Assembly (NCBI RefSeq): GCF_900115955.1
Contig: NZ_FOYL01000001.1
Span: 248,001 to 312,000, forward strand
Origin: Lentzea waywayandensis
GTDB taxonomy: Bacteria > Actinomycetota > Actinomycetes > Mycobacteriales > Pseudonocardiaceae
Length of the DNA: 64,000 nucleotides
Direction: 5' to 3'
Shown here: positions 1 to 64,000 of the stretch, piece after piece
How positions within the stretch are numbered: position 1 is the stretch's first letter
How the letters are laid out: each line of letters opens with the position of its first letter
Position numbers and translations under genes: made by a program
Notes under the pieces: model-generated
The model's database searches: none
What the model saw: only the letters and a program-made list of their open reading frames with translations
Told to the model about the DNA's origin: nothing

Positions 1-158
1 CGGTGGTAGTTGTTGATCAGGTTCTGGTAAGTGCCCGGATTGATGCCCTGCACCGCCGGTTGCTGCTGCTCCACCGCAACCGCCGCGGCCGGCGTCAGGA
101 ACAGCGCCGCCGCCGCGGTCATCGCGAGCGCCAACGCCTTCCGTAACCCGATTCTCAT
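1..158 (-). CDS. N-terminal part of a secreted protein (cut by window edge)
   Basis: Only the first 52 or so codons are inside the window; the gene runs off the left edge. It starts at ATG 158 behind a strong GGAGGA site at 161-166. The N-terminus has two basic residues (MRIGLRK), then an Ala/Leu-rich hydrophobic stretch ending in a TPAAAVAV region, which is a typical Sec signal peptide with a likely cleavage site near residues 25-29. The mature start is Gln-rich (EQQQP). The visible part is too short to assign a family. The call of an exported protein rests on the signal peptide only. Confidence 0.6.
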   Translation of the reverse strand, partial: MRIGLRKALALAMTAAAALFLTPAAAVAVEQQQPAVQGINPGTYQNLINNYH

Positions 159-259
159 CCGTCCTCCAAGAGGCAAGGGCTGTGTGACGGGCACAGCCTT
201 GCCACCGGTGCACGGGCAGTTCGTTGGCAGCGCATGAGCGCGCTGGTCAGGCCGCGTGA

Positions 260-847
260 CTAGAGCAGGTCGTCCCAGAACGCGATGGGCTTGGGACGAC
301 GCCACGGCCGTTGCGGATCGCGGATGTAGAACTCCGCGGCGACGTAGTCGAGGAGGTCGAACCCGTAGTAGATGATGTCGGTCTGGTGCATGGACAGCAC
401 GGGGTTGCCGAACGTGCCACGTCCAGCAGGCAGGCAACGATGCGAGAACACGGGAATCATCCGCGGCACGGTCGCGAGGTGTTCCTTCGCGCACTCGATC
501 GCCTCACCGTCGTCAGACGGTCGCACACCCCAGCTCTCGTGCCAGAAGTCGTTCTCCTCCACGTCGAACAGGACGCCCTCGACCGCCCGGTCGCACCGCC
601 CGCGCAGGGTGCCGAGAGACTCCGAGCGCCAGTTCGGCCAGGAACCTCCGGTCGGCAGCACCTCGGCGAGCAGTGCGCGGTGGTCGTCGGCGAACTCGAA
701 CCCGAGGCCCTCCTCCACCGCCGCGAACTCCGCGTCGGTCAGACCGCGCTTCAACGCGACGCCGTCGCGCACGCCGGGCCTGATCAGGTGCCGTCTGAGG
801 AAGTCCGCCGCGGCCGCACCCAGCGCCGCCCCGTTGTCGAAGTTCAC
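260..847 (-). CDS. SUKH (SMI1/KNR4-like) domain protein
   Basis: A 195-residue protein with no signal peptide or membrane segment. Residues 34-60 (LTDAEFAAVEEGLGFEFADD then HRALL) followed by LPTGGSWPNW are the N-terminal signature of SMI1/KNR4-like proteins. A later block, NPVLSMHQTDIIYYG then FDLLDYVAAEF, fits the same fold. SUKH proteins are often immunity proteins of polymorphic toxins or general interaction modules; no toxin gene lies next to this one, so the partner is unknown. The GTG start at 847 overlaps the HxlR stop as GTGA, so the gene is translationally coupled to that regulator. An alternative longer reading from further upstream would run through the regulator in another frame and is not credible. 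Confidence 0.75.
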   Translation of the reverse strand: MNFDNGAALGAAAADFLRRHLIRPGVRDGVALKRGLTDAEFAAVEEGLGFEFADDHRALLAEVLPTGGSWPNWRSESLGTLRGRCDRAVEGVLFDVEENDFWHESWGVRPSDDGEAIECAKEHLATVPRMIPVFSHRCLPAGRGTFGNPVLSMHQTDIIYYGFDLLDYVAAEFYIRDPQRPWRRPKPIAFWDDLL

Positions 848-1158
848 GACGCGATGATCACACCGGTGCGGGCGGCACGCAGCACGCCCCAGTCGTAGAG
901 CGCCTGAAGAGCGGGTCCCAGACTCCGGCCCTCCTCGGTGAGCGAGTACTCGACGTGCGGAAGCCGCTCGACCCGCGCCACCAGACCCGCGTCCTGCAGC
1001 TCGCGGAGCCGTTGGACGAACATCTTCTCGCTGATGCCGATCACCTTGCGACGCAGTTCGCCGTAGTGGTGCGGGCCTTCCTTGAGGTGGGCGAGGATGA
1101 CCGCGCGCCACTTGCCGCCGATGACGTCGAGGGCCAGTTCGACAGGACAGTGGTACAT
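844..1158 (-). CDS. HxlR-family winged-helix regulator
   Basis: A 104-residue protein that is almost entirely one HxlR winged-helix domain. The N-terminal CPVELALDVIGGKW motif includes the conserved Cys. It is followed by the recognition region (ISEKMFVQRLRELQDAGLV) and the wing (VEYSLTEEGRSL). HxlR proteins are DNA-binding regulators that often respond to electrophiles or quinones, sometimes through the N-terminal Cys. A GGAG site lies just upstream of ATG 1158. The gene is divergent from the truncated hemoglobin at 1221 across about 60 bp, so it may control that gene as well as the coupled SUKH gene; this is inferred from arrangement only. Confidence 0.9.
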   Translation of the reverse strand: MYHCPVELALDVIGGKWRAVILAHLKEGPHHYGELRRKVIGISEKMFVQRLRELQDAGLVARVERLPHVEYSLTEEGRSLGPALQALYDWGVLRAARTGVIIAS

Positions 1159-1220
1159 GGGCGCTCCTCACCAAAAGGTGCGTACTTGCCGGGCTTCTCG
1201 CCTGATGCTGGAGTGGTGCG

Positions 1221-1694
1221 GTGATCAACGAACAGTCAACACCTTCTCTCTACACCTGGGCCGGTGGTTCAGCGGCGTTGCTGAAGCTGACCGAGGCGTT
1301 CTACCGCCGCGTCGCCGACGACGCGGTGCTCGCGCCCGTGTTCGCCGGGATGGATCCCGGCCATGCCCGTTACGTGGCTCTGTGGCTGGGTGAGGTGTTC
1401 GGCGGGCCCGCCGCCTACACCGCCGAGCGGGGCGGCTACGAGTTCATGCTGGCCAAGCACCTCGGGCGGGCCATCACCGAGGAGCAACGCCGGCGCTGGC
1501 TGAACCTGATCATGGACGCGGCGGACGAGGTGGCGCTGCCGGACGACCCCGAGTTCCGGGCCGCCTTCGTGTCCTATCTGGAGTGGGGCACGCGGCTGGC
1601 GGTGCAGAACTCCGCGCCGGACGCCAAGCCGTTTCACGGGGCACCCGTGCCGAAGTGGGGCTGGGGCGAGGCGCCGCCGTACGTCGAGAAGTGA
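1221..1694 (+). CDS. Group II truncated hemoglobin
   Basis: A 157-residue cytoplasmic heme protein of the 2-on-2 globin fold. The order YTWAGG, AFYRRVADDAVLAPVF, GHARYVALWLGEVFGGP and the C-terminal PKWGWGEAPPY is characteristic of group II truncated hemoglobins. The proximal His is expected in the FMLAKHLGRAI helix. Such proteins bind oxygen and may detoxify NO or peroxide. The GTG start at 1221 has a GGAG site at 1210-1213. The gene is divergent from the HxlR regulator. The protein appears complete at its C-terminus, yet a decayed reductase-like fragment continues in the same frame directly after its stop codon. Confidence 0.93.
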   Translation: MINEQSTPSLYTWAGGSAALLKLTEAFYRRVADDAVLAPVFAGMDPGHARYVALWLGEVFGGPAAYTAERGGYEFMLAKHLGRAITEEQRRRWLNLIMDAADEVALPDDPEFRAAFVSYLEWGTRLAVQNSAPDAKPFHGAPVPKWGWGEAPPYVEK

Positions 1695-1883
1695 TTCTTC
1701 GGCCGACGCACCTACGACCTGTTCGCCGGCTCGTGGGGGTCGCTGGCCCCTGATCTGGACGTGGCGCCGAGGCGTTCGCGATCGCCCGCGGTCGCCGAGC
1801 TCGAAGGCCCGGACGTGGCGCTGGCGGGCAACACCGCCGAGATCGCCTACCTGACCCGGCGCCGCGACCAGCTGCTCACGTGA
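1695..1883 (+). pseudogene. Decayed fragment of a RibD/dihydrofolate-reductase-like protein
   Basis: Directly after the globin stop, in the same frame, about 62 open codons begin FFGRRTYDLFAGSW. This resembles the conserved GRRTY block of RibD C-terminal (DHFR-like) reductases. The following residues (VAELEGPDVALAGN) look like a shortened remainder, and the reading closes at a TGA at 1881-1883, inside the 3' end of the convergent STAND gene. There is no start codon or ribosome site of its own. I read it as a remnant left by a deletion. The family assignment rests on one short motif and is weak. Confidence 0.35.
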
Positions 1884-4458
1884 TGCGGCGCAGGACGTCC
1901 GCGACCCGTTGCGCACCAAGGCGATACCCGGACCTCGCGTGCAACGTCCCCGCTTCCTCCGCCCGGCGCCGCGCGTCGTCCACCCGGCCCAGCGCGAGAT
2001 CGACCTCGGCGAGCACGCGCAGGCTCTCCCCCTCGATCAGCCGGTGCCCGGTGCCACGGCTGATCTCCAGCGCCTCCTGCGCCGACGCGCGGGCGGAGTC
2101 GTGCTCCTCGTGCCGCAAGTGCAGTGCCGCCAACGAGATCAGGGCGTCACATCGTCCGCGCTGATGGGACGTGGCCACCGCCAGATCCAGCGCGGTGCGC
2201 AGTTCGGTCCGCGCGGCGTCGTCGTAGCCGAGCAGGAGGTGGGTGCTGCCGAGCACGTGCCACGCGCTGATCTGCGTGCGCCGCATGCCCAGGCGCGTCG
2301 CGATCTCCAGCGCCTCCCGTGCCGTGTCGAGGGCGAGGTCGTACTTCTCCAGGTCGCGGTAGGCGCCGGAGAGGTTCGCGAGGTTGCCGGCTTCCTCCGC
2401 CGGTTCGGCGAACTCGCGGCACAACGCCAGACCGGCCTCGTAGTGCTCGATCGCCCGCTCCAGCCGGCCGAGTGCCTGGCAGGAACGGCCCGCGTGCGTC
2501 TCGCCGAGCAGCACGCCGTAACGGACTCCCTTGTCCCGCGAGACGGCGATCGTCTCGGTGTGCAGTTCGTAGGCGCTGTCCAGCTCGCCCAGTTCCCAGT
2601 ACGCGTCGCCGAGGACCAGGGCGCCGTCGGTCGGCCGGCCGTCCTGCCGCCACAGCTCGCGCGCCCGCCGGTAGTAGTCGGCGCAGTCGCGCGGCCGTCC
2701 CATCGAGATCGACGTCCTGCCCAACGCGCAGAGCACGACGCGGTAGAACTCCTTGTGCCCCAGCTCTTCGGCAGCGGTGAGGGCTTTGCCCAGGAAGATC
2801 AGCGACTGTTCGTAGTCGCAGCCGCACCACTGCGCGTCGCCGATGATCCGCAGCGCGTGCGCCTCGGCGAGGAGGTCGCCGCTGCGCCGGGCGGCCTCCA
2901 GGACCGCCGTGCCGGTGCCGAGCCAGACCACCTCCATGCGGTGACGCTCGAACTGCGGGTGCAGCGCGATCAGCAGTTGCACCGCGAGCCGGGTGTGGCC
3001 TGCTTTCGCGGCGGCGTGCGTGGTGGCGACGAGGTTCTCGGTCTCCACGTCGATCCACGTGTTCGCGATGATGTCGTCGATGAACGTGGTGTGGCGGTAG
3101 TCCTCGGCCAGCACGTGCCGGTACGTGCGCGGGTCGACCCGTTCACCGGCGTTCAGCAACGTCAGCGCGAAGTGGCCCCAGAGGCGTTCGGTCGCGGCTT
3201 CTCGTTCGGTGTCGACGAGGTGGGCGGCGTGCAGGCGCAGCAGGTCGTGGAACGTGTACCGGCCTGGCCGGTGTTCGTCGACCAGGTGTGCGGCGGTGAG
3301 CAGGCGCAGGCAGCGCTCGGTCTCGGCCGGGTCCAGCGCGGTCAGCGCCGCGATGGCGTCCGCGGTCAGGTCGCGGCCCGGCATGTGGCCCATCAGCCGG
3401 AACACGCGGCGCGCGGCGGGTTCGAGCGCCTGGTACGACAGGTCGAACGCCGCGCCGACCGCGGTGTCGGGGTCGCCGGGCGCCGCCAGCGAGGCGAGCC
3501 GGTCGCCGGAGCGCAACGCGGCCACGTACCCGCCGATCGTCCGGCCGCCGAGCAGGTGGGCGGCGGCGATGCGCAACGCCAGGGGCAACCCCGCGCACAA
3601 CCCCACCAGGTCCGTGACGGCGTCGGGCTCGGCCGCGATCCGTTGCTCCCCCAGCACGTGGACGAGCAGGGACCGCGCCGCGTCCGGGCTGAGCTGCTCC
3701 AGCTGGATCCGCCGCGCCCCGTCGCGCGCGACCAGGCCGTCGAGGCGGTACCTGCTGGTGACGAGGACCAGACAGCCCGGCGAACCCGGCAGCAGCGGCC
3801 GGACCTGGCGGGCGTCGACCGCGTCGTCCAGCACGACCAGCACGCGCCGGTCGGCGAGCAGCGTCCGGTAGGTGGCGGCGGCGGTCTCGGCATCGGCGGG
3901 GACCTTGGCTCGTTCCAGCCCGAGGCCGACCAGCAGGTGGGTCAGCGCTTCGAGCGGCGTCACCGGGGCGCCGCCGCCGTGCCCGCGCAGGTTCAGGAAC
4001 AGCTGTCCGTCCGGGAACCGCGACCGCGCGCGATGGGCCCAGTGGACGGCCAGCGTCGTCTTGCCGATGCCGGCCATACCCGCGATCGCGGACACGACCA
4101 CGGCGTTCGACTCGTGCGCGAGCAACGCGTCCATGGTGAGCAGAACGCCCTCACGGCCCGTGAAGCCCTGCACGCTCGCGGGCAACTGCGCGGCCACGAC
4201 CTGGCCGGACGGTTCGAGATCGGCACGAGGCACGGACGGGCGCGACGCGGCGGTGACCAGGCCCGACTGCTGCTCCGGGTTCAGGCGCAACGCTCTGGCC
4301 AGCCGCGTGACGGTCTCGCGGTGGGGGTACCGGCGGGCTCCGCGTTCGAGCGCGCCGATGGCCTGAGCACTGATTCCGGCCTGTTCGGCGAGCGCTTCCT
4401 GGGTCAGCGCCGCGGCCAGCCGGTGGTGACGCAGCAACGCGCCGAAAGACCCGTCCAC
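1876..4458 (-). CDS. XRE-HTH / NB-ARC (STAND) / TPR regulator
   Basis: An 860-residue signal-transduction ATPase. Residues 6-62 form an XRE-type helix-turn-helix (LTQEALAEQAGISAQAIG). Residues 98-360 form an NB-ARC domain with Walker A GMAGIGKTT at 127-135 and Walker B VLVVLDD at about 205-211, followed by the LPGSPGCLVLVTSR block. The C-terminal half (about 480-850) is a run of TPR units with alternating Ala/Leu-rich helices. In actinomycetes this architecture occurs in AfsR-like and Apaf-1-like regulators, which use nucleotide-dependent oligomerisation to control DNA binding; the ligand is unknown. The gene stands alone between the globin and the YiaA-like gene and overlaps the upstream pseudogene at its 3' end. 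Confidence 0.92.
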   Translation of the reverse strand: MDGSFGALLRHHRLAAALTQEALAEQAGISAQAIGALERGARRYPHRETVTRLARALRLNPEQQSGLVTAASRPSVPRADLEPSGQVVAAQLPASVQGFTGREGVLLTMDALLAHESNAVVVSAIAGMAGIGKTTLAVHWAHRARSRFPDGQLFLNLRGHGGGAPVTPLEALTHLLVGLGLERAKVPADAETAAATYRTLLADRRVLVVLDDAVDARQVRPLLPGSPGCLVLVTSRYRLDGLVARDGARRIQLEQLSPDAARSLLVHVLGEQRIAAEPDAVTDLVGLCAGLPLALRIAAAHLLGGRTIGGYVAALRSGDRLASLAAPGDPDTAVGAAFDLSYQALEPAARRVFRLMGHMPGRDLTADAIAALTALDPAETERCLRLLTAAHLVDEHRPGRYTFHDLLRLHAAHLVDTEREAATERLWGHFALTLLNAGERVDPRTYRHVLAEDYRHTTFIDDIIANTWIDVETENLVATTHAAAKAGHTRLAVQLLIALHPQFERHRMEVVWLGTGTAVLEAARRSGDLLAEAHALRIIGDAQWCGCDYEQSLIFLGKALTAAEELGHKEFYRVVLCALGRTSISMGRPRDCADYYRRARELWRQDGRPTDGALVLGDAYWELGELDSAYELHTETIAVSRDKGVRYGVLLGETHAGRSCQALGRLERAIEHYEAGLALCREFAEPAEEAGNLANLSGAYRDLEKYDLALDTAREALEIATRLGMRRTQISAWHVLGSTHLLLGYDDAARTELRTALDLAVATSHQRGRCDALISLAALHLRHEEHDSARASAQEALEISRGTGHRLIEGESLRVLAEVDLALGRVDDARRRAEEAGTLHARSGYRLGAQRVADVLRRIT

Positions 4459-4592
4459 ACAGCCCTCCCCTACACCGACTGTATCGGTGGGTTGTGCGGG
4501 TTGTCGCTGTTGCCACCGCCGTTCGGGCTAAAGAATGGGTGTCAGTTCAGGTGGCCGGTACGGGTTCGGGGGGACCGGTCACCCTCGCAGAG

Positions 4593-4625
4593 GACCGGTT
4601 GCCGCGACGGGGGCGGCAACCGGTC
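4593..4625 (-). terminator. Hairpin terminator of the YiaA-like gene
   Basis: A perfect 13-bp inverted repeat (GACCGGTTGCCGC / GCGGCAACCGGTC) with a 7-nt loop begins 9 bases after the stop codon of the minus-strand YiaA-like gene. No U-run follows on the minus strand, which is common for actinobacterial terminators. It also lies between two divergent-facing minus genes, so it probably insulates the STAND gene downstream. Confidence 0.7.
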
Positions 4626-4633
4626 TTCGTTTC

Positions 4634-4930
4634 TCACGGCACGTCGAGCTTGAAGGGGTCGTGCTCGGTCAGCAGCTTGTCGAGCCGGGCTCTGTCCACT
4701 CTGCTGGTGATGTAGGTGTCCTCCTGCCGATCCCTGAGGACCTTGGCCAGGGTGAACGCCGAGGTGACCGTGTAGAGCATCGCGATCCCCAGGAACGCGC
4801 GGACCCATCCGCCGACGGGCAGGAACACGACTCCGATGCCGACTGCGGTCAGCGAGAGCCCGAACGAGAGGACCGCCTGCACGTAGAAGGCAGCGGTCGT
4901 CGGGGTGTGCGAGGGCGCGGAAGACGTCAT
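4634..4930 (-). CDS. YiaA/YiaB-family two-helix membrane protein
   Basis: A 98-residue protein with two transmembrane helices, about residues 16-38 (FYVQAVLSFGLSLTAVGIGV) and 46-66, then a charged cytoplasmic tail (KVLRDRQEDTY). The order matches the YiaA/YiaB two-helix family, small inner-membrane proteins of unknown function. I chose ATG 4930, with an AGGA about 10 bases upstream. A longer reading from a TTG at 4981 has no better ribosome site. A strong hairpin follows the stop codon, so the gene seems to be a single-gene transcript. Confidence 0.8.
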   Translation of the reverse strand: MTSSAPSHTPTTAAFYVQAVLSFGLSLTAVGIGVVFLPVGGWVRAFLGIAMLYTVTSAFTLAKVLRDRQEDTYITSRVDRARLDKLLTEHDPFKLDVP

Positions 4931-5198
4931 GTTCCGAGATTCCTGCGTCACACCCGGACTGTCATGAGTACGGCTACTCAAGTCGAGATCATCCGCATGG
5001 ATGTGCGTGCTTTTGCCCTAACGAAAGCTGCTCCTTTTGCGAATCGCCGGAGAAATGACCTTCGTCACCGATTAGTTTTGCGAACAAAGCGGTGAGCCCT
5101 CACAGCGAAGTTGCCACCGCTAGGGCCTTCTGACCTGTGTTCGCCCGGACCGCCACGGTCGGAAACCTCTTTTATTGCATCAGTTTCGTATGCGTGGA

Positions 5199-5227
5199 TT
5201 GTTCGTGTTGAGACATCTCGATAGGGT
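5199..5227 (+). promoter_or_regulatory. Candidate promoter of the ECF sigma gene, in a 338-bp noncoding gap
   Basis: TTGTTC at 5199-5204 and TAGGGT at 5222-5227 are separated by exactly 17 bases, a good housekeeping-type -35/-10 pair 42 bases upstream of the sigma-factor start. The surrounding gap (4931-5268) is clearly more AT-rich than its neighbours and has no credible gene. I see no other strong structure in it. Confidence 0.45.
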
Positions 5228-5268
5228 CCGCGTATCAGCACAGGGCATCACGTTAAGGGCGGCTTTCT

Positions 5269-6747
5269 TTGATCGGGCAGCGTGGACGACCGCCGTCGGA
5301 TGCCGACCTCATCGATGCAGTCAGAGATGGCAGGGTCGAGGAGTACGGCAAGCTCTACGAACGTCACGTGCGCTCGGCGAACATCCTTGCGATGCAACTG
5401 TCCTCGTCGTCCTCGGATGCCGATGACCTTGTGGCGGAAGCGTTCGCGAAGGTTCTCGCCGCACTGCGCGGCGGTGGCGGCCCCGGCGCCTCGTTCCGGC
5501 CGTACCTGCTGACGGCCGTGCGGCACGCGGCGTATGACCGCACCCGCAAGGAAAAGCGGGTCGAACTGGCCGGTGACATCGAAGAGGTTCCCGGCGCCAC
5601 CAAGGCGACCAGCGTGCCGTTCCGCGACAAGGCGGTCGAGGATCTCGATCAGGCCATGGCGGCGACGGCGTTCGCGACGCTGCCCGAGCGGTGGCAGACA
5701 GTCCTGTGGCACACGGCGATCGAGGGTCAGTCGCCCGGCGAGATCGCGCCGTTGCTCGGCTTGACCGCCAACGGCGTGTCCGCGATGGCGTTCCGTGCGC
5801 GCGAAGGCCTGCGCAAGGCGTTCCTGCAGGCGCACGTCAACCAGGAGCCCGCGGAGAAGTGCCGGGCCACGGTGACGAAGCTCGGCGCCTGGACGCGCGG
5901 CGGGCTCAAGGGCCGCGACGCCGTCCACCTCGACGAGCACATGGACAACTGCGCGGAATGCCGCAAGCTCGCGAGAGAACTGTCCGACGTCAACGGCGCG
6001 TTGCGCGGTCTGATCGCCCCCATCGTGCTCGGCACGGGCACCACCGGGTACCTCGCCGCCGCCGCGACGGCGACCAAGGGCGCCGTGGTGACCCTGAGCG
6101 CCTCCACGTGGCTGGGTGTCGCCGCCTCGGCCGCGGCGGTCGTCGTGGTCAGCGCCAGCGGCGTCGTCACCTCCGACAATCCCGGCACCACGATCGGTGC
6201 CGCCCCGACGACCAGCACGAGCGCCTCGGCGGGAGTCACGCAGTCCGATCAACCCGGCTCCACGCAGAGCGCGGGCAGCACCCCGACGAAGGGCTCGTCC
6301 GCCGGTTCCGTGCCAGGCACCGCGACGAGTGGAGCCGGCGAACCGGTGGAGCCCGTGGGTGAGAACACGGTCACCCCCTCGGCGGCCAACCTGTCGGCGT
6401 CCGCGCCCGGCGGCGTCTCCATGACCACCGACGGCCCGCCGAACGAGATGAACATCAGCATCACCAACAAGGGCGACTCCCCGACGACGTTGCCAACGTT
6501 GACGTTGACCATGCCGGACAAGGTCAAGACGGTCGGGCCGGGCAAGACCTCGGTGGGGCTGGTCGGGTGCCCGGCCGGCAAGGGCACCGTGACGTGCGAG
6601 GGCGGGCAGACGCTGGCTCCCGGCGAGACGATCACGTTCCGCGCCCGGCTGCAGGCAGGCCCGAAGGCCGGGGACGGGGTCATCATCGGGGTGGCGGGAC
6701 CGGTGCAGGTGAGCATTCCCGTCACGATCGCCCAGACCCAGGGCTGA
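5269..6747 (+). CDS. ECF sigma factor fused to a zinc-binding anti-sigma-like, membrane-anchored tail
   Basis: A 492-residue protein with several modules. Residues 22-95 are sigma region 2 (DADDLVAEAFAKVLAAL, then the YLLTAVRHAAYD block). Residues 125-185 are sigma region 4 with its helix-turn-helix. Residues 215-240 hold a zinc-finger motif H224-x3-C228-x2-C231, as in anti-sigma ZAS domains. Two hydrophobic segments at about 246-268 and 275-300 suggest membrane insertion. A Ser/Thr/Gly-rich linker then leads to a beta-rich domain (about 375-490) with two Cys, expected outside the cell. ECF groups with such C-terminal extensions are known in actinobacteria, where the tail restrains the sigma domain in cis. 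The start is TTG 5269, preceded by AAGGGCGG, and no separate anti-sigma gene is adjacent. Confidence 0.88.
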   Translation: MIGQRGRPPSDADLIDAVRDGRVEEYGKLYERHVRSANILAMQLSSSSSDADDLVAEAFAKVLAALRGGGGPGASFRPYLLTAVRHAAYDRTRKEKRVELAGDIEEVPGATKATSVPFRDKAVEDLDQAMAATAFATLPERWQTVLWHTAIEGQSPGEIAPLLGLTANGVSAMAFRAREGLRKAFLQAHVNQEPAEKCRATVTKLGAWTRGGLKGRDAVHLDEHMDNCAECRKLARELSDVNGALRGLIAPIVLGTGTTGYLAAAATATKGAVVTLSASTWLGVAASAAAVVVVSASGVVTSDNPGTTIGAAPTTSTSASAGVTQSDQPGSTQSAGSTPTKGSSAGSVPGTATSGAGEPVEPVGENTVTPSAANLSASAPGGVSMTTDGPPNEMNISITNKGDSPTTLPTLTLTMPDKVKTVGPGKTSVGLVGCPAGKGTVTCEGGQTLAPGETITFRARLQAGPKAGDGVIIGVAGPVQVSIPVTIAQTQG

Positions 6748-6794
6748 GTCCACTTCGGACGGCGCGATCGGCGTGAGCACCGCACCATGAACGG

Positions 6795-7268
6795 GTGGAG
6801 GAGCTCACAGCGGCGTTGGAGGAGCTGGAAGCGCCGTTCCGCACGCTCGTCGACGACTCGCAGTGGGCGCACGCGAGCGTCGAGGGTCTGGTGCTCGACG
6901 TCGGCGGGTGGTGGTCCGCCGACGACCGGACCCGCCTGCAGCCCCAGGTGACGTTCAGCGACGCCTTCAGCGAGGCGGGCCGTCACCACGGTGGGGTGTA
7001 CGTCGAGGGGTACCTCTGGGCGGACGGCCAGGCGGTCGCGGCCGCGTGGTGCGGGCTGGGGAACGCGGTCGTCTACGGGCCACGGGCGGAGGCCTATCTG
7101 GGAGTGGGGCTGTCCTCCCACTTCTGCCGCAGGATCCAGTTGCGCAACGGCACAGCCGCGGTGCTCATGAGCAAGCACCACAGGCTGTTGCCGTTGCTGC
7201 GGGACGGGCTGCCGCGTGGCGCGGTGCTGCCCGGCGGGAGGCCGGGTCCCCGCTCAGTCGGTGCCTAG
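6795..7268 (+). CDS. Hypothetical protein, 157 residues
   Basis: I do not recognise a family. The N-terminal 30 residues are acidic and helical (EELTAALEELEAP); a middle block with Trp and Gly (LDVGGWWSADD, GGVYVEGYLWADGQ) looks like a beta-rich fold; the C-terminus ends in a Pro/Gly-rich tail. No signal peptide or membrane segment is visible. It starts at GTG 6795, 47 bases after the sigma-factor stop, with only a weak ribosome site, so it may be read with the sigma gene. Its 3' end overlaps the convergent SARP gene by 15 bases. Codon use is like its neighbours, which supports a real gene. Confidence 0.6.
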   Translation: MEELTAALEELEAPFRTLVDDSQWAHASVEGLVLDVGGWWSADDRTRLQPQVTFSDAFSEAGRHHGGVYVEGYLWADGQAVAAAWCGLGNAVVYGPRAEAYLGVGLSSHFCRRIQLRNGTAAVLMSKHHRLLPLLRDGLPRGAVLPGGRPGPRSVGA

Positions 7269-9971
7269 CGCGGCGAACCTCTCGTCCGCCTCCTTCTGGT
7301 GCCGGGCCGCTTCGGCGGGGTCCGCGACCGCGCGCGCGAGGTGCTTGTGCGCGTTCGCGGCCTCCCGCCGGTCGTCGATCCGTTCCGCCAGTTCCAGCGC
7401 TTCACGCAACGGCGCCAAGGCATCAGCGGGACGCCCGGCCGCGGTCAGCACTTCGCCGAGGTAGTTGAGCACCACGGTCTCCGTTGTGACGTCACCGATC
7501 GCGCGCACGGCCGCCAACGCCGACTCCAACGCCTCCAACGCCTCGGAGTGCCGGCCCATCGCGTGCAGGATCATGCCCAGCGCGCTCTGGGTGTCGGCCT
7601 CGTCGCGGCGGCTGCCCATCTCGCGCATCAACGCGAGCGCGGACGTGCACGCCTGCAGCGCCTCGTCGTAACGGCCGAGCGCGCTGTAGATGTTGCTGAC
7701 GTTGCTCATCGCCTGCGACTCGAGGTGCCGGTCGCCGAGCTGCCGCGCCACCGTGATGGCCTGCTCCAGCAGTTCGGCGGCCTCGGCGTGCCGGCCGAGG
7801 GTCCGGTAGACCAGCGACAGGTTGTTCAGCGTGCCCGCCACGCCCTGAAGGTCGCCCAGCTCGCGGAGCATCTCGATCGCGCGCTCGTTGTAGTGGATGG
7901 CCCTCGGGTACTGCGCGGTCTGCCAGAACACCATCGCGTAGTTCTTGGTCGTGATCGCGAGGGCGACCGGCTCGTCCTTCGCCGCCTCCAGCGCCAGTTC
8001 GTTGATCGTGGCCCAGTCACGCGTGTGGCCGCGCACCATGCAGAAGAACGTCAACGCGCGCGCGAGCTGCCACGTGTGCGTGCGCCAGTCACCGTCGAGC
8101 GACAACGCCACGGCGGCGACGAGCGTCTGGCGTTCGGTCTCCAGCCACTCGACCGCGTGGTCGTAGTCGCGCAGCACGAGCCGCGACTCCGGCCGGTAGG
8201 TGATGTCGACCTCGTACTTGCGCGCGGCGGGCGACATCAGCCTCGTCGCCTGGTTCGCCGTGTCCAGGAAGTGGTCCAGCAGCCTGGTCAGCGGCTCACG
8301 GGTGGCGTGCACTTTGGACTGTGCGTACTGCCGGAGCAGGTCGTGCATCCGGTACCGGCCGAGCGTGGTCGCTTCCAGGAGATGGACGTCGACGAGATCT
8401 TCGAGCATCCCGTCGCACTCCAGCAGGTCGAGCTCGCCCAGCGCCGCGGCCTGGTCGACGTCGAAGTCCGTGCCGTGGTGCAGGCCCAGCAGGCAGAAGA
8501 GTCGCTGGTGACCGGTGGGGAGCTGGCCGAACGACAACGCGAAGACCGCGTCCAGCTCGGATAATCGTCCCTCGCGCAGCCGCGTCGCGAGGTGGGCGGT
8601 GTTCCAGGTCGGACGGCTGCGGAGCCGTCCGGCGGCCAGCCGCACGGCCAGCGGCAGCCTGCCGCACAGCTCGACGACCTCGCGGGCCGCCGGGTCCGTG
8701 CCGCGTTCGTCGCCGACGATCGTGGCGAACAGCTGCAGCGCCTCCGCCTCGGACAGCACGTCCAGCGTGAGCGTCGACGTGCCTTCCAGCTCGACCAGCC
8801 GCGCACGAGACGTGACCAGCACCAACGAGCCCGGCACGCCCGGCAGCAGCGGCCGCACCTGCTCGGCGCTCACCGCGTTGTCGAGCACGACCAGCAACCT
8901 GCGCTTCGACAGCTCGCCCCGCCACATCGCGGCCCGTTCGTCCAGGCCGACCGGGATCTCGTCCAGGCCGAGCGCGCGCAACAGCACGTCGAGCGCGTCT
9001 GTCGGTTCCACGGGCGCACGGCCCGCGGTGTGCGCGTGCAGGTCGATGAACAGCTGACCGTCCGGGTACTCCAGACGGTGTGCCAAGTGGACGGCGAGCG
9101 TCGTCTTGCCGACGCCCGGCATGCCGTCGATCGCGGAGATCACGACGGCTGACTTTCCGGTGACGGCCCTGGTCAGCCTCTCCATCTCGGACGCGCGGCC
9201 GGTGAAGTCGGCGACGTCGCGCGGCAGCGTGTTCAGGGCGGGCCGGGGCTCGTCCCCGCGCAGCAGCCGCGCGTGCAGTTCCCGCAGGTCGTTGCCGGGA
9301 TCGACGCCCAGTTCGGCGGCGAGCAGCACCCGCACGTCCTCGAACGCCTGCAACGCCTCGGCAGGCCGGTTGGCCCGCTGGAGCGCGTGCATGAGCTGCA
9401 ACCAGAGCTGTTCCCTGAGCGGGAACTGCTTGGTCAGGCGCCGCAGTTCGGGGATCAGCCGCTCGCCCTGGCCCAGCTCGATCGACAGCCGCGCGTGCTG
9501 CTCGGCGACCGTGAGCCGCCGTTCCTGCAACAGCGTGAGCTCGGCTTCGAGCCGTGGCCCCACGGTGAGGCCGTCCAGCGCCGGGCCACGCCACAACGCG
9601 AGCGCTTGCTCGTACTCGGACACCGCCGCCCGGTGATCGCCCTGCTTCAACGCCTCGTCGCCGGCCGCGCACAACCGCTCGAAGACGGCGACGTCGACCT
9701 CTCCGTCCGGCACCTTGAGCCGGTATCCGCCGGGGACGGTGACGAGGTCGTCCAGCACGAGCTTGCGCAAGGCGGCGACATAGGTTCGGATGTTCGATTC
9801 AGGAGCCGCGGGTGGAGATTCCCACACCGCTTCGCTCAGATGTTCAAAACTGACCGTCTCGTTGGCGTGCAGTGCCAACGCTGCCAGCAGCGCCCGTTGC
9901 CGGGGCCCGCCCAGCCGCAGTTCCACGCCCCCACGCCAGATCTGCAGCGGCCCAAGAAGCCGATACCGCAC
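7254..9971 (-). CDS. SARP-family regulator with STAND ATPase and TPR domains (AfsR-type)
   Basis: A 905-residue regulator. Residues 1-90 are the OmpR-type winged helix of SARP proteins (RLLGPLQIW, LGGPRQRALLAALALHANE), and residues 95-240 are the bacterial transcriptional activation domain (EYEQALALWRGPALDGL). An NB-ARC ATPase follows with Walker A GMPGVGKTT and Walker B LLVVLDNAV. The C-terminal 300 residues are TPR repeats (about five clear units with the pattern GRYDEALQACTSALAL). This is the AfsR architecture, used to activate secondary metabolism or development. The GTG start at 9971 has a GGAGG site just upstream; a longer reading begins in low-quality sequence without one. No biosynthetic cluster is next to it. 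Confidence 0.93.
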   Translation of the reverse strand: MRYRLLGPLQIWRGGVELRLGGPRQRALLAALALHANETVSFEHLSEAVWESPPAAPESNIRTYVAALRKLVLDDLVTVPGGYRLKVPDGEVDVAVFERLCAAGDEALKQGDHRAAVSEYEQALALWRGPALDGLTVGPRLEAELTLLQERRLTVAEQHARLSIELGQGERLIPELRRLTKQFPLREQLWLQLMHALQRANRPAEALQAFEDVRVLLAAELGVDPGNDLRELHARLLRGDEPRPALNTLPRDVADFTGRASEMERLTRAVTGKSAVVISAIDGMPGVGKTTLAVHLAHRLEYPDGQLFIDLHAHTAGRAPVEPTDALDVLLRALGLDEIPVGLDERAAMWRGELSKRRLLVVLDNAVSAEQVRPLLPGVPGSLVLVTSRARLVELEGTSTLTLDVLSEAEALQLFATIVGDERGTDPAAREVVELCGRLPLAVRLAAGRLRSRPTWNTAHLATRLREGRLSELDAVFALSFGQLPTGHQRLFCLLGLHHGTDFDVDQAAALGELDLLECDGMLEDLVDVHLLEATTLGRYRMHDLLRQYAQSKVHATREPLTRLLDHFLDTANQATRLMSPAARKYEVDITYRPESRLVLRDYDHAVEWLETERQTLVAAVALSLDGDWRTHTWQLARALTFFCMVRGHTRDWATINELALEAAKDEPVALAITTKNYAMVFWQTAQYPRAIHYNERAIEMLRELGDLQGVAGTLNNLSLVYRTLGRHAEAAELLEQAITVARQLGDRHLESQAMSNVSNIYSALGRYDEALQACTSALALMREMGSRRDEADTQSALGMILHAMGRHSEALEALESALAAVRAIGDVTTETVVLNYLGEVLTAAGRPADALAPLREALELAERIDDRREAANAHKHLARAVADPAEAARHQKEADERFAALGTD

Positions 9972-10126
9972 TGACCCTCCTCGGGGGGCATGGTGCCAGA
10001 ACTCGGGGGTGCTGTGCGGAATTTGTGCGGACGATCTTGGAAACTTGGCCGACGCCGCTGTGAAGAGGGGGAACGAAGATGGACCTGAGCAGATCATGGT
10101 CCGGCCAAGCAGCCTAGGATGGCCGC

Positions 10127-11143
10127 ATGACCGAGACGGCGAAGCGACGTCCCGGCCCCCGGATCGAAGAAGTCGCGCGGGTGGCCGGAGTGTCCAAGTC
10201 GACCGTCTCGCGCGTGATCAACGACGAGCAGTACGTCAGCGCCAAGGCCCGCGAGGCCGTGCACGCCGCCATCGCGGAGCTGGGCTACTCCCCCAACCAG
10301 GCCGCGCGGTCGCTCGCCGGCAACCGGGCCAACGCCATCGCCCTGGTGGTCTCGGAGCCGACCGGCCGCGTCCTGTCCGACCCGTTCTTCGCGGGTGTGC
10401 TGCGGGGCGTGCACGCCGAACTCGCCGGCCGCCACATGCAGTTGCTGCTGATGATGAGCCAGCCGTCCGACACCAGCGATCTCGTGACGTACCTGAGCAG
10501 CGGCCACGTCGACGGGGCGTTGCTGGTCAGCCTGCACGGCGAGGACCCGCTGGTGCCGATGCTGGCCGAGATCGGCCTGCCGGTCGTCTCCGGCGGCCGT
10601 CCACTCGGCACCCCCGTCCCGTTCGTGGACGCCGACAACTTCACCGGCGCCCTGGAAGCCGCGCGCTACCTGGCGTCGTTGGGACGCAAGCGGATCGGCA
10701 CCGTCGCCGGCCCGAAGGACATGGCCGTGGGCGCGGACCGGCTCAGCGGCTTCAAGCGCGGACTGAGCGAGGCCAAGCTCTCCTCCGACCTGGTCGCGCA
10801 CGGCGACTTCACGCCGGAGAGCGGCGCACGGGCCATGGAAGTGTTGCTGCGCAAGGCACCCGACCTCGACGCGGTGTTCGTCGCCGCGGACATCATGGCC
10901 CTCGGCGCGTTGCAGGTGCTGCACGCGCAGGGCAAGCGCGTTCCCGAGGACGTCGCCGTCGTCGGGTTCGACGACTCGGTGTTCGCCGCGACCGCGACAC
11001 CGCCGCTGACGACGATCCGGCAGGACGTCGAGGAACTGGGCCGCACCATGACGTGGCGGCTGCTCGCGGAGCTCGCGGGCGAGGACGGTCTGCCGCCGTC
11101 GTTGCTGCTGCCGACCACCCTGATCAAGCGGTCCAGCGCCTGA
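10127..11143 (+). CDS. LacI-family transcriptional regulator
   Basis: A 338-residue repressor. Residues 12-60 are a canonical LacI helix-turn-helix and hinge (IEEVARVAGVSKSTVSRVIN then SLAGNRANAIALVVSE). The rest is a periplasmic-binding-protein-like ligand domain with the usual VDGALLVSLHG, PFVDADNFTGA, and VAVVGFDDS motifs. Such regulators usually sense sugars. No sugar operon is adjacent: upstream and divergent is a SARP regulator and downstream and convergent is a PLP decarboxylase, which it overlaps by 20 bases. A LacI-type operator set sits 7 kb away before the alpha-glucosidase gene, but a link to this protein is only a possibility. Confidence 0.92.
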   Translation: MTETAKRRPGPRIEEVARVAGVSKSTVSRVINDEQYVSAKAREAVHAAIAELGYSPNQAARSLAGNRANAIALVVSEPTGRVLSDPFFAGVLRGVHAELAGRHMQLLLMMSQPSDTSDLVTYLSSGHVDGALLVSLHGEDPLVPMLAEIGLPVVSGGRPLGTPVPFVDADNFTGALEAARYLASLGRKRIGTVAGPKDMAVGADRLSGFKRGLSEAKLSSDLVAHGDFTPESGARAMEVLLRKAPDLDAVFVAADIMALGALQVLHAQGKRVPEDVAVVGFDDSVFAATATPPLTTIRQDVEELGRTMTWRLLAELAGEDGLPPSLLLPTTLIKRSSA

Positions 11144-12464
11144 CCAGTTCGATCACCTCGTCCACGTGCTCGCGGTGGGTGCGGTGGCTGAGCACGCAGA
11201 TCCGCAGCGTGAACCTCCCGCCGAGCCTGGTGCTGGACAGGAAGAACCTGCCGGACTCGTTGAGGCGCTTGAGAAGTTGCTCGCTGTCGGCGCTGCGGAA
11301 CACGACGACGGTGAGGTCGGACGGGAGCACCTCGACGCCGTCGATCTTCTTCAGCTCGGCGCGGAGGTGGTCGGCGAGGTCGTGCTTCTCGTCGATCGCC
11401 TCGCGGAACGCCGCGACGCCGTGCAGGTGCAGCGGCAGCCAGACGCGCAGGCCGCGGAACTCGCGGGTGAGCTCGGGGCCGAGGTCGGCGTAGTCGGGCA
11501 GGCCGGTGCCGTGGTCGAGGTCCTGCAGGTAGTCGCCGTCGGCCACGTGCGCGGCGCGGAGTTTCGCTTCTGACCGCACGAGGAGCACGCCCGTGCCGTA
11601 CGGGAGGAAGAGGCTCTTGTGCGGGTCCCACGCGATCGAGTCCGCCCGGTCGATGCCGGTGAGGATCGCGCGGCCGCGTTCGGTCAGCTGGAAGGCGCCG
11701 CCGTACGCGCCGTCCACGTGGAACCACAGGGATTCCCGCTCGGCCAGCGCGGCGACGTCGTCGAGCGGGTCGACGATGCCGGTGCTGGTCGCGCCCGCGG
11801 TGCCGATGATCAGGAACGGGTGCAGGCCGTTCGCGCGGTCTTCGGCGATCATGGCTTGTGCTCGTGCGACGTCCATTCGGAGAGCGGCGTCAGTGGGAAC
11901 GACGCGGATCCGTTCGGGTGGGAAGCCCGTGATGTGTGCGGCCTTCGCGACGCAGTGGTGCGTGTGCGGCGTTACGTAGATGGTGCCGTTGGGGTCGTGG
12001 GCGCCGAGGCGGTCCTGTCGTGCCGTGTGCACGGCCGAGAGAGTGGCCAGTGACGCGCCGGTCGTGAAGATGCCGCCGGAGCCTGCCGGGAGGCCGAACT
12101 CGGCGCACAGCCAGCGGATCACGCTGTGTTCCAGCGCGACCAGGGCGGGGGCTGTGGAGGCGACGCCGGTGTAGCGGTTGGTGGCCTGGGCCAGGAACTC
12201 GGCGAGCACCGAACTGTAGAGGCCGCCGGCCGGGAAGTAGGCGAGGTAGCGCGGGCCCGCGGTCTCCACCGCCTGGCTGGCCGCGTCGCCGAACCGGGCG
12301 AGCAGGTCGGCGAGTTCGCCGGGGGTTTCCGCCGGCGGTGGGGGCAGGAGTGCCGTGCCCGGCGATGACGCGGGCGCGGCCTCCAGTCCCTCGATGAAAT
12401 CCTCGACGAAGGCCGTTACGGTCTTCGTCCACTCGGCCCTGGTCTCACGGTCCGGTTGCAGCAT
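11124..12464 (-). CDS. PLP-dependent group II amino-acid decarboxylase
   Basis: A 446-residue cytoplasmic enzyme of PLP fold type I. Key motifs are TPHTHHCVAKA (His stacking on the PLP ring) at about 165-175, HVDGAYGG with the cofactor-binding Asp at 251, and WDPHKSLFLPYGTG with the Schiff-base Lys at about 283. The family covers aromatic-L-amino-acid, glutamate, aspartate and 2,4-diaminobutyrate decarboxylases; the substrate cannot be read from sequence here. The ATG at 12464 is the first start consistent with the family length. The ribosome site is weak. The gene is monocistronic and convergent with the LacI gene. The 293 bases upstream to 12757 hold no gene or clear element that I can see. 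Confidence 0.9.
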   Translation of the reverse strand: MLQPDRETRAEWTKTVTAFVEDFIEGLEAAPASSPGTALLPPPPAETPGELADLLARFGDAASQAVETAGPRYLAYFPAGGLYSSVLAEFLAQATNRYTGVASTAPALVALEHSVIRWLCAEFGLPAGSGGIFTTGASLATLSAVHTARQDRLGAHDPNGTIYVTPHTHHCVAKAAHITGFPPERIRVVPTDAALRMDVARAQAMIAEDRANGLHPFLIIGTAGATSTGIVDPLDDVAALAERESLWFHVDGAYGGAFQLTERGRAILTGIDRADSIAWDPHKSLFLPYGTGVLLVRSEAKLRAAHVADGDYLQDLDHGTGLPDYADLGPELTREFRGLRVWLPLHLHGVAAFREAIDEKHDLADHLRAELKKIDGVEVLPSDLTVVVFRSADSEQLLKRLNESGRFFLSSTRLGGRFTLRICVLSHRTHREHVDEVIELVRRWTA

Positions 12465-12757
12465 GAGCACACCGTACGAAGCTCGCCCCGCCGTGTGCTC
12501 GCGGGAATCCGTCGCGCAGTTCGCACTACGCCCGCCACGGCGTGTCCAGCGCCATTCGCCCTCCTGTGGGTGAAGGTGTTGCGCCCTTTGGCTCAACGTA
12601 GCGCGGAAACGCTCTCCCGGAAGTCCCGTGTCTCAGCCGGACGTCGTGGAAAGGATTTACATCGGTGATCATCGACCGTCCGTGACGAACGGGGCCGATT
12701 TTCACCCGTTCGGCACAACTTTGCGGCACGGTCAGTAACACCTGGAGTGGGTCCTCG

Positions 12758-13681
12758 ATGGTCTGGCCGTACGAACCCACCCGAGGGAGTGCGACAGTGA
12801 TCGAGAACTCGGCCGCCGGTCTGGTGATGGTCCCCGGCGAGGTGACGGTGACCGTCACCGGCGAGCAGCACCACCAGGACGTGCTCTCCCGCTATGCCGT
12901 TCCGGACGGTGTGACGCGGCACGTCGCCGTCAACCTGACGTGGTGCATGATCGCCGCCGGGAAGCACCGGGGGCAACGCGGCATCGAGGTGCGCCTCGAC
13001 GGGTACCGCGTGGGCGAGCTGACTTTCCTGATGTCGCAACGGTACGCGCCCGTGCTGATGCACGTGGAGTCCGGCGGCGGGGCGACCGGAAGCACCGCGT
13101 ACGTCCAGCGCGGCGACAACGGACTGCTCCAGATCTTCCTTCGGATGCCGCGCGAGATTCCCCGTGGCGCGGTCGTTCCGGTCGCCACCGCACGCAAGTC
13201 CTGGGTGGCGCCGGTGGCCATCGGCGCGGCCAGCCTGCTCGCGTTCTTCTTCGCGATCGGCATCGTGGGAGCGGTCGTCAACGGCCCGACCGACGTCGAC
13301 AAGTCGGCGGCGGGAGTGTCCACGACCGCGGCTCCCACTACGACGACCACGACGGTGGCACCGCCCACCAGCACGACGACGTCGACCACGACCACCACCA
13401 CGACTACTACGACCACAGTTCCCGCGGCCGTCGCGCAGCCGAAGCCGCAACCCCAGCCCAATCCGCAACCGAACCCGCAGCCGAATCCCCAGCCGCAGCC
13501 CCAACCCGCGCCGCAACCCGCGTGCGACAAGAACTACAGTGGCTGCGTGCCGATCGCATCCGATGTGGACTGCGCAGGCGGCACCGGAAACGGTCCCGCG
13601 TACGCGCGAGGCCCGATCCAGGTCATCGGCACGGACATCTACGGACTGGACAGCGACAAGGACGGCACGGCCTGCGAGTGA
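12758..13681 (+). CDS. Membrane-anchored protein with HIRAN-like N-domain and extracellular excalibur calcium-binding domain
   Basis: A 307-residue protein in four parts. Residues 20-145 resemble the HIRAN-like domain seen in actinobacterial membrane proteins (VTVTGEQHHQDVL; GIEVRLDGYRVGELTF). Residues 150-175 form one transmembrane helix (VAIGAASLLAFFFAIGIVGA). A Thr-rich stretch and then a Pro-Gln/Pro-Asn repeat form a long extracellular linker at about 185-255. The C-terminus is an excalibur domain with Cys residues and the calcium loop DSDKDGTACE. The job is unknown; a surface-anchored calcium-dependent role is plausible. ATG 12758 has GGAG 12 bases upstream; GTG 12797, with GAGGGAG, is an alternative start. 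The next gene overlaps its stop as GTGA. Confidence 0.8.
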   Translation: MVWPYEPTRGSATVIENSAAGLVMVPGEVTVTVTGEQHHQDVLSRYAVPDGVTRHVAVNLTWCMIAAGKHRGQRGIEVRLDGYRVGELTFLMSQRYAPVLMHVESGGGATGSTAYVQRGDNGLLQIFLRMPREIPRGAVVPVATARKSWVAPVAIGAASLLAFFFAIGIVGAVVNGPTDVDKSAAGVSTTAAPTTTTTTVAPPTSTTTSTTTTTTTTTTTVPAAVAQPKPQPQPNPQPNPQPNPQPQPQPAPQPACDKNYSGCVPIASDVDCAGGTGNGPAYARGPIQVIGTDIYGLDSDKDGTACE

Positions 13682-14376
13682 AGATCCCCGAGGACGTCCT
13701 GCACGCGGTCGGCCCGGACGCCGTCTGGTCCGATGACCACGAAGGTCTGTCCGGTGACGTCTGGCAGGTCGGGTCCAGCTACGTGAAGCGCTCGGGCGTC
13801 GACGAGTACGACCGACTGCTGTGGCTGGGCAAGCACTTCGAGGTACCGGAGATCCGGGCGTTCGCCGAGGACTGGCTGGTCCTGGCCGATGTCGGCGCAC
13901 CCTCGCTGGCGTCCGCCGACCCCGTGCTCGCGGGGACCGTGATGGGCACGGTGCTGCGGTCGTTGCACGCGTTGCCGGTGGCCTCATGTCCTTACGACGC
14001 CACGATTCCCGTCGTGCTGGAGAGGGCCCGGCACAACGTCGAGGCGGGTCTGGTGGATCCGGACGACTTCGACGACGACAATCTCGGCGTCACACCCGAG
14101 GAGTTGCTGCGACGGCTGGTCGCCACTGCTCCGCCGTCCGAGGATCTCGTGGTGGCGCACGGGGACTTCTGCCCGCCGAACGTGTTGCTGCGCCCGGACG
14201 GCTCGACCGTGCTGATCGACGTGGCGCGGCTGGGCGTGTCCGATCGGCATCGCGACATCGCGCTGGCGCACCGGGAACTGGGCGAAGAGGCCGTAGCCGC
14301 GTTCGACCGCGCCTACGGCCTCACCCCCCGCCCGGAGATGCTCGCCTGGTACCGGTTGCTCGACGAGTTCTTCTAA
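13678..14376 (+). CDS. Aminoglycoside phosphotransferase (APH(3'))-like kinase
   Basis: A 232-residue small-molecule kinase. The catalytic Brenner motif is HGDFCPPNVLL at about 160-170, and the metal-binding motif is LIDVARLGVSDRHRDIAL, with the DxxxxGxxDxxxD spacing of APH(3') and APH(3'')-type enzymes. The N-terminal lobe is short (ends near VLADVGAP) compared with about 260 residues for typical resistance enzymes, and no nucleotide-lobe Lys is obvious beyond YVKRSG. It may act on an aminoglycoside or on an unrelated hydroxyl compound. The GTG start overlaps the upstream stop as GTGA, so its synthesis is coupled to the membrane protein. The 3' end overlaps the convergent DUF1684 gene by 4 bases. 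Confidence 0.87.
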   Translation: MKIPEDVLHAVGPDAVWSDDHEGLSGDVWQVGSSYVKRSGVDEYDRLLWLGKHFEVPEIRAFAEDWLVLADVGAPSLASADPVLAGTVMGTVLRSLHALPVASCPYDATIPVVLERARHNVEAGLVDPDDFDDDNLGVTPEELLRRLVATAPPSEDLVVAHGDFCPPNVLLRPDGSTVLIDVARLGVSDRHRDIALAHRELGEEAVAAFDRAYGLTPRPEMLAWYRLLDEFF

Positions 14377-15113
14377 CCCCGCTCGTACGGCGTCTTCTCC
14401 CCCGCCTCGACGCCGAACGACAGGTGGTTGCCCGCGGGCGGCAGCGGGCAGGTGGCGAAGTCGGTGAACGCGCACGGCAGGTTCGTCGCGCGGTTGAAGT
14501 CGAGCACGACCTTGCCATCGTGAGGTGTGGCGGCGATCTGCCGGTTCGCCGCATAGGTCGTGACGCCGCTCGTCTCGTCGGTGAACAGGATGCTCAGTCC
14601 GCCATTACGGCCGTTGAACGCCGTCAGCGTGTGCTCGGTGCCGTTGAAGCTGAACCGCACACGGCCCGGTGCCTCGTAGACGTGACTAAGGCCCTCTACG
14701 ACGGCGCCGACGGTCGTGGGAACGGGCGCGTCGAACGGCTCGTACTCGCCCTCCAGCACCCACTTCTCGTGCGGTTCGTACGACGGCACACCCTTGAAGT
14801 CGTTCAGCACCGGCGCTTTCGGGTCGTGCACGCGGATCAGGTATCCGCCGCGCCGGGCGATCTCGATCTCGACGTTGCCCGCCACGACGCGCTCGCCACC
14901 ACCGCTCTGGACGAGTTCGAACCGCCTGGTCTCCCCGTCGTTGCGCCAGTAGGCCGCGTCGTCGTCTTGCCACCACTCCCCCGGTAGCCCGTCATAGGCG
15001 CGTGGGGCCGTCTCCAACCAATCGAGCGAGACCAGCGCCAGCCACCCGTACGGGTCGGCCAGGTTGGTCTCGCGCTCCGTCTTCCAGGTCTGCCAGTCCT
15101 CAGCGAAGCTCAT
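14373..15113 (-). CDS. DUF1684 family protein
   Basis: A 246-residue soluble protein. The C-terminal half carries the DUF1684 signature: LDFNRATNLPCAFTDFATCPLP followed by an AGEK end (here split across about residues 205-242). The N-terminal half has WQTWKTERE and LADPYGWLALVSLDWL, also typical. The family is widespread and has no firm biochemical function. The ATG at 15113 overlaps the stop of the ArsR-type regulator as ATGA, so the two genes form a coupled unit in which the regulator is upstream. Confidence 0.88.
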   Translation of the reverse strand: MSFAEDWQTWKTERETNLADPYGWLALVSLDWLETAPRAYDGLPGEWWQDDDAAYWRNDGETRRFELVQSGGGERVVAGNVEIEIARRGGYLIRVHDPKAPVLNDFKGVPSYEPHEKWVLEGEYEPFDAPVPTTVGAVVEGLSHVYEAPGRVRFSFNGTEHTLTAFNGRNGGLSILFTDETSGVTTYAANRQIAATPHDGKVVLDFNRATNLPCAFTDFATCPLPPAGNHLSFGVEAGEKTPYERG

Positions 15114-16084
15114 GTCCTGGGCAACGACTGACTCGCGGCGTCGCTTCCCTGTTCCACTGAGTGGGAAACGAGAGCGTCGCCGAGCTCCGTACGGGCGTAG
15201 ACGACGCTGCGGCCGTGGCGCTGCGAGGCCAGCAGACCGGCGTCGCGCAACGCTCGCAGGTGCTGGTTCACCGCCGAGACCGTGACGCCCGTGCGTCGCG
15301 CGATGTCCGTGGACGAGCACGGCTGCGCCAGCTCGGCCAGCAGATCCGCCCGCACCTGACCGAGGACACCGGCCAGCGCTCGAGGCCCGCGGACCAGCCC
15401 CGTCTCCCACACCGTGCCGGCGCCGCGAGCGGCGTAGATCAGCAGCGGCGGGGCACCGGGGTCGACGGGCACCGCCGTGCGCCGCGCGAACACGCTGGGG
15501 ATCAGGGTGAGCCCCTGTCCCCCGGCCTCGACCCGCCGCGGTTCGGCACCCACGATCCGCACCTGCACCACGGGGCTGGTGAAGGTGATCCGGTCGGAGA
15601 TCCCCGCGAACATCGCCGCCAGACCGTGCTGGGCCATCTCCCGGCCCCGGTGGCCGATGTCGGCCTCGAGCACCGCGCGCAGCCTGTCCCACTGGCGGGC
15701 CAGGGCCGCGTGCCAGTAGTTCTCCAGCGCGTCGAGCATCCGGCCGCGGTCGCGCAGAACGGCCGGCACCTCCCCGAACACCGCCCGAAGGTCGCGCCGC
15801 AGGGTGCGGGTGGGGGTCTCGCGCAGCGCCGCGAACTCGTCCTCGATCCGGGTGAATGGCGTCAGCGGGCGAGGACTCAGGAAGTCCGGCGTCCAGCCCC
15901 GGCCGGTGGACAGGGCCAGCAGCACCTCCGTGTCGACGTCACGGATCCGGCGCGCCCACGGCACGTGCAACGGGTACTTGGCCGGGTCTTTCAGCACGCG
16001 CAGACTGAGCGTGAGCTCGCTGAGCGGCGAGACGGCGAACCGCACGTCCACCAGGTCGGACTCGCCGAGCACGAACTCGATCAT
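15110..16084 (-). CDS. ArsR-type regulator with long N-terminal DUF5937-like domain
   Basis: A 324-residue transcription factor. The C-terminal 80 residues are an ArsR winged helix (LLAELAQPCSSTDIARRTGV, then VNQHLRALRDAGLLASQRHGR). The first 240 residues are the large N-terminal domain of actinobacterial ArsR proteins annotated DUF5937, probably a ligand-binding or dimerisation module. I chose ATG 16084 (MIEFVLGESDL) because the family starts there; upstream residues are not conserved in type. A perfect TGTAGC/GCTACA palindrome overlaps the start codon and is a likely autoregulatory operator. The gene is coupled to the DUF1684 gene. A second regulator of the same type occurs at 37571-38491. 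Confidence 0.87.
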   Translation of the reverse strand: MIEFVLGESDLVDVRFAVSPLSELTLSLRVLKDPAKYPLHVPWARRIRDVDTEVLLALSTGRGWTPDFLSPRPLTPFTRIEDEFAALRETPTRTLRRDLRAVFGEVPAVLRDRGRMLDALENYWHAALARQWDRLRAVLEADIGHRGREMAQHGLAAMFAGISDRITFTSPVVQVRIVGAEPRRVEAGGQGLTLIPSVFARRTAVPVDPGAPPLLIYAARGAGTVWETGLVRGPRALAGVLGQVRADLLAELAQPCSSTDIARRTGVTVSAVNQHLRALRDAGLLASQRHGRSVVYARTELGDALVSHSVEQGSDAASQSLPRT

Positions 16085-16100
16085 GTAGCACAACGCTACA
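16084..16100. promoter_or_regulatory. Palindromic operator candidate at the ArsR-type regulator start
   Basis: TGTAGC-ACAAC-GCTACA is a perfect 6-bp inverted repeat with a 5-bp spacer that overlaps the first base of the regulator's ATG. The position, between this gene and the divergent inositol-monophosphatase-like gene, suits autorepression by a winged-helix dimer. It is inferred from symmetry only. Confidence 0.55.
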
Positions 16101-16142
16101 TCAGTTACGTCCGCCCAAGACCTCGCGCCAGGCTTCGCGACC

Positions 16143-16883
16143 ATGTGGAACGACATGCGGCTCGCGTTGCGGATCGCTTACCAGGCGGCGGAAGTGGCGG
16201 AACGGGCGTACACCGCGGGCGACCTCGACGTACGGCTCAAGGAGGACGGCAGCGAGGTCACCTCGACTGATCTGGAGGTCGAGGACCTGGTGCGCCGGCT
16301 GTTGGCGGAAGCGGTGCCCGACGACGGTGTCGTGGGCGAGGAGCGTCCTGAGCGCGAAGGAACTTCCGGGCGGCGGTGGCTGGTCGACCCGATCAGCGGC
16401 ACCGCCGACTTCGTGGCCGGACGGCCGACGTACTCGGTGGACCTGGCGTTGGAAGGCTCCCTGGCGGTGTCCGCGATGCCGTCGCTGGGCATCACGATGG
16501 CGGCGGGGCGTGGCATCGGCTGCCGAGTCTTTCGGGGCAAGCACGAGGAAACCGCCCGTGTGTCCTCACGCGACACTGTCGATGGCGCGCGGGTGTGCCT
16601 GCACGGCAAGAGGAAACCGACGCTGGAGCAGTGTGTCGTCGTGGACGGCTCCACGTCCGTGCTGGACCTGATCACCGGCCGGGTGGACGCGGTGATCGCG
16701 GCAGATGCCGGCCTGGACGAGTTCGACCTGGCGTGCCTGCCGGTGCTCGTGGAGGAGGCGGGCGGACGGGTGACGGTGATCGAGGAGGACGTCGTGCTGG
16801 TCACCAACGGTGTCCTGCACGACGCCTTCCTCGCCCTGCTGGTCGCGCGTCCTGGTGTCGAACCAGGCACCCCAGGCTTATGA
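16143..16883 (+). CDS. Inositol-monophosphatase-family protein with altered metal site
   Basis: A 246-residue protein of the FIG/IMPase superfamily. It keeps the N-terminal EVTSTDLEVEDLV block, GEE at 65-67 and a C-terminal EFDLACLPVLVEEAGG block. However, the metal-binding motif DPIDGT reads DPISGT at 82-87, so the second catalytic Asp is Ser. Loss of this residue should weaken or abolish the usual three-metal phosphatase chemistry, so it may be a regulatory or repurposed member. The last 13 codons (VARPGVEPGTPGL) are the antisense of a tRNA-like T arm and anticodon arm, so the C-terminus may have been acquired by read-in. The start ATG at 16143 has a weak ribosome site; ATG 16155 is an alternative. 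Confidence 0.82.
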   Translation: MWNDMRLALRIAYQAAEVAERAYTAGDLDVRLKEDGSEVTSTDLEVEDLVRRLLAEAVPDDGVVGEERPEREGTSGRRWLVDPISGTADFVAGRPTYSVDLALEGSLAVSAMPSLGITMAAGRGIGCRVFRGKHEETARVSSRDTVDGARVCLHGKRKPTLEQCVVVDGSTSVLDLITGRVDAVIAADAGLDEFDLACLPVLVEEAGGRVTVIEEDVVLVTNGVLHDAFLALLVARPGVEPGTPGL

Positions 16884-16911
16884 GGCCTGGGTGATCGCCG
16901 GATCCCGCGCG
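16843..16911 (-). tRNA. tRNA-Met-like gene (anticodon CAT) with shortened D arm
   Basis: On the minus strand a clear T arm (CCTGG, loop TTCGACA, CCAGG) and an anticodon arm (CAGGC, loop CTCATAA, GCCTG) give anticodon CAT. The acceptor pairs 6 of 7 positions (CGCGCGG with ACGCGCG) and is followed by A and an encoded CCA. Only 15 nt lie between acceptor and anticodon stem, so there is no normal D loop with GG. It starts 1-2 nt after the encoded CCA of the tRNA-His-like gene. It overlaps the 3' end of the inositol-monophosphatase-like gene on the other strand by 41 bases. It could be a degenerate Met/Ile2 tRNA or a tRNA-like relic. Confidence 0.5.
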
Positions 16912-16915
16912 CTGG

Positions 16916-16989
16916 AGTGACCGACCGGACTCGCACCGGCTTCGACCAGGACCACAACCTGGTGCCTCGACTGCTTCGGCTTCGGTCAC
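16916..16989 (-). tRNA. tRNA-His-like gene (anticodon GTG), divergent
   Basis: A 74-nt cloverleaf on the minus strand with a perfect 7-bp acceptor (GTGACCG/CGGTCAC), an anticodon stem ACCAGG/CCTGGT around loop TTGTGGT (anticodon GTG) and a T arm GCCGG-TGCGAGT-CCGGT. The CCA end is encoded at 16913-16915. Two points are odd for tRNA-His: the discriminator is U instead of C73, and the D loop lacks the usual GG pair. It lies 2 nt after the tRNA-Gln body and abuts the tRNA-Met-like gene. I infer a divergent isoacceptor rather than the housekeeping tRNA-His. Confidence 0.65.
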
Positions 16990-16991
16990 GG

Positions 16992-17064
16992 CTGCCCGTC
17001 GAGGACTCGAACCTCGATCTCCGCGTTCAGAGCGCGGTGTCCGTGCCAATTGGACCAACGGGCA
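16992..17064 (-). tRNA. tRNA-Gln (anticodon CTG)
   Basis: A canonical 73-nt cloverleaf on the minus strand. The acceptor is TGCCCGT/ACGGGCA, the D stem GTCC/GGAC with loop AATTGGCAC containing GG, the anticodon stem CCGCG/CGCGG around CTCTGAA (anticodon CTG), and the T arm CGAGG-TTCGAGT-CCTCG. The first base pair U1-A72 and discriminator G73 are tRNA-Gln identity elements. It is the first gene of a Gln-His-Met-like array and begins 2 nt after the T-run of an intrinsic terminator that lies upstream of it on the same strand. Confidence 0.9.
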
Positions 17065-17066
17065 TC

Positions 17067-17103
17067 AAAAAAGCCGCCTCGTCGCGACGGCGACGGGACG
17101 GCT
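17067..17103 (-). terminator. Intrinsic terminator between a leader ORF and the tRNA array
   Basis: On the minus strand AGCCG (17103-17099) pairs with CGGCT (17076-17072), then after one mismatch 7 more pairs continue (CCCGTCG with CGACGAG, including one G-T) around a 6-nt loop. A run of six T (17072-17067) follows directly. This is a textbook Rho-independent terminator, unusual in being placed just 2 nt upstream of tRNA-Gln and about 23 nt downstream of a short ORF. An alternative hairpin (17139-17101) shares the AGC at the base of its 5' arm. Confidence 0.8.
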
Positions 17104-17125
17104 CCCCGGAGACATGAGGGTCAGC

Positions 17126-17173
17126 TCATGCCGAGGAGCACCAGTCGTGCTGATGGTTCAGGTGTTGCTGCAT
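17126..17173 (-). CDS. 15-residue leader peptide candidate rich in Gln and His codons
   Basis: A short ORF on the minus strand encodes MQQHLNHQHDWCSSA and stops at 17128-17126. AGGAG at 17187-17183 is well placed for ATG 17173 (GTG 17176 is also possible). Three of the 15 codons are Gln (CAG, CAA, CAG) and three are His (CAC, CAT, CAC), matching the first two tRNAs encoded downstream, Gln and His. The last codons (TGC TCC TCG G) can pair with CCGGGGAGC just ahead of the terminator, with a nested CATGAG/CTCATG stem between them. This is the layout of a ribosome-mediated attenuator. Expression is not shown by the sequence. Confidence 0.5.
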   Translation of the reverse strand: MQQHLNHQHDWCSSA

Positions 17174-17232
17174 CACGGCTGGCTCCTTCCTCCGGTCTGT
17201 TGGGATCCACTCTGACGGATGGCGTGGCGGGC

Positions 17233-17323
17233 TTGCAACGCAATATTCCGGGCTGCAAAAGTTTGCAGATCATGGCCAACATGTTTAGTAATCCTCAAGC
17301 CGACTTGCGGAAAACTTTTGCAA
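17233..17323 (+). promoter_or_regulatory. Promoter and LacI/MalR-type operators of the alpha-glucosidase gene
   Basis: Three TTGC...GCAA-type sites lie here: TTGC-AAC-GCAA at 17233-17243, a perfect CTGCAAA-AG-TTTGCAG at 17253-17268, and TTGCGGAAAACTTTTGCAA at 17305-17323. They resemble operators bound by LacI-family regulators of alpha-glucoside genes in Streptomyces. A possible promoter pairs TTGCAG (17263-17268) with TAGTAA (17286-17291) over 17 bases, so the central operator would cover the -35 and the last one the early transcript. The region is more AT-rich than the coding DNA. Confidence 0.6.
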
Positions 17324-17367
17324 CGTCTTTCCTGGACCGCTGACACACCCCATCGGAAGGCATGGAC

Positions 17368-18909
17368 ATGTCCCAGGACTGGTGGCGCCACGCCGTCATC
17401 TACCAGGTCTACGTGCGCAGCTTCGCCGACTCGGACGGCGACGGCGTCGGTGACCTGCCCGGCATCCGCTCACGCCTGCCCTACCTGCGCGACCTGGGCG
17501 TCGACGCGGTCTGGATCACGCCGTTCTACGCGTCGCCGATGGCCGACGGCGGCTACGACGTGGCGGACTACCGCGCGGTCGACCCGCAGTTCGGTGGACT
17601 CGACGACGTGCGCGCGTTGGTGGACGACGCACACACGCTCGGTATCCGGGTGATCGTCGACATCGTGCCGAACCACAGTTCCGACCAGCACGCGTGGTTC
17701 CAGGAGGCGCTGGCCGGACGTGGCCGCGAGCGCTACATGTTCCGCGAGGGCGTCGGGGACCAGCCGCCGAACGACTGGGAGTCCGTCTTCGGCGGGCCGG
17801 CGTGGACGCGGGTGGCCGACGGGTCCTGGTACCTGCACCTGTTCGCGCCGGAGCAGCCGGACCTGAACTGGGAGCTGCCCGAGGTGCGTGCGGAGTTCCG
17901 CGACGTGCTGCGGTTCTGGCTGGACCTGGGCGTCGACGGGTTCCGGGTGGACGTGGCGCACGGGATGATCAAGGCACCGGGGCTGCCCGACATCGGTCAC
18001 GCCGACCAGCTCAAGCTGCTGGGCACGGAGCCGTTGCCGTTCTTCGACCAGGACGGTGTGCACGAGATCCACCGTGAGTGGCGTGAGGTAGTCGACTCGT
18101 ACGAGGGCGAGCGTGTGCTCGTGGCGGAGGCGTGGACGCCTTCTGCCGAGCGGACGGCGATGTACCTGCGTGCCGACGAGATGCACCAGGCGTTCAACTT
18201 CCACTACCTGACCGCGGAATGGACGTCCGAGGCGTTGCGGTCGGTCATCGACTCGTCGCTGGCCGCTGTCGAACCTGTTGGGGCGCCTACTACGTGGGTG
18301 CTGTCGAACCACGACGTGCAACGGCACGTGACGCGGTACGGCGGCGGCGAGACCGGTGTGCGGCGTGCGCGCGCCGCGTTGGCGTTGATGCTGGCGTTGC
18401 CGGGATCGGTTTACCTCTACCAGGGCGAGGAACTGGGCCTTCCCGAGGTGCTGGACCTGCCGGACGAGGTGCTTCAGGACCCGATGTGGGAGCGGTCCGG
18501 CCACACCGAACGCGGTCGTGACGGGTGTCGCGTGCCGTTGCCGTGGGCGTCCTCCGGGCCGTCGCTCGGGTTCGGCACCGGCGGGTCGTGGCTGCCGCAG
18601 CCCGCGGAGTGGGCGAAGCTGTCGGTGGAGGCGCAGGCGGGCGACCAGGACTCGATGTTGTCCTTCTACCGCACCGCTTTGCGCGTGCGTCGTGAGAACC
18701 CGGCACTGGGCGCCGGCCTCACCTGGGTCGACGGTCCGGCCGGCGTGCTTCAGTTCGAACGCGACGGGGTCGCCTGCGCGGTGAACCTGTCCGGAGCGGT
18801 CGTGGAACTGCCGGATCCCGGCTCGGTGCTGCTTGCTTCGTCGTACTACGGAGTGCGCGACGGGCTGCTGCTCCTGCCACCCGACACCGCGGTGTGGTGG
18901 AAGCTCTGA
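17368..18909 (+). CDS. GH13 alpha-glucosidase
   Basis: A 513-residue cytoplasmic glycoside hydrolase. Family 13 regions are all visible: DIVPNHSS at 98-105, the nucleophile in GFRVDVAHG (Asp195), the acid/base in LVAEAW (Glu254), and the transition-state stabiliser in LSNHDVQRH (Asp316). It lacks a signal peptide and most resembles alpha-1,4-glucosidases or oligo-1,6-glucosidases that split imported malto- or isomalto-oligosaccharides. I place the start at ATG 17368 because GGAAGG at 17355-17360 has proper spacing to it; an ATG at 17362 is too close. Three LacI/MalR-type operator sites upstream suggest repression relieved by alpha-glucosides. No transporter genes are adjacent. Confidence 0.93.
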   Translation: MSQDWWRHAVIYQVYVRSFADSDGDGVGDLPGIRSRLPYLRDLGVDAVWITPFYASPMADGGYDVADYRAVDPQFGGLDDVRALVDDAHTLGIRVIVDIVPNHSSDQHAWFQEALAGRGRERYMFREGVGDQPPNDWESVFGGPAWTRVADGSWYLHLFAPEQPDLNWELPEVRAEFRDVLRFWLDLGVDGFRVDVAHGMIKAPGLPDIGHADQLKLLGTEPLPFFDQDGVHEIHREWREVVDSYEGERVLVAEAWTPSAERTAMYLRADEMHQAFNFHYLTAEWTSEALRSVIDSSLAAVEPVGAPTTWVLSNHDVQRHVTRYGGGETGVRRARAALALMLALPGSVYLYQGEELGLPEVLDLPDEVLQDPMWERSGHTERGRDGCRVPLPWASSGPSLGFGTGGSWLPQPAEWAKLSVEAQAGDQDSMLSFYRTALRVRRENPALGAGLTWVDGPAGVLQFERDGVACAVNLSGAVVELPDPGSVLLASSYYGVRDGLLLLPPDTAVWWKL

Positions 18910-18936
18910 CCAGCGATTTCATCTGATCAACAAAAA

Positions 18937-18959
18937 CTGTCAGACCCCCTGAGTACGGT
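18937..18959 (+). promoter_or_regulatory. DNA-damage (PafBC / RecA-NDp type) promoter of the first WGR gene
   Basis: CTGTCAG-AC, 8 bases, TACGGT. This matches the LexA-independent actinobacterial damage promoter (tTGTCRGtg-N8-TAnnnT) except for the first t and the tg, which read c and ac. Transcription would start near 18966, about 35 bases before the GTG. The motif arm AGACCCCCTGA also forms an 11-bp perfect inverted repeat with TCAGGGGGTCT at 18986-18996, which includes the ribosome site. The same promoter block, almost base for base, precedes the third paralogue. Confidence 0.7.
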
Positions 18960-19000
18960 CCGTGGACATCAGCTCCAGGTCGGATTCAGGGGGTCTTGTG

Positions 19001-22000
19001 GTGCGCAGGTGGGAGCTCGTCTCCGGCGGCTCGGCGAAGTTCTGGGAGGTCGGCCAGGCCGGTGCCGTGGTGACCGTCCGGTTCGGACGGCTGGGCACCG
19101 CCGGGCAGTCCCAGACCAAGGAGCTGACCTCGAAGGCGGCCGCGACGGCGCACGTCGCGAAGCTGGTGGCGGAGAAGGAGAAGAAGGGCTACCGGGCCGT
19201 CACCGACACTGCTCCTGCTGCTCCCGCGCCGGTCGTGGAGGCGCCTCCTCGCGACGAGGAGACGTGGGTGATGCCCGCGGAGTGGCTGGCGCAGGCGATG
19301 CGCAGACGCGACGCCAGACCGTTGCCGCGGTTCACCATCGACTCCGCGATGGCGCAGCGGTTCCGCGACCACGTGGCCGCGCACGCCGAGAAGATCGACG
19401 AGGCGCTGACGGCACCGGAGCACGAGCAGGATCTGGTGCGGGCGTTGCGGAATCACCACGAGGGCCGGCCTGATCCGCTGGGCGTCGCGGTGCTCCTGAC
19501 TCTGATCAAGTACGAGTACGGCATCTCTCCGGTGCACTGGTGGATCGAGGACTACGGGCTGCCGTTCGCCGCCGTGGCGGCCGTGCACATGGCGACCGTG
19601 ATCGACGGCTACGGCACGTTGAAGACGCACCTGCCGCACCACAGCACGAACCGCGACGCGGACGCCCTTGCGCTGATCGACGTCCGCACCGCGCTGGCGG
19701 CGGCGGACGACGCGACCTACGCCGCGACAGTGGCAGAGCTGGAGAAGGCCGGCACCACGTGGTTCGGTGTGGCCGCGCGCGCCTTCCTGGCGCCGACGCG
19801 GCAGGACTGGTTCGAGGAGGCGAACGAGTCAGGGGCTCCTACCTGGATGATCCACTGCTCGGCGACCACAGTCGAGCAGTTCGGCGCCCTGAAGCACGGG
19901 CATCTGATCTGGGCGCCGATGAGCGTGTTCACCGCGTTGCACGTCCTGGGCCCGGGCATAGCGCCGGTGCTCGACGCCGAACTGCGGGCGAAGGTCGAGT
20001 GGGGTGCGGAGTGCCGCAAGCTCGCGCTCGAGGTGCTGTCGGTGCTGCCGACCGACGAGACGTTCCTGATGCTGCTCAACCGCTTGCACGAGCGGTACGT
20101 GCGACCCGCGCTGCTGTCCGCGATGGCGGCGTTCCCGGCTCGGGCGCTGCGGCTGATGGCGCCCCGCGCGATCACCGACGTGGACGTCCGCAACCTCTTG
20201 CGTACCCACCTGCTGACGCATCCCGAGCTGGAACTGCCGTCCGGCATCGCCGATCTCCTGCCCGAGCCCACGCCTGAGGCACCGGCGGACGCGCTGCCGC
20301 GAGTGCTGGCCGAACCGCCGTGGAAGCACCGCCGCCCGCAACCGAAACCCTTGGTGCTGAAGGATCTCCCGGTCCCCGCCGCCCACCTCACATGGCTGCC
20401 GGGTGAGCGTGAGGAGTGGGAGGAGCTCACCGGCTGGTGGACGGGGCGCGGCGAGCGCTGGGAGGCGTTGGCCGCGGCGATCCGCGCCGGCCAGGGCCGT
20501 CACCACCACGATCACCGGCTGTTCGAGAGCGGCCCGGAGAAGCTCGCCCTCCCGCTGCTCGCTGACTGGACGCCCGCCGACACCTGGGGCAGCGAGGGCT
20601 GGGGCAGGCGCATCACGGCCCGGTTCGGCATGGACGCCCTGCCCGCGATGCTGCGCCTGGCGGCGAGCAACCCGCACGTGTCCGGCGTCGTGCTGCTCCC
20701 CTACGCCACCACCGAGGTCGCCGGGCTGATGGCGGACTGGTTGGTGCGCCTCAAGACCGCCCGCGCGTTCGCCCTGTCCTGGCTGTCCCGCCACCGCGAG
20801 GCCGCCGCCCGCCTCCTGCTGCCGGCCGCGCTCGGCGCGCCGGGTCCGGCACGGCGCAACGCCGAGTTCGCCCTGCGCCACCTCCACCTCGAAACCGGTG
20901 TGGACGTCATCGCCCTCGCCACCTCGTACAGCGCCGAGGCGGGCGCGGCGATCCGCACGCTGATCGAGATCGACCCGCTCGACGTCCTTCCCGCGAAGCT
21001 GCCGGTGATCGGCGAGTGGGTCGATCACCGGCTGCTGCCCCAGGTGCTGCTGGCCGACGGGGCCGGCGCGTTGTCCGCCGAAGCCGCGAAGAGCCTCCTG
21101 ATGACGGCCGCACTGTCCAAACAGGACGCCGTCTATCCCGGCCTGCCGCTCGCTGTCGAGGTGTGTGACCGCGCGTCGCTGGCGGAGTTCGCCTGGGCGG
21201 TGTTCGGCCGCTGGCAGGACGTGAGCGCCCCGGCCAAGGACGGCTGGGTGCTGGCCGCGCTCGGCTGGTTCGGCGACGACGAGACGGTGCGCCGCCTGGC
21301 ACCGCTGATCCGTTCCTGGCCGGGCGAGAGCCAGCACGCCCGCGCCGTGGCGGGCCTCGACGTGCTCGCCCAGATCGGCAGCGAGGTGGCGCTGACCCAC
21401 CTGAACAGCATCGCGGAGAGGGTGAAGTTCAAGGGCCTCAAGGCGAAGGCCCAGGAGAAGGTGTCCGACATCGCCGCCGCGCTGGGCCTGAGCCGCGACC
21501 AGCTGTCCGACCGTCTCGTGCCCAGGCTGGGCCTGGATGACGCGGCGACGCTGGTGATCGACTACGGCCCGCGCCAGTTCACCGTGGGTTTCGACGAGCA
21601 GCTCAAGCCCTACGTCCTGGACGCGGAGGGCAAGCGCCGCAAGGACCTTCCCAAGCCCGGCGCGCGCGACGACCAGGAGCTCGCACTGGCGGAGCACAAG
21701 CGTTTCGCGACGTTGAAGAAGGACGTCCGCACCATCGCGTCCGACCAGATCCACCGCCTGGAACGCTCGATGGTCGACCAGCGCACCTGGACCACCGAGG
21801 AGTTCCACACGGTCCTCGCCGGCCATCCGCTGCTGTGGCACCTGGTCCGCCGACTGGTGTGGATCACCGACAGCGGCCTGACGTTCCGGCTGGCCGAGGA
21901 CCGCACCCTGGCGGACTCCTCCGACGACGAGGTGACCCTGCCCGCGGAGGCCGTCGTGCGGGTGGCCCACCCGGTCGACCTGGCCGGCACTCTGCCGGCC

Positions 22001-22429
22001 TGGGGCGAGGTGTTCGCGGACTACGAGATCCTGCAACCGTTCCCGCAGCTCGGCCGTCCCGTCCACGCGTTCACGCCGGGCGACACGGTCGCCCAGTTGC
22101 ACAAGTACCTGGGCAAGGACGTGCCGGTGGGCAAGTTCCTCGGCCTCACCAAACGGGGCTGGGTGCGCGCCGAGCCCCAGGACAACGGCCACGAGCCGTG
22201 GCTGCTCCGCCCGCTGCCGTCCGGCGGCGCGCTGGTGGCGAATCTGGATCCCGGCATCTCGGTGGGCGCGATCGACCTGTTCCCCGAGATGAGGGTCGCC
22301 GAACTCTGGTTCTCCACCAGCGGAGAGGGCGACTGGGTCGCACCCCGCGACGGTGGCCCGTCCACTTTCGACGTGGACGCGGTCACCGCCTCCGAGCTCC
22401 TCTCGGAACTGGAATCACTGCACGCGTGA
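19001..22429 (+). CDS. WGR domain / DUF4132 (MolR/YehI-like) protein, paralogue 1
   Basis: A 1142-residue protein. Residues 1-70 are a WGR domain (VRRWELVSGGSAKFWEV; VTVRFGRLGTAGQSQTKEL), the module that binds DNA ends or nicks in PARP-type proteins; the eponymous Trp is Phe here. After a short Ala/Pro linker, about 750 residues of helical, HEAT-like repeats follow, then DUF4132 at about 840-1020 (LDDAATLVIDYGPRQF; RRKDLPKP). E. coli YehI/MolR has the same WGR plus DUF4132 order. I use GTG 19001, with AGGGGG upstream, because both paralogues start at the same VRRWEL. A damage-type promoter precedes it. It has the shortest linker of the three and lies 89 bases before paralogue 2. Confidence 0.9.
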   Translation: MRRWELVSGGSAKFWEVGQAGAVVTVRFGRLGTAGQSQTKELTSKAAATAHVAKLVAEKEKKGYRAVTDTAPAAPAPVVEAPPRDEETWVMPAEWLAQAMRRRDARPLPRFTIDSAMAQRFRDHVAAHAEKIDEALTAPEHEQDLVRALRNHHEGRPDPLGVAVLLTLIKYEYGISPVHWWIEDYGLPFAAVAAVHMATVIDGYGTLKTHLPHHSTNRDADALALIDVRTALAAADDATYAATVAELEKAGTTWFGVAARAFLAPTRQDWFEEANESGAPTWMIHCSATTVEQFGALKHGHLIWAPMSVFTALHVLGPGIAPVLDAELRAKVEWGAECRKLALEVLSVLPTDETFLMLLNRLHERYVRPALLSAMAAFPARALRLMAPRAITDVDVRNLLRTHLLTHPELELPSGIADLLPEPTPEAPADALPRVLAEPPWKHRRPQPKPLVLKDLPVPAAHLTWLPGEREEWEELTGWWTGRGERWEALAAAIRAGQGRHHHDHRLFESGPEKLALPLLADWTPADTWGSEGWGRRITARFGMDALPAMLRLAASNPHVSGVVLLPYATTEVAGLMADWLVRLKTARAFALSWLSRHREAAARLLLPAALGAPGPARRNAEFALRHLHLETGVDVIALATSYSAEAGAAIRTLIEIDPLDVLPAKLPVIGEWVDHRLLPQVLLADGAGALSAEAAKSLLMTAALSKQDAVYPGLPLAVEVCDRASLAEFAWAVFGRWQDVSAPAKDGWVLAALGWFGDDETVRRLAPLIRSWPGESQHARAVAGLDVLAQIGSEVALTHLNSIAERVKFKGLKAKAQEKVSDIAAALGLSRDQLSDRLVPRLGLDDAATLVIDYGPRQFTVGFDEQLKPYVLDAEGKRRKDLPKPGARDDQELALAEHKRFATLKKDVRTIASDQIHRLERSMVDQRTWTTEEFHTVLAGHPLLWHLVRRLVWITDSGLTFRLAEDRTLADSSDDEVTLPAEAVVRVAHPVDLAGTLPAWGEVFADYEILQPFPQLGRPVHAFTPGDTVAQLHKYLGKDVPVGKFLGLTKRGWVRAEPQDNGHEPWLLRPLPSGGALVANLDPGISVGAIDLFPEMRVAELWFSTSGEGDWVAPRDGGPSTFDVDAVTASELLSELESLHA

Positions 22430-22455
22430 ACGCGGGAACGGTTGGTCGTCGATCA

Positions 22456-22478
22456 ACGTCAGACCGGCTCGGCACGGT
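22456..22478 (+). promoter_or_regulatory. Decayed copy of the damage-type promoter before paralogue 2
   Basis: The sequence ACGTCAG-AC, 8 bases, CACGGT aligns with the promoter of paralogue 1. Two key T residues are C here (TGTCAG to CGTCAG, TACGGT to CACGGT), while GTCAGAC and ACGGTC are kept at the same spacing. It probably came with the gene duplication and is now weak or dead, so paralogue 2 may depend on read-through from paralogue 1. Confidence 0.45.
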
Positions 22479-22518
22479 CACCGGCAACACACTTCGGATC
22501 GGAAGCAGGGAGCAGTCA

Positions 22519-25500
22519 GTGCGCAGGTGGGAGCTCGTCTCGGGCGGCGCGGCGAAGTTCTGGGAGATCGGTCAGGACGGTGCCGCGGTCACCGTCCGGT
22601 TCGGACGACTGGACACGCACGGCCAGACCCAGACCAAGGAGCTGGCGTCCGCGGAGGCGGCACAGGCGCACGTCGCGAAGCTGGTGGCGGAGAAGGAGAA
22701 GAAGGGCTACCGCGCGGTCGGCTCCGCCGAGGTGGCCGCGCCCCGGCCAGGCGACGGGCCGGCCTCCACCTCCGACGCCGCACAGCCCGCTGACGCCCTA
22801 CCGGTGACCACCTCGCCCGCCCCACAGCCCGCTGACGCTCCCCCTGCGACCACCTCCCCAGCCGAGAAGCCCGTAGCCGTCGACGAGGACACCTGGGTGA
22901 TGCCCAAGGCCTGGCTGCGCGACGCGGTGCGGCAGCGGGGTTTCCACCCCGCTCCCGAGTTCTCCGTCGACCCCGAACTGGCGGAGGAGGCCCGGCGGCG
23001 CGTCGGCCAGCAGACGGACACCACGGTCGAGCGGATCCTGTCCGAACCGGCCTCCGACCCCGATCTCGTTCAGGCGGCGCGCGAGCACCTCGCCGGACGG
23101 CCGAATCCCACCGGGGCGGCGGCGATCGCGGCGATCATCTCCAGCGGCGAGCAGTCCGTGCACGCCTGGATCGCCGACCACGGCCTGGTGTTCGCGACGG
23201 AGGCCACCGTCGAGTTCATGAGGCTGATGTGCACACGCGAGTGGCTTTCGCAGCAGCGCGCGTACGGCAACGAACGGCTGGCGTCCCGTGATGGGTACTA
23301 CCACATCACGATCGGCAGCGCCGACTGCAAGATGCTGCTGGCGATCCGGTACGCGCTCGCGATCGCGGACGACGCCGAGCGGGACGCCGCGGAGACCGCG
23401 CTGGGCAGGCTCGACGAGATCGACGAGCCCAACGTCAAGCTGGTGCGGGCGTTCCTGATGCCAGGACGGCCCGGCTGGTTCCAGGAGGCATGCCAGACGC
23501 CGCACACGGGCACCCGCTGGTGGCTCCTTCATTGCAGTGCCGGCACCTTCGAGGAGTTCGAGAGCGCGCCGTCCTCGGTGGCCGGCAACTCGACCGTCCT
23601 CCACACGGCGCTGTACGTGCTGGGTCCGGCTATCGCGCCGTTGCTCGCAGACGCGCTCGACCACCAGTACCAGCGCGCGGACACCCGCAAGCAGGTGCTG
23701 AAGACGCTCGTCGCGCTGCCCATCGACGAGGCGTTCACGATTCTGCTCGACCGGATCGACACGAAGTACGTGCGCCCGGCCGTGCTGTCGATGATGACGG
23801 CGTACCCGGCGCGGGCAGCCAGGCTGCTCGGCGAACGCTCCGCCCGCAACGAGGAGTTCCGCCGGCTGCTCAGCGTGCACCTGCGGTCGTATCCGCACCT
23901 GGACGCGCCCACCGGTTTCGTGGAGGTCGAGTCCTCGGCGGTGCCGGAGGCATCGGCGGAGGAGCTGCCCGCGTTGCTGGCGTCGCCGCCGTGGCTGCAC
24001 CGCAAGCCGGCGGTGAAGCCGGTGGTGGTGCCGGATCTCCCGGTGCCCGGACCGTCGCTCACGTGGCAGCCGGGTGAGCGGGAGGAGTGGCTGAAGGACG
24101 GCCACTGGGACACCCACGCCTACAAGACCTGGCAGCACTGGCTGGCGGAGTACAAGGCCGGCCGGATCGGCTACCGCATGGCCGACCTGCTCGTCGGGGC
24201 ACCCGAGGACGAGGTGCGTCACCTGCTCGCGGACTGGCAGCCCAACCTGGGCTGGAGTGCTGAATCCGCGGGCAAGCGACTCGCCGCGAAGTTCGGCTTC
24301 GACGCGTTGCCTCCGCTGCTGCGCATCGTGGAGAGGAACTCCGCCACGGCCGTGATCGTGCTGCCGTTCGCGACGCCCGAGGTCGCCGCGCTGATGGCGG
24401 ACTGGCTGGTGCGGCTCAAGCAGGTCCGCAAGACGGCACTGAGCTGGCTCGCCCGGCACCGCGAGATGGCCGCGCGTCTCCTGATTCCCGCTGCCCTGGG
24501 CAAGCCCGGTACCGAACGGCGCAACGCCGAGACCGCGATCCGCCACCTGCACGGCCTCGGGGTGGACGTCGTGGCGCTGGCTCCCACCCCGGAGGCGGCC
24601 GAGGGCCTGCGGACCTTCCTGTCCGTCGACCCCGTCGACGTGCTGCCCGCCAAGCTGCCGGTGATCGGCGAGTGGGCGGACACCCGCCTGTTGCCCCAGG
24701 TCCTGTTGCGCGATCGCAAGCAGGCTCTGTCCCCTGAGGCCGCACGTCATCTGCTGATGACGGCGGCGCTGTCCAAGCCGGGCGACATCTACGCCGGACT
24801 GCCGATCGCCCGCGAGGCGCTCGACCCCGGCTCGCTGGCGGAGTTCGCGTGGGCGGTCTTCGGGCGCTGGCAGGAGGTCGGCGCGCCGCCGAAGGAGGGC
24901 TGGGCGCTGACCGCGCTCGGCTGGTTCGGCGACGACTCGACGGTCCGCGCGCTGTCGCCGCTGATCCGGGTGTGGCCGGGCGAGAGCCAGCACACCAGGG
25001 CGGTGGCGGGTCTCGACGTGCTCGCCGACATCGGCACCGAGGTCGCCCTGTCGCACCTGAACAGCATCGCGGAGAAGGTGAAGTTCAAGGGCCTCAAGAC
25101 CAAGGCCCAGGAGAAGGTCGCCCAGATCGCCGACGAGCTGGGCCTGTCCCGCGACCAGCTGGCGGACCGCCTCGTGCCGCGCCTGGGCCTCGACGACGCC
25201 GCGAGCCTGGTGATCGACTACGGCCCGCGCCAGTTCACGGTCGGCTTCGACGAGCAGCTCAAGCCCTACGTCCTCGACCCGGACGGCAAGCGCCGCAAGG
25301 ACCTCCCGAAGCCCGGCGCGAAGGACGACCAGGACCAGGCCCCGCTGGAGCACAAGCGGTTCGCGGCACTGAAGAAGGACGTCCGCGCCGTCGCGTCCGA
25401 CCAGATCCACCGGCTGGAACGGGCGATGGTCGACCAGCGCACGTGGACCGCCGAGGAGTTCCACGCCGTCCTCGCCGGCCACCCGCTGCTCTGGCACATC

Positions 25501-26085
25501 GTCCGCCGGCTCGTGTGGATCACCTCTGACGGCCTCTCGTTCCGCCTGGCGGAGGACCGCACGCTCGCCGACTCCAGCGACGACGAGTTCACGCTCCCCG
25601 AGGACGCCACCGTCCGCGTGGCGCACCCGGTGGACCTCCAGGCCGAGCTGGAGGCGTGGGGCGAGGTCTTCGCCGACTACGAGATCCTCCAGCCGTTCCC
25701 GCAACTGGGCCGCCCCCTGCACCTGGTACCCGCGGGCGAGAACCTCCTGCCCCAGCTGAAGAAGTACTGCGACGTCGACCTCCCGATCGGCAAGATCCTC
25801 AGCCTCACCAAGAAGGGCTGGATCCGCGGCGAGCCCCAGGACGGCGGGGTGGAGTGCTGGATCACCCGTCCGCTACCGTCCGGCGGCGCCCTGGTCGCGT
25901 CGCTCGACCCCGGCATCGCGGTGGGCGCGATCGACGTCTTCCCCGAGGTCAAGTTCACCGAACTGTGGTTCTCGGCCGACGGGCACGGCTACTGGTCGTC
26001 CCAGCGCAACGGGTCGGGCACGTTGGAGGCAGACGCCATCACGGCCTCCGAGCTGCTGTCCGAACTGGAGTCACTGCAGTCGTAA
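22519..26085 (+). CDS. WGR domain / DUF4132 (MolR/YehI-like) protein, paralogue 2
   Basis: An 1188-residue protein built like its neighbours: WGR domain at 1-70 (AKFWEIGQDGAAVTVRFGRL), an Ala/Pro/Thr linker at about 72-118 with short repeats (DALPVTTSPAPQPADA), helical repeats, and DUF4132 at about 884-1065. The C-terminal third is the most similar to the other two copies, the region just after the linker the least, which suggests that the shared core is constrained while the middle part has specialised. GTG 22519 has AGGGAG at 22507-22512. Only a decayed damage-type promoter precedes it. The gap to paralogue 3 (114 bases) carries a fresh promoter. Confidence 0.9.
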   Translation: MRRWELVSGGAAKFWEIGQDGAAVTVRFGRLDTHGQTQTKELASAEAAQAHVAKLVAEKEKKGYRAVGSAEVAAPRPGDGPASTSDAAQPADALPVTTSPAPQPADAPPATTSPAEKPVAVDEDTWVMPKAWLRDAVRQRGFHPAPEFSVDPELAEEARRRVGQQTDTTVERILSEPASDPDLVQAAREHLAGRPNPTGAAAIAAIISSGEQSVHAWIADHGLVFATEATVEFMRLMCTREWLSQQRAYGNERLASRDGYYHITIGSADCKMLLAIRYALAIADDAERDAAETALGRLDEIDEPNVKLVRAFLMPGRPGWFQEACQTPHTGTRWWLLHCSAGTFEEFESAPSSVAGNSTVLHTALYVLGPAIAPLLADALDHQYQRADTRKQVLKTLVALPIDEAFTILLDRIDTKYVRPAVLSMMTAYPARAARLLGERSARNEEFRRLLSVHLRSYPHLDAPTGFVEVESSAVPEASAEELPALLASPPWLHRKPAVKPVVVPDLPVPGPSLTWQPGEREEWLKDGHWDTHAYKTWQHWLAEYKAGRIGYRMADLLVGAPEDEVRHLLADWQPNLGWSAESAGKRLAAKFGFDALPPLLRIVERNSATAVIVLPFATPEVAALMADWLVRLKQVRKTALSWLARHREMAARLLIPAALGKPGTERRNAETAIRHLHGLGVDVVALAPTPEAAEGLRTFLSVDPVDVLPAKLPVIGEWADTRLLPQVLLRDRKQALSPEAARHLLMTAALSKPGDIYAGLPIAREALDPGSLAEFAWAVFGRWQEVGAPPKEGWALTALGWFGDDSTVRALSPLIRVWPGESQHTRAVAGLDVLADIGTEVALSHLNSIAEKVKFKGLKTKAQEKVAQIADELGLSRDQLADRLVPRLGLDDAASLVIDYGPRQFTVGFDEQLKPYVLDPDGKRRKDLPKPGAKDDQDQAPLEHKRFAALKKDVRAVASDQIHRLERAMVDQRTWTAEEFHAVLAGHPLLWHIVRRLVWITSDGLSFRLAEDRTLADSSDDEFTLPEDATVRVAHPVDLQAELEAWGEVFADYEILQPFPQLGRPLHLVPAGENLLPQLKKYCDVDLPIGKILSLTKKGWIRGEPQDGGVECWITRPLPSGGALVASLDPGIAVGAIDVFPEVKFTELWFSADGHGYWSSQRNGSGTLEADAITASELLSELESLQS

Positions 26086-26094
26086 CACCGTAAA

Positions 26095-26148
26095 CAGGGG
26101 GTCTGATCAGCTCTTTAAGATCACCGTAAAGAATTGTCAGACCCCCTG
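26095..26148. repeat. 12-bp inverted repeat enclosing the promoter region of paralogue 3
   Basis: CAGGGGGTCTGA at 26095-26106 and TCAGACCCCCTG at 26137-26148 are perfect complements, 30 bases apart in an AT-richer spacer (CTCTTTAAGATC and so on). The right arm lies inside the damage-type promoter. The same arm sequence forms an inverted repeat around the promoter of paralogue 1, on the other side. It may be a second protein-binding site; a terminator for paralogue 2 is the alternative, since it starts 9 bases after that gene's stop. Confidence 0.6.
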
Positions 26149-26156
26149 AGTAACGT
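26134..26156 (+). promoter_or_regulatory. DNA-damage (PafBC / RecA-NDp type) promoter of paralogue 3 and the MoxR operon
   Basis: TTGTCAG-AC, 8 bases, TAACGT. It fits the consensus tTGTCRGtg-N8-TAnnnT at every position except the tg, which is ac. The 8-base spacer (CCCCTGAG) is identical to that before paralogue 1. The predicted start would be near 26163, about 37 bases before GTG 26200. Since all genes from 26200 to 36035 overlap or touch, this promoter would drive the whole WGR-MoxR-DUF5682-VWA-SWIM operon. Confidence 0.75.
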
Positions 26157-26199
26157 CCGTGCACATCAACTCCCTTGTGTGGCCCCAGGAGGTACAGCA

Positions 26200-29100
26200 G
26201 TGCGCAGGTGGGAACTCGTCGCGGACGGCTCCGCGAAGTTCTGGGAGATCGGACAGGACGGCGCGACGGTGACCGTCCGGTTCGGACGGCTGGGAACCGC
26301 CGGCCAGACCCAGACCAAGGAGCTGGCCTCCGCCGAGGCGGCCGACGCGCACGTCACGAAGCTGGTGGCGGAGAAGGAGAAGAAGGGCTACAGACCGGAA
26401 GGCGCCGCCGCCGAACCACAGCAGCCCGCGGCCACCGAGCCCACCGCCGCACAGCTCGCCACCACCACGCCCGGCGCGCCGCAGCCCTCCGCCCGGCAGC
26501 ACGCCACCACCACGCCCGGTGCCCAGCCCTCCGCCCAGCAACCTGCTGCCCAACCACTCGCCGCCGCACCTCCAACGCCCCCCAAACCCGCCACCCAACG
26601 CCCCGCCACCGAGCCCGCCGCCACCACTCCCACAGCCCCCCTCGACGAAGACACCTGGGTAATCCCCAAGGCATGGCTGCGCGACGCGGTGCGCCAGCGC
26701 GAGTTCGACCCGGCGCCGGAGTTCGCCATCGACCCGGCGAAGGCCGAGCAGGCCCGGCAGCAGATCACCGAACAGGCGGAGGCGATCGAGAACGGCCTCA
26801 CTGCCAAGGGCTCGAAGGCAGAACTGGTCAGCGCGGCCCGCGAACACCTGGCCGGGCAACCGACCCCTATCGGCGCGGCGGCGATCGCGGCCATCACGAA
26901 GCCGGGCGTGCCCGCCGTGCACGCCTGGATCGCCGATCACGGCCTCGCGTTCGCCACCAAGGCGGTCGTCGAGCTCATGGGTCTGACCTTCTCGGACGAG
27001 TGGGACGACAAGCGCGGCAAGTGGACCGGCATCTGCCTCCAGTACAACCACCGCAGCGGCTTCCAGACGTCGATCGGCGAACCGGAAGGTCTGATGCTGA
27101 CCGCCCTCCGGTACGCGATCGCCACCGCTGGCCCCGAGGAACGCGCGGCCGCCGAGGGCGAACTGGAGCAGTTCGGCAAGTCGAAGACCGAGAAGGAACT
27201 CCGGTCCTTCCTGATGCCCGAGCGGGCGGAGTGGTTCACCGAGGTCCGCAAGCAGAACTACACGCGGAGCCGGTGGTGGATGCTGCCGTGCTGCGCCCGG
27301 AGCCTCGAGGACTTCAAGACGGCCGAGCAGTCCGTCACGGCGTCGGCGTTCCTGCTCTACACGGCGGTGTACGTGCTGGGGCCGGCCGTCGCGCCGTTGC
27401 TCGCGGAGGAGCTCGACTCCGACAGCTACCACCAGCGAACGGGCGGCCGCAAGCAGGCTTTGACCGTGCTCGCGGCCTTACCGACGGACGAGGCGTTCAC
27501 GATCCTGCTCGACCGGCTGGACGGCAAGTACGTGCGGCCCGCCGTGGTGTCGGCGATGAGGGCGTTCCCCGTGAGGGCCGCGCGGCTGCTGGCCGAGCGC
27601 GCGTCGTCGAGTGATCACGCACGCCGGCTGCTGCACATCCACCTGCGGAGCAACCCGCACCTGACCGTGCCCGACGAGGTCGTCGCGCTGCTCGCCGAGT
27701 CCGCCGAGGCGATCATGCCGGAGGCGACCGCGGACCAGCTTCCGGCGCTGCTGGCCTCACCGCCGTGGCTCAGCCGCAAGAAGCCGGTGAAGCCCGTCGT
27801 GCTGGCGGATCTGCCGGTGCCCGAGGCGGCGGTGATCTGGGAGCCGGGCGAGCACGAGCAGTGGCTCGCGTCCGGCGCGGAGTGGGTGCAGGACCACCAC
27901 GACTGGCGCAACCTGCTCAAGGAGTACCAGGCCGGCCTGATCGGCTACTACGACAACGACCTGTTCCTCCTCGCTCCCGAGGAGGAGGTGCGGCACCTTC
28001 TCGCGGACTGGAAGCCGGTCTACAGCCACGGCGTCGAGGAGTGGGGCAAGAACATCGCCGCCCGGTTCGGTGTCGACGCCGCACCGGCGCTCATCCGGCA
28101 CGTCCAGTCCGCGGCGGCGGGGACCGGGATGGTGCTGCTGCCCTTCGCCACCGTCGAGGTGGCCACGCAGATGGCCGACTGGTTCGCCCGTACCAAGGCG
28201 GCCCGGCGCTGGGGCCTCGACTGGCTCGCCCGGCACCGCGAGCAGGCCGTCCGTCTCCTCATCCCGGCGGCGGCCGGGAAGGCGGGCGTCCCTCGCCGCA
28301 ACGCCGAGGCGGCGCTGCGGCACCTGAACAACAACCTCGGTGTCGACGTGGCGGCCATCGCCAAGGAATGCGGTGCCGAGGCCGCGATCGACGTCGTGCT
28401 CTCGGTCGACCCGGTCGACGTGCTGCCCGCGAAGCTGCCGGCGATCGGCGAGTGGGCGGACACCCGGCTGCTGCCGCAGGTGCTGCTGGCGGACCGCAGG
28501 CACGCCCTGTCCGCCGAGGTCGCCGGTCATCTGCAGATGACGGCCGCGCTGTCCAAGCCGGGCGAGCTCTACGCGGGCCTGCCGATCGCCCGTGAGGCAC
28601 TCGACCCCGACTCGCTGGCGGAGTTCGCGTGGGCCGTCTTCCAGGCGTGGGAGCAGGCGGGCGCGCCGCCGAAGGAGAGCTGGGCGCTGAGCGCACTCGG
28701 CTGGTTCGGCGACGACGACACCGTGCGCAGGCTGTCGCCGCTGATCCGCAACTGGCCCGGTGAGAGCCAGCACGCCAGGGCGGTCAGCGGACTCGACGTG
28801 CTGGCCGACATCGGCACCGAGGTGGCGCTGTCGCACCTGAACAGCATCGCGGAGAAGGTGTCGTTCAAGGGCCTCAAGACCAGGGCGCAGGAGAAGGTCG
28901 CCCAGATCGCGGCCGAGCTCGGCCTGTCCCGCGACCAGCTGTCGGACCGGCTGGTCCCGCGCCTGGGCCTGGACGAGGCGGCGACCCTGGTGATCGACTA
29001 CGGCTCCCGCCGGTTCACCGTGGGCTTCGACGAACAGCTCAAGCCGTTCGTGCTGGACCCGGACGGCAAGCGCCGCAAGGATCTGCCGAAGCCCAGTGCG

Positions 29101-29865
29101 AAGGACGACGAGGACCTCGCACCGCTGGAGCACAAGCGGTTCATGGCGCTGAAGAAGGACGTCCGCACCATCGCGTCCGACCAGATCCAACGGCTCGAAC
29201 GCGCCATGGTCGACCAGCGCGAGTGGAGCGCCGAGGAGTTCCTCACGGTCCTCGCCGCGCATCCGCTGCTGTGGCACCTGGTCCGCCGCCTGGTCTGGAT
29301 CACCGACGAGGGCACCTCGTTCCGCCTGGCCGAGGACCGCACGCTCGCCGACGAGCACGACGACGAGTTCACGTTGTCCGAGACCGCCACGGTCCGTGTG
29401 GCGCACGCGGTCGAGCTGCGGGAGGCGTCGGCGGCCTGGGGCGAGGTCTTCGCGGACTACGAGATCCTCCAGCCGTTCCCGCAGCTGGGCCGTCCGGTCC
29501 ACCTGCTGACCTCCGCCGACGACCTGCTCCCCCGGCTGAAGAAGTACTGCGACACCCCCTACCCGATCGGCAAGATCCTGGGTCTGACCAAGAAGGGCTG
29601 GGTGCGCGGGACACCGCAGGACGCGGGCGTCGAGTGCTGGATCACCCGGCCGTTCCCGGACGGCGGCGCGCTCGTCGCCAGGCTCGAGCCCGGCATCGCG
29701 GTGGGCGCCATGGACGTCTTCCCCGAGGTCGGTTTCAGCGACATGTGGTTCTCGCGCAACGGTCACGGCGCGTGGTCCGCGCCGTCGGACGCGCCCACCA
29801 CCTACGAGATCGCCCCGATCACCCTCTCCGAGCTCTTCTCCGAACTGGAGTCCCTGCTGCCATGA
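26200..29865 (+). CDS. WGR domain / DUF4132 (MolR/YehI-like) protein, paralogue 3
   Basis: A 1221-residue protein: WGR domain at 1-70 (AKFWEIGQDGATVTVRFGRL), a long low-complexity linker of Ala, Pro, Thr and Gln at about 72-148, helical repeats, and DUF4132 at about 917-1100 (LDEAATLVIDYGSRRF). It is the longest copy, mainly because of the linker. GTG 26200 follows a perfect AGGAGG at 26187-26192; a longer open frame back to 26134 would start inside the promoter and is rejected. Its stop overlaps the MoxR start as ATGA, so this copy, not the other two, is directly tied to the ATPase. It is the probable direct equivalent of YehI in the yeh locus. Confidence 0.9.
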   Translation: MRRWELVADGSAKFWEIGQDGATVTVRFGRLGTAGQTQTKELASAEAADAHVTKLVAEKEKKGYRPEGAAAEPQQPAATEPTAAQLATTTPGAPQPSARQHATTTPGAQPSAQQPAAQPLAAAPPTPPKPATQRPATEPAATTPTAPLDEDTWVIPKAWLRDAVRQREFDPAPEFAIDPAKAEQARQQITEQAEAIENGLTAKGSKAELVSAAREHLAGQPTPIGAAAIAAITKPGVPAVHAWIADHGLAFATKAVVELMGLTFSDEWDDKRGKWTGICLQYNHRSGFQTSIGEPEGLMLTALRYAIATAGPEERAAAEGELEQFGKSKTEKELRSFLMPERAEWFTEVRKQNYTRSRWWMLPCCARSLEDFKTAEQSVTASAFLLYTAVYVLGPAVAPLLAEELDSDSYHQRTGGRKQALTVLAALPTDEAFTILLDRLDGKYVRPAVVSAMRAFPVRAARLLAERASSSDHARRLLHIHLRSNPHLTVPDEVVALLAESAEAIMPEATADQLPALLASPPWLSRKKPVKPVVLADLPVPEAAVIWEPGEHEQWLASGAEWVQDHHDWRNLLKEYQAGLIGYYDNDLFLLAPEEEVRHLLADWKPVYSHGVEEWGKNIAARFGVDAAPALIRHVQSAAAGTGMVLLPFATVEVATQMADWFARTKAARRWGLDWLARHREQAVRLLIPAAAGKAGVPRRNAEAALRHLNNNLGVDVAAIAKECGAEAAIDVVLSVDPVDVLPAKLPAIGEWADTRLLPQVLLADRRHALSAEVAGHLQMTAALSKPGELYAGLPIAREALDPDSLAEFAWAVFQAWEQAGAPPKESWALSALGWFGDDDTVRRLSPLIRNWPGESQHARAVSGLDVLADIGTEVALSHLNSIAEKVSFKGLKTRAQEKVAQIAAELGLSRDQLSDRLVPRLGLDEAATLVIDYGSRRFTVGFDEQLKPFVLDPDGKRRKDLPKPSAKDDEDLAPLEHKRFMALKKDVRTIASDQIQRLERAMVDQREWSAEEFLTVLAAHPLLWHLVRRLVWITDEGTSFRLAEDRTLADEHDDEFTLSETATVRVAHAVELREASAAWGEVFADYEILQPFPQLGRPVHLLTSADDLLPRLKKYCDTPYPIGKILGLTKKGWVRGTPQDAGVECWITRPFPDGGALVARLEPGIAVGAMDVFPEVGFSDMWFSRNGHGAWSAPSDAPTTYEIAPITLSELFSELESLLP

Positions 29866-30932
29866 CCAGCACCCAGACGATGCAGCGTCCTCCCGCCGAG
29901 GTCCGCTACGCCGACGAGCTCGCCCGGCTGCGGGACACCGACACCGCGCCCAGGCCGCCGGGCTGGGCGCTGAGCCTCGAAGCCGCGCGCCGGTTCGTGG
30001 TGGGCGACGAGAACCGGGGCATCAGCAGGAAGTTCGTGGGCGATCCGTCCCTTGTGGACAGAGCGCTGGTCACGCTGGCCACGAGCCGCGGCCTGATGCT
30101 GGTCGGTGAGCCGGGCACGGCGAAGTCACTGCTGTCCGAGCTGATCGCGGCGGCGGTGTGCGGCGAGTCGACGCTGACGATCCAGGGTGGCGCGGCCACC
30201 ACCGAGGACCAGATCAAGTACTCGTGGAACTACGCGCTGCTGGTCGCGGAGGGTCCGTCGCCGCGCTCGCTCGTGCCGGCGCCGATGCTGCGGGGCATGG
30301 CCGAGGGCAAGATCGTGCGGTTCGAGGAGATCACCCGCTGCCCGCTCGAGGTCCAGGACTGCATGCTGTCGATGCTGTCCGACCGCGTGATGGCGATCGG
30401 TGAGCTGAACGGCCCGGACGGCATGGTGTTCGCACAGGACGGGTTCAACGTGATCGCCACAGCGAACACGCGTGACCGGGGCGTCAACGAGATGAGCGCC
30501 GCGCTAAAGCGGCGGTTCAACTTCGAGACGGTGTTCCCGATCGCGGACTTCGACACCGAGCTCGCGCTGGTCGAGCAGGAGGCGGCGAAGCTGCTGGAGA
30601 AGTCGGGCGTCGAGCTCGCGCCGAGGCGTGACGTGCTGGAGGTCCTGGTCCGCACGTTCCGCGATCTGCGCGAGGGCGGCGACCGGCTCACCACGGTGAT
30701 GAGCACGGCCGAGGCGGTGTCGGTGGCGCACGCGGTCGGACTGCGGGGGTGGTTCCTGCGCGGCGAGGTCGGGTCGGCCGCAGACGTCGTGGAGTGCCTG
30801 GCGGGCACGGCGGCGAAGGACAACGCGGAGGACCTGGCGCGGTTGCGGCGGTACCTGGAGCAGCACGCGTCGCGGCGCAAGGGCAAGCAGTGGCAGGAGC
30901 TGCACCGCGCCCGGCACCTGCTGCCCGGCTGA
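29862..30932 (+). CDS. MoxR-family AAA+ ATPase (YehL-like)
   Basis: A 356-residue AAA+ ATPase. Walker A is GEPGTAKS at 82-89, Walker B IVRFEEI at 151-157, sensor 1 is in VIATANTRD at about 197-205, and the arginine-finger segment is ALKRRFNFE at about 214-222. MoxR ATPases are chaperone-like machines that act with VWA-domain partners to remodel or insert cofactors into target proteins; the yehL subfamily is defined by neighbours of the kinds seen here. The ATG overlaps the WGR paralogue 3 stop by 4 bases, and its own stop overlaps the next start (TGATG). It would therefore be made in step with the WGR and DUF5682 proteins. Confidence 0.95.
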   Translation: MTSTQTMQRPPAEVRYADELARLRDTDTAPRPPGWALSLEAARRFVVGDENRGISRKFVGDPSLVDRALVTLATSRGLMLVGEPGTAKSLLSELIAAAVCGESTLTIQGGAATTEDQIKYSWNYALLVAEGPSPRSLVPAPMLRGMAEGKIVRFEEITRCPLEVQDCMLSMLSDRVMAIGELNGPDGMVFAQDGFNVIATANTRDRGVNEMSAALKRRFNFETVFPIADFDTELALVEQEAAKLLEKSGVELAPRRDVLEVLVRTFRDLREGGDRLTTVMSTAEAVSVAHAVGLRGWFLRGEVGSAADVVECLAGTAAKDNAEDLARLRRYLEQHASRRKGKQWQELHRARHLLPG

Positions 30933-33133
30933 TGGGGGCCGTGTTCGTCGGCGTCCGGCACCACAGTCCCGCCTGTGCCCGGCTGGTCGCCGCCACGATC
31001 TCCGAACAGCAGCCCGCGTACGTGCTCATCGAAGGTCCGGCCGACTTCAACGAGCGCATCGACGAGCTGCTGCTCGGCCACGAGCTGCCCGTCGCGTTGT
31101 TCAGCTACTCCGACCAGCACGCGTCGTGGTCGCCGTTCTGCGACTACTCGCCGGAGTGGGTGGCGATCACCGAGGCACGCCGGTGCGGGGCCGAGGTCAG
31201 GTTCATCGACCTGCCCGCGTGGCACGAGGCGTTCCGCGACGTCAGCAACAGGTACGCGGACGCGGAGCTGCGCTACACCGAGGTCGTCGAGCGGTTGTGC
31301 CGGGAGTTCGCGGTCGACAACGTCGACGCGCTCTGGGATCACCTCTTCGAGTGCGAGACCGAGCCGAAGGGCATGGCCGAGTACTTCGACCTGCTGCGCG
31401 GCACGGCGACCGCGGACGAGGGCGACTCGGCCCGTGAGGAGTACATGGCGCGCTGGGTGCGGGCGGCGGTGAAGGACGCGGGCGACCGGCCCGTCGTCGT
31501 GATCACCGGCGGCTTCCACACGGCTGCGCTCAAGGCGAAGCTCGACGGCACCACCGAGTGGCCCGAGGTTCCGGAACGTGAGAGAGGCGCGAGCTATCTC
31601 GTGCCGTACTCGCACGCACGGCTGGACGCGTTCACCGGCTACCAGTCGGGAATGCCGTCTCCCGGCTACTACCAGCAGGTCTGGGAGGCGGGGTCGCAGC
31701 GCGCGGCGGACTGGCTGGTCGAGTCGGTGGCGACGCGGCTGCGCAGGCGCCGGCAGCCGGTGTCGACGGCCGACCTCATCGCGGCGCGCACCCAGGCCGG
31801 GGCGCTGGCCCGGTTGCGCGGTCACGAGAACCTGGCGCGCACGGACGTGCTCGACGGGCTGACCAGCGCGTTGATCTCGGAGGACCTGACGCAGCCGCCG
31901 CCGTGGACGCGGCGCGGCACCTTGCAGCCCGGCGCGCACCCGGCGTTGATCGAGATGATCGGGGCGTTGCGGGGCGGCAAGGTCGGCAGGCTGCACCCGG
32001 ACACGCCGGCACCGCCGCTGGTCAACGCCGTGCAGGAGCTGTTGCGGACGCACGGGCTCGACCAGGAGGGCAAGGTCGCGCTCGACCTCACGGACGCGGA
32101 GGCGTTGGAGCGCAGCAGGATCCTGCATCGCCTGCGGGTGCTGCGGATTCCCGGCTTCGAACGCACGAGCGGGCCGTCCGAGGGCGCCGCGCCGCAGCTG
32201 GACGAGCAGTGGACGCTGCGGCCGATCGAGGAACGGCTGGCCGCGCTGATCGAGGCCGCCGAGAACGGTGCCACGCTGGAGGAGGCGGCAGGGGCGGTCC
32301 TGGAACGCCGCTCCCGGGACGCCCAGCTGGACCAACTGGCCACCATCCTGTTCGACGCGGTGCTGTGCGGGATCTCGGCGCTACCCGGCAAGGTCCAGCA
32401 GACCCTCAACGAAGGCGTCCAGGCGACGGGCGATCTCACGGCGCTCGGGGCCGTGCTGAGCGGGGTGCTCGGACTGTGGCGGCACGACAGGTTGTTCGGC
32501 ACCAGGAAGGATCCGCTGCTGGGCTCGGTGATCGACGTGGGCACGGCGCGGGTGCTGTGGCTGGTCGAGGGCCTGCACGGCGGCCCGGCTCCGGCAGATC
32601 CACACCGCCTCAAGGCCATGGCGGCGACCAGGGACGCGGTGCTGCACGCGAAGTCCGCGCTGTCGCTGGACATCGCGGACGTCACGGGCGTCGCGACCAG
32701 AGTGAGCGCCGACGTGGAGGCGCCACCGGATCTGCGCGGCGCGGCACTCGGCCTCGCCTGGACTCTCGGCAGTCAGCCGGACGTGCGCAAGGTGCGGAGC
32801 ATCGAGGCGCTCGGCGACTGGCTCGCCGGGTTGTTCGCGGTCGCGCGGGAAGAGGTGCTGGCGAGCCCTGACCTGGTCGGGGTGCTCGACGAACTGGTCA
32901 GCGCGATGACCGAGGACGAGTTCCTGGTGGCGCTGCCCGCGTTGCGGCTCGCCTTCAGCTACTTCCCGCCCAGGGAGAGGGAGACCATCGCGGCCACCGT
33001 CCTCGCCCATCGCGGTGTCGAGGGCAGCGCGAAGGGCGTCACCCGTCTCACCGTCGACCCGATGGTCGTGGCGGAGGCGATGGCGATCGAGAAGCGCGTG
33101 GACGCGTTGCTGGTGAAGGGCGGGCTGGCATGA
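30932..33133 (+). CDS. DUF5682 protein (YehM-like)
   Basis: A 733-residue soluble protein. The N-terminal 260 residues hold the DUF5682 hallmarks FVGVRHHSPACARL, VLIEGPADFNERID, CDYSPEW, FIDLPAWHEAF and VVVITGGFHTAAL. The GxHHSP and GGFHT pieces recall TraB/EreA-like hydrolase folds, but no activity is known and this is only a resemblance. The remaining 470 residues are helical and Ala/Leu-rich. In E. coli the same family (YehM) sits between the MoxR ATPase and the VWA protein, as here. ATG 30932 shares a base with the upstream TGA, and the stop overlaps the VWA start as ATGA. Confidence 0.88.
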   Translation: MGAVFVGVRHHSPACARLVAATISEQQPAYVLIEGPADFNERIDELLLGHELPVALFSYSDQHASWSPFCDYSPEWVAITEARRCGAEVRFIDLPAWHEAFRDVSNRYADAELRYTEVVERLCREFAVDNVDALWDHLFECETEPKGMAEYFDLLRGTATADEGDSAREEYMARWVRAAVKDAGDRPVVVITGGFHTAALKAKLDGTTEWPEVPERERGASYLVPYSHARLDAFTGYQSGMPSPGYYQQVWEAGSQRAADWLVESVATRLRRRRQPVSTADLIAARTQAGALARLRGHENLARTDVLDGLTSALISEDLTQPPPWTRRGTLQPGAHPALIEMIGALRGGKVGRLHPDTPAPPLVNAVQELLRTHGLDQEGKVALDLTDAEALERSRILHRLRVLRIPGFERTSGPSEGAAPQLDEQWTLRPIEERLAALIEAAENGATLEEAAGAVLERRSRDAQLDQLATILFDAVLCGISALPGKVQQTLNEGVQATGDLTALGAVLSGVLGLWRHDRLFGTRKDPLLGSVIDVGTARVLWLVEGLHGGPAPADPHRLKAMAATRDAVLHAKSALSLDIADVTGVATRVSADVEAPPDLRGAALGLAWTLGSQPDVRKVRSIEALGDWLAGLFAVAREEVLASPDLVGVLDELVSAMTEDEFLVALPALRLAFSYFPPRERETIAATVLAHRGVEGSAKGVTRLTVDPMVVAEAMAIEKRVDALLVKGGLA

Positions 33134-34233
33134 CGGACCTGGAACGCTGGCGGCTGATCCTCGGGGAACCCGCGTCGCGCTGCACCGGAGGGTTGCAGGG
33201 CGACGCGGCCCGCCGGGACACGGCGCTGGAGTGGCTCTACGGGCGTGACCCCGAGCTGGCCGAACGCGGCGTGCGCAAGGGCGGCAGCGAGGACTCGGTG
33301 CTGCAGACCGTCGACTGGCTGGACGAGGTGCACACCCTCTTCCCGCGCGAGACGATCGAACGGCTGGAACGCGACGCGGTCGAGCGGTACGAGATCACCG
33401 ACATCGTCACCGATCCCGAAGTGCTGCAACGGATCGAACCCAACCCGGCACTGCTGCGCGCGGTGCTGCGGACCAAGCACCTGATGAACCCGGCCGTGCT
33501 CGCGATGGCGCGCAAGATCGTCGAAGCGGTCGTGAAGCAGTTGATGGAGAAGCTGAAGACGGAGGTGCGCACGGCGTTCAGCGGCACCAGGTCGCGGCGT
33601 CCGAGCATTCACAAGAACTCGCGCAACTTCGACTTCCGCTCCACGATCAGGGCGAACCTCCAGCGCTACCAACCGGAAGAGCGCAAGCTCGCGATCGAGC
33701 ACCCGAAGTTCGTCTCCCGCACCAAACGGCACCTGGAGCAGTGGCAGGTGATCCTGCTGGTGGACCAGTCGGGGTCGATGACCAGCTCGGTGATCCACTC
33801 GGCCGTCACGGCGGCGTGCCTGTGGGGCCTGCCGGGGCTGCGGACGCACCTGATCGCCTTCGACACCAACGTGGTCGACCTGACCTCGGACGTGACCGAC
33901 CCGGTCGAGCTGCTGATGAAGGTGCAGCTCGGCGGCGGCACGGACATCGCCAAGGCCGTGGCGTACGGCGCCGATCTCGTGGACAGCCCGCGCCGGTCGA
34001 TCGTGGCGATCATCAGCGACTTCTACGAGGGCGGCAACGCGGAGCACCTCGTCCGCACGGTGAAGGGCCTGTGCGAGCAGGGCACCCACGTGCTGTGCCT
34101 GGCGGCGCTGGACGAGGAGGCGAACCCGGACTACGACCAGGCGCTGGGCCAGCGCCTCGCGAACGTCGGCGCGCACGTCGGCGCGATGACCCCAGGACAG
34201 CTAGCGGAATTCGTTGCGGAGAAACTCAGGTGA
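33130..34233 (+). CDS. VWA-domain protein partner of MoxR (YehP-like)
   Basis: A 367-residue protein. The N-terminal 200 residues are helical and charged; the C-terminal 165 form a von Willebrand A domain with an intact MIDAS: DQSGS at 212-216, the Thr in GGGTDIAK at about 270, and the Asp in ISDFYEGG at about 297. Metal-dependent binding by the VWA domain is how MoxR systems usually recognise client proteins. No signal peptide is present, so it acts in the cytoplasm. It overlaps the DUF5682 gene (ATGA) and the SWIM gene (GTGA), which fixes its place in the operon. Confidence 0.93.
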   Translation: MTDLERWRLILGEPASRCTGGLQGDAARRDTALEWLYGRDPELAERGVRKGGSEDSVLQTVDWLDEVHTLFPRETIERLERDAVERYEITDIVTDPEVLQRIEPNPALLRAVLRTKHLMNPAVLAMARKIVEAVVKQLMEKLKTEVRTAFSGTRSRRPSIHKNSRNFDFRSTIRANLQRYQPEERKLAIEHPKFVSRTKRHLEQWQVILLVDQSGSMTSSVIHSAVTAACLWGLPGLRTHLIAFDTNVVDLTSDVTDPVELLMKVQLGGGTDIAKAVAYGADLVDSPRRSIVAIISDFYEGGNAEHLVRTVKGLCEQGTHVLCLAALDEEANPDYDQALGQRLANVGAHVGAMTPGQLAEFVAEKLR

Positions 34234-36035
34234 CCAGACCCGACCTGATGGCGCTGACCCCGGACGCGCTCGCGGCGCTGGCCAACCGCGGTCTGGTGAA
34301 ACGTGCCGTCAAGGAGCTCGACGCGGGTGTCGTCCCGGCGCTCGACACCGATCCGTCCGGAACCGTCCAGGGCAAGTTCCCGGACGGCACCGAGACGACA
34401 CTCCCGCCGAGCATCGCGCTCGACGCGGCGCGGTGCAGCTGCGGCGCGGCGGGCGTCTGCCGGCACCGCATCGCCGTCGTCCTGGCGTACCAACGCACTC
34501 AGGAGACGACCGCACCGGCCGAGCTGTGGTCGCCGGGCGCGGTGACGGACACCGACCTGGTGGCGTTGATGGGCGAACGCACACTGCGCCGCGCCCGCAG
34601 GGCCTTCCAGGCCGGCTACCGCGCCAAGCTCCGCCGCCCGACCGCGGCAGACCAGACCGCACAGGCCGAACTTCCCACCTGCACCGTCACGTTCCTGGTC
34701 CCCGGCGACCTGTCCTACGTCCACACCGACGCGGTCAACAAGGACGAGGCGACGGCGCTCGCGGTGTGGGCGTTCCGCGAGGCGGACGCGCAGGGCACCG
34801 ACACGGTCGACGTAGGTGGATCTCCCACCACGGCAACGGATCTGACGGCTGTCACCGATCTGCTCGACCAGCTGCTGCTCGACGGCGCCACGAACGCGAG
34901 CGAGGTGCTCGACGTCGCGTGGCAACGCCTGCACCGCGACCTGACCGCGCAACGCCTGCACTGGCCCGCCGCCGTGATCACAGACCTGCTCGCGCAACTA
35001 GCCGCGTACCGCAGGCGCAGCGCCGACTACGAGGCCGAACAGTTCGCCGCGTTGCTCACCGAACTGCACGCGCGAACCACTGCCACAGGCCCACGCGCCG
35101 AGATCCTGGGCCCGGACGAGCCCGCCGAAACACCGCTCAAGCGAGTCCGGCTGACCGCGCTGGGCGGCCGCCTGCGCGCGGAGAACGCGGTCGACGTCTA
35201 CTTCGCCTCGGGCGACGTGGTCCTGGTGCAACGCGACACTCCCCTGCGCACCGGTGTGCGGCTGGCGGCGTCGAACGTGGTGTCCGAGTCGGCGACGCGC
35301 AGCGCGAGCCGCGCGGTGACGTTGAAGACGAGCAGGGTGGCCAAGACCTCGCTCACGCCGGTCGGCACGGCCTGGGAGCACCTGCCCCAGGCTCTGGTGA
35401 TCGACGACTACGACGCAGCCGCCGCACACCTCGCCGAACTACCGCCGCGCCAGGTCCGCGCGAGGGTGGAGGCCGAACTGGTCCGCGCGATCCGGGTGAC
35501 CGAGGTGTCCGACCTCGCCTACGACCCGGCCGCGCAACGCCTCACCGCGACCCTGCACGCTCCCACCGGCACGACATGTCTCCTGGAAGCCACACACCGG
35601 GCCGTCGCACCGCATTCGCTGGACGCGCTGACGGCGGCTCTGCGCGCCAACCCGACGACGATCACCGGTAGCGTCCGGCGACACCGCGGCACCCTGGTGG
35701 TCGACCCGCTGGCCGTCCACACCCCGGCAGGAGTAGTCGTCCTGGACCTGGCCACGGACACGACGCCGCAACCCCTGTCGCCGGGAGCCACGACGTCCGA
35801 TCCGCTGAGCGCGGCGGTGGACAGCGCGCTGACGGTGCTGGCCGAGGCCTCCCACCGAGGCCTGGACCACCTGACGGACAGCCTGCTGGCCCGCGCACGC
35901 GAGGTAGGCGCTCACCTGCACCGGACAGGCCTGCGCACGGCAGCAGCCAGTGTCACGGCGTTCGCCGACGCCCCGGCCTCGGCCACGTGGCTCAACGCGC
36001 ACCTGCGATTACTGGTGACGGCCGACGCCCGCTGA
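34230..36035 (+). CDS. SWIM zinc-finger protein (YehQ-like)
   Basis: A 601-residue protein with a SWIM zinc finger near the N-terminus: CSC at 69-71 and CRH at 77-79, giving CxCx5CxH. SWIM fingers bind DNA or proteins. The rest is helical and Ala/Leu/Thr-rich without another clear domain. E. coli YehQ has the same finger and the same place at the end of the yeh gene set. The GTG start overlaps the VWA stop as GTGA. It is the last gene of the operon; the following 96 bases lead into tandem repeats and palindromes that may serve as the terminator region. Confidence 0.87.
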   Translation: MTRPDLMALTPDALAALANRGLVKRAVKELDAGVVPALDTDPSGTVQGKFPDGTETTLPPSIALDAARCSCGAAGVCRHRIAVVLAYQRTQETTAPAELWSPGAVTDTDLVALMGERTLRRARRAFQAGYRAKLRRPTAADQTAQAELPTCTVTFLVPGDLSYVHTDAVNKDEATALAVWAFREADAQGTDTVDVGGSPTTATDLTAVTDLLDQLLLDGATNASEVLDVAWQRLHRDLTAQRLHWPAAVITDLLAQLAAYRRRSADYEAEQFAALLTELHARTTATGPRAEILGPDEPAETPLKRVRLTALGGRLRAENAVDVYFASGDVVLVQRDTPLRTGVRLAASNVVSESATRSASRAVTLKTSRVAKTSLTPVGTAWEHLPQALVIDDYDAAAAHLAELPPRQVRARVEAELVRAIRVTEVSDLAYDPAAQRLTATLHAPTGTTCLLEATHRAVAPHSLDALTAALRANPTTITGSVRRHRGTLVVDPLAVHTPAGVVVLDLATDTTPQPLSPGATTSDPLSAAVDSALTVLAEASHRGLDHLTDSLLARAREVGAHLHRTGLRTAAASVTAFADAPASATWLNAHLRLLVTADAR

Positions 36036-36111
36036 CGACCACCTCTCGCCGACGTGACCGGGCTCGCCCTGCCCGGTCGCAGCCGCCGAACACGACCACA
36101 CCCGCGAAGCG

Positions 36112-36258
36112 GACCTGACCTGACCTGACCTGGCTCAGCGAACCACCCGCGACCAGCGGCCACCGTCGCCCACGCACGTGGGCCGAATCCGGCTCAGCGA
36201 ACCACCCGCGACCAGCGCCCACGGTCGCCCACGCACGTGGGTCGGATCCGGCTCAGCG
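36112..36258. repeat. 59-bp tandem repeat (2.15 units) with a preceding GACCT microrepeat
   Basis: Between the SWIM gene and the convergent TPR gene, GACCT is repeated four times from 36112. It is followed by two 59-bp units (36132-36190, 36191-36249) and the start of a third (36250-36258). The two units differ at only a few bases. Each contains a CCCACG-CA-CGTGGG palindrome, able to form a hairpin on either strand, so the tract may terminate both convergent transcripts. The TPR gene's stop codon lies in the partial third unit. The rest of the 36036-36252 gap holds no gene. Confidence 0.85.
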
Positions 36259-37560
36259 CGCCTGCACGGCACGAACCCGTTCAGCACCACGACGTCCAAC
36301 GCCCCGCCCGCGGCCACCCGGCTCCGCGGGCGGCTTCCGGTCGCCACCGCCCGCCGGCACGACCGGCCCTGCCACGACCGACGAGGTCGGGTCGATGCGT
36401 TGGGACAGCACGTAGTCCTCGGCGGCCTCGGCCACCCGCCCGAGCCGTTCCAGCACGAAGCCACGGAGGTATGCGGCACGAGCCGCGCCCCAGCCGCCGA
36501 GCGCGATCCCCCGGCCGTAGGCCTCCAACGAAGCCTCCAGCTGACCGGACGCGGCCAGTGCGTCGCCCTGCAACGCCCACGTCCTGTGGTCGCCGGGACT
36601 GAGCTCGGCCAGTTCGCCGGCGTATCCGACGGCGCGCTGTCCGAGGCCGACGGTGACGTGCGTCTGCACGAGGAAGGAGTAGAGGGCATAGGCCTCGTCC
36701 GCCCACGCGAGCCGGTCCATCTCGGCCGTGCCCGGCAGCGCCGAGGTCAGCGATTCCAGCGCGCGTCCGAGGAGTCGGTGTGTCTCGACGATGTCGTGCC
36801 GCACGAACGGAACCGCGGCGATCGCCCGGTGCAGCCGCGCGCGGTGCAGGGCGGCGGCGAAGCCGTTCTGCGGCAGCTCGGACGAGGCCTTCGTCGCCAA
36901 AGCGGCGGCGGCCTGCAGGGACGTGGAGTCGGCGCCGCGGGCGGCGCTGCGGAACGCCACGAACAACGCCAGGTCGCGGCGTGTCTCGGAAGGGAGCCCG
37001 GACCTGGCGCCACGTAACGCCATCGCCTCCACGGCGGAGGACGGGAGGTGGCAGCGCAGCACGGCGAGCTGTTCCATCGCGAGCTCGGGCGAGAACACGT
37101 GTTTGCGCGGGTCGATCACGCTCAGGCCGATCGCCGAGGCCGCGCGCTGCGGATATCCCAGGCGCAGCAACAGATCGCAGGCCACGCGGCGTTCGGCCGT
37201 GCGCAGCGAGCCGAGCGCTCGTTCGTGCACCCGCCACCACAGTTCGGAGGCCAGGTCGACCGGGAACTCGGTCATGTCCGGGCCTACGCCGTCGAGCCGG
37301 CCCCAGCTCGCGGCCGTCAGCAGCCTCAGTTGGGCGGACGGCGGTTGTTCGAAGCGCGGAACGCCTGCCGAGGCGCCCACGACGAACGCGCTCGCCATGG
37401 CGTGGGTGATGCGGGCGTGCAGTGCGGAGGTCTTGCCTGGAGCGGACAGTCCGGCGTAGACGCCGCAGGCGACGGGAACCTGGGCGGTGCGCAGGGCGCG
37501 CAGCCGGACCGCCAGCGCGCGGGGACTCGGGTCGGTGCGGTACCGCGGCATCGCGGTCAT
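36253..37560 (-). CDS. TPR-type helical repeat protein
   Basis: A 435-residue protein with no recognised catalytic domain. The middle and C-terminal parts contain TPR-like helix pairs (LASSGQLEASLEAYGRGIAL-type units near residues 340-395), while the last 45 residues are Gly/Arg-rich and low in complexity. An N-terminal segment (AQVPVACGVYAGLSAPGKTSALHARI) is unusual but has no complete P-loop. GAGGAGG lies 5 bases before ATG 37560. It follows the ArsR-type regulator by 10 bases, so they form an operon. The function is unknown; a scaffold or regulatory role is the most that can be inferred. The 3' end runs into the 59-bp repeats. Confidence 0.75.
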   Translation of the reverse strand: MTAMPRYRTDPSPRALAVRLRALRTAQVPVACGVYAGLSAPGKTSALHARITHAMASAFVVGASAGVPRFEQPPSAQLRLLTAASWGRLDGVGPDMTEFPVDLASELWWRVHERALGSLRTAERRVACDLLLRLGYPQRAASAIGLSVIDPRKHVFSPELAMEQLAVLRCHLPSSAVEAMALRGARSGLPSETRRDLALFVAFRSAARGADSTSLQAAAALATKASSELPQNGFAAALHRARLHRAIAAVPFVRHDIVETHRLLGRALESLTSALPGTAEMDRLAWADEAYALYSFLVQTHVTVGLGQRAVGYAGELAELSPGDHRTWALQGDALAASGQLEASLEAYGRGIALGGWGAARAAYLRGFVLERLGRVAEAAEDYVLSQRIDPTSSVVAGPVVPAGGGDRKPPAEPGGRGRGVGRRGAERVRAVQAR

Positions 37561-37570
37561 GCCGGCCTCC

Positions 37571-38491
37571 TCAGTTCAGCAGTTCCCAGCCGCGCCTGGT
37601 CAGGCGGTGGCGGACAGACCTGCCGTTGCGGTGGGTGGACACGAAACCCGCCGTGCGCAGGGCAGTGGCGTGTTGCGACGCCGTGGGCAGGCTGATGCCC
37701 ACGTGCTTGGCGAGTTCGGTAGTGGTGCGTTCGGAGGTGAGCGCCCGCAGCACCAGCGTCCGGGTGCGTCCCAGCGCCAGTTCGAGGCTGGCGCCGCTCG
37801 GCTGAGGTGCCGTGACCGGGTAGAACAGCAGCGGCTGTGGTTCGGCGAACATCGACACCGCCGGGCGGGTCAGTCCGTTGAGCACCGGCACGATGAGCAT
37901 CCCCGTGCCGCGCAACGAGATCTCGGTGTCCCAGCCCAGTTCGACGTGCAGTGCGGGCGAGGTCCACGAGATCGACGGGTGGAGGTGGCCGAGCAGGTCC
38001 CCCAGTCCGCGCGTGACGGCCTGCGACGACCGCAGGCGCACCTCGGCGTCGAACCCCTGGCGCGTCTGCGGCCAGTTCGGGCCGAGCAGGTCACGGAAAC
38101 CGGAGTTGAAGGCGGACTTCAGGTCCTGACGCGAGGTCGGCGTGCCGGCCGCGAACGAGCGCAGCCACGGCGACGTCGTGCCGAGCATGCTCGCGATCTG
38201 GTCGCGGACCCGCGTCGACGGCACTTCGAGAACCTGGCGCACGGCGTCGTCGAAGTCGGGCCGCGCGGAGTTGAAGAAGTCGGGGATGAACCGACCGGGT
38301 CTGATCAGTTCGGCGAGCGGGCGGATGTGCGGAAGCAGCAGCCGGTCCCAGTTACCGCTGTGCATCATGAACACCAGTTCGTACATCGGCAGCGGAGCCG
38401 ACGCGAACCGCGTGCGCGCCAAATCTTCCAGCTCGAACAGAATTGTCAGTCCGCGACCCTTGGGCGCGGATTCGGACATCACGATTGGCAT
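37571..38491 (-). CDS. ArsR-type regulator with long N-terminal domain (second copy of type)
   Basis: A 306-residue protein with the same layout as the regulator at 15110-16084: a large N-terminal domain (about 1-225) and a C-terminal ArsR winged helix (ALTSERTTTELAKHVGI; SQHATALRTAGFVSTHRNG). The N-terminal region includes the ILFELEDLARTRFASAPLPM start typical of these actinobacterial regulators. GGGGGGAAG precedes ATG 38491. It is followed 10 bases later by the TPR gene. Its target is probably its own operon. The two such regulators in this window are clearly different sequences, so they are old paralogues and not a recent duplication. Confidence 0.87.
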   Translation of the reverse strand: MPIVMSESAPKGRGLTILFELEDLARTRFASAPLPMYELVFMMHSGNWDRLLLPHIRPLAELIRPGRFIPDFFNSARPDFDDAVRQVLEVPSTRVRDQIASMLGTTSPWLRSFAAGTPTSRQDLKSAFNSGFRDLLGPNWPQTRQGFDAEVRLRSSQAVTRGLGDLLGHLHPSISWTSPALHVELGWDTEISLRGTGMLIVPVLNGLTRPAVSMFAEPQPLLFYPVTAPQPSGASLELALGRTRTLVLRALTSERTTTELAKHVGISLPTASQHATALRTAGFVSTHRNGRSVRHRLTRRGWELLN

Positions 38492-38587
38492 GTGCTTCCC
38501 CCCGGAGTGCCACCCACTTCCGAAGGTACGCAGACTTCGTTGTCCGGTGTCAGCGTTGTTCCACTGGACAACGTTCTGTGGACAAAC

Positions 38588-39142
38588 TCAGACGAGCGGT
38601 CCCGTCTGCTCCGTGAGCTTCAGCAGCAGGTCACGGGTGTGCTCGCGTTCTTCGTCCGACTCCTGGCCGCGCCACAGCAGGTCCGCCAGCGTCACTCCAT
38701 CGAGTGCACGGGAAATGAGGTCAGCCCGTTGTGGGTGCAGGCCGTCCGAATCGGTCTGCTGCCGCCAGCGGGTCGCCGCGACGTCCATGCGCTGCTGGAG
38801 TTCCGGAACGCCGAGCAACGCCGTTACGACAGACGGGTGAGACCACAGGTCGTCCGGCACGAAGGTCGCCCTGATGTGCGCACGGGTCCAGCGGCCGGGT
38901 GTGTCCTCCGGTTCGAGCAGCCTCTCGACCGTCGCGTCGTAGTGGTCGAACCACTCCTCGATCAGTCCGACGATCAACGCCTGCTTGGTGCGGAAGTGGT
39001 GCAGCAGGCCGCCCTTCGAGACGCCCGCCTCCTTGGCGACGGCGTCGAGACTGATGTTCGGACCTTGCTCGCTCAACGCTCGCGCGGCCGCCGCGAGCAC
39101 GTCACGGCGGGTGCGGGGCGCGTTGCGCTGCTCTCCGGGCAT
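38588..39142 (-). CDS. TetR-family repressor of the adjacent MFS exporter
   Basis: A 184-residue TetR regulator. The helix-turn-helix is at about 28-55 (ISLDAVAKEAGVSKGGLLHH, then FRTKQALI); the remainder is the helical ligand-binding domain (residues 60-184). It is divergent from an MFS drug-exporter gene with 82 bases between starts, and two palindromes occupy that gap. The classic TetR/efflux arrangement suggests that a toxic compound releases the repressor and induces the pump. Confidence 0.93.
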   Translation of the reverse strand: MPGEQRNAPRTRRDVLAAAARALSEQGPNISLDAVAKEAGVSKGGLLHHFRTKQALIVGLIEEWFDHYDATVERLLEPEDTPGRWTRAHIRATFVPDDLWSHPSVVTALLGVPELQQRMDVAATRWRQQTDSDGLHPQRADLISRALDGVTLADLLWRGQESDEEREHTRDLLLKLTEQTGPLV

Positions 39143-39162
39143 GTGATCAACCTATCGGTTGC

Positions 39163-39213
39163 TTAGCCGACCGTCCAGACGGTACGTTATTTGCAGACCA
39201 GATGGTCGGCTAA
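39163..39213. promoter_or_regulatory. Paired operators between TetR and MFS genes
   Basis: Outer arms TTAGCCGACC (39163-39172) and GGTCGGCTAA (39204-39213) are perfect complements. Inside are two smaller palindromes, ACCGTC-CA-GACGGT (39170-39183) and GACCA-GA-TGGTC (39196-39207). They share the GACC...GGT pattern, so two TetR dimers may bind. The right site is just upstream of the MFS ribosome site. Confidence 0.7.
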
Positions 39214-39224
39214 GGGGGTTCGTC

Positions 39225-40592
39225 ATGCGAAGGTGGGCAGCACTGGGTGTGCTCGCGCTCGCGTTGTTGTTGATCGCCGTGGACGGCACGGTGCTGGCCC
39301 TGGCGATCCCGGCGCTTCAGCACGAACTGGCGCCGACCGCCGCGCAGGTGTTGTGGATCGGCGACATCTACTCGTTCGTGCTCGGCGGCCTGCTGGTCAC
39401 CATGGGCACGCTCGGCGACCGCATCGGCCGCAAGAAACTGCTGCTCCTGGGCGCCGCCGGATTCGGGGCAGCGTCGCTGCTGGCCGCGTTCGCGCCCTCG
39501 GCCGAGTGGCTGATCGCAGCCCGCGCCCTGCTCGGCGTGGCCGGCGCGACGATCATGCCGTCGACGCTGTCGATCATCCGCAACCTGTTCACCGACCCCG
39601 TCGAACGGACACGGGCGGTGGCGGTGTGGGCGGCGGCGGCCACGGCCGGCGCGGCGCTCGGGCCGTTGGTCGGCGGCGTGCTGCTGGAACACTTCTGGTG
39701 GGGTTCGGTGTTCATCGTCAACCTGCCGGTGATGGCGGCGCTGCTCGTGTTCGGCGCGTGGTGGCTGCCGGAGACCCGTGACCCGAACCCAGGCCCGTTC
39801 GACCTGGTCAGCGCACTGCTGTCAGCAGTTGGCGTGGTACCGCTCGTGTACGCGATCAAGGAGGTCGCGCTGGTCGGCCCGACGTGGACCGCGTTTCTGG
39901 CCGGACTCGTCGGCGTTGCGGGCCTGTGGCTGTTCGTGCGGCGGCAGCAGTCGTCCGCGCACCCGATGATCGACGTGGCACTGTTCCGCAATCCGGCGTT
40001 CAGCGGTGCCGTGGGCGCGACGATGATCGCCGTGTTCGCCCTGACCGGGCTGGTGTTCTTCCTGTCGCAGTACTTCCAGAACGTGCTGGGCTACTCGCCA
40101 CTCGAGGCCGGGTTGCGGGAACTGCCGCTCGGTGTCGCGGGCATGCTCGTGATCGCGTTGATCGGGCCGGTCGTGCGCAGGCTCGGCGTGGGCCGCGCGA
40201 TCGGGGCCGGTCTGCTGGTCAGCGCGGCAGGACTGGCGATCGTCGGTTTCTCGGCGCGGTACGGCGCGATCGCGGTGGCGTTGGTGGTCATCGGCGCCGG
40301 CGTCGGGCTCGCGCTGACCCTCACCACGGACGCCGTGGTGTCGGCCGTTCCCGCGGACAAGGCGGGCGCCGCGTCCGCGGTGTCGGAGACCGCGTACGAA
40401 CTGGGCGCGGCGCTGGGCATCGCGGTGCTCGGGACCGTGCTGTCGGCGTGGGCGGTCACCGGCACGTTCACGGAGGCGATGCAGGGCACGGCACTGGTGG
40501 CGGCGGCACTGCTGGCGGTAGCGGCCTTCGTTGCCTACCGGCTCATTCCGAGCGCGACGCCTCGGCCAGCCGTTCGTGCAACCGTTCCCTGA
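39225..40592 (+). CDS. MFS drug exporter, DHA2 (14-TMS) type
   Basis: A 455-residue inner-membrane protein with about 14 hydrophobic helices. The loop 2-3 motif GDRIGRKK is at about 62-69, and motif C-like GALLGPLVGG-type glycines occur in helix 5 (ATAGAALGPLVGGVLL). These features place it in the EmrB/QacA family of proton-driven drug exporters. The start is ATG 39225 with a GGGGG-type ribosome site; a longer reading to 39159 would cover the operator. It is controlled by the divergent TetR gene. The 3' end overlaps a small minus-strand gene by 50 bases. Confidence 0.93.
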   Translation: MRRWAALGVLALALLLIAVDGTVLALAIPALQHELAPTAAQVLWIGDIYSFVLGGLLVTMGTLGDRIGRKKLLLLGAAGFGAASLLAAFAPSAEWLIAARALLGVAGATIMPSTLSIIRNLFTDPVERTRAVAVWAAAATAGAALGPLVGGVLLEHFWWGSVFIVNLPVMAALLVFGAWWLPETRDPNPGPFDLVSALLSAVGVVPLVYAIKEVALVGPTWTAFLAGLVGVAGLWLFVRRQQSSAHPMIDVALFRNPAFSGAVGATMIAVFALTGLVFFLSQYFQNVLGYSPLEAGLRELPLGVAGMLVIALIGPVVRRLGVGRAIGAGLLVSAAGLAIVGFSARYGAIAVALVVIGAGVGLALTLTTDAVVSAVPADKAGAASAVSETAYELGAALGIAVLGTVLSAWAVTGTFTEAMQGTALVAAALLAVAAFVAYRLIPSATPRPAVRATVP

Positions 40593-40701
40593 TCTGGTCC
40601 GGTGTGTAGGCCTCGCGGCGGCGCTGGTTGCGGGCTGCGACCACGCCGCTCGCCGCGACACCCGCGAAAGCGGCGATGCCGAGCAGCTTCCAGAGCTTCA
40701 T
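40543..40701 (-). CDS. Small single-helix membrane protein, 52 residues
   Basis: The protein has an N-terminal hydrophobic helix (residues 4-23, WKLLGIAAFAGVAASGVVA) followed by a charged tail (RNQRRREAYTPDQIRERL). I do not recognise a family. The ATG at 40701 lies next to CTAGGC, which could be a -10 element on either strand, so the gene may be leaderless. It is divergent from the NlpC/P60-like gene by 19 bases and overlaps the MFS gene's 3' end. The coherent membrane-plus-tail layout supports it as a true small gene. Confidence 0.6.
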   Translation of the reverse strand: MKLWKLLGIAAFAGVAASGVVAARNQRRREAYTPDQIRERLHERLAEASRSE

Positions 40702-40720
40702 GTGCCTAGGCTAGTCGGTC

Positions 40721-41335
40721 ATGGCGACAACACTGGACAAAGCCGTCGAGATGACCCGCACCGGTGACGTGTGGGTGTTCCGCGGGCGCAGTGCGGCGGA
40801 CCGGGCGATCCAGGCCATGACGAACAGCCCGGTCAACCACGTCGGCATGGCGATCGTGATCGACGACATGCCGCCGCTGATGTGGCACGCCGAGCTCGGC
40901 AAGTCCCTCAAGGACATGTGGAGCGGCACTCATCAGCGCGGCGCACAGCTGCACGATCTGCGCGACGCCGTCGTGACGTGGCACGACAAGTACGGGCAGC
41001 GGGCCTGGCTGCGGCAGCTCGACCACGAGGTGACGCGCGAGATGGAGGACGCGGCGCTCCGGACGGTGGCGCGCCTGGACGGCACGCCGTTCCCGTCCAC
41101 CGCCAAGCTCGCCTCGCGCTGGGCGCGCGGGCGGATTCCGTTGCGGCCGAAGGGAGACGCGACCATCGAGAGCGCGTTCTGCGCGGAGATCGTGGCCGTG
41201 ACTTACGAGGAGATGGGGCTGCTGTCCAAACGCAGGCCCAACTGGTACGACCCTGGCAAGTTCTGGAGCGGCGACGACCTCGACCTGCTGAACGGCGCCA
41301 AGCTCGGCAGGGAGATCGAGATCGTCGTCATGTGA
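40721..41335 (+). CDS. Permuted NlpC/P60 papain-fold protein (YiiX-like)
   Basis: A 204-residue protein. The order of catalytic parts is that of circularly permuted NlpC/P60 proteins: an early His in SPVNHVGMAIVI (His40), an aromatic MWHAEL block, and a late Cys in AFCAEIVAVTYEEMGLL (about residue 151). Known relatives act on peptides, lipids or amide bonds. No signal peptide is visible. TAGGCT at 40707-40712 sits just before ATG 40721, so the mRNA is likely leaderless. The 3' end overlaps the convergent glycerate kinase by 8 bases. Confidence 0.75.
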   Translation: MATTLDKAVEMTRTGDVWVFRGRSAADRAIQAMTNSPVNHVGMAIVIDDMPPLMWHAELGKSLKDMWSGTHQRGAQLHDLRDAVVTWHDKYGQRAWLRQLDHEVTREMEDAALRTVARLDGTPFPSTAKLASRWARGRIPLRPKGDATIESAFCAEIVAVTYEEMGLLSKRRPNWYDPGKFWSGDDLDLLNGAKLGREIEIVVM

Positions 41336-42461
41336 GCGCCGCGCCGACCAGGACCAGTCGCAGCGCCCGTTCCGTGGCGTCGGTGAGCAGTTCCGCGGCG
41401 GTGGCCATCGCGACGTCCAGCGCGACCGGGGCGGCGATGATGCTGGCGTAGGCGTCGATGCCGACGTCGTGGGTGGCGCGGGCGTTCTCCCCGATCGTGC
41501 CGGCGAGCGCGATGACGGGCTTGCCGTGCTTCTTCGCTCGGCGTGCCACCTCCGCGGGCACCTTGCCGTGCGGGGTCTGGCCGTCGATGGCGCCTTCCGC
41601 GGTGATGACGAGATCGGCGTGCGGCAGGCGGGCGTCGAGGTCGGAGTGGTCGAGCATCACCTCGAAGCGCGGCACGAGGGTGGCGTTGAGCGCGTGCAGG
41701 CCGGCGCCGAGACCGCCCGACGCGCCGCCACCGGGGATGGTGCGGACCTCCGGGCCGAGCAGGTCCGCCCAGTTGTCCAGGGCGGCCCCGAGCAGGTCGA
41801 CCTGTGCCGGTGTCGCGCCCTTCTGCGGCCCGAACACCCTCGCGACGCCTCGGTCGCCGCACAGCACGTTGTGCTGGTTGCAGGCCACGGTGATCTCGAC
41901 CTTGTCCAGTCTGGGGTCCACATCGGACAGGTCGAGCGCCCTGGCGTCGATCAGGGCCGCTCCCCCGCGTCCGATCTCGCGGCCTCGTGCGTCGGTGATC
42001 CGCGCTCCCAGCGCCTGCAACGCGCCGGCACCGCCGTCGGACGTGCCGGAGTCGCCGCACCCGACCAGGATCCGGTCGACGCCGAGGTCCAGCGCGGCGA
42101 GGATGAGTTCACCGACGCCGTACGTGGTGGTCGTGGCCGGGTCGCGGTGGCCGTTCGGGACGAGCCGCAAGCCTGCCGCCGCCGCCATCTCGACCACGGC
42201 GGTACGGGGTCCGGGCCCGCCGAGCAACGCGAACCAGGACGGGACCTCCTCGCCGATCGGACCGGTGACCAGGGCGGGCACGAGCTGGCCGCCGGTTGCC
42301 TCCGCGAGCGCTTTGGCAGAGCCTTCACCGCCGTCGACGAGCGGCACCTTGTCCACGACCGCGCCGGGGACCACCCGGTAGATGCCTCGTTCGATCGCGT
42401 CGGCGACCGCGCACGCGTCGAGGGACTCCTTGAAACCGCTGGGAGCTACCAGAAAACGCAT
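41328..42461 (-). CDS. Glycerate kinase
   Basis: A 377-residue enzyme of the GckA/GlxK-type glycerate kinase family, which phosphorylates D-glycerate with ATP. The family start MRFLVAPSGFKESLDA, the VPLVDGGEGSAKAL block and the nucleotide-site regions (GCGDSGTSDGGAGALQALGA; GGGASGGLGAGL) are all present. GAGGT precedes ATG 42461, which begins 8 bases after the stop of an SLC13 permease, so uptake and phosphorylation of a small carboxylate are probably linked. Glycerate fits this pairing well. Confidence 0.93.
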   Translation of the reverse strand: MRFLVAPSGFKESLDACAVADAIERGIYRVVPGAVVDKVPLVDGGEGSAKALAEATGGQLVPALVTGPIGEEVPSWFALLGGPGPRTAVVEMAAAAGLRLVPNGHRDPATTTTYGVGELILAALDLGVDRILVGCGDSGTSDGGAGALQALGARITDARGREIGRGGAALIDARALDLSDVDPRLDKVEITVACNQHNVLCGDRGVARVFGPQKGATPAQVDLLGAALDNWADLLGPEVRTIPGGGASGGLGAGLHALNATLVPRFEVMLDHSDLDARLPHADLVITAEGAIDGQTPHGKVPAEVARRAKKHGKPVIALAGTIGENARATHDVGIDAYASIIAAPVALDVAMATAAELLTDATERALRLVLVGAALT

Positions 42462-42469
42462 CGGTGACC

Positions 42470-43792
42470 TCATTTCAGTGGGAGGCCGAGGTGCGGCCAC
42501 AGGAGGACGGCGCAGGCGAGGACGAGCGCGCCGGTGATCGGGGCCAGGACCGCGGAGAGCTTGAGCAGGTCCCTGGGGCGGTAGGCGTCGGCGAAGAGGG
42601 CGACCGGTTTCGCGGACGACGTGAAGGTGTGGCAGAAACCGGCGGCCGCGGTGGAGGCGAAGGCCAGGGCCGCGGGGTTCATCCCGGCGGCGAGCGCGAG
42701 CGGGATGACGATCGGGATCAGGACCGAGGACCGGGCCGAGCGGGACTGGACGACCAGGTGGGCGGCGAGGCTCACCACCACCACGGTGGGAAGCAGGTGG
42801 GACGGGCTGATCAGGCCGGCGATGGTCGCGGCCGCGCCGGAGCCGACCAGGGCGGTGCCGAGCATGGTGGTGGCGGCCATGAACAGCAGGAGGGACCACG
42901 GGATCTCGGCCATCGCCTGCTTGAGCGTGGTGACGCCGAGGCGTGGGGTCGTGATGGCGATGGCGCCGGCCAGGGCGGTGACCTCGGGTGGGACGTGGTG
43001 CCAGGGTTCGGTGAGCCAGGCCGCGGAGACGACGGCGAGGATCGCGAGGGCGGCGAGTTCGGACCTGGTCAGGCCGGCGAGGTGCGGGCGGACCACCTTC
43101 GGCACGGCCAGTGCGCCGACCGCGGCGGGCCCCTCACTCCACACTGCCGTCACCAGCGTGGACTCGTCCAAGCCGAGCCGCTCCGCGCGATCCGCGCGGG
43201 TGGTGAAGAGCCACAACACCACCTCGGCCGTCACGTGCGCGCTGACCAGGGCGAGCGGCAGCCCCAGCACCAGCCACTGCCCGAACCCGATGCCCTCCCC
43301 CGTCGCCTGCTCCAGCAACGCGCTGGTGATCAGGTGCGCGCCCGCACCCACCAGGGTCGCCACCGCGGTCAGCAGGATCACCGACGGGAACAGCACCCCC
43401 AGGGCACGCGACACCCGCGAGTTCACGCGCTCCCGCAAGGCGCCGTGCACGGGCAACGCGAGTGCGGCACGGCCCGAGGTCGAGGGCACGAGGAAAGCGG
43501 TGAGCAGCAAGGCGAAGGCCGTCAGGTGCAGGAGCCCGCGCACCGAACGCGCACGGCCTGTCAACGACGTCGCCAGCCGGGCGGGCAGCCCTGATGCCGT
43601 GACGCCGCCGGCCAGTACGAAGGCGGCGATCAGCAGCCAGGTCGTCGAGCCGCCCAGCACTGCCAGGGCCGAGGCCGGCAGCACGCCGAACAGCAGCAGG
43701 ACGACCACTGCGGCGAGGGCGACGAACGTGTCGTCCAGCGGTGTGCACGTCCAGAGCACCACCGCCACCGCGAAGACCACCAGCGTCAGCAT
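42470..43792 (-). CDS. SLC13 / DASS-family anion permease
   Basis: A 440-residue membrane protein with about 11-12 hydrophobic helices. Features of SLC13 transporters include VPSTSGRAALALPVH near residue 105 and, in the second half, VVQSRSARSSVLIPI followed by AFASTAAAGFCHTFTSSAKPV. These resemble the two Ser-Asn-Thr-type substrate and sodium sites. The downstream glycerate kinase suggests glycerate or a related acid as substrate. ATG 43792 or GTG 43795 may start it. A GATGAA/TTCATC palindrome lies about 47 bases upstream, facing the small gene at 43949. Confidence 0.87.
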   Translation of the reverse strand: MLTLVVFAVAVVLWTCTPLDDTFVALAAVVVLLLFGVLPASALAVLGGSTTWLLIAAFVLAGGVTASGLPARLATSLTGRARSVRGLLHLTAFALLLTAFLVPSTSGRAALALPVHGALRERVNSRVSRALGVLFPSVILLTAVATLVGAGAHLITSALLEQATGEGIGFGQWLVLGLPLALVSAHVTAEVVLWLFTTRADRAERLGLDESTLVTAVWSEGPAAVGALAVPKVVRPHLAGLTRSELAALAILAVVSAAWLTEPWHHVPPEVTALAGAIAITTPRLGVTTLKQAMAEIPWSLLLFMAATTMLGTALVGSGAAATIAGLISPSHLLPTVVVVSLAAHLVVQSRSARSSVLIPIVIPLALAAGMNPAALAFASTAAAGFCHTFTSSAKPVALFADAYRPRDLLKLSAVLAPITGALVLACAVLLWPHLGLPLK

Positions 43793-43839
43793 CACGAGAA
43801 CGATCCTGCGGCGCCGTGCTGATCCAGCGGTGAAGCCCG

Positions 43840-43857
43840 GATGAAGGAGCTTTCATC
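43840..43857. promoter_or_regulatory. GATGAA-N6-TTCATC palindrome (response-regulator site candidate)
   Basis: The spacer is GGAGCT. The same GATGAA...TTCATC arms with a 6-base spacer occur once more, at 46397-46414, on the other side of the two-component genes. OmpR-type regulators of actinobacteria often bind TTCATC-like repeats. The site is upstream of both the small membrane gene at 43949 and the SLC13 gene. Confidence 0.55.
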
Positions 43858-43948
43858 TGCCGTGCCGCCGTCACACTTTCAGCGGGTTCTTCCGCCGCCG
43901 GCCGGAGTCATGCTGGTACGAGGCACAGACGTGATGAGGGAGTTCCTG

Positions 43949-44152
43949 ATGCGTCCAGACCCCTTCAACGAATTCCAGGCCAGAGCGCAGCGAGATCGGG
44001 AGAGGGCGAAGAGGCGCGAGGAGAGCGAAGAGGGACTCCGGCGTCAGGTCGAGTCCGGGGGCCTCGACGTGGGCATGGTGGTGATGGCGGTCGTCGTCCT
44101 CGTCGCCCTGCTGATCTTCTTCCTCGCCATCACCCCGTCCGGGACCTGGTGA
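43949..44152 (+). CDS. Small C-terminally anchored membrane protein, 67 residues
   Basis: The first 40 residues are strongly charged (FQARAQRDRERAKRREESEE), likely a cytoplasmic helix, and the last 25 form one transmembrane helix (VGMVVMAVVVLVALLIFFLA). No family is recognised. I choose ATG 43949, which has AGGGAG six bases upstream; ATG 43934 is possible. It is convergent with the response regulator, with only 4 bases between them, and has a probable response-regulator site upstream, so it may be a target of that two-component system. Confidence 0.65.
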   Translation: MRPDPFNEFQARAQRDRERAKRREESEEGLRRQVESGGLDVGMVVMAVVVLVALLIFFLAITPSGTW

Positions 44153-44156
44153 AGCA

Positions 44157-44810
44157 CTAGACGAGCCGGTACCCCATGCCGCGCACGGTCTCCACACGCT
44201 CCGCACCGATCTTGCGGCGCAGCGAGCGCACGTACACATCGACCACGTTGGACCCCGGGTCGAAGTCGTAGCCCCAGACGTGGGACAGGATCTGCTCGCG
44301 CACCAGCACCTGGCCGGGGTGCCGCAGGAACAGTTCCAGCAGAGCGAACTCGCGGGCGGTGAGGTCGACCGAACCGGACGGCAGCACGGCCTGGCGGGTG
44401 CGCAGGTCCAGGGACAACGTTCCGGCGGACAGCACGGTGGACTCGGGCACGCCGGGTGGGCGCAGCCGGAGCCGCACGCGGGCCAGCAGTTCCTCGAACC
44501 GGAACGGCTTGGTCATGTAGTCGTCGGCACCGCCGGACAGGCCGGCGACGGTGTCGTGCACGGAGTCACGCGCGGTCAGGATGATCACCGGCGTCTGGAC
44601 GCCCTGTGCGCGCAGTGACCTCAGCACGGAGAAGCCGTCCAGGTCCGGCAGCCCGAGGTCGAGCACCACCAGGTCGAACGACGCGGCCCACGACAACGCG
44701 TCCGCGCCGGAGGCGACCACGGACGTGCTGAAGCCGTTGGCGCGCAGGCCCTTTTCCACGAAGGAGGCGATGCGGGCCTCGTCCTCGACGATCAGGATCC
44801 GGCCGGTCAT
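44157..44810 (-). CDS. OmpR-family response regulator
   Basis: A 217-residue regulator. The receiver domain (1-115) keeps the acidic pocket (VEDE), phospho-acceptor Asp51 (VVLDLGLPD), Thr79 (ILTARD) and Lys101 (MTKPF). The C-terminal winged helix (125-217) has LTAREFALLELFLRHPG and SNVVDVYVRSLRRKIG. GGAGGT precedes ATG 44810, which overlaps the histidine-kinase stop as ATGA, so kinase and regulator are made together. Confidence 0.96.
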   Translation of the reverse strand: MTGRILIVEDEARIASFVEKGLRANGFSTSVVASGADALSWAASFDLVVLDLGLPDLDGFSVLRSLRAQGVQTPVIILTARDSVHDTVAGLSGGADDYMTKPFRFEELLARVRLRLRPPGVPESTVLSAGTLSLDLRTRQAVLPSGSVDLTAREFALLELFLRHPGQVLVREQILSHVWGYDFDPGSNVVDVYVRSLRRKIGAERVETVRGMGYRLV

Positions 44811-46120
44811 CGCGGCACCTCCACCACAAAAGTCGCTCCCTGCCCCGCCACCGAACGTACCTGGACGGCACCACCGTGCGCGTCGGCGATGGCTTTGACG
44901 ATCGGCAGGCCCAGGCCGGTGGAGCGGGAGAAGAGCAACGACTCGTCGCTCACGCCGGGGCCGGAGTCGGCTATCCAGAAGGAGACCGCTGAGTCCACTG
45001 AGGATCCGAACCGGATCGTGGAGCCGTCGGTCGTGTGCCGGACGGCGTTCGAGGCGAGTTGCAGGACGGCCTGGGTCACGCGTTGCGGGTCCAGCACGGC
45101 CTCGCCCTCCGCGATCGACTCGAGCACCCAGCGGCGATCGCCCAGGGCACGGAGCTTGGCGTCGATGTCGCTGGTGAGCTCGGGCAGGCTCACCACGACG
45201 GGACGCAGGAAGTCCGGGCGTTCGGACTTGACGAGCAGCAACAGGTCCTCGACCAGGCGGGCCATGCGGTCCAGCTCGTCGGTGCACAGCCGCACGACGG
45301 CGGTGCGTTCCTCCGGTGAGTCGCCGAGCAGTTCCAGGTGGCCGCGGACGATGGTGATCGGCGTGCGCAGTTCGTGGGAGGCGTCGTCGAGGAACTGGCG
45401 CTGCAGGCGGAACGAGCGGTCGAGACGGTCCAGCATCGAGTTGAACTGCTGGGCGAGCGCGGCGACGTCGTCGTTGCCGGAGACCGGGATGCGGCGGGTG
45501 AGGTCGTCCTCGGTGATCTCGGCCGCGGCCTGCCGGACCACGCGGATCGGCGCGAGGATCACCCCGGCCACGAACCAGGCGATCAGGGCCGCGATCAGCA
45601 ATCCTGCCAGCGACACCAGCACCAGCACGCGCACCGTCGAGTGCACCGGGGCGTGCACGCCGTCCTCGAAGTAGCCGGTGACGAACCACATCTCCGCGGG
45701 AGCCGCCGCGTGCACCTTCGCCCAGCGGAACGGACCGGCCGGAGTGGACACGACTCCCCATGGCGCGCTCGAGGAAGTGATCACGCCCAGCACCGCGCGG
45801 TCGTTCTCCAGCGCGTAGGTCATCCCGGCACGCTGGACGAGCACGCCATCGGGGAGAACGGCGAGGTGGATCTCGTGCTCGTCGGGGTACTGCAGGCTCA
45901 GGTGGGCCCCGGCAACGGCGCGCGCGTTGCCGGCGTGCGTCTCGGCATAGGTGCTGAACTCGCCGGTCTCCTGTTCCAGGGCACGGTTGACGCGGTCGTC
46001 GACGTCGACGAGCAGGAAGCGCCACACCACGACCACGACGGTCGCGAGGACGAGCGTCATGAGGCCGAGGAGCCAGCACATGATCTTCACGCGTGCGGGC
46101 ACGTCAGTCGTCCTCGCCAT
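44807..46120 (-). CDS. Sensor histidine kinase
   Basis: A 437-residue membrane kinase. Transmembrane helices at about 12-38 and 163-188 enclose a 125-residue extracellular sensor domain. HAMP follows at 189-241, then the DHp domain with the phospho-accepting His249 in DASHELRTP. The ATPase has N-box LASNAVRHT, G1-like ADSGPGV and G2 STGLGLPIV. The sensor domain has no recognised ligand-binding family. The gene overlaps a small membrane-protein gene upstream by 17 bases and the response regulator downstream by 4, a three-gene operon. Confidence 0.95.
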   Translation of the reverse strand: MARTTDVPARVKIMCWLLGLMTLVLATVVVVVWRFLLVDVDDRVNRALEQETGEFSTYAETHAGNARAVAGAHLSLQYPDEHEIHLAVLPDGVLVQRAGMTYALENDRAVLGVITSSSAPWGVVSTPAGPFRWAKVHAAAPAEMWFVTGYFEDGVHAPVHSTVRVLVLVSLAGLLIAALIAWFVAGVILAPIRVVRQAAAEITEDDLTRRIPVSGNDDVAALAQQFNSMLDRLDRSFRLQRQFLDDASHELRTPITIVRGHLELLGDSPEERTAVVRLCTDELDRMARLVEDLLLLVKSERPDFLRPVVVSLPELTSDIDAKLRALGDRRWVLESIAEGEAVLDPQRVTQAVLQLASNAVRHTTDGSTIRFGSSVDSAVSFWIADSGPGVSDESLLFSRSTGLGLPIVKAIADAHGGAVQVRSVAGQGATFVVEVPR

Positions 46121-46388
46121 CGTCGTCGTCTTCGACCGGCGGTGGCGGGGGCAGCACGGAGCCGGGTGTGGTCGTCGGAACCACGGCGGAAGACGTGGCG
46201 GGCGGGGCCGATCGTCCTATCTGAACCTCCGGTGCACGCACGTCGGGCGGAACCGGTCGCGCCACGGTGAGTACGAGCAGCACGGCCGCAAGCGCGCACA
46301 CCACGCTGAGCACGGCCACGAGGACCGTGCCGGTGCGGGCCGACGGCAACATGCGACCGACAATGCCCCAGCCGGAGTAGTCCCGCAT
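46104..46388 (-). CDS. Small membrane protein, first gene of the two-component operon
   Basis: A protein of up to 94 residues: a short N-terminus, one transmembrane helix (GTVLVAVLSVVCALAAVLLVL, residues 20-40), then a Pro/Ala/Thr-rich tail ending in a run of acidic residues (EDDDDGEDD). It is not a known family. The acidic tail is probably outside the cell and might bind cations or contact the kinase. ATG 46388 lies just after a palindrome and lacks a good ribosome site; ATG 46355 is an alternative. Its 3' end overlaps the kinase gene by 17 bases, so it probably works with the kinase. Confidence 0.65.
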   Translation of the reverse strand: MRDYSGWGIVGRMLPSARTGTVLVAVLSVVCALAAVLLVLTVARPVPPDVRAPEVQIGRSAPPATSSAVVPTTTPGSVLPPPPPVEDDDDGEDD

Positions 46389-46395
46389 GAGACCA

Positions 46396-46415
46396 AGATG
46401 AAGATCTCTTCATCT
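46396..46415. promoter_or_regulatory. AGATGAAGA-TC-TCTTCATCT palindrome
   Basis: Perfect 9-bp arms with a 2-bp centre. The arms contain the same GATGAA-N6-TTCATC pattern as the site at 43840. It lies between the divergent small membrane/two-component operon and the GH97 gene, 8 bases from the former's start and 91 from the latter's. It is likely a site for the response regulator, giving autoregulation and perhaps GH97 control. Confidence 0.6.
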
Positions 46416-46506
46416 GTCCGCAAATCGACTGATAACTATCAGCCTCTTGACCGGGAACGAACGGCCCCACACGATGGGAGCGGTCTCACACCGGGAGCTG
46501 ACAACG

Positions 46507-49059
46507 ATGTCACGACTGCTCGTACTCGTGCTCGCCCTGCTGTTGCCCGCCGCGCCCGCCGTCGCCGCACCCGCCGGCTGGACGGTCGCAGGCCCTGGCC
46601 AAGTCGCCGCGGAAGTAGCTCTGAACAGCGGAAATCTGACGTTGACCGTGCGCCGGCAAGGCAGAACGGTGCTCCAGCCCGCCGCGGTCGGCCTCACGAC
46701 GACCACTGCGGACCTCACGAAGGACCTGACGTCCACCGGACGCAGTGACCGCGTTGTCATCGACCGCTACACCATGCCGACCGGCAAACGGTTGCAGCGC
46801 ACGACCCGGATGAACGAGGCCAGGTTCGGCTTCCGCAACGCCTCCGGCAGCTTCGACCTGGTCGTGCGCGCCTCGGCGGACGGCGTCGCCTACCGCTACG
46901 TGCTGCCCGCCCCGGCGACGATCACCGGGGAGGCATCGAGCTTCAGCGTTCCCGCGGACTCGAAGGCGTGGCTGCTCCCCTACAACGCCTGGTACGAGGC
47001 CAACCGCGTGCGCACGACCGCGGGTGAGGCCACCGGCGACTTCGGCTACCCGTCGCTCTTCCAGACGGGACAGGACTTCGCGCTGCTCACCGAGTCCGAT
47101 GTGGACGGCCGGTACGCGGGCAGCAGGTTGCGCAAGAGCGGCAACGGTTTCCAGGTCGTGCTGGCCGACGCCCAGGTGGCGTCGACCGGGACCACGCCCT
47201 GGCGCACCGCGATCGTCGGCGATCTCGGCACCGTCAGCACCTCCACGCTCGTGGACGACCTGGCCAGTCCCGCGAAGTTCGCCGACCAGAGCTGGATCAG
47301 GCCGGGCAAGGTCGCGTGGTCGTGGCTGAGCGAGCACTCGAGCCCGAGCGACTTCGCGCGGCAGAAGCAGTACGTGGACTTCGCCGCCCGCAACGGCTGG
47401 GAGTACGCGCTGGTCGACGAGGGCTGGAGCGCCGCGTGGGTGCCGGAGCTCATCCGGTACGCCCGCGCGCAGGGCGTGGAGATCCTGCTGTGGCTGCGCT
47501 GGAGTGACCTCGACACGCCGCAGGAACGTGACACCGTGCTGCCCAGGATCAAGCAGTGGGGCGCCAAGGGCGTGAAGCTCGACTTCATGGAGTCCGACTC
47601 GCAGGACCGTTATCGCTGGTACGACGCGGTGTTGCAGAAGACTGCCGACCTCAGGCTGATGGTCAACTTCCACGGCTCCACCATCCCGCACGGCCTCGCG
47701 CGCACGTGGCCGCACGTGCTCACGATGGAGGCCGTGCGCGGCGCCGAGAACTACCCGCCCGCCGCCAACAACCCCGTGCAGTTCTTCACCCGCAACGTCA
47801 CCGGGTCGATGGACTACACGCCCGTGTCGCTCGAAGTCGGCACGAAGGAGGCGTCGATCGCGCACGAGGTCGCGCTGCCGGTCGTCTACGAGTCGGGCTG
47901 GACGCACTTCGCGGACAAACCCGAGGCCTACGAACGGCATCCGCAGGCGTTGCGCTACCTGGACCAGATCCCGACGGTCTGGGACGAGACCAGGCTGCTG
48001 AACGGCGATCCGGACTCGCACGCCGTGGTCGCGCGCCGCAACGGCGACAGGTGGTTCGTCGGCGGCATCGCCACCCAGGAACGCACTCTCCAGGCACCGC
48101 TGGGGTTCCTCGGCGGCGGGCAGTGGCTGGTCGAGACCGTCCGCGACCCCGCCATCCGGGCTGACGTCGTCCGCGACGGTCAGGTCCTGCGCAGTTCCGA
48201 CACCCTCAGCGTGCCCGTCAAGCGCAACGGCGGCTTCGCGGCGGTCCTCTGCCGCTACCGGCCGGGGTTGCGGACCTGCGACCAGCCGATCCAGCAGGTC
48301 CCGAAGACCACGCTCACCGTCACGCCGACCGGCCAGGTCGACACCCCGGCAGGGTCGACCGTCGAGGTCGCCGGCACGTTCACCAACGGCGACAAGGAGA
48401 TCCGCGACGTCACACTGAGCGCGACCGCACCCGAGGGCTGGTCCGTCAGCGGCCCTGCCGTGCAGCGCCGCAGGCTCGCGCCGGGCGAGTCGATCAGCGG
48501 AAGCTGGCAGCTTCGCGCGGGCACGCAGGTCGGCCCGGTGGACGTGCCGATCGTCGCCACCTTCGGTGCCGGTGTGCACGTCGAGCAGGCGGTCAAGGCG
48601 TTCGTCCCACCCCCGACGCCCGCGAACGGGTCCCAGGTCAGCGATCTGCCGTTCATGAGCGAGACCAACGGCTGGGGCCCGGTGGAACGCGACAGGTCCA
48701 ACGGCGAGAACACCGGCGGTGACGGCAACGTGCTGTCCATCGGCGGCACCACCTATGCCAAGGGCATCGGCACGCACGCGCCGTCCGAGGTCTCGGTCTA
48801 CCTCGGCCGCGGCTGCGAGCGCTTCACCGCGAAGATCGGCCTCGACGACGAGACGGAGCAGCCGGGCTCGGTCGCGTTCCAGGTCTTCGGCGACGACAAA
48901 CCGTTGTACGACAGCGGAATCGTCCGGGGCAAGGGCGCGGCGGTGCCGATCGACGTCGACGTCAGCGACGTGCGGATGCTCAGTCTCCGCGTCACCGACG
49001 GCGGCGACGGCCGCAACTTCGACCACGCCGACTGGGCGGAGGCGGCGCTGACATGCTGA
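46507..49059 (+). CDS. Secreted GH97 glycoside hydrolase with NEW3 and NPCBM domains
   Basis: An 850-residue exported enzyme. Residues 1-21 are a Sec signal peptide. The GH97 N-terminal beta-sandwich spans about 25-255, the (beta/alpha)8 barrel about 265-530 (WSWLSEHSS; YALVDEGWSAAW; KGVKLDFMESD with Asp359; LTMEAVRGAENY with Glu408), and a C-terminal beta domain to about 590. A NEW3-type sandwich (600-700) and an NPCBM domain (about 715-850, GIGTHAPSEVSVYLGRG) follow. GH97 enzymes act on alpha-glucosides or alpha-galactosides. The NPCBM domain suggests polysaccharide binding. ATG 46507 follows GGGAG at 46493-46497; the next gene overlaps by 7 bases. Confidence 0.93.
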   Translation: MSRLLVLVLALLLPAAPAVAAPAGWTVAGPGQVAAEVALNSGNLTLTVRRQGRTVLQPAAVGLTTTTADLTKDLTSTGRSDRVVIDRYTMPTGKRLQRTTRMNEARFGFRNASGSFDLVVRASADGVAYRYVLPAPATITGEASSFSVPADSKAWLLPYNAWYEANRVRTTAGEATGDFGYPSLFQTGQDFALLTESDVDGRYAGSRLRKSGNGFQVVLADAQVASTGTTPWRTAIVGDLGTVSTSTLVDDLASPAKFADQSWIRPGKVAWSWLSEHSSPSDFARQKQYVDFAARNGWEYALVDEGWSAAWVPELIRYARAQGVEILLWLRWSDLDTPQERDTVLPRIKQWGAKGVKLDFMESDSQDRYRWYDAVLQKTADLRLMVNFHGSTIPHGLARTWPHVLTMEAVRGAENYPPAANNPVQFFTRNVTGSMDYTPVSLEVGTKEASIAHEVALPVVYESGWTHFADKPEAYERHPQALRYLDQIPTVWDETRLLNGDPDSHAVVARRNGDRWFVGGIATQERTLQAPLGFLGGGQWLVETVRDPAIRADVVRDGQVLRSSDTLSVPVKRNGGFAAVLCRYRPGLRTCDQPIQQVPKTTLTVTPTGQVDTPAGSTVEVAGTFTNGDKEIRDVTLSATAPEGWSVSGPAVQRRRLAPGESISGSWQLRAGTQVGPVDVPIVATFGAGVHVEQAVKAFVPPPTPANGSQVSDLPFMSETNGWGPVERDRSNGENTGGDGNVLSIGGTTYAKGIGTHAPSEVSVYLGRGCERFTAKIGLDDETEQPGSVAFQVFGDDKPLYDSGIVRGKGAAVPIDVDVSDVRMLSLRVTDGGDGRNFDHADWAEAALTC

Positions 49060-51920
49060 TCAACCGCAGAACGTTCCTGGTTGCCACGGGTGTGCTGACA
49101 GTCGCGCCGAAAGTCTCGATCGCACAGCTCAAGGACACCTACTACGAGGTGTTGCTCAGGCACACGAGGTGGGCCGAGACGCAGTACGACGCCACGGCCG
49201 GGCGATATCGGCGCACGGACTTCGGGTTCGCGGTGGTGCTCGGCAACGCCGTCCTGCTCACCCGAGGCAGCTACGACGCGTCCCTGGCGGGCGTCGAGAA
49301 GGACGTTCTGCGCGACCACACGCTCGCCACCATCAAGCACTTCGCGGCGAGCAACGTGCTGGCGGGCGGCACCGAGTGGGGCAAGACCCTGTTCTGGGAC
49401 ACCACGTTCCAGTCCTACTTCGTGCTGGCCGCACGGCTGCTCTGGCCGGACCTCGACGCACAGACCCGAGCGAACGTGGACGCGATCGCGCGCGGCCAGG
49501 CCGACTACACGACGTCACTCGGCACCGCGAACGACCCGCGTTCCGGCAGCTGGACGCCGAACGGTCTGCTCGGCGGGCACCGCGGCGACACCAAGCTGGA
49601 GGAGATGGGCGTCTACGCCCAGGCGCTCGCGCCCGGACTGGCCTGGCACGGCGACGGACCGGGCTGGCGCGAGGCGTTCACCCGCTGGAGCCGCAACGAG
49701 GCCGGGCTGCCCGCCGCCGATCTCGCCAATCCCTCCACAGTGGACGGAACGCCGATCTCGGCCAACACCGCGACGAACCTGCACGACACGTTCATCGTCG
49801 AGAACCACGGCTCGTTCGGCCCGCACTACCAGGAGGAGCTCTGGCGCACCTCCGGCCGCAACGCCGTGCACTTCCTGCTCGCCGGACAGCCGCTGCCCGA
49901 GGTGCTGACCAAGCAGCCGAACGGAGAACTGTTGTGGCGCACCATTCTCGCCACGATGAGCGACGCCGGCGAGCCGTTGATGCCGATGGTCAACGACCGG
50001 GAACACCTCTACGGCCGTGACGTCATCCCGCTCGCCTTCCGCTCCACGGTCTTGCGTGACCCGATGGCGGCGTGGGCCGAGTCGGCGCTCGCGTCCCGGC
50101 TGCTCGCCTACCAGGCACATCCGCCCGTGTACCGGCTCGCAAAGTTCTCCGGCGAGGCCAAGTACGAGCCCGAAGCACGCGCGGAGCTCGCGATCAGCTA
50201 CCTGCTGCACGAGCTGCGCCCACCGGTGGCCCCGGCGACGGACTTCTTCGCCCGCGCCGCGATCACCCTCGACCACGGCGCCGACCCCGGCCTGCTGACC
50301 CACCAGTCGGCGGCCGCCTGGGCCGGCACGGTGACCAAGCCGGGGTTCACGAAGCTCGCCTGGCAGCCCGCGCACGACGACTGGCTGTTCAGGATCAGCG
50401 GCTCGACCCCGATGCTGCTGCCGTCCGTTGCGGTCACGAGTCGCAATGCCGTTGTGTACCAGCAGATTCGCGACGGCTTCGACGGTACCGCGAGCCTGCT
50501 GCGGTTCGCGGACGGGTTCGTCGGCACCGCCACCCTGCCGACCGGCACGATCGTCTGCGCACTCCCCCGTCCCGGCCGGGTCGACGTGCACAACCTCGCG
50601 ATGGCGGGGATGCCGGGGCTGAGCGGGTCACGCACGTACACGGGTTCGGCGGGCCGCGTCACGGTCCAGGCGCGCGAGGGGTTCCGGGTCGACGACCTGA
50701 CGTTCCCGGCGACTTCCGCACGTCACGTCCGCATGGTCGGCATCACCCCGCACCCCACCTACGGGTACTCGCTGTTCGAGTTCGAGGCAGGTCAGGGCAC
50801 GGTGACGGCGTCGTCGTTCGATCCCGGCTTCGAACCGGCGAAGGCGACCGACGGCAATCCGGCCACGCGCTGGGCGGTCGCCCGTGCCGAACGCGGCCGC
50901 GCGGACAGCTGGATCGCCGTCGACCTCGGCACCGCCACGACGGTGCAACGCGTGCGCTTGCGTTGGGAGACAGCGGCCGCGGGCGCGTACCGCATCGAGA
51001 CGTCGCTGGACGGCGCCGCGTGGACGACCGTGGCCGAGTACCCGCGTCCGGATCTCAGCACGCCGGGCTGGCTCGACGTGGACGGCCGGGCGGGGTTCGT
51101 CGCGCGGTCCGCCGAGCCGATCACGGTGCAGGGCGACACGATCACCGTGCCCGCAGGCCTCGTCGAGGGTTACGTCCGCGCCGATCTGCGGAAGATCGCG
51201 GCAGAACCCGCTCCAGAATGCCCGCCGGGGGTGCGGGCGAGCACCGCGGACGGGTTCCTCAGCCTCTTCAACCTGTCCGGCGCCGACGTCACCGGAACCG
51301 TCCGGCTGCGCGGCAGCAGGCTGTACCGGGGCACGCAGGTCACCACCCGCGACGGCACCGAGTACGCGCTGACCCTGCCCGCCGCCACCGCACGGATCGA
51401 GGCGCCGTGGTTCACCGCTCGCGGCCTCCCGCCGGGCATCACCGCCGTCGTGCACGACGGGCAGCGCGTCACCTTCCGCGGTGGCCCGGCGATGTTCGTG
51501 CTGGTCCACCGCGACGGCCGCAGCCTCCCGGTCGTGCTGGGCAGGGCCGAGCGCACGGTGAGCATGCCGCCGGCCACGCCGTTCCCGATCAACGATCTCA
51601 CGCTGGGGCGTGTCACGTTCCCGAACTCCGTGCTGCCACCTGGCATGAGCGATCCGTCCGCCGCCGTCGACGGCCGGCAGCACACCGCGTGGAAACCGGG
51701 ACGGGACGGCCGCATGGTGGTGGACCTCGGGGCGGTGCACGACGTCCAGGTCGCTCTCAAGTGGACGGCCGGGCCGGTGCCGCCGCACGCCGTCACGTAC
51801 AGCGTGGACGGCAGGACCTACGGCTCGGCCACGGCCGCGCGGTACGTCGCCGTGTCGACCGGCTGGCGTCCGGGGCACGCCTCGGTGCAGAGCGTCGTGG
51901 TGCGGACCCGCTCGAACTGA
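49053..51920 (+). CDS. Tat-type secreted protein with two F5/8 (discoidin) domains
   Basis: A 955-residue protein. The N-terminus NRRTFLVATGVLTVAP is a twin-arginine signal. Residues 30-440 are helical with conserved Trp and His (LFWDTTFQSYFVLAARLLWP; VENHGSFGPHYQEELW) and resemble an alpha/alpha-toroid sugar-active enzyme, but I cannot name the family. Two discoidin/F5-8C domains follow, at about 552-675 (DGNPATRWAVARA; DSWIAVDLGTATTVQRVRL) and at 846-955 (DGRQHTAWKPG; MVVDLGAVHDVQV). The gene overlaps GH97 by 7 bases, so both are exported together to act on the same glycan. Its role may be a lyase or a lectin-like accessory. Confidence 0.82.
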   Translation: MLINRRTFLVATGVLTVAPKVSIAQLKDTYYEVLLRHTRWAETQYDATAGRYRRTDFGFAVVLGNAVLLTRGSYDASLAGVEKDVLRDHTLATIKHFAASNVLAGGTEWGKTLFWDTTFQSYFVLAARLLWPDLDAQTRANVDAIARGQADYTTSLGTANDPRSGSWTPNGLLGGHRGDTKLEEMGVYAQALAPGLAWHGDGPGWREAFTRWSRNEAGLPAADLANPSTVDGTPISANTATNLHDTFIVENHGSFGPHYQEELWRTSGRNAVHFLLAGQPLPEVLTKQPNGELLWRTILATMSDAGEPLMPMVNDREHLYGRDVIPLAFRSTVLRDPMAAWAESALASRLLAYQAHPPVYRLAKFSGEAKYEPEARAELAISYLLHELRPPVAPATDFFARAAITLDHGADPGLLTHQSAAAWAGTVTKPGFTKLAWQPAHDDWLFRISGSTPMLLPSVAVTSRNAVVYQQIRDGFDGTASLLRFADGFVGTATLPTGTIVCALPRPGRVDVHNLAMAGMPGLSGSRTYTGSAGRVTVQAREGFRVDDLTFPATSARHVRMVGITPHPTYGYSLFEFEAGQGTVTASSFDPGFEPAKATDGNPATRWAVARAERGRADSWIAVDLGTATTVQRVRLRWETAAAGAYRIETSLDGAAWTTVAEYPRPDLSTPGWLDVDGRAGFVARSAEPITVQGDTITVPAGLVEGYVRADLRKIAAEPAPECPPGVRASTADGFLSLFNLSGADVTGTVRLRGSRLYRGTQVTTRDGTEYALTLPAATARIEAPWFTARGLPPGITAVVHDGQRVTFRGGPAMFVLVHRDGRSLPVVLGRAERTVSMPPATPFPINDLTLGRVTFPNSVLPPGMSDPSAAVDGRQHTAWKPGRDGRMVVDLGAVHDVQVALKWTAGPVPPHAVTYSVDGRTYGSATAARYVAVSTGWRPGHASVQSVVVRTRSN

Positions 51921-52060
51921 CAACGGTCAACGCCCACAAGGCGGGATCACCCGATCCGGCGACCTCATCCCTTCCCAGGCGCGCCGCCTCGTCCGAGGTG
52001 GACACAGCGGGCAGGCTGTCACACGTCATCGCTGAAGCACGGGGAAGGAACGACGAGCGG

Positions 52061-52339
52061 ATGATCCGAATCGTGCCTGCCAAGGATCAGCACGTGCGGG
52101 TGACCTGGGCGCTGCCCCGCCACGAGCCGCCAGGACCGGTGAGCGTGGTCGGCGACTTCAACGGCTGGACACCGGGGGCGACCGAGCTCCGCGCCCGTTC
52201 CAACGGCCGCCGCACCGCCGCGGTCGTCGTTCCTCGCGGCACGACGCTGCGCTTCCGCTACCTCGGTTCGGACGGCGACTGGTTCGACGACTCGGACGCG
52301 GCGGCGAAGGACGACCACGGCTGCGTGATCACCGTCTGA
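52061..52339 (+). CDS. Small glycogen-binding (CBM48 / isoamylase N-terminal-like) domain protein
   Basis: A 92-residue single-domain protein. VRVTWALPR, VSVVGDFNGWTPGATELRAR and LRFRYLGSDGDWFDDSDA follow the CBM48/AMPK-beta glycogen-binding fold, including the conserved GDFNGW. Such stand-alone domains are common in actinomycetes and may bind glycogen or maltodextrins in the cytoplasm; no enzyme domain is attached. GGAAGGA lies about 12 bases before ATG 52061. It is 140 bases after the discoidin gene and convergent with a TetR gene, 5 bases away. Confidence 0.87.
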   Translation: MIRIVPAKDQHVRVTWALPRHEPPGPVSVVGDFNGWTPGATELRARSNGRRTAAVVVPRGTTLRFRYLGSDGDWFDDSDAAAKDDHGCVITV

Positions 52340-52344
52340 GATGG

Positions 52345-52956
52345 TTACAGCGCTTTGAGGCGCTTGCGGTTGACCGTCAGGACCTCGTCGGACAGCGCGG
52401 GATCCGCGTCGGCGACCGCGCGGGCGACCATCATCGACCCGACCATCTGGCTGAACAGCGCGACGGCGCGTTCGCGGGCTTCGGCGGGCGTGAGCTCGGC
52501 GCCGGTCTGGCGCGCCCGCTCCAGCAGCATCTCGGTGATGGCGCCGAAGTAGCCGTCGAGTCCGCGTTTGTACTCGGCCTGGGCCTCGGTGCCGTGGCGG
52601 CCCACATCCGAGACGAGGGCGGCTGAGGCGCACCCGATCTCGGGGTGGTCGCGGTGGTGTGGGCTGACGTAGCTGTCGACCATGTCGTGCAGGGCCGCTC
52701 GCGCCGAACGCGGGTGCGACTTGCGGATGGCGTCCAGGGCCGCCAGCGAGTCGGTGAAACCCTCGTGGAGGACGGCGAGGGCGAGGTCGTCCTTCGAGGC
52801 GAAGTGGTTGTAGAAGCCGCCGTGGGTCATGCCGGCGGACTTCATCAGCTCCTCGATGCCGATGCCGTCGATGCCGCGCAGCCGGAAGCCCTCTCCGGCC
52901 GCGCCGACGATCTTCTCGCGGTTGAGCCGTTTCTGCTCCTGTGTGATGCGGGGCAC
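52345..52956 (-). CDS. TetR-family regulator of the divergent redox operon
   Basis: A 203-residue TetR protein. The helix-turn-helix is at about 22-50 (IGIEELMKSAGMTHGGFYNH, then FASKDDLA), as in AcrR/QacR-type members that sense electrophiles or drugs. I choose GTG 52956 because GGGAGG stands 8 bases upstream; an ATG further up (53010) has no site. It is divergent from an NAD(P)-binding protein gene across 182 bases that hold a perfect palindrome, the probable operator for both directions. Confidence 0.9.
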   Translation of the reverse strand: MPRITQEQKRLNREKIVGAAGEGFRLRGIDGIGIEELMKSAGMTHGGFYNHFASKDDLALAVLHEGFTDSLAALDAIRKSHPRSARAALHDMVDSYVSPHHRDHPEIGCASAALVSDVGRHGTEAQAEYKRGLDGYFGAITEMLLERARQTGAELTPAEARERAVALFSQMVGSMMVARAVADADPALSDEVLTVNRKRLKAL

Positions 52957-53095
52957 TTCGACCACCTCCCTGGCTTGGCACGGCACCTCGTGACCAGGGC
53001 CGACGTCCACCTGACTGCGATGTTACCCATCATCAAAACGGGTGTCCACGGACGACGGTGCCTTGACAAGGCAACGATGTCGAGCATCATCATTC

Positions 53096-53121
53096 TTATT
53101 GATGTCACACGTCATCAATAA
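53096..53121. promoter_or_regulatory. TetR operator upstream of the redox operon
   Basis: TTATTGATG and CATCAATAA form a perfect 9-bp inverted repeat with an 8-bp spacer (TCACACGT), 17 bases before GTG 53139. The arms are AT-rich in an otherwise GC-rich region. The length and symmetry suit a TetR dimer that blocks the divergent promoters. Confidence 0.75.
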
Positions 53122-53138
53122 GCGGGAAGGAGCTCGTC

Positions 53139-53732
53139 GTGCGCTTCGGAACGATCGGTGCCGGCACGGTCGCACAGGCCATCGCCGGTCACCTCGTCAC
53201 GGCCGGGCACGAGGTGACGCTCAGCAACAGCCGCGGTCCGGAGACGTTGCTCGACGTCGTGACCCGGCTGGGACCGCTCGCCCGCGCGGGCACGGTCAAA
53301 GAGGCCGCCGCGGCCGACATGGTGTTCCTCGCCGTGACGTGGCCGCAGGTCGGCAACGCGCTGTCCGGTCTGTCCTCGTGGGACGGACGAATCCTCGTCG
53401 ACACCACCAACTCCGGCTTCGCGCCACCCGCGGTGGAGGACCTCGGGGTGGAGACCTCCAGCGAGTTCGTCGCCCAGCGCGCTCCGGGCGCGCGGGTGGT
53501 CAAGGCGTTCAACACCCTCTACGCCCAGTACATCGCGGCCGATCCCCGGCACGCGGAAGGCAGGCAGCTGCTCTTCCACGCCGGCGACGACGACGCGGCC
53601 AAGGCCGACTTCCGTGCGGTCTTCGACGGCATCGGGTTCGCCCCGGTCGACGCCGGGTCACTGCGCGAAGGTGGCCGGCTGATGCAGGTGGGCGCCGTGC
53701 TCTCCGCCCTGCACGCCGTGAAGCTGGACTGA
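53139..53732 (+). CDS. NAD(P)-binding F420-oxidoreductase-like protein
   Basis: A 197-residue Rossmann-fold protein. The N-terminal GTIGAGTVAQAIAGHLVTAG and LSNSRGPETL match the NADPH-dependent F420 reductase (Fno)-like family; the middle has DMVFLAVTWPQV and DTTNSG, and VVKAFNTLYAQ is the substrate-pocket block typical of these proteins. It may pass hydride between NADP and coenzyme F420 or act on another small substrate. GGAAGGAG precedes the GTG start. It opens an operon with a zinc-type dehydrogenase, 2 bases downstream, and an F420-type fusion enzyme, under the divergent TetR repressor. Confidence 0.88.
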   Translation: MRFGTIGAGTVAQAIAGHLVTAGHEVTLSNSRGPETLLDVVTRLGPLARAGTVKEAAAADMVFLAVTWPQVGNALSGLSSWDGRILVDTTNSGFAPPAVEDLGVETSSEFVAQRAPGARVVKAFNTLYAQYIAADPRHAEGRQLLFHAGDDDAAKADFRAVFDGIGFAPVDAGSLREGGRLMQVGAVLSALHAVKLD

Positions 53733-53734
53733 GC

Positions 53735-54757
53735 ATGAGGGCTCTCGCCTACGAGAAGGCTCATCCACTCGACGCGTTCGCCATCGAACTGGTCGACGTC
53801 GCGGAACCGCGGCCGCGCGACGGTGACGTCCTGGTCGAGGTCGCCGCGATCGGCATCAACCCCGGTGAGGCCGCGATCCGGAGGACGCGCAGCGCCGCGC
53901 CCGGCAGCCGGGTCGTCCTCGGCTGGGAGTTCGCCGGGGTGGTCGTCGCCCTGGGAAAGAGCGCCACCGGTTTCGGGATCGGTGACCGCGTCATGGGGAC
54001 CGGCGACGTCACCCGGGACGGGGCCTGGGCGGAACGCGTCGCGGTCGACCATCGGGTCGTCGCGAAGATCCCGGACGAACTCTCGTTCACCGACGCCGCC
54101 TCCCTTCCGATCGGGGTGCTCACGGCGTGGGAGGCGTTGTTCCGCGATCAGGACTCCCTGCCCGCGGGCGTCGACCGGGTGCTCGTCATCGGAGCGGCGG
54201 GAGGCGTCGGTTCGATGGCGACACAGCTGATGAAGGCGAAGTCCGCCTTCGTGATCGGCACGGCATCACGGCCCGAGTCGGCGCGGTGGGTCACGGCGAT
54301 GGGCGCCGATCTGGTCGTCGACCACCACGGCGACCTGCCTGAGCAGCTTCGCGCGGCGGGCATCGGCACGGTCGACGCGGTGCTCTCCACCTCGGGGACC
54401 GGCGGTCACCTGCGATCCATCACCGATGTGCTGCGGCCGTTCGGCCACCTGGCCTTCATCGACGCCGCCGGGCCCGTCGACCTCGGCGCGTTCACGGGCA
54501 AATCCCTGTCGCTGCACACGGAGATGGTGTTCAGCAAGATCACCGCCGGCGGGGACCCGAGCACCCAGGGCCGGATCCTCGCCCGCACGGCGCAGGACGT
54601 CGTCGCGGGCCGCATGCGCCCGATCGTCACGACAACGCTGCACGGGCTGACCGCGGAGACCATGCGGACCGCCCACACGCTCGCCGAAAGCGGCCGGACG
54701 GTCGGCAAGACCGTGCTTGTGGCACACGGCTCCCGCGGGATCGCAACCCCCAACTGA
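53735..54757 (+). CDS. Zinc-type alcohol dehydrogenase / quinone oxidoreductase-like (MDR) protein
   Basis: A 340-residue medium-chain reductase. It has the GroES-like N-domain (VEVAAIGINPGEA, GWEFAGVVVALG) and a Rossmann domain with VLVIGAAGGVGSMATQL at about 148-164 and the MGADLVVDHH block. No structural zinc Cys set is present, so it belongs to the zinc-free NADPH:quinone reductase branch. It probably detoxifies enones or quinones. ATG 53735 lies 2 bases after the upstream stop. It is 26 bases before the SDR-nitroreductase fusion gene. Confidence 0.92.
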   Translation: MRALAYEKAHPLDAFAIELVDVAEPRPRDGDVLVEVAAIGINPGEAAIRRTRSAAPGSRVVLGWEFAGVVVALGKSATGFGIGDRVMGTGDVTRDGAWAERVAVDHRVVAKIPDELSFTDAASLPIGVLTAWEALFRDQDSLPAGVDRVLVIGAAGGVGSMATQLMKAKSAFVIGTASRPESARWVTAMGADLVVDHHGDLPEQLRAAGIGTVDAVLSTSGTGGHLRSITDVLRPFGHLAFIDAAGPVDLGAFTGKSLSLHTEMVFSKITAGGDPSTQGRILARTAQDVVAGRMRPIVTTTLHGLTAETMRTAHTLAESGRTVGKTVLVAHGSRGIATPN

Positions 54758-54783
54758 ATCACCACTGGAAGGACCGCTCCCCC

Positions 54784-56130
54784 ATGGGAAAGCTTCTCGT
54801 CACCGGCGCCACGGGCCACCTCGGACGCCTGACCCTGCAAGCCCTGCTCACCCAGGTGCCGCCCCACCGCCTCGCGGGACTCGCCCGCGACCCGTCCCGC
54901 GCCACTGACCTGGCCGAGCAGGGCGTGGACATCCGCAAGGGCGACTACTTCGATCACGACTCGCTCGTCGAGGCGTTCGACGGCGTGGACCGGCTGCTGC
55001 TGGTGTCCGCGGAGGCCCTCACCGACCGCGACACCCAGCACGCCAACGTGATCACGGCGGCGAAGCAGGCCGGCGCCCAGCACGTGATCTTCACCGCCGT
55101 CCAGCGCCGCGAGGACTCCGACGCCAGGCAGATCGGCGTCACCGACGGCGACATCTTCGCCGAGAACGTGCTGAAGAACTCAGGCCTGACCTACACGATC
55201 CTCCGCCACCCGACGTTCATGGAGCACCTCGGCGTCTACATCGGGGCCGACGCCTACGACAAAGGTGTGCGAGTCCCCGAGGGCGACGGCACGGTGGCAC
55301 CGGCGACCCGGCACGACCTCGCCGCCGCCAACGTCGCCGTGCTCACCCAGGACGGCCACGAGAACACCACCTACACCCTCAGTGGCAGCGAGGCGGCCTC
55401 GTTCCGCGACATCGCGAACGCGCTGACGGAGATCCACGGCTCCGAAGTGCTCTACCTGCCCATCACCGCCGAGGAGTACACCGAGAGCCAACTGGCGCAG
55501 GGTCTTCCGCGCGAGGTCGCGGAGTTCCTGACCTCCTGGGCCACCGCGATCACCGGCGGCACGTTCAGCGAGAACACCGGAGATCTCGAACGGCTGATCG
55601 GCTACCGGCCCACGAGCTACCGGGAGTTCCTCGCCCAGAACCATCCGCGGCTCACCCAGACGGAAACCCTTGACGCCACAAAGGATCTGCTCGAGGGCGA
55701 GTACGTTCCCAGCCCCGACCCGATGACCCGCGAACAGGTCGAGCTCTACGAACGCACCGACGGCCGCGAAGGCGCGACCATGATGGGCGGCCCGGTGGTC
55801 GTCGTGACCATGCGCGGTGCACGCTCGGGCAAACTCCGGAAGGTCGCCCTCATGCGCATCGAACGCGACGGCGTCTACGCCATCGGGGCATCGGCCGGAG
55901 GCCAGGCACGCCACCCGAACTGGTTCCACAACCTCGTCGCACACCCGATCGTCCAGCTGCAGGACGGTCCGGACCGCAGGTTGATGACGGCCAGGGTTGC
56001 CGAGGGCCCTGAGCGCGAAAGCTGGCTCGCCTACGCGGACGGGCTCTACCCGTTCTTCGCGGACATGCGGGCCCGCGCCGCCAACGACCGCGAGGTGCCG
56101 CTCGTCCTCCTCGAACCCGCCGAAGGCTGA
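54784..56130 (+). CDS. Fusion of an SDR (NmrA/QorB-like) and a deazaflavin-dependent nitroreductase (Ddn-like)
   Basis: A 448-residue two-domain enzyme. Residues 1-286 are an atypical SDR of the NmrA/QorB type (VTGATGHLGRLTLQALL; RHPTFMEHLGVY). After a linker (about 287-312), residues 313-446 match the F420-binding nitroreductase family of M. tuberculosis Ddn: MRGARSGKLRKVALMRIERD, then HPNWFHNLVAHPIVQLQDG. The SDR uses NAD(P)H and the Ddn domain uses F420H2, so the fusion may couple or channel quinone and nitro-compound reduction. These domains are normally separate proteins. GGAAGGA precedes ATG 54784. It is the third gene of the TetR-controlled redox operon. Confidence 0.88.
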   Translation: MGKLLVTGATGHLGRLTLQALLTQVPPHRLAGLARDPSRATDLAEQGVDIRKGDYFDHDSLVEAFDGVDRLLLVSAEALTDRDTQHANVITAAKQAGAQHVIFTAVQRREDSDARQIGVTDGDIFAENVLKNSGLTYTILRHPTFMEHLGVYIGADAYDKGVRVPEGDGTVAPATRHDLAAANVAVLTQDGHENTTYTLSGSEAASFRDIANALTEIHGSEVLYLPITAEEYTESQLAQGLPREVAEFLTSWATAITGGTFSENTGDLERLIGYRPTSYREFLAQNHPRLTQTETLDATKDLLEGEYVPSPDPMTREQVELYERTDGREGATMMGGPVVVVTMRGARSGKLRKVALMRIERDGVYAIGASAGGQARHPNWFHNLVAHPIVQLQDGPDRRLMTARVAEGPERESWLAYADGLYPFFADMRARAANDREVPLVLLEPAEG

Positions 56131-56149
56131 CCCCGCAGCCGTTTCGCGC

Positions 56150-56983
56150 CTAGACGCCGGTGTCACCGAGGAAGTTCAGCACCGCGGCGAGGGTCTGCTG
56201 GGGGAACTGGACGTGCGGGTAGTGGCCTGCCCCGTCGATCATCTCCAGCGTGCCCAGCCCGGCCGGCAGAGCGGCGATGATCGCCTCTCCCTCCGCCCGC
56301 GGTGAGGCCCAGTCGGGGTCGAGGGTGCCCTGCACGACCAGGACCGGCCGGGTGACGCCGGCCAGGTGCTCACCGGCGTCGGCGGGAGAGATCTTGCCCA
56401 TGGCCTGCAGGACCTTCATCCGGCCCGGCTCCTCCAGCTTCGCGGTGATCTGACGCAGGCGGGCGTCCCAGTCCGCGGGCTTGGGGCCGGGGTAGGCGAC
56501 GTCCAGGTACTTGGCCCACTGGCTGGTGCTGCCGAGGAGGGCGGTGCCCATGAGGTGGGTCATGCCGCGGCGGTACGCGGCGACCCGCAGGTCGCCGAGG
56601 CGCATCTGCTGCTTGCGGGTGAAGGGTGCGAGCTCGACCACCGCGGTGACCAGTTCCGGGGACTTGGCTGCGGCGATCGTGACCGCGCCGCCGGAGATCG
56701 AGTGGCCGACGAGCACGGCCGGTCCGCCGAGGTGCTTCACCAGGGCGATCAGGTCACCCGCGAGGTCGGTGCGGGTGTAGTCCGGCCACTCGACGCTGGA
56801 CTCGCCGTGGCCGCGCAGGTCCACGGCTGCGACCCGGTACCCGGCCCGCACCAGGCCGGGAGCCAGGAAGCGGTAGGCCTCGCGGCTGTCGCCCATGCCG
56901 TGGGCGAGTACGACGAGCGGCCCCTCGGTTCCGGTCACCTCGTAGGCGAGGGTGCCTCCGTCGACACTCAGGAACTCGGTCAT
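56150..56983 (-). CDS. Alpha/beta hydrolase
   Basis: A 277-residue hydrolase. The nucleophile elbow is LVGHSISGG with Ser95, the acid is in QGTLDPDW, and the catalytic His in GAGHYPHVQ near 254. AHGMGDSREAYRF supplies the oxyanion site. It belongs to the chloroperoxidase/esterase-like group; the substrate cannot be told. It is divergent from a TetR gene, and TTGGCTAA/TTAGCCAA palindromes lie between them, so it is probably a repressed target. Confidence 0.9.
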   Translation of the reverse strand: MTEFLSVDGGTLAYEVTGTEGPLVVLAHGMGDSREAYRFLAPGLVRAGYRVAAVDLRGHGESSVEWPDYTRTDLAGDLIALVKHLGGPAVLVGHSISGGAVTIAAAKSPELVTAVVELAPFTRKQQMRLGDLRVAAYRRGMTHLMGTALLGSTSQWAKYLDVAYPGPKPADWDARLRQITAKLEEPGRMKVLQAMGKISPADAGEHLAGVTRPVLVVQGTLDPDWASPRAEGEAIIAALPAGLGTLEMIDGAGHYPHVQFPQQTLAAVLNFLGDTGV

Positions 56984-57003
56984 CTCACTGCCTCCACGGA
57001 GCG

Positions 57004-57024
57004 TTGGCTAATCTGATTAGCCAA
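57004..57024. promoter_or_regulatory. TetR operator of the alpha/beta hydrolase
   Basis: TTGGCTAAT-CTG-ATTAGCCAA is a perfect 9-bp inverted repeat, 21 bases upstream of the hydrolase start. Further half-sites, TTAGCCAAA (near 57038), CTTAGCCG (near 57058) and TGGCTAA (near 57080), follow in the same intergenic region, so several repressor dimers could bind. Confidence 0.75.
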
Positions 57025-57092
57025 AAGCTATCACCTTTAGCCAAACCGTCAAGCCCCTTAGCCGACGCGTTGCACCCGCTGGCTAACTCCAC

Positions 57093-57105
57093 TAGCTTGA
57101 AGCTA
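57093..57105. promoter_or_regulatory. Second small palindrome near the TetR promoter
   Basis: TAGCTT-G-AAGCTA is a perfect 6-bp inverted repeat with a single central base, in the same intergenic region as the TTGGCTAAT operator but nearer to the TetR gene. It may be a second, weaker site or part of the promoter. Confidence 0.4.
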
Positions 57106-57132
57106 CTGAAGTTAGCTACCTTGAGGTGCGCC

Positions 57133-57168
57133 ATGACCGAGAACCGACGCAGGACGCCGAGTGCCTAG
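57133..57168 (+). other. 11-codon ORF overlapping the TetR start (leader or frameshift remnant)
   Basis: ATG 57133, with GAGGTG upstream, opens MTENRRRTPSA and stops at TAG 57166-57168, overlapping the GTG start of the TetR gene in another frame. The residues MTENRRRTP would fit a TetR N-terminus if joined to PRAGLTAAAV of the next frame. It is either a coupled leader ORF or the result of a one- or two-base frameshift. Confidence 0.4.
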
Positions 57169-57745
57169 GGCGGGGCTCACCGCGGCCGCGGTCACCGAGG
57201 CAGGGGCCGCGCTCGCGGACGAGATCGGGTTCGCGCAGCTCAACATGGGCCTGCTCGCCGAACGGCTGGGCGTGCGGACCCCCTCGCTCTACAAGCACGT
57301 CACCGGCCAGGCCGACCTCCTGCACCGCATCGCGGTCCAGACGGCGAACGAGATGGCCGACACCATCCGCGACGCGACCCAGGGCCGCGCCGGCAGTGAC
57401 GCGCTCGCCGCGGGCGCGCACGCGATGCGCACCTACGTCAAGGAACACCCCGGCCGGTACGCGGCGGGCAACGCCGCACGGCCGGCCGGTCCCGACGACC
57501 CGCTCACCGCCGCGGCCGGCCGGGTGCTCGACTCCTGGACGGCCATGCTGCGCGGCTACCAGATCGGCGCCGACGAGGAGATCCACGCCCTGCGGATGGT
57601 GCGCAGCATGCTGCACGGTTTCGCGACGCTGGAGGCGAACGGCGGGTTCCAGATGGACACCCCCGTCGAGGACAGCTTCACCTGGATCATCGACTTCATG
57701 GACCACGGCCTGCGGTCGCTCGAGAGCGCGCCTGCCGACGAGTGA
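57161..57745 (+). CDS. TetR-family regulator of the hydrolase
   Basis: A 194-residue regulator of the TetR/AcrR class with a C-terminal domain of the TetR_C_33-like group (LRMVRSMLHGFATLEANGGF). The helix-turn-helix is at about 22-48 (LNMGLLAERLGVRTPSLYKHV). I choose GTG 57161 because AGGA stands 8 bases upstream; the ATG at 57133 is in a different frame (see the separate entry). It is divergent from the alpha/beta hydrolase. The repeated TTAGCCAA half-sites in the 177-base gap are its likely operators. Confidence 0.85.
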   Translation: MPRAGLTAAAVTEAGAALADEIGFAQLNMGLLAERLGVRTPSLYKHVTGQADLLHRIAVQTANEMADTIRDATQGRAGSDALAAGAHAMRTYVKEHPGRYAAGNAARPAGPDDPLTAAAGRVLDSWTAMLRGYQIGADEEIHALRMVRSMLHGFATLEANGGFQMDTPVEDSFTWIIDFMDHGLRSLESAPADE

Positions 57746-57760
57746 CGCGCACCTCGAGGA

Positions 57761-58255
57761 TCAGCCGGTGACGGGCACGATCCGGGCGTCGAGCAGCACG
57801 CCGTCCTCGATCTCCAGCAGCCCGAGGGTGCCCTGCGGCTGACGCCATTTGTCGGTGGGCGAGCCGGGGTTGAACACCCGGACTCCGTCCTCCTGCTCGT
57901 CCCACGGGATGTGCGAGTGCCCGAACACGACGAGGCGGGCGGCGGGGAACCGGCGGCGCATCCTCGCCATCCGTCCGGTCTTCTGGCCGCTGTCGTGGAT
58001 CATCGCGAACGGCAGCCCGCCGATCTCTGCCTCGACCACGTCCGGCGCGCCCCAGGCCACCACATCGGGCCCGTCGTTGTTGCCGCACACGGCGATGACG
58101 GGCGCGTACTGCGCCAACTCGTCCAGCACGGGCGCCACGCAGACGTCTCCGCCGTGCAGGATCAGGTCCGCCGACCGCAGATGTGCCGCCACAGCGGTAG
58201 GACACCGCTTCCAGAACCGCGGCGCGTGCGTGTCGGACAGCACGACGACTCTCAC
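57761..58255 (-). CDS. YfcE/MJ0936-type metallophosphoesterase
   Basis: A 164-residue phosphodiesterase with the full calcineurin-like metal set: SDTH, GGDVC, GNNDG, FGHSHIPW and NPGS. The size and order match the YfcE family, which hydrolyses phosphodiesters in a metal-dependent way; the natural substrate is unclear. The only fitting start is GTG 58255, though its GGAG site is close. It is convergent with the TetR gene (15 bases apart) and divergent from a stretch of pseudogene debris. Confidence 0.9.
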   Translation of the reverse strand: MRVVVLSDTHAPRFWKRCPTAVAAHLRSADLILHGGDVCVAPVLDELAQYAPVIAVCGNNDGPDVVAWGAPDVVEAEIGGLPFAMIHDSGQKTGRMARMRRRFPAARLVVFGHSHIPWDEQEDGVRVFNPGSPTDKWRQPQGTLGLLEIEDGVLLDARIVPVTG

Positions 58256-58280
58256 GGCTCCGACCGTAGCAACCCCCCAA

Positions 58281-58410
58281 CACCTGCTGATGCTGGAGAC
58301 GTGGAAGGTCGCGCCGGCGCTGGAGGCAGGGATTCCGGACGGCGTGTTCACCGTCGTGCACGGTTTCGGGCCCCGTTCGGCGGGCGAGACGCTCACGGTC
58401 AACCCGGCCG
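58281..58410 (+). pseudogene. Aldehyde dehydrogenase fragment with internal deletion
   Basis: The frame reads LLMLETWKVAPALEAG directly into IPDGVFTVVHGFGPRSAGE. In intact aldehyde dehydrogenases these two blocks are separated by about 25 residues that include the NTVVLKPAE motif. So the fragment has lost its middle, and also both ends. No start codon or ribosome site exists. It is a clear relic of a lost gene. Confidence 0.65.
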
Positions 58411-58480
58411 GTGAGCTTCGAGCCGGGTGGCAAGGGCTGCAGGCGGCGCCGGCTTTGCGGCTCGGCGACCCGAAGGACCC

Positions 58481-58773
58481 CACCACGAGGAACAGCAGCG
58501 CGGCACGCGGATGACCCGCACGGTCTACGGGATCACCGCCGCGGGCGTGGCGGAGCTGCGGGAGTGGATCGGCACGCCGCAGCCGATCCCTCCCTCGCGC
58601 GACGCCCTGGAGGTACAGGCGCTGTACTTCGACGTGGTGCCGGCCGAGTCGGCGAAGCGGGTGCTGAAGGAGTTCATCAGCGAGCAGGAGGACGCGTGTT
58701 CGCCGGGCACGCGGCGGTGGCCCGGACGCGCATCGCGTGGGCGCAGGAGGGGCTGCGGCTGCTCGACGAGTAA
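58481..58773 (+). pseudogene. PadR-type regulator fragment with frameshift
   Basis: The first part reads EEQQRGTRMTRTVYGITAAG then VAELREWIGTPQ, the wing and start of the C-terminal helices of a PadR regulator. After the EFISEQED region the frame is lost, and the expected C-terminal helix (RIAWAQEGLRLLDE) continues in the next frame to TAA 58773. The N-terminal recognition helices are missing. Together with the aldehyde dehydrogenase relic, it marks a degraded locus. Confidence 0.65.
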
Positions 58774-58802
58774 CCGCGCGCCCTGGCGGGTACCTGACCT
58801 GC

Positions 58803-59600
58803 ATGGCAAGGGCGATCTGGAGCGGTTCGGTCAGTTTTGGACTCGTGAGCATCCCGGTGGAGCTGTACAGCGCCACCGAGGACCACACCGTGCACTTCAA
58901 CCAGTTCCAGCGCGGCACGTCCGACCGCATCCGCTACAAGCGCGTCAACGAGCGCACCGGCCGTGAGGTGCCCTACGACAAGATCGTGAAGGGGCACGAG
59001 GTCGACAGCGGCGAGTACGTGGTCGTGGAGCCGGAGGAACTGGACGAGATCGCACCGGGCCGCAGCCGCACGCTCGACATCGAGGCGTTCGTGGACATCG
59101 ACGAGATCGACCCGGTGCACTTCCAGAAGACCTACTGGCTCGGTCCGGCCAAACCCGAGTTCTCCCGCCCGTACCTGCTTCTCGCGCAGGCGATGAAGAA
59201 GACGAACCGCGCGGGCATCGCCATGTTCGTCATGCGCGGCAAGCAGTATCTGACGGCGTTGACGGAGGACAAGGGGATCCTCGCCGTGCACACGCTGTTC
59301 TTCGCGGACGAGATCCGCAAGCCGAAGGACGTGCTGGACGTGCCACCGGAGGGCCGGGCGCCGGGCGGCAAGGAGCTCGACATGGCGGTGTCGCTGGTCG
59401 AGTCCATGGCCGACGACTGGCGGCCCAAGGACTACCGCGACACCTACACCGAGCGCGTGCACAAGCTGATCAAGGCCAAGCAGAAGGGCCGCAAGGTCAA
59501 GGTCGAGGACGAGCCCGCCGAGGCCACGGGGGTCGTGGACCTCATGGAGGCGTTGCAGCGCAGCGTCGAGGCGAGCAAGAAGAAGCGGAAGGTCAGCTGA
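58803..59600 (+). CDS. ku: Ku protein, non-homologous end joining
   Basis: A 265-residue bacterial Ku. The start MARAIWSGSVSFGLVSIPVE is diagnostic, followed by the ring-forming core (VHFNQFQRGTSDRIRYKRVN, FVDIDEIDPVHFQKTYWLGP) and a short Lys-rich C-tail (KKKRKVS) like other minimal actinobacterial Ku proteins. Ku homodimers ring DNA ends and recruit ligase LigD; no ligD gene is in the window. ATG 58803 is chosen because the family starts at MARAIW. It overlaps the convergent PP2C gene by 8 bases. Confidence 0.97.
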   Translation: MARAIWSGSVSFGLVSIPVELYSATEDHTVHFNQFQRGTSDRIRYKRVNERTGREVPYDKIVKGHEVDSGEYVVVEPEELDEIAPGRSRTLDIEAFVDIDEIDPVHFQKTYWLGPAKPEFSRPYLLLAQAMKKTNRAGIAMFVMRGKQYLTALTEDKGILAVHTLFFADEIRKPKDVLDVPPEGRAPGGKELDMAVSLVESMADDWRPKDYRDTYTERVHKLIKAKQKGRKVKVEDEPAEATGVVDLMEALQRSVEASKKKRKVS

Positions 59601-60252
59601 CGACCAACGCCGTCGCGTTGTCGGTGCCGCGCGCGTAGAGAGCCGCACGGACCAAACGCTCCGCCGAGGCGTGCCCGGACATTATCGCCTCGATCCCGTT
59701 GTGCCCCAACGGTCCGTAGACGCCATCGGACACGAGAGCGAGCCGCGGTGCCCGAGTCGCCGCACGGCCGATGTTCTCGGACGTGGCGTGGCGGACGGTG
59801 TTCGTGACGACGTGTTCCATCCGCGGTTCGGCCTTGATGCCGCGCTCGCGGAAGTACTCCGCGACCGTGTGGTCGGTGGTGAGCTGGACCAGGTCCGAGC
59901 CGTTCGAGGCGTACGCGCGGGAGTCGCCTGCCCACGCCACGTCGAAACCGCCGTCCGGGCGGGCCGTGGCGACGACGATCACGGCGTCGCCGGAGTGCAC
60001 CTGGAGGGCGTCACGGGCGGCGAGGATCGCGGCGACCGGGTCGGCGAGCAGGGCGGCGGCTCGTGCGGCTGCCCATGCGGCTTCGGCGGCGGACGCGGAG
60101 TCGCCCACACCATCGGCCACCACGAATGTGCGGCGGTGCTGCGCGAAAGCGTCGGCGTTGTACGTGCGCGGCCCACGATCCGACGCGTGGGTCACGGTGA
60201 GCGCGGTGCCCAACGGCATGGTGGCCAGTGGCATGGTGCGATCGATCAGCAT
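59593..60252 (-). CDS. PP2C-family serine/threonine phosphatase
   Basis: A 219-residue protein with the PP2C motif order: RTYNADAF (normally R-x-x-NED), FVVADGVGD with DG, AWAGDSRAY with GDSR, LVSDGVYG, and DNATALVV at the end. All main metal-binding Asp residues are present. At about 219 residues it is a minimal, soluble phosphatase of the type that reverses Ser/Thr kinases such as PknB-like enzymes; no kinase gene is near. ATG 60252 is used; ATG 60234 is possible. It is convergent with ku. Confidence 0.85.
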   Translation of the reverse strand: MLIDRTMPLATMPLGTALTVTHASDRGPRTYNADAFAQHRRTFVVADGVGDSASAAEAAWAAARAAALLADPVAAILAARDALQVHSGDAVIVVATARPDGGFDVAWAGDSRAYASNGSDLVQLTTDHTVAEYFRERGIKAEPRMEHVVTNTVRHATSENIGRAATRAPRLALVSDGVYGPLGHNGIEAIMSGHASAERLVRAALYARGTDNATALVVS

Positions 60253-60322
60253 GGCGGACCTCCCTGACCTCCACTAAGCCGCGTGCAGCTAGGAGTCTGC
60301 TGTCAGGACCCTGAGAAATTCT

Positions 60323-61261
60323 CTAGAACTTCGCCGCCCTGCGAAACCGGTCCGCTGCCTGGAGCAACGCCGTGGACAGTTCCGGCGGGGAGACGACCTC
60401 GAACTCGACGGTGATGCTCGCGAGCATGAACACCACGTCGTCCATGGTCTCGCCTCCGACCCGGACGTGGCACGACGTTTCGTCCACAGCCAAAACCTCG
60501 CCGTAGCTGCGCCACCCCACGGCCTCCGAGGCGGGCACGCTCAGTCGCACGACGCCCTGCACGGGCCACCGATCGGCGACGCGCGCGGCCACGAACGCCC
60601 CCGCGTCGCCGCCCGGAATCTCACGGGGTGTGAAGCGGGCACCGAACGGAGTCCGCACGCTCATCCGATCGAGCCGAAAAGTCCGCCAGTCCTCCCGTGC
60701 GAGGTCCCACGCGACCAGATACCAGCGCCGTCCCCACGTCACGAGCCGATGCGGCTCGGCCTCGCGCTGGGACTCCTCCCCCGCGTGCCCGACGTAGCCG
60801 AACCGGATCCGCTGCCGGTCGCGGCAGGCCGTCCCCACCAACGTCAGCAGCCCGGCGTCGACCGCGGGAGCCGGAGAGGTGTGCGGCACCGTCGCGATCT
60901 CCAGCGCCGCGACCCGGTGGCGCAACGCGGAAGGCAGCACCTGCTCGACCTTCAGCAACGCGCGCACGGCCGTCTCGCCGATGTTCTCAATGCCGCTCGC
61001 GGTCCGCAGCCCGACCGCCACGGCCACGGCCTCGTCGTCGTCCAGCAGCAACGGCGGCAGCTGCGCGCCGGACCCGAGCCGGTAGCCGCCGCCGGACGTG
61101 CCCATCGACGCGTGCACCGGGTAGTCCAGTGAACGAAGCCGGTCGACGTCACGCCGCACGGTGCGTGTGGTGACGCCCAGCCGGTCCGCTAGTTCCGCCC
61201 CGGACCACTCACGGCGTGACTGCAGCAGTCCGAGCAACTTCAACAAACGAGCAGAGGCCAC
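60323..61261 (-). CDS. DeoR-type HTH / WYL-domain regulator
   Basis: A 312-residue transcription factor. Residues 8-60 are a DeoR-like winged helix (LSAR-type start, then WSGAELADRLGVTTRTVRRD). A WYL domain follows at about 138-215 (RFGYVGHAG; RWYLVAWDL) and a WCX-like end. WYL proteins sense small ligands or nucleic acids; PafBC, the actinobacterial damage activator, belongs to this superfamily, but PafB and PafC occur as a pair near the proteasome genes, so this is not it. Its GTG 61261 start overlaps a perfect palindrome. It is divergent from the epoxide hydrolase gene, the likely target. Confidence 0.92.
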   Translation of the reverse strand: MASARLLKLLGLLQSRREWSGAELADRLGVTTRTVRRDVDRLRSLDYPVHASMGTSGGGYRLGSGAQLPPLLLDDDEAVAVAVGLRTASGIENIGETAVRALLKVEQVLPSALRHRVAALEIATVPHTSPAPAVDAGLLTLVGTACRDRQRIRFGYVGHAGEESQREAEPHRLVTWGRRWYLVAWDLAREDWRTFRLDRMSVRTPFGARFTPREIPGGDAGAFVAARVADRWPVQGVVRLSVPASEAVGWRSYGEVLAVDETSCHVRVGGETMDDVVFMLASITVEFEVVSPPELSTALLQAADRFRRAAKF

Positions 61262-61285
61262 TGTAGGACCATAACTGTCCTACAG
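61261..61285. promoter_or_regulatory. Palindromic operator between the WYL regulator and the epoxide hydrolase
   Basis: CTGTAGGAC and GTCCTACAG form a perfect 9-bp inverted repeat with the 7-bp spacer CATAACT. The left end overlaps the first base of the WYL start codon and the right end is 20 bases from the epoxide hydrolase ATG. This suits control of both divergent genes by one regulator. Confidence 0.7.
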
Positions 61286-61304
61286 GCGAAATAGCGTCGT
61301 CAGC

Positions 61305-62381
61305 ATGAAGCCGTTCGAGATCGCCATCCCCCAGTCCGACATCGACGACCTGCACCGCCGCCTCGACCAGACCCGCTGGCCGAACGAACCCAACGGAGCG
61401 AGCTGGGCCCAGGGCACGCCACAGGAACGTCTCAAAGAACTCGTGGACGCGTGGCGGAACTTCGACTGGCGCGAGCAGGAGCGGCGGCTCAACAAGATCC
61501 CGCAGTTCGTCACCGAGATCGACGGCGCGCAGGTGCACTTCCTCCACGTCCGCAGCGCCAATGAGAACGCCGAAGCGCTGCTGCTCACCCACGGCTGGCC
61601 GGCGACGGGCTTCGCGTTCGAGGAGATGATCGAACCGCGGGCCCGCGACTTCCACCTGGTGATCCCGTCGGTGCCCGGCTTCGGTTTCTCCGGCCCCACC
61701 CAGGAGCTCGGCTGGACCATCCCCCGTGTGACCAACGTCTTCGCGGAACTCATGCGGCGCCTGGGTTACGACAGCTACCTCGCGCACGGCTACGACTTCG
61801 GCGCCAAGCTCACGCGCGAACTCGGGATGCGGGAGGAGGTCAAAGCCATCCACGTCAACCAGATCTTCTCCGCCGGTGTCACCCAGGAGACGGCGGACAT
61901 GGAGGTCGAAGCCGAGCGACGGTCCGTGGAGAAGGCTTTCCGGTACGAGTACGAGCAGTTCGGTTACGTGTCGATGCAGAGCACTCGGCCGCAGTCGGTG
62001 GCCCACCAGCTCACCGACTCGCCGGTCGCGCAGCTGGAGTGGATCGAATGGGCGTTCCACACGTGGAGCGACCCGGAGATCGGGGTACCCCTCGACGCGT
62101 TGCTGACCAACGTCTCGATCTTCTGGTTCACCCGGACCGCGGGCTCGTCGGCGCGCTACTACCAGGAGGGCGACGAGACGTGGGGCGAGCTGGAACCGCC
62201 GTCGGCGACACCGACCTCGGTCGCGGTGTTCCCGCACGACGTGGGCGTGCCGATCCGGCGGATGGCCGAGCGCAACCACAGCATCGTGCGGTGGACGGAG
62301 ATGGCGCGGGGCGGGCACTTCGCGGCGTTGGAGGTGCCGGAGCTGATGACCGCCGAACTGCGAGAGGCGTTTCTTTTGTGA
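61305..62381 (+). CDS. Epoxide hydrolase (EHN-type alpha/beta hydrolase)
   Basis: A 358-residue enzyme of the epoxide hydrolase family with its N-terminal EHN domain (DIDDLHRRLDQTRWP) and an alpha/beta core. The oxyanion motif is HGWP at 96-99, the nucleophile is Asp164 in AHGYDFGAKL (family form GGDWG), the lid Tyr is in SSARYYQEG, and the catalytic His in RGGHFAALE near 334. It opens epoxides to diols, often in detoxification or lipid metabolism. It is divergent from the WYL regulator with an operator in between. Confidence 0.93.
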   Translation: MKPFEIAIPQSDIDDLHRRLDQTRWPNEPNGASWAQGTPQERLKELVDAWRNFDWREQERRLNKIPQFVTEIDGAQVHFLHVRSANENAEALLLTHGWPATGFAFEEMIEPRARDFHLVIPSVPGFGFSGPTQELGWTIPRVTNVFAELMRRLGYDSYLAHGYDFGAKLTRELGMREEVKAIHVNQIFSAGVTQETADMEVEAERRSVEKAFRYEYEQFGYVSMQSTRPQSVAHQLTDSPVAQLEWIEWAFHTWSDPEIGVPLDALLTNVSIFWFTRTAGSSARYYQEGDETWGELEPPSATPTSVAVFPHDVGVPIRRMAERNHSIVRWTEMARGGHFAALEVPELMTAELREAFLL

Positions 62382-62403
62382 AGCCTCCGCTGGACCGACT
62401 ACG

Positions 62404-64000
62404 GTGATCACCGTGCGGTTCACGGTCTTCGGCGGGGTGTCGGCACGAACAGGCGATCGCACGACCGAGTTCGGCCCGACCCGGCTGGGGGCCCTGCTCG
62501 GCGTCCTGCTGGTCGACGCGGGCCGGGCGGTGAGCGCCGACGACCTCGTCGAGCGCGTCCTGGGTGACGCGCCACCACCCCGTGCCCGCGCGATGATGCA
62601 GACGTGGCTGACCCGGCTGCGGCACTCGTTGCCCGGCCTGGTCGAACGCGACGGAGCCGGCTACCTGGTGCGGGTCGATCCGCTCGAGATCGACCTGCAC
62701 CTGTTCCGGCACCTCGTGCGGACCGGCCGCACCACCGAGGCGCTCACCCTCGCCGGCAAGCCCCTGCTGTCCACACTGGACACACCGTGGGCCCGGCGGC
62801 AACGCGCGGACTTCGCGGACGAGCTGCTCGCCGCCCGGCTCGACCACGTGGACGCGCGGCTGGCCCAGGGCGAGCACTCGACGCTGGTGCCCGAACTGCA
62901 CGTCCTCGCGGCGGAACGGCCGCTGGACGAACGGATCGCGGCCCAGCTGATCGAGGCGTTGCACGGCAGCGGGCGCGCGGCGGAAGCGTTGCGGCACTTC
63001 GAGATCGTGCGTGCGCGGCTGGGCGCAGAGCTGGGCGCCGAACCGTCCCGGCACCTCGCCACCCTGCACCGGCGGCTCCAGGCCGCCTCGGCACCGCGGC
63101 AGCTTCCGGCCGCGCCCAAGCCGTTCACCGGCCGGGCGGTGGAGCTCGCGGAGCTCGACCGGGAACCGAACGGCGTCGTGGTGATCACCGGCACCGGCGG
63201 CGTCGGCAAGACCTCGCTCGCCGTGCACTGGGCGCACCGCGCGGCGGCCCGGTTCCCGGACGGCCAGCTCTACGTGAACCTGCACGGGTTCGGGCCGAGC
63301 GGCGCGGCGGTGAGTCCCGGTGACGCGCTGCTGCGGTTCCTCTCAGCGCTCGACGTGCCGCGCGCCAAGGTGCCGCACGACCTCGCCGGGCAGTCGGCGT
63401 TGCTGCGGGACGCGCTCGCGGACAAGCGGGTGCTCATGCTGCTGGACAACGCGACGGACGCCGACCAGATCGAGCCGTTGCTGCCGCGCACGCCGAACGC
63501 GCATGTGGTGATCACGAGCCGCACGACGCTGAAACCCGCGCACTCCCACGCGTTGCCGTTGGGACTGCTGCCGCCCGACGACGCCCGCGAGCTGCTGGCC
63601 GCCCGCATCGGGCAAGACCGCGCGCGGGCCGAGCCGGACGCGGTCGACACCGTGGTCCGCCGCTGCGCCCGCCTGCCGCTGGCGCTCGCGGTGGCCGGGG
63701 CGCGGGCGGCGACGCAGCCGGAGTTCCCGCTGGCGGCGCTGGCGGACGAGTTGGCCGATCTCGACGCGTTCGCCGACGACGATGACGTCACCGCCGACCT
63801 GCGTTCGGTGTTCTCCCACTCCTGCAAGGCTTTGACCCCTGCGGCGCTGCGGCTGTTCCGGTTGCTCGGGCTCATGCCGGGCTCGGACATCAGTCTCGCC
63901 GGCGCCGCCTCGCTCGCCGGGCTCGGCGAGCGGGAGACCGGGACGCTGCTCGCGGAACTGGCGAGGGCGAACCTGCTCGACCAACCCGAACCGGGCCGGT
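62404..64000 (+). CDS. SARP-STAND regulator (AfsR-type), 3' end outside the window
   Basis: About 532 codons are visible before the window ends. Residues 1-85 are the SARP winged helix (VRFTVFGGVSART; LGALLGVLLVDAGRAVSADD), 90-225 the activation domain (DLHLFRHLVRTGRT; RLGAELGAEPSRHL), and an NB-ARC ATPase follows with Walker A GTGGVGKT at about 261-268 and Walker B VLMLLDNAT. A TPR C-terminus is expected beyond the edge. The start is GTG 62404 or GTG 62413; both lack a strong ribosome site. It is the third STAND regulator in the window and follows the epoxide hydrolase by 22 bases on the same strand. Confidence 0.9.
   Translation, partial: MITVRFTVFGGVSARTGDRTTEFGPTRLGALLGVLLVDAGRAVSADDLVERVLGDAPPPRARAMMQTWLTRLRHSLPGLVERDGAGYLVRVDPLEIDLHLFRHLVRTGRTTEALTLAGKPLLSTLDTPWARRQRADFADELLAARLDHVDARLAQGEHSTLVPELHVLAAERPLDERIAAQLIEALHGSGRAAEALRHFEIVRARLGAELGAEPSRHLATLHRRLQAASAPRQLPAAPKPFTGRAVELAELDREPNGVVVITGTGGVGKTSLAVHWAHRAAARFPDGQLYVNLHGFGPSGAAVSPGDALLRFLSALDVPRAKVPHDLAGQSALLRDALADKRVLMLLDNATDADQIEPLLPRTPNAHVVITSRTTLKPAHSHALPLGLLPPDDARELLAARIGQDRARAEPDAVDTVVRRCARLPLALAVAGARAATQPEFPLAALADELADLDAFADDDDVTADLRSVFSHSCKALTPAALRLFRLLGLMPGSDISLAGAASLAGLGERETGTLLAELARANLLDQPEPGR

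Follow-up and report, generated by a model that had tools for sequence, protein, structure and literature searches.

Which signal switches on a bacterial locus of WGR-DUF4132, MoxR and VWA genes, of the kind known as yeh in E. coli? The question is raised by a 64,000-nt stretch of the Lentzea waywayandensis genome (the window), in which a sequence-only reading had placed PafBC/RecA-NDp-type DNA-damage promoters before two WGR-DUF4132 genes.

Two PafBC-type motifs before WGR-DUF4132 genes

The PafBC motif is given as TGTCGG, TGTCAG or TGTCAC, followed by 10 N, TA, 3 N and T, in an excerpt of PMC8151990. The strict form TGTCRG-N10-TAnnnT was found twice in the window (0.13 expected; at least two in 1 of 100 shuffles), both times on the forward strand and where the sequence-only reading had put it. 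Putative promoter 1 (18938–18959) has a −26 element TGTCAG at 18938–18943, N10 and a −10 element TACGGT at 18954–18959, and reads C-TGTCAG-AC-CCCCTGAG-TACGGT from 18937 to 18959. Putative promoter 2 (26135–26156) has TGTCAG at 26135–26140 and, after N10, TAACGT at 26151–26156; its sequence from 26134 to 26156 is T-TGTCAG-AC-CCCCTGAG-TAACGT, with an N8 identical to that of promoter 1. The first site precedes WGR-DUF4132 gene 1 (18998–22429, + strand; Pfam WGR 3.2e-14, DUF4132 4.6e-57), which starts at GTG 18998 or 19001, and the second precedes gene 3 (26200–29865, + strand; WGR 1.1e-15, DUF4132 8.3e-54). We measured 41 nt from promoter 1 to GTG 19001 (38 nt to the alternative GTG 18998) and 43 nt from promoter 2 to GTG 26200, in agreement with the 41–44 bases given earlier. 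The consensus that had been cited, TGTCRGtg-N8-TAnnnT, holds here for TGTCAG, the spacing and TAnnnT but not for “tg”, which is AC at both sites as it is at the organism's own recA (TGTCAGACCCCGCCAGTAGCGT). Both 5′ flanks are A-rich (AAAA and AGAA). The sequence-only reading had remarked neither on AC in place of tg nor on the rarity of the N8 elsewhere or a decayed copy of the motif before gene 2.

By the 6–7 nt rule taken from leaderless-type sites (see below), transcripts are predicted to start at A 18966 (promoter 1) and A 26163 (promoter 2). The genes behind the two sites have leaders, their start codons not lying at 6–7 nt. Ordinary sigma-70 promoters and T-tail terminators were found in neither 18700–19100 nor 25950–26300.

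Gene 2 (22519–26085, + strand; WGR 4.5e-13 and DUF4132 3.1e-56 in the longer frame) starts at GTG 22519 and is probably transcribed by read-through from promoter 1. The decayed motif copy before it, CGTCAG-N10-CACGGT (22457–22478, + strand), is not a strict match, and its distance to the GTG resembles that of promoters 1 and 2. As the N8 CCCCTGAG recurs at only 2 of the 98 other sites analysed in this genome, both belonging to a class of intergenic hairpin repeats, the identical spacers seem better explained by a common origin of the two promoters than by a rule of the motif.

Promoter 2 is located within an inverted repeat (CAGGGGGTCTGA / TCAGACCCCCTG, + strand, 26095–26148, arms 26095–26106 and 26137–26148), whose right arm covers the greater part of the −26 element and some of the spacer. 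Read-through RNA over the repeat is predicted to fold with −32.2 kcal/mol (z −5.33), and the upstream arm is still discernible in several Lentzea relatives. Because transcription from promoter 2 is predicted to start downstream of the right arm, we rejected a role for the repeat in that promoter's own transcript; as an RNA element it could act only in read-through RNA from gene 2.

The two sites might instead be copies of a REP-like intergenic hairpin repeat that resembles the promoter motif and has no promoter function here. The repeat class, defined here by a simple 3′-flank pattern, takes in 22 of the 100 sites of the genome (20 of them of the AC type, and none with a coding start at 6–7 nt), both further occurrences of the N8 among them, and a match to the motif alone is therefore no proof of a promoter; the inverted repeat around promoter 2 likewise speaks for this reading. 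The A-rich 5′ flank of the window sites is, however, typical of non-repeat sites (43 of 78, both window sites counted) and not of repeat sites (4 of 22), and homologues in other genera keep the motif despite quite different spacers, e.g. TGTCGGTGCCCGTTCCTAGGGT. We regard a mere repeat as very unlikely.

The motif across the genome and before homologues

Genome-wide, the strict motif occurs at 102 sites, against 15 for the backwards pattern, and is found upstream of recA, uvrA, uvrB, uvrC, polA, radA, recQ, two ligA-type genes and sbcD. A start codon follows 6–7 nt 3′ of the motif at 38 of 100 sites, which is the signature of leaderless promoters, compared to 36 of 249 other TAnnnT sequences and 1 of 15 backwards sites. 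The scan took in every one of these 38 leaderless-type genes: 15 were assigned by reading to DNA repair or replication, pafA came in addition, and 22 have no evident repair role. From the other sites bearing an open reading frame 12 of 37 were scanned, picked mainly by length, with recA, uvrA, two gyrB-like genes, a proteasomal ATPase gene and a WGR-propeller gene among them. The genome holds four WGR matches: a strict motif immediately precedes three of them, and gene 2, which comes after gene 1, is the fourth.

The genome encodes both PafB and PafC (1e-83 and 1e-86 to the solved PafBC chains). The likeness to mycobacterial PafBC (RecA-NDp, P1) promoters extends from TGTCRG, N10 and TAnnnT to recA and repair genes as targets and to the presence of both regulators. 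In Lentzea, unlike mycobacteria, AC is commoner than TG after TGTCRG (34 and 24 of the 78 non-repeat sites), the start codon lies at 6–7 nt in 38 of these 78, and the predicted targets include WGR-DUF4132/yeh-type genes, for which no control by PafBC appeared among the papers listed by our search. These observations point to a PafBC-type regulon outside mycobacteria with many leaderless-type genes, in contrast to the doubt raised by one paper, an excerpt of which reports the M. smegmatis motif as not conserved in S. venezuelae.

The promoters could also be real but read by ClgR, another WYL protein or sigma-A alone, and so not be specifically damage-induced through PafBC. The genome has 16 WYL matches, and the P1 motif is reportedly also a target of ClgR in mycobacteria (PMC5656591, in excerpt), but recA and uvr genes stand among those behind the motif, the encoded PafB and PafC closely resemble the proteins of known structure, and the structure as excerpted from PMC11804915 has PafB sitting on the −26 motif. 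We consider such a reader quite unlikely.

After removal of 19 entries beforehand (fragments, short upstream sequences, weak scores), the strict motif was found upstream of 51 of the 71 homologues within the family, in 32 of 37 genomes and in all 13 genera having the gene, whereas three controls gave 1, 0 and 0 of 71. Measured from the first aligned residue, the motif starts a median 63 nt upstream; it is kept before homologues down to about 45% identity, and a strict site lies at the position of promoter 2 in all three named Lentzea loci. Of the homologues without a strict motif (20 in the family, 6 in other families), some are preceded by another array gene and two miss it by one base. Presence in related loci had been set as a test by the sequence-only reading; it is borne out in the family and less full outside, with the motif at 8 of 14 genes of other families (absent from 6) and at none of four named homologues from the plasmid collection (Embleya, Nonomuraea and two Rhodococcus) in the stretches examined. 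The assignment to PafBC/RecA-NDp-type promoters is supported by the motif at repair genes, the encoded PafB and PafC and this conservation, and, as far as sequence can tell, the yeh-type locus is very probably switched on by DNA damage.

The encoded proteins and related loci

Promoter 2 heads a coupled operon of overlapping WGR-DUF4132, MoxR, DUF5682, VWA and YehQ-like genes, all on the + strand and presumably co-transcribed. Gene 3 shares its last 4 nt with the gene for the MoxR AAA+ ATPase (29862–30932), a protein with 66% identity to E. coli YehL. The next gene (30932–33133, start ATG 30932) encodes a DUF5682 protein (Pfam 8.5e-106) that we call YehM-like, one yehM product carrying the DUF5682 family annotation. 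It is followed by genes for a VWA (CoxE-like) protein (33130–34233; VWA_CoxE 3.5e-55) with 60% identity to YehP and for a YehQ-like protein (34230–36035; 27% identity to YehQ, E 6e-42). The CSCG...CRHR cysteine/histidine motif of the latter aligns with that of YehQ, and no Pfam family, SWIM included, matched this protein at E 0.001. The gene 3 protein shows 32% identity to YehI over 537 alignment columns, and the gene 1 protein 36% to an intact E. coli WGR-DUF4132 protein (residues 398–1141), with 48% over 54 WGR residues.

WGR-DUF4132, MoxR, DUF5682 and VWA genes are found together here as in a yeh-type locus, and the protein set is equivalent to that of the E. coli locus (yehF/yehH, yehI, yehL, yehM, yehP, yehQ). 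Where E. coli has two DUF4132 proteins, the Lentzea locus contains three WGR-DUF4132 genes, served by two putative promoters. The identity of the MoxR proteins marks the locus as conserved across phyla, yet no functional study of it was among the papers listed by our literature searches.

Even if induction is real, what damage brings out might be a module for conflict or phage defence and not a repair machine. MoxR–VWA pairs form the core of proposed ternary conflict systems (PMC7159879, in excerpt), and PADLOC returned weak matches of WGR_XIII to the three WGR domains (8.4e-07 to 2e-04), of JukA to the VWA protein (0.022) and of REase_II to the MoxR protein (0.037). These matches, however, span the WGR domain only or are near chance, the MoxR and VWA proteins are as close to YehL and YehP as given above, and no variable effector was found at the locus. 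The ternary systems are defined by a specific MoxR subfamily and a third component; the Lentzea bpMoxR score is 19.8 bits, below the cut-off of 27, and no VMAP, iSTAND or FtsH family is among the operon's Pfam matches, which places the locus outside them. With PADLOC matches that are weak only, we rejected a defence system as such, and we regard a conflict module deployed on damage as possible but doubtful.

Damage control in other lineages and a possible mechanism

The WGR gene of the E. coli locus is under damage-linked control, with a LexA-type box in place of the PafBC motif of Lentzea. The first K-12 gene is annotated as yehF plus a pseudogene, yehH, which together we take to be molR. A LexA-type box precedes the molR-region gene in K-12, in pF17EC0245-1 and in four out of another five records labelled E. 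coli; the remaining one has no box, and the sequence preceding the gene resembles the end of another DUF4132 gene. The bare pattern CTGN10CAG occurs in 96 of 1697 100-nt windows in two of these loci, so that the argument for the box comes from position, conservation and print and not from rarity. Simple box patterns revealed no damage box in the loci of Agrobacterium, Sinorhizobium and Iodobacter.

LexA could accordingly control the Lentzea locus as well, with the PafBC-like motif being secondary. The LexA (SOS) box pattern GAACN4GTTC has exact matches at 25960–25971 and 22301–22312 and a one-mismatch form at 22436–22447, between genes 1 and 2. The first of these lies inside gene 2, however, about 240 nt before gene 3, and both exact matches look coding because they spell ELWF in frame near gene ends. 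Counting exact and one-mismatch forms together, the window has 31 matches where 21.5 would be expected, with none in 18700–19000 or 26086–26200. With no such box at either promoter we rejected LexA control in Lentzea, which appears extremely unlikely.

E. coli molR is already described as LexA-regulated in published text that we have in excerpt. Deinococcus shares the domains in DRA0165–DRA0166 (DUF4132) and DR2173 (WGR), and DRA0166 and DR2173 are reported, again in excerpt, to rise when the damage-response repressor DdrO is depleted; the regulator is DdrO there and, by our reading, PafBC here, the Deinococcus side being taken from publication. Damage wiring of WGR/DUF4132 genes is therefore not wholly new, and the earlier suggestion of a first physiological role for a yeh-type locus went too far on the E. 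coli side and overlooked the Deinococcus genes.

We put at roughly 0.87 the probability that both Lentzea sites are genuine PafBC-dependent damage promoters that induce the locus, with a WGR-targeted MoxR/VWA function as part of the same reading. This best explanation builds on the observed motif, the gene set behind it, the pafBC genes, the conservation and the gene overlaps. As ssDNA builds up, PafBC would let sigma-A RNA polymerase initiate at promoters that carry TGTCRG around −26 and TAnnnT as the −10 element. WGR-DUF4132 genes 1 and 2 would be transcribed from promoter 1, gene 3 and the MoxR, DUF5682, VWA and YehQ-like genes coupled to it from promoter 2, and the entire locus would be co-induced with recA, uvrABC, polA and ligA. 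The WGR domain may dock on DNA by analogy to PARPs, presumably at lesions, the long helical DUF4132 protein would serve as adaptor, and the MoxR/VWA pair could be an AAA+ remodelling machine for proteins at damaged DNA. Induction, start sites, co-transcription and all protein-function steps are what this mechanism predicts. Tentatively, and with less than even confidence, we extend it to an ancient and widespread damage machine, a WGR-targeted, Midasin-like AAA+ remodeller at lesions, that was wired independently in each lineage through LexA in E. coli, DdrO in Deinococcus and PafBC in actinomycetes. Together with the published LexA and DdrO links, the damage-type promoter in every genus of the family having the gene yields a definite hypothesis and tells in which conditions to expect a phenotype.

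An AlphaFold2 model of WGR-DUF4132 (12 sequences; mean pLDDT 65.4, pTM 0.37) shows a WGR domain, a long helical solenoid and a poorly predicted C-terminal part. A Foldseek search with this model gave no match at E ≤ 0.001; the WGR protein 2ra8 followed at 3.1e-03 with many HEAT-type proteins around it. From the fold comparison we used only the WGR match; 2ra8 was also matched by sequence (3.1e-12).

The motif and its surroundings in the Lentzea genome

The sequence-only reading had interpreted two motifs in the window as PafBC-type promoters, and both motifs were found where it put them, at 18938-18959 and 26135-26156. These two matches to the strict motif TGTCRG-N10-TAnnnT compare with 0.13 expected in 64 kb, and two sites were reached in 1 of 100 shuffles of the window. 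Across the Lentzea genome (10.15 Mb), whose nearest matches with names are L. cavernae, L. pudingi and Lentzea sp. NBRC 102530, the motif occurs 102 times vs 15 times for the same pattern read backwards. Two adjoining WYL proteins (locus L112) match the solved chains of PafB (1e-83) and PafC (1e-86). Published work gives the PafBC consensus as TGTCGG, TGTCAG or TGTCAC followed by 10 N, TA, 3 N and T (PMC8151990), and describes a mechanism of ssDNA binding and sigma adaptation in which PafB contacts the -26 motif (PMC11804915).

The WGR-DUF4132 genes lie at 18998-22429 (gene 1), 22519-26085 (gene 2, with a decayed motif at 22457-22478) and 26200-29865 (gene 3). Gene 3 is followed by genes for MoxR (29862-30932), DUF5682 (30932-33133), VWA (33130-34233) and a YehQ-like protein (34230-36035), and the overlaps of 1-4 nt between neighbours from gene 3 onward suggest a single transcript. 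A WGR model matched four genes genome-wide, these three and one on contig C12. The strict motif stands directly before three of them (the C12 gene and genes 1 and 3), and gene 2 follows gene 1. The fourth WGR protein, a beta-propeller fusion (L031, C12:45200-48900), is encoded directly behind the motif TGTCGGACCCCCTTGCTACGGT. An inverted repeat at 26095-26148, recognisable in several Lentzea relatives, surrounds the -26 element of the site at 26135-26156. In read-through RNA from gene 2 this stretch is predicted to form a very stable fold (-32.2 kcal/mol, z -5.33), and it could insulate the second operon against read-through.

Genes behind the motif

We analysed 100 distinct sites with their surrounding stretches, both window sites included. 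At 38 of them a coding-like frame opens with ATG or GTG 6 nt (9 sites) or 7 nt (29 sites) past TAnnnT, a leaderless-type spacing. Such starts were seen behind 36/249 other TAnnnT sequences in the same stretches, a background that may include true leaderless promoters, and behind 1/15 backwards-pattern sites.

All 38 leaderless-type proteins were scanned against Pfam, and we read 15 as DNA repair or replication proteins: UvrB, UvrC, PolA, RadA, RecQ, two LigA-type ligases, SbcD, an SbcC-like SMC protein, a DnaN-like clamp, DnaX, a DinG/YoaA-like helicase, two RecB-like nucleases and a GIY-YIG exonuclease. One further protein is PafA, and 22 have no evident repair link. Twelve of the 37 other sites with a downstream ORF were also scanned, a non-random sample of mainly long ORFs; they yielded RecA, UvrA, two GyrB-like proteins, a proteasomal ATPase and the WGR-beta-propeller protein, with six lacking an obvious link. 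The site of recA (gene at C14:164954-165739) is TGTCAGACCCCGCCAGTAGCGT, with AC straight after TGTCRG (AC type), like the window sites. The genes for PafA and the proteasomal ATPase each carry a strict motif (L078, L080), which suggests that in this genome the regulon also takes in the Pup-proteasome genes. In three adjoining DUF4240 genes (L109) each start codon lies 6-7 nt past a separate strict motif.

A coding-like ORF was absent at 23 of the 100 sites, and 22, assigned by a simple 3'-flank pattern, form an intergenic hairpin-repeat class that overlaps with this set. In these 22 copies the motif runs immediately into a G-rich hairpin (e.g., gtaggggttcccg...gggtacccctgc), often with no evident ORF, and 20 are of the AC type. 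Copies include L024, L039, L043, L054, L060, L064, L065, L067-L069, L071, L083, L089, L101 and L103. They may represent a REP-like element or, alternatively, small hairpin RNAs driven by PafBC.

Conservation of the motif before homologous genes

With gene 1 as query, matches were found in 38/200 family genomes (E <= 1e-50), and in 17/394 class and 4/396 phylum genomes (E <= 1e-30), the Lentzea genome itself counted each time. After 19 rows were dropped, 71 distinct family genes remained, all outside the Lentzea genome studied, and the strict motif was sought in the 350 nt that precede the start of the aligned part. In this check, which the sequence-only reading had proposed for WGR-DUF4132 genes of homologous loci, the motif was present before 51/71 family genes (32/37 genomes, 13/13 genera) and, outside the family, before 8/14 genes (7/13 genomes). 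Controls on the same 71 genes gave 1/71 on the other strand, 0/71 for the backwards pattern and 0/71 within the gene itself, and Markov shuffles averaged 0.04. The distance from the start of the motif to the first aligned residue is 50-66 nt in 35 of the 51 genes. Family relatives are non-independent samples, and the motif might simply be inert inherited sequence; its presence in 13 genera with spacers that vary from genus to genus makes this improbable despite their kinship. Three named Lentzea loci have exactly two strict sites each, before genes 1 and 3. Four homologues from the plasmid collection (Embleya, Nonomuraea and two Rhodococcus) lacked the motif in the stretches inspected.

The strict motif outnumbered its backwards control in each of the 23 genomes searched, weakly in G043 (28 vs 18), G553 (21 vs 10) and G202 (42 vs 22), and with 82-102 vs 4-15 sites in five genomes of family f21. 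Genome G353 has 182 sites, many of those listed being identical (TGTCGGTGCCCGCCCGTAGGGT); these are perhaps a repeat family bearing a PafBC-type promoter.

Protein function and related loci

A low-confidence model predicts that WGR-DUF4132 proteins consist of a WGR domain, a helical solenoid and then the DUF4132 region. WGR domains of PARPs bind damaged DNA, and MoxR resembles Midasin AAA modules in sequence comparison (best E 3.6e-08). We infer a remodelling model of locus function. Among the matches listed, mostly from non-subscription literature and judged from titles, term counts and some passages, PafBC was not reported to control WGR-DUF4132 or yeh-type genes, and in one search (best 15 of 2,573) PafBC and WGR never shared a paper; this absence carries limited weight because several other listings also covered the best 20 of 6,059, 25 of 56 and 8 of 467 papers and subscription papers mostly lay outside the search.

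The E. coli proteins YehL, YehP and YehQ are 66%, 60% and 27% identical to the Lentzea MoxR, VWA and YehQ-like proteins, and an intact E. coli WGR-DUF4132 protein (pF17EC0245-1) and YehI are 36% and 32% identical to those of Lentzea. The molR region of E. coli K-12 contains a WGR gene, yehF, with AACTGGATAAAATTACAGGG immediately 5' of its ATG, and this box is also present in pF17EC0245-1 and in 4/5 further records. We take yehF/yehH of K-12 to be molR, and published work counts molR among the genes of the SOS response or under LexA control. With the patterns used here, a damage box was not found in alpha- and betaproteobacterial loci. In Deinococcus, depletion of DdrO is reported to have strongly upregulated the drA0165-drA0166 operon (DUF4132) and dr2173 (WGR) (PMC8533742).
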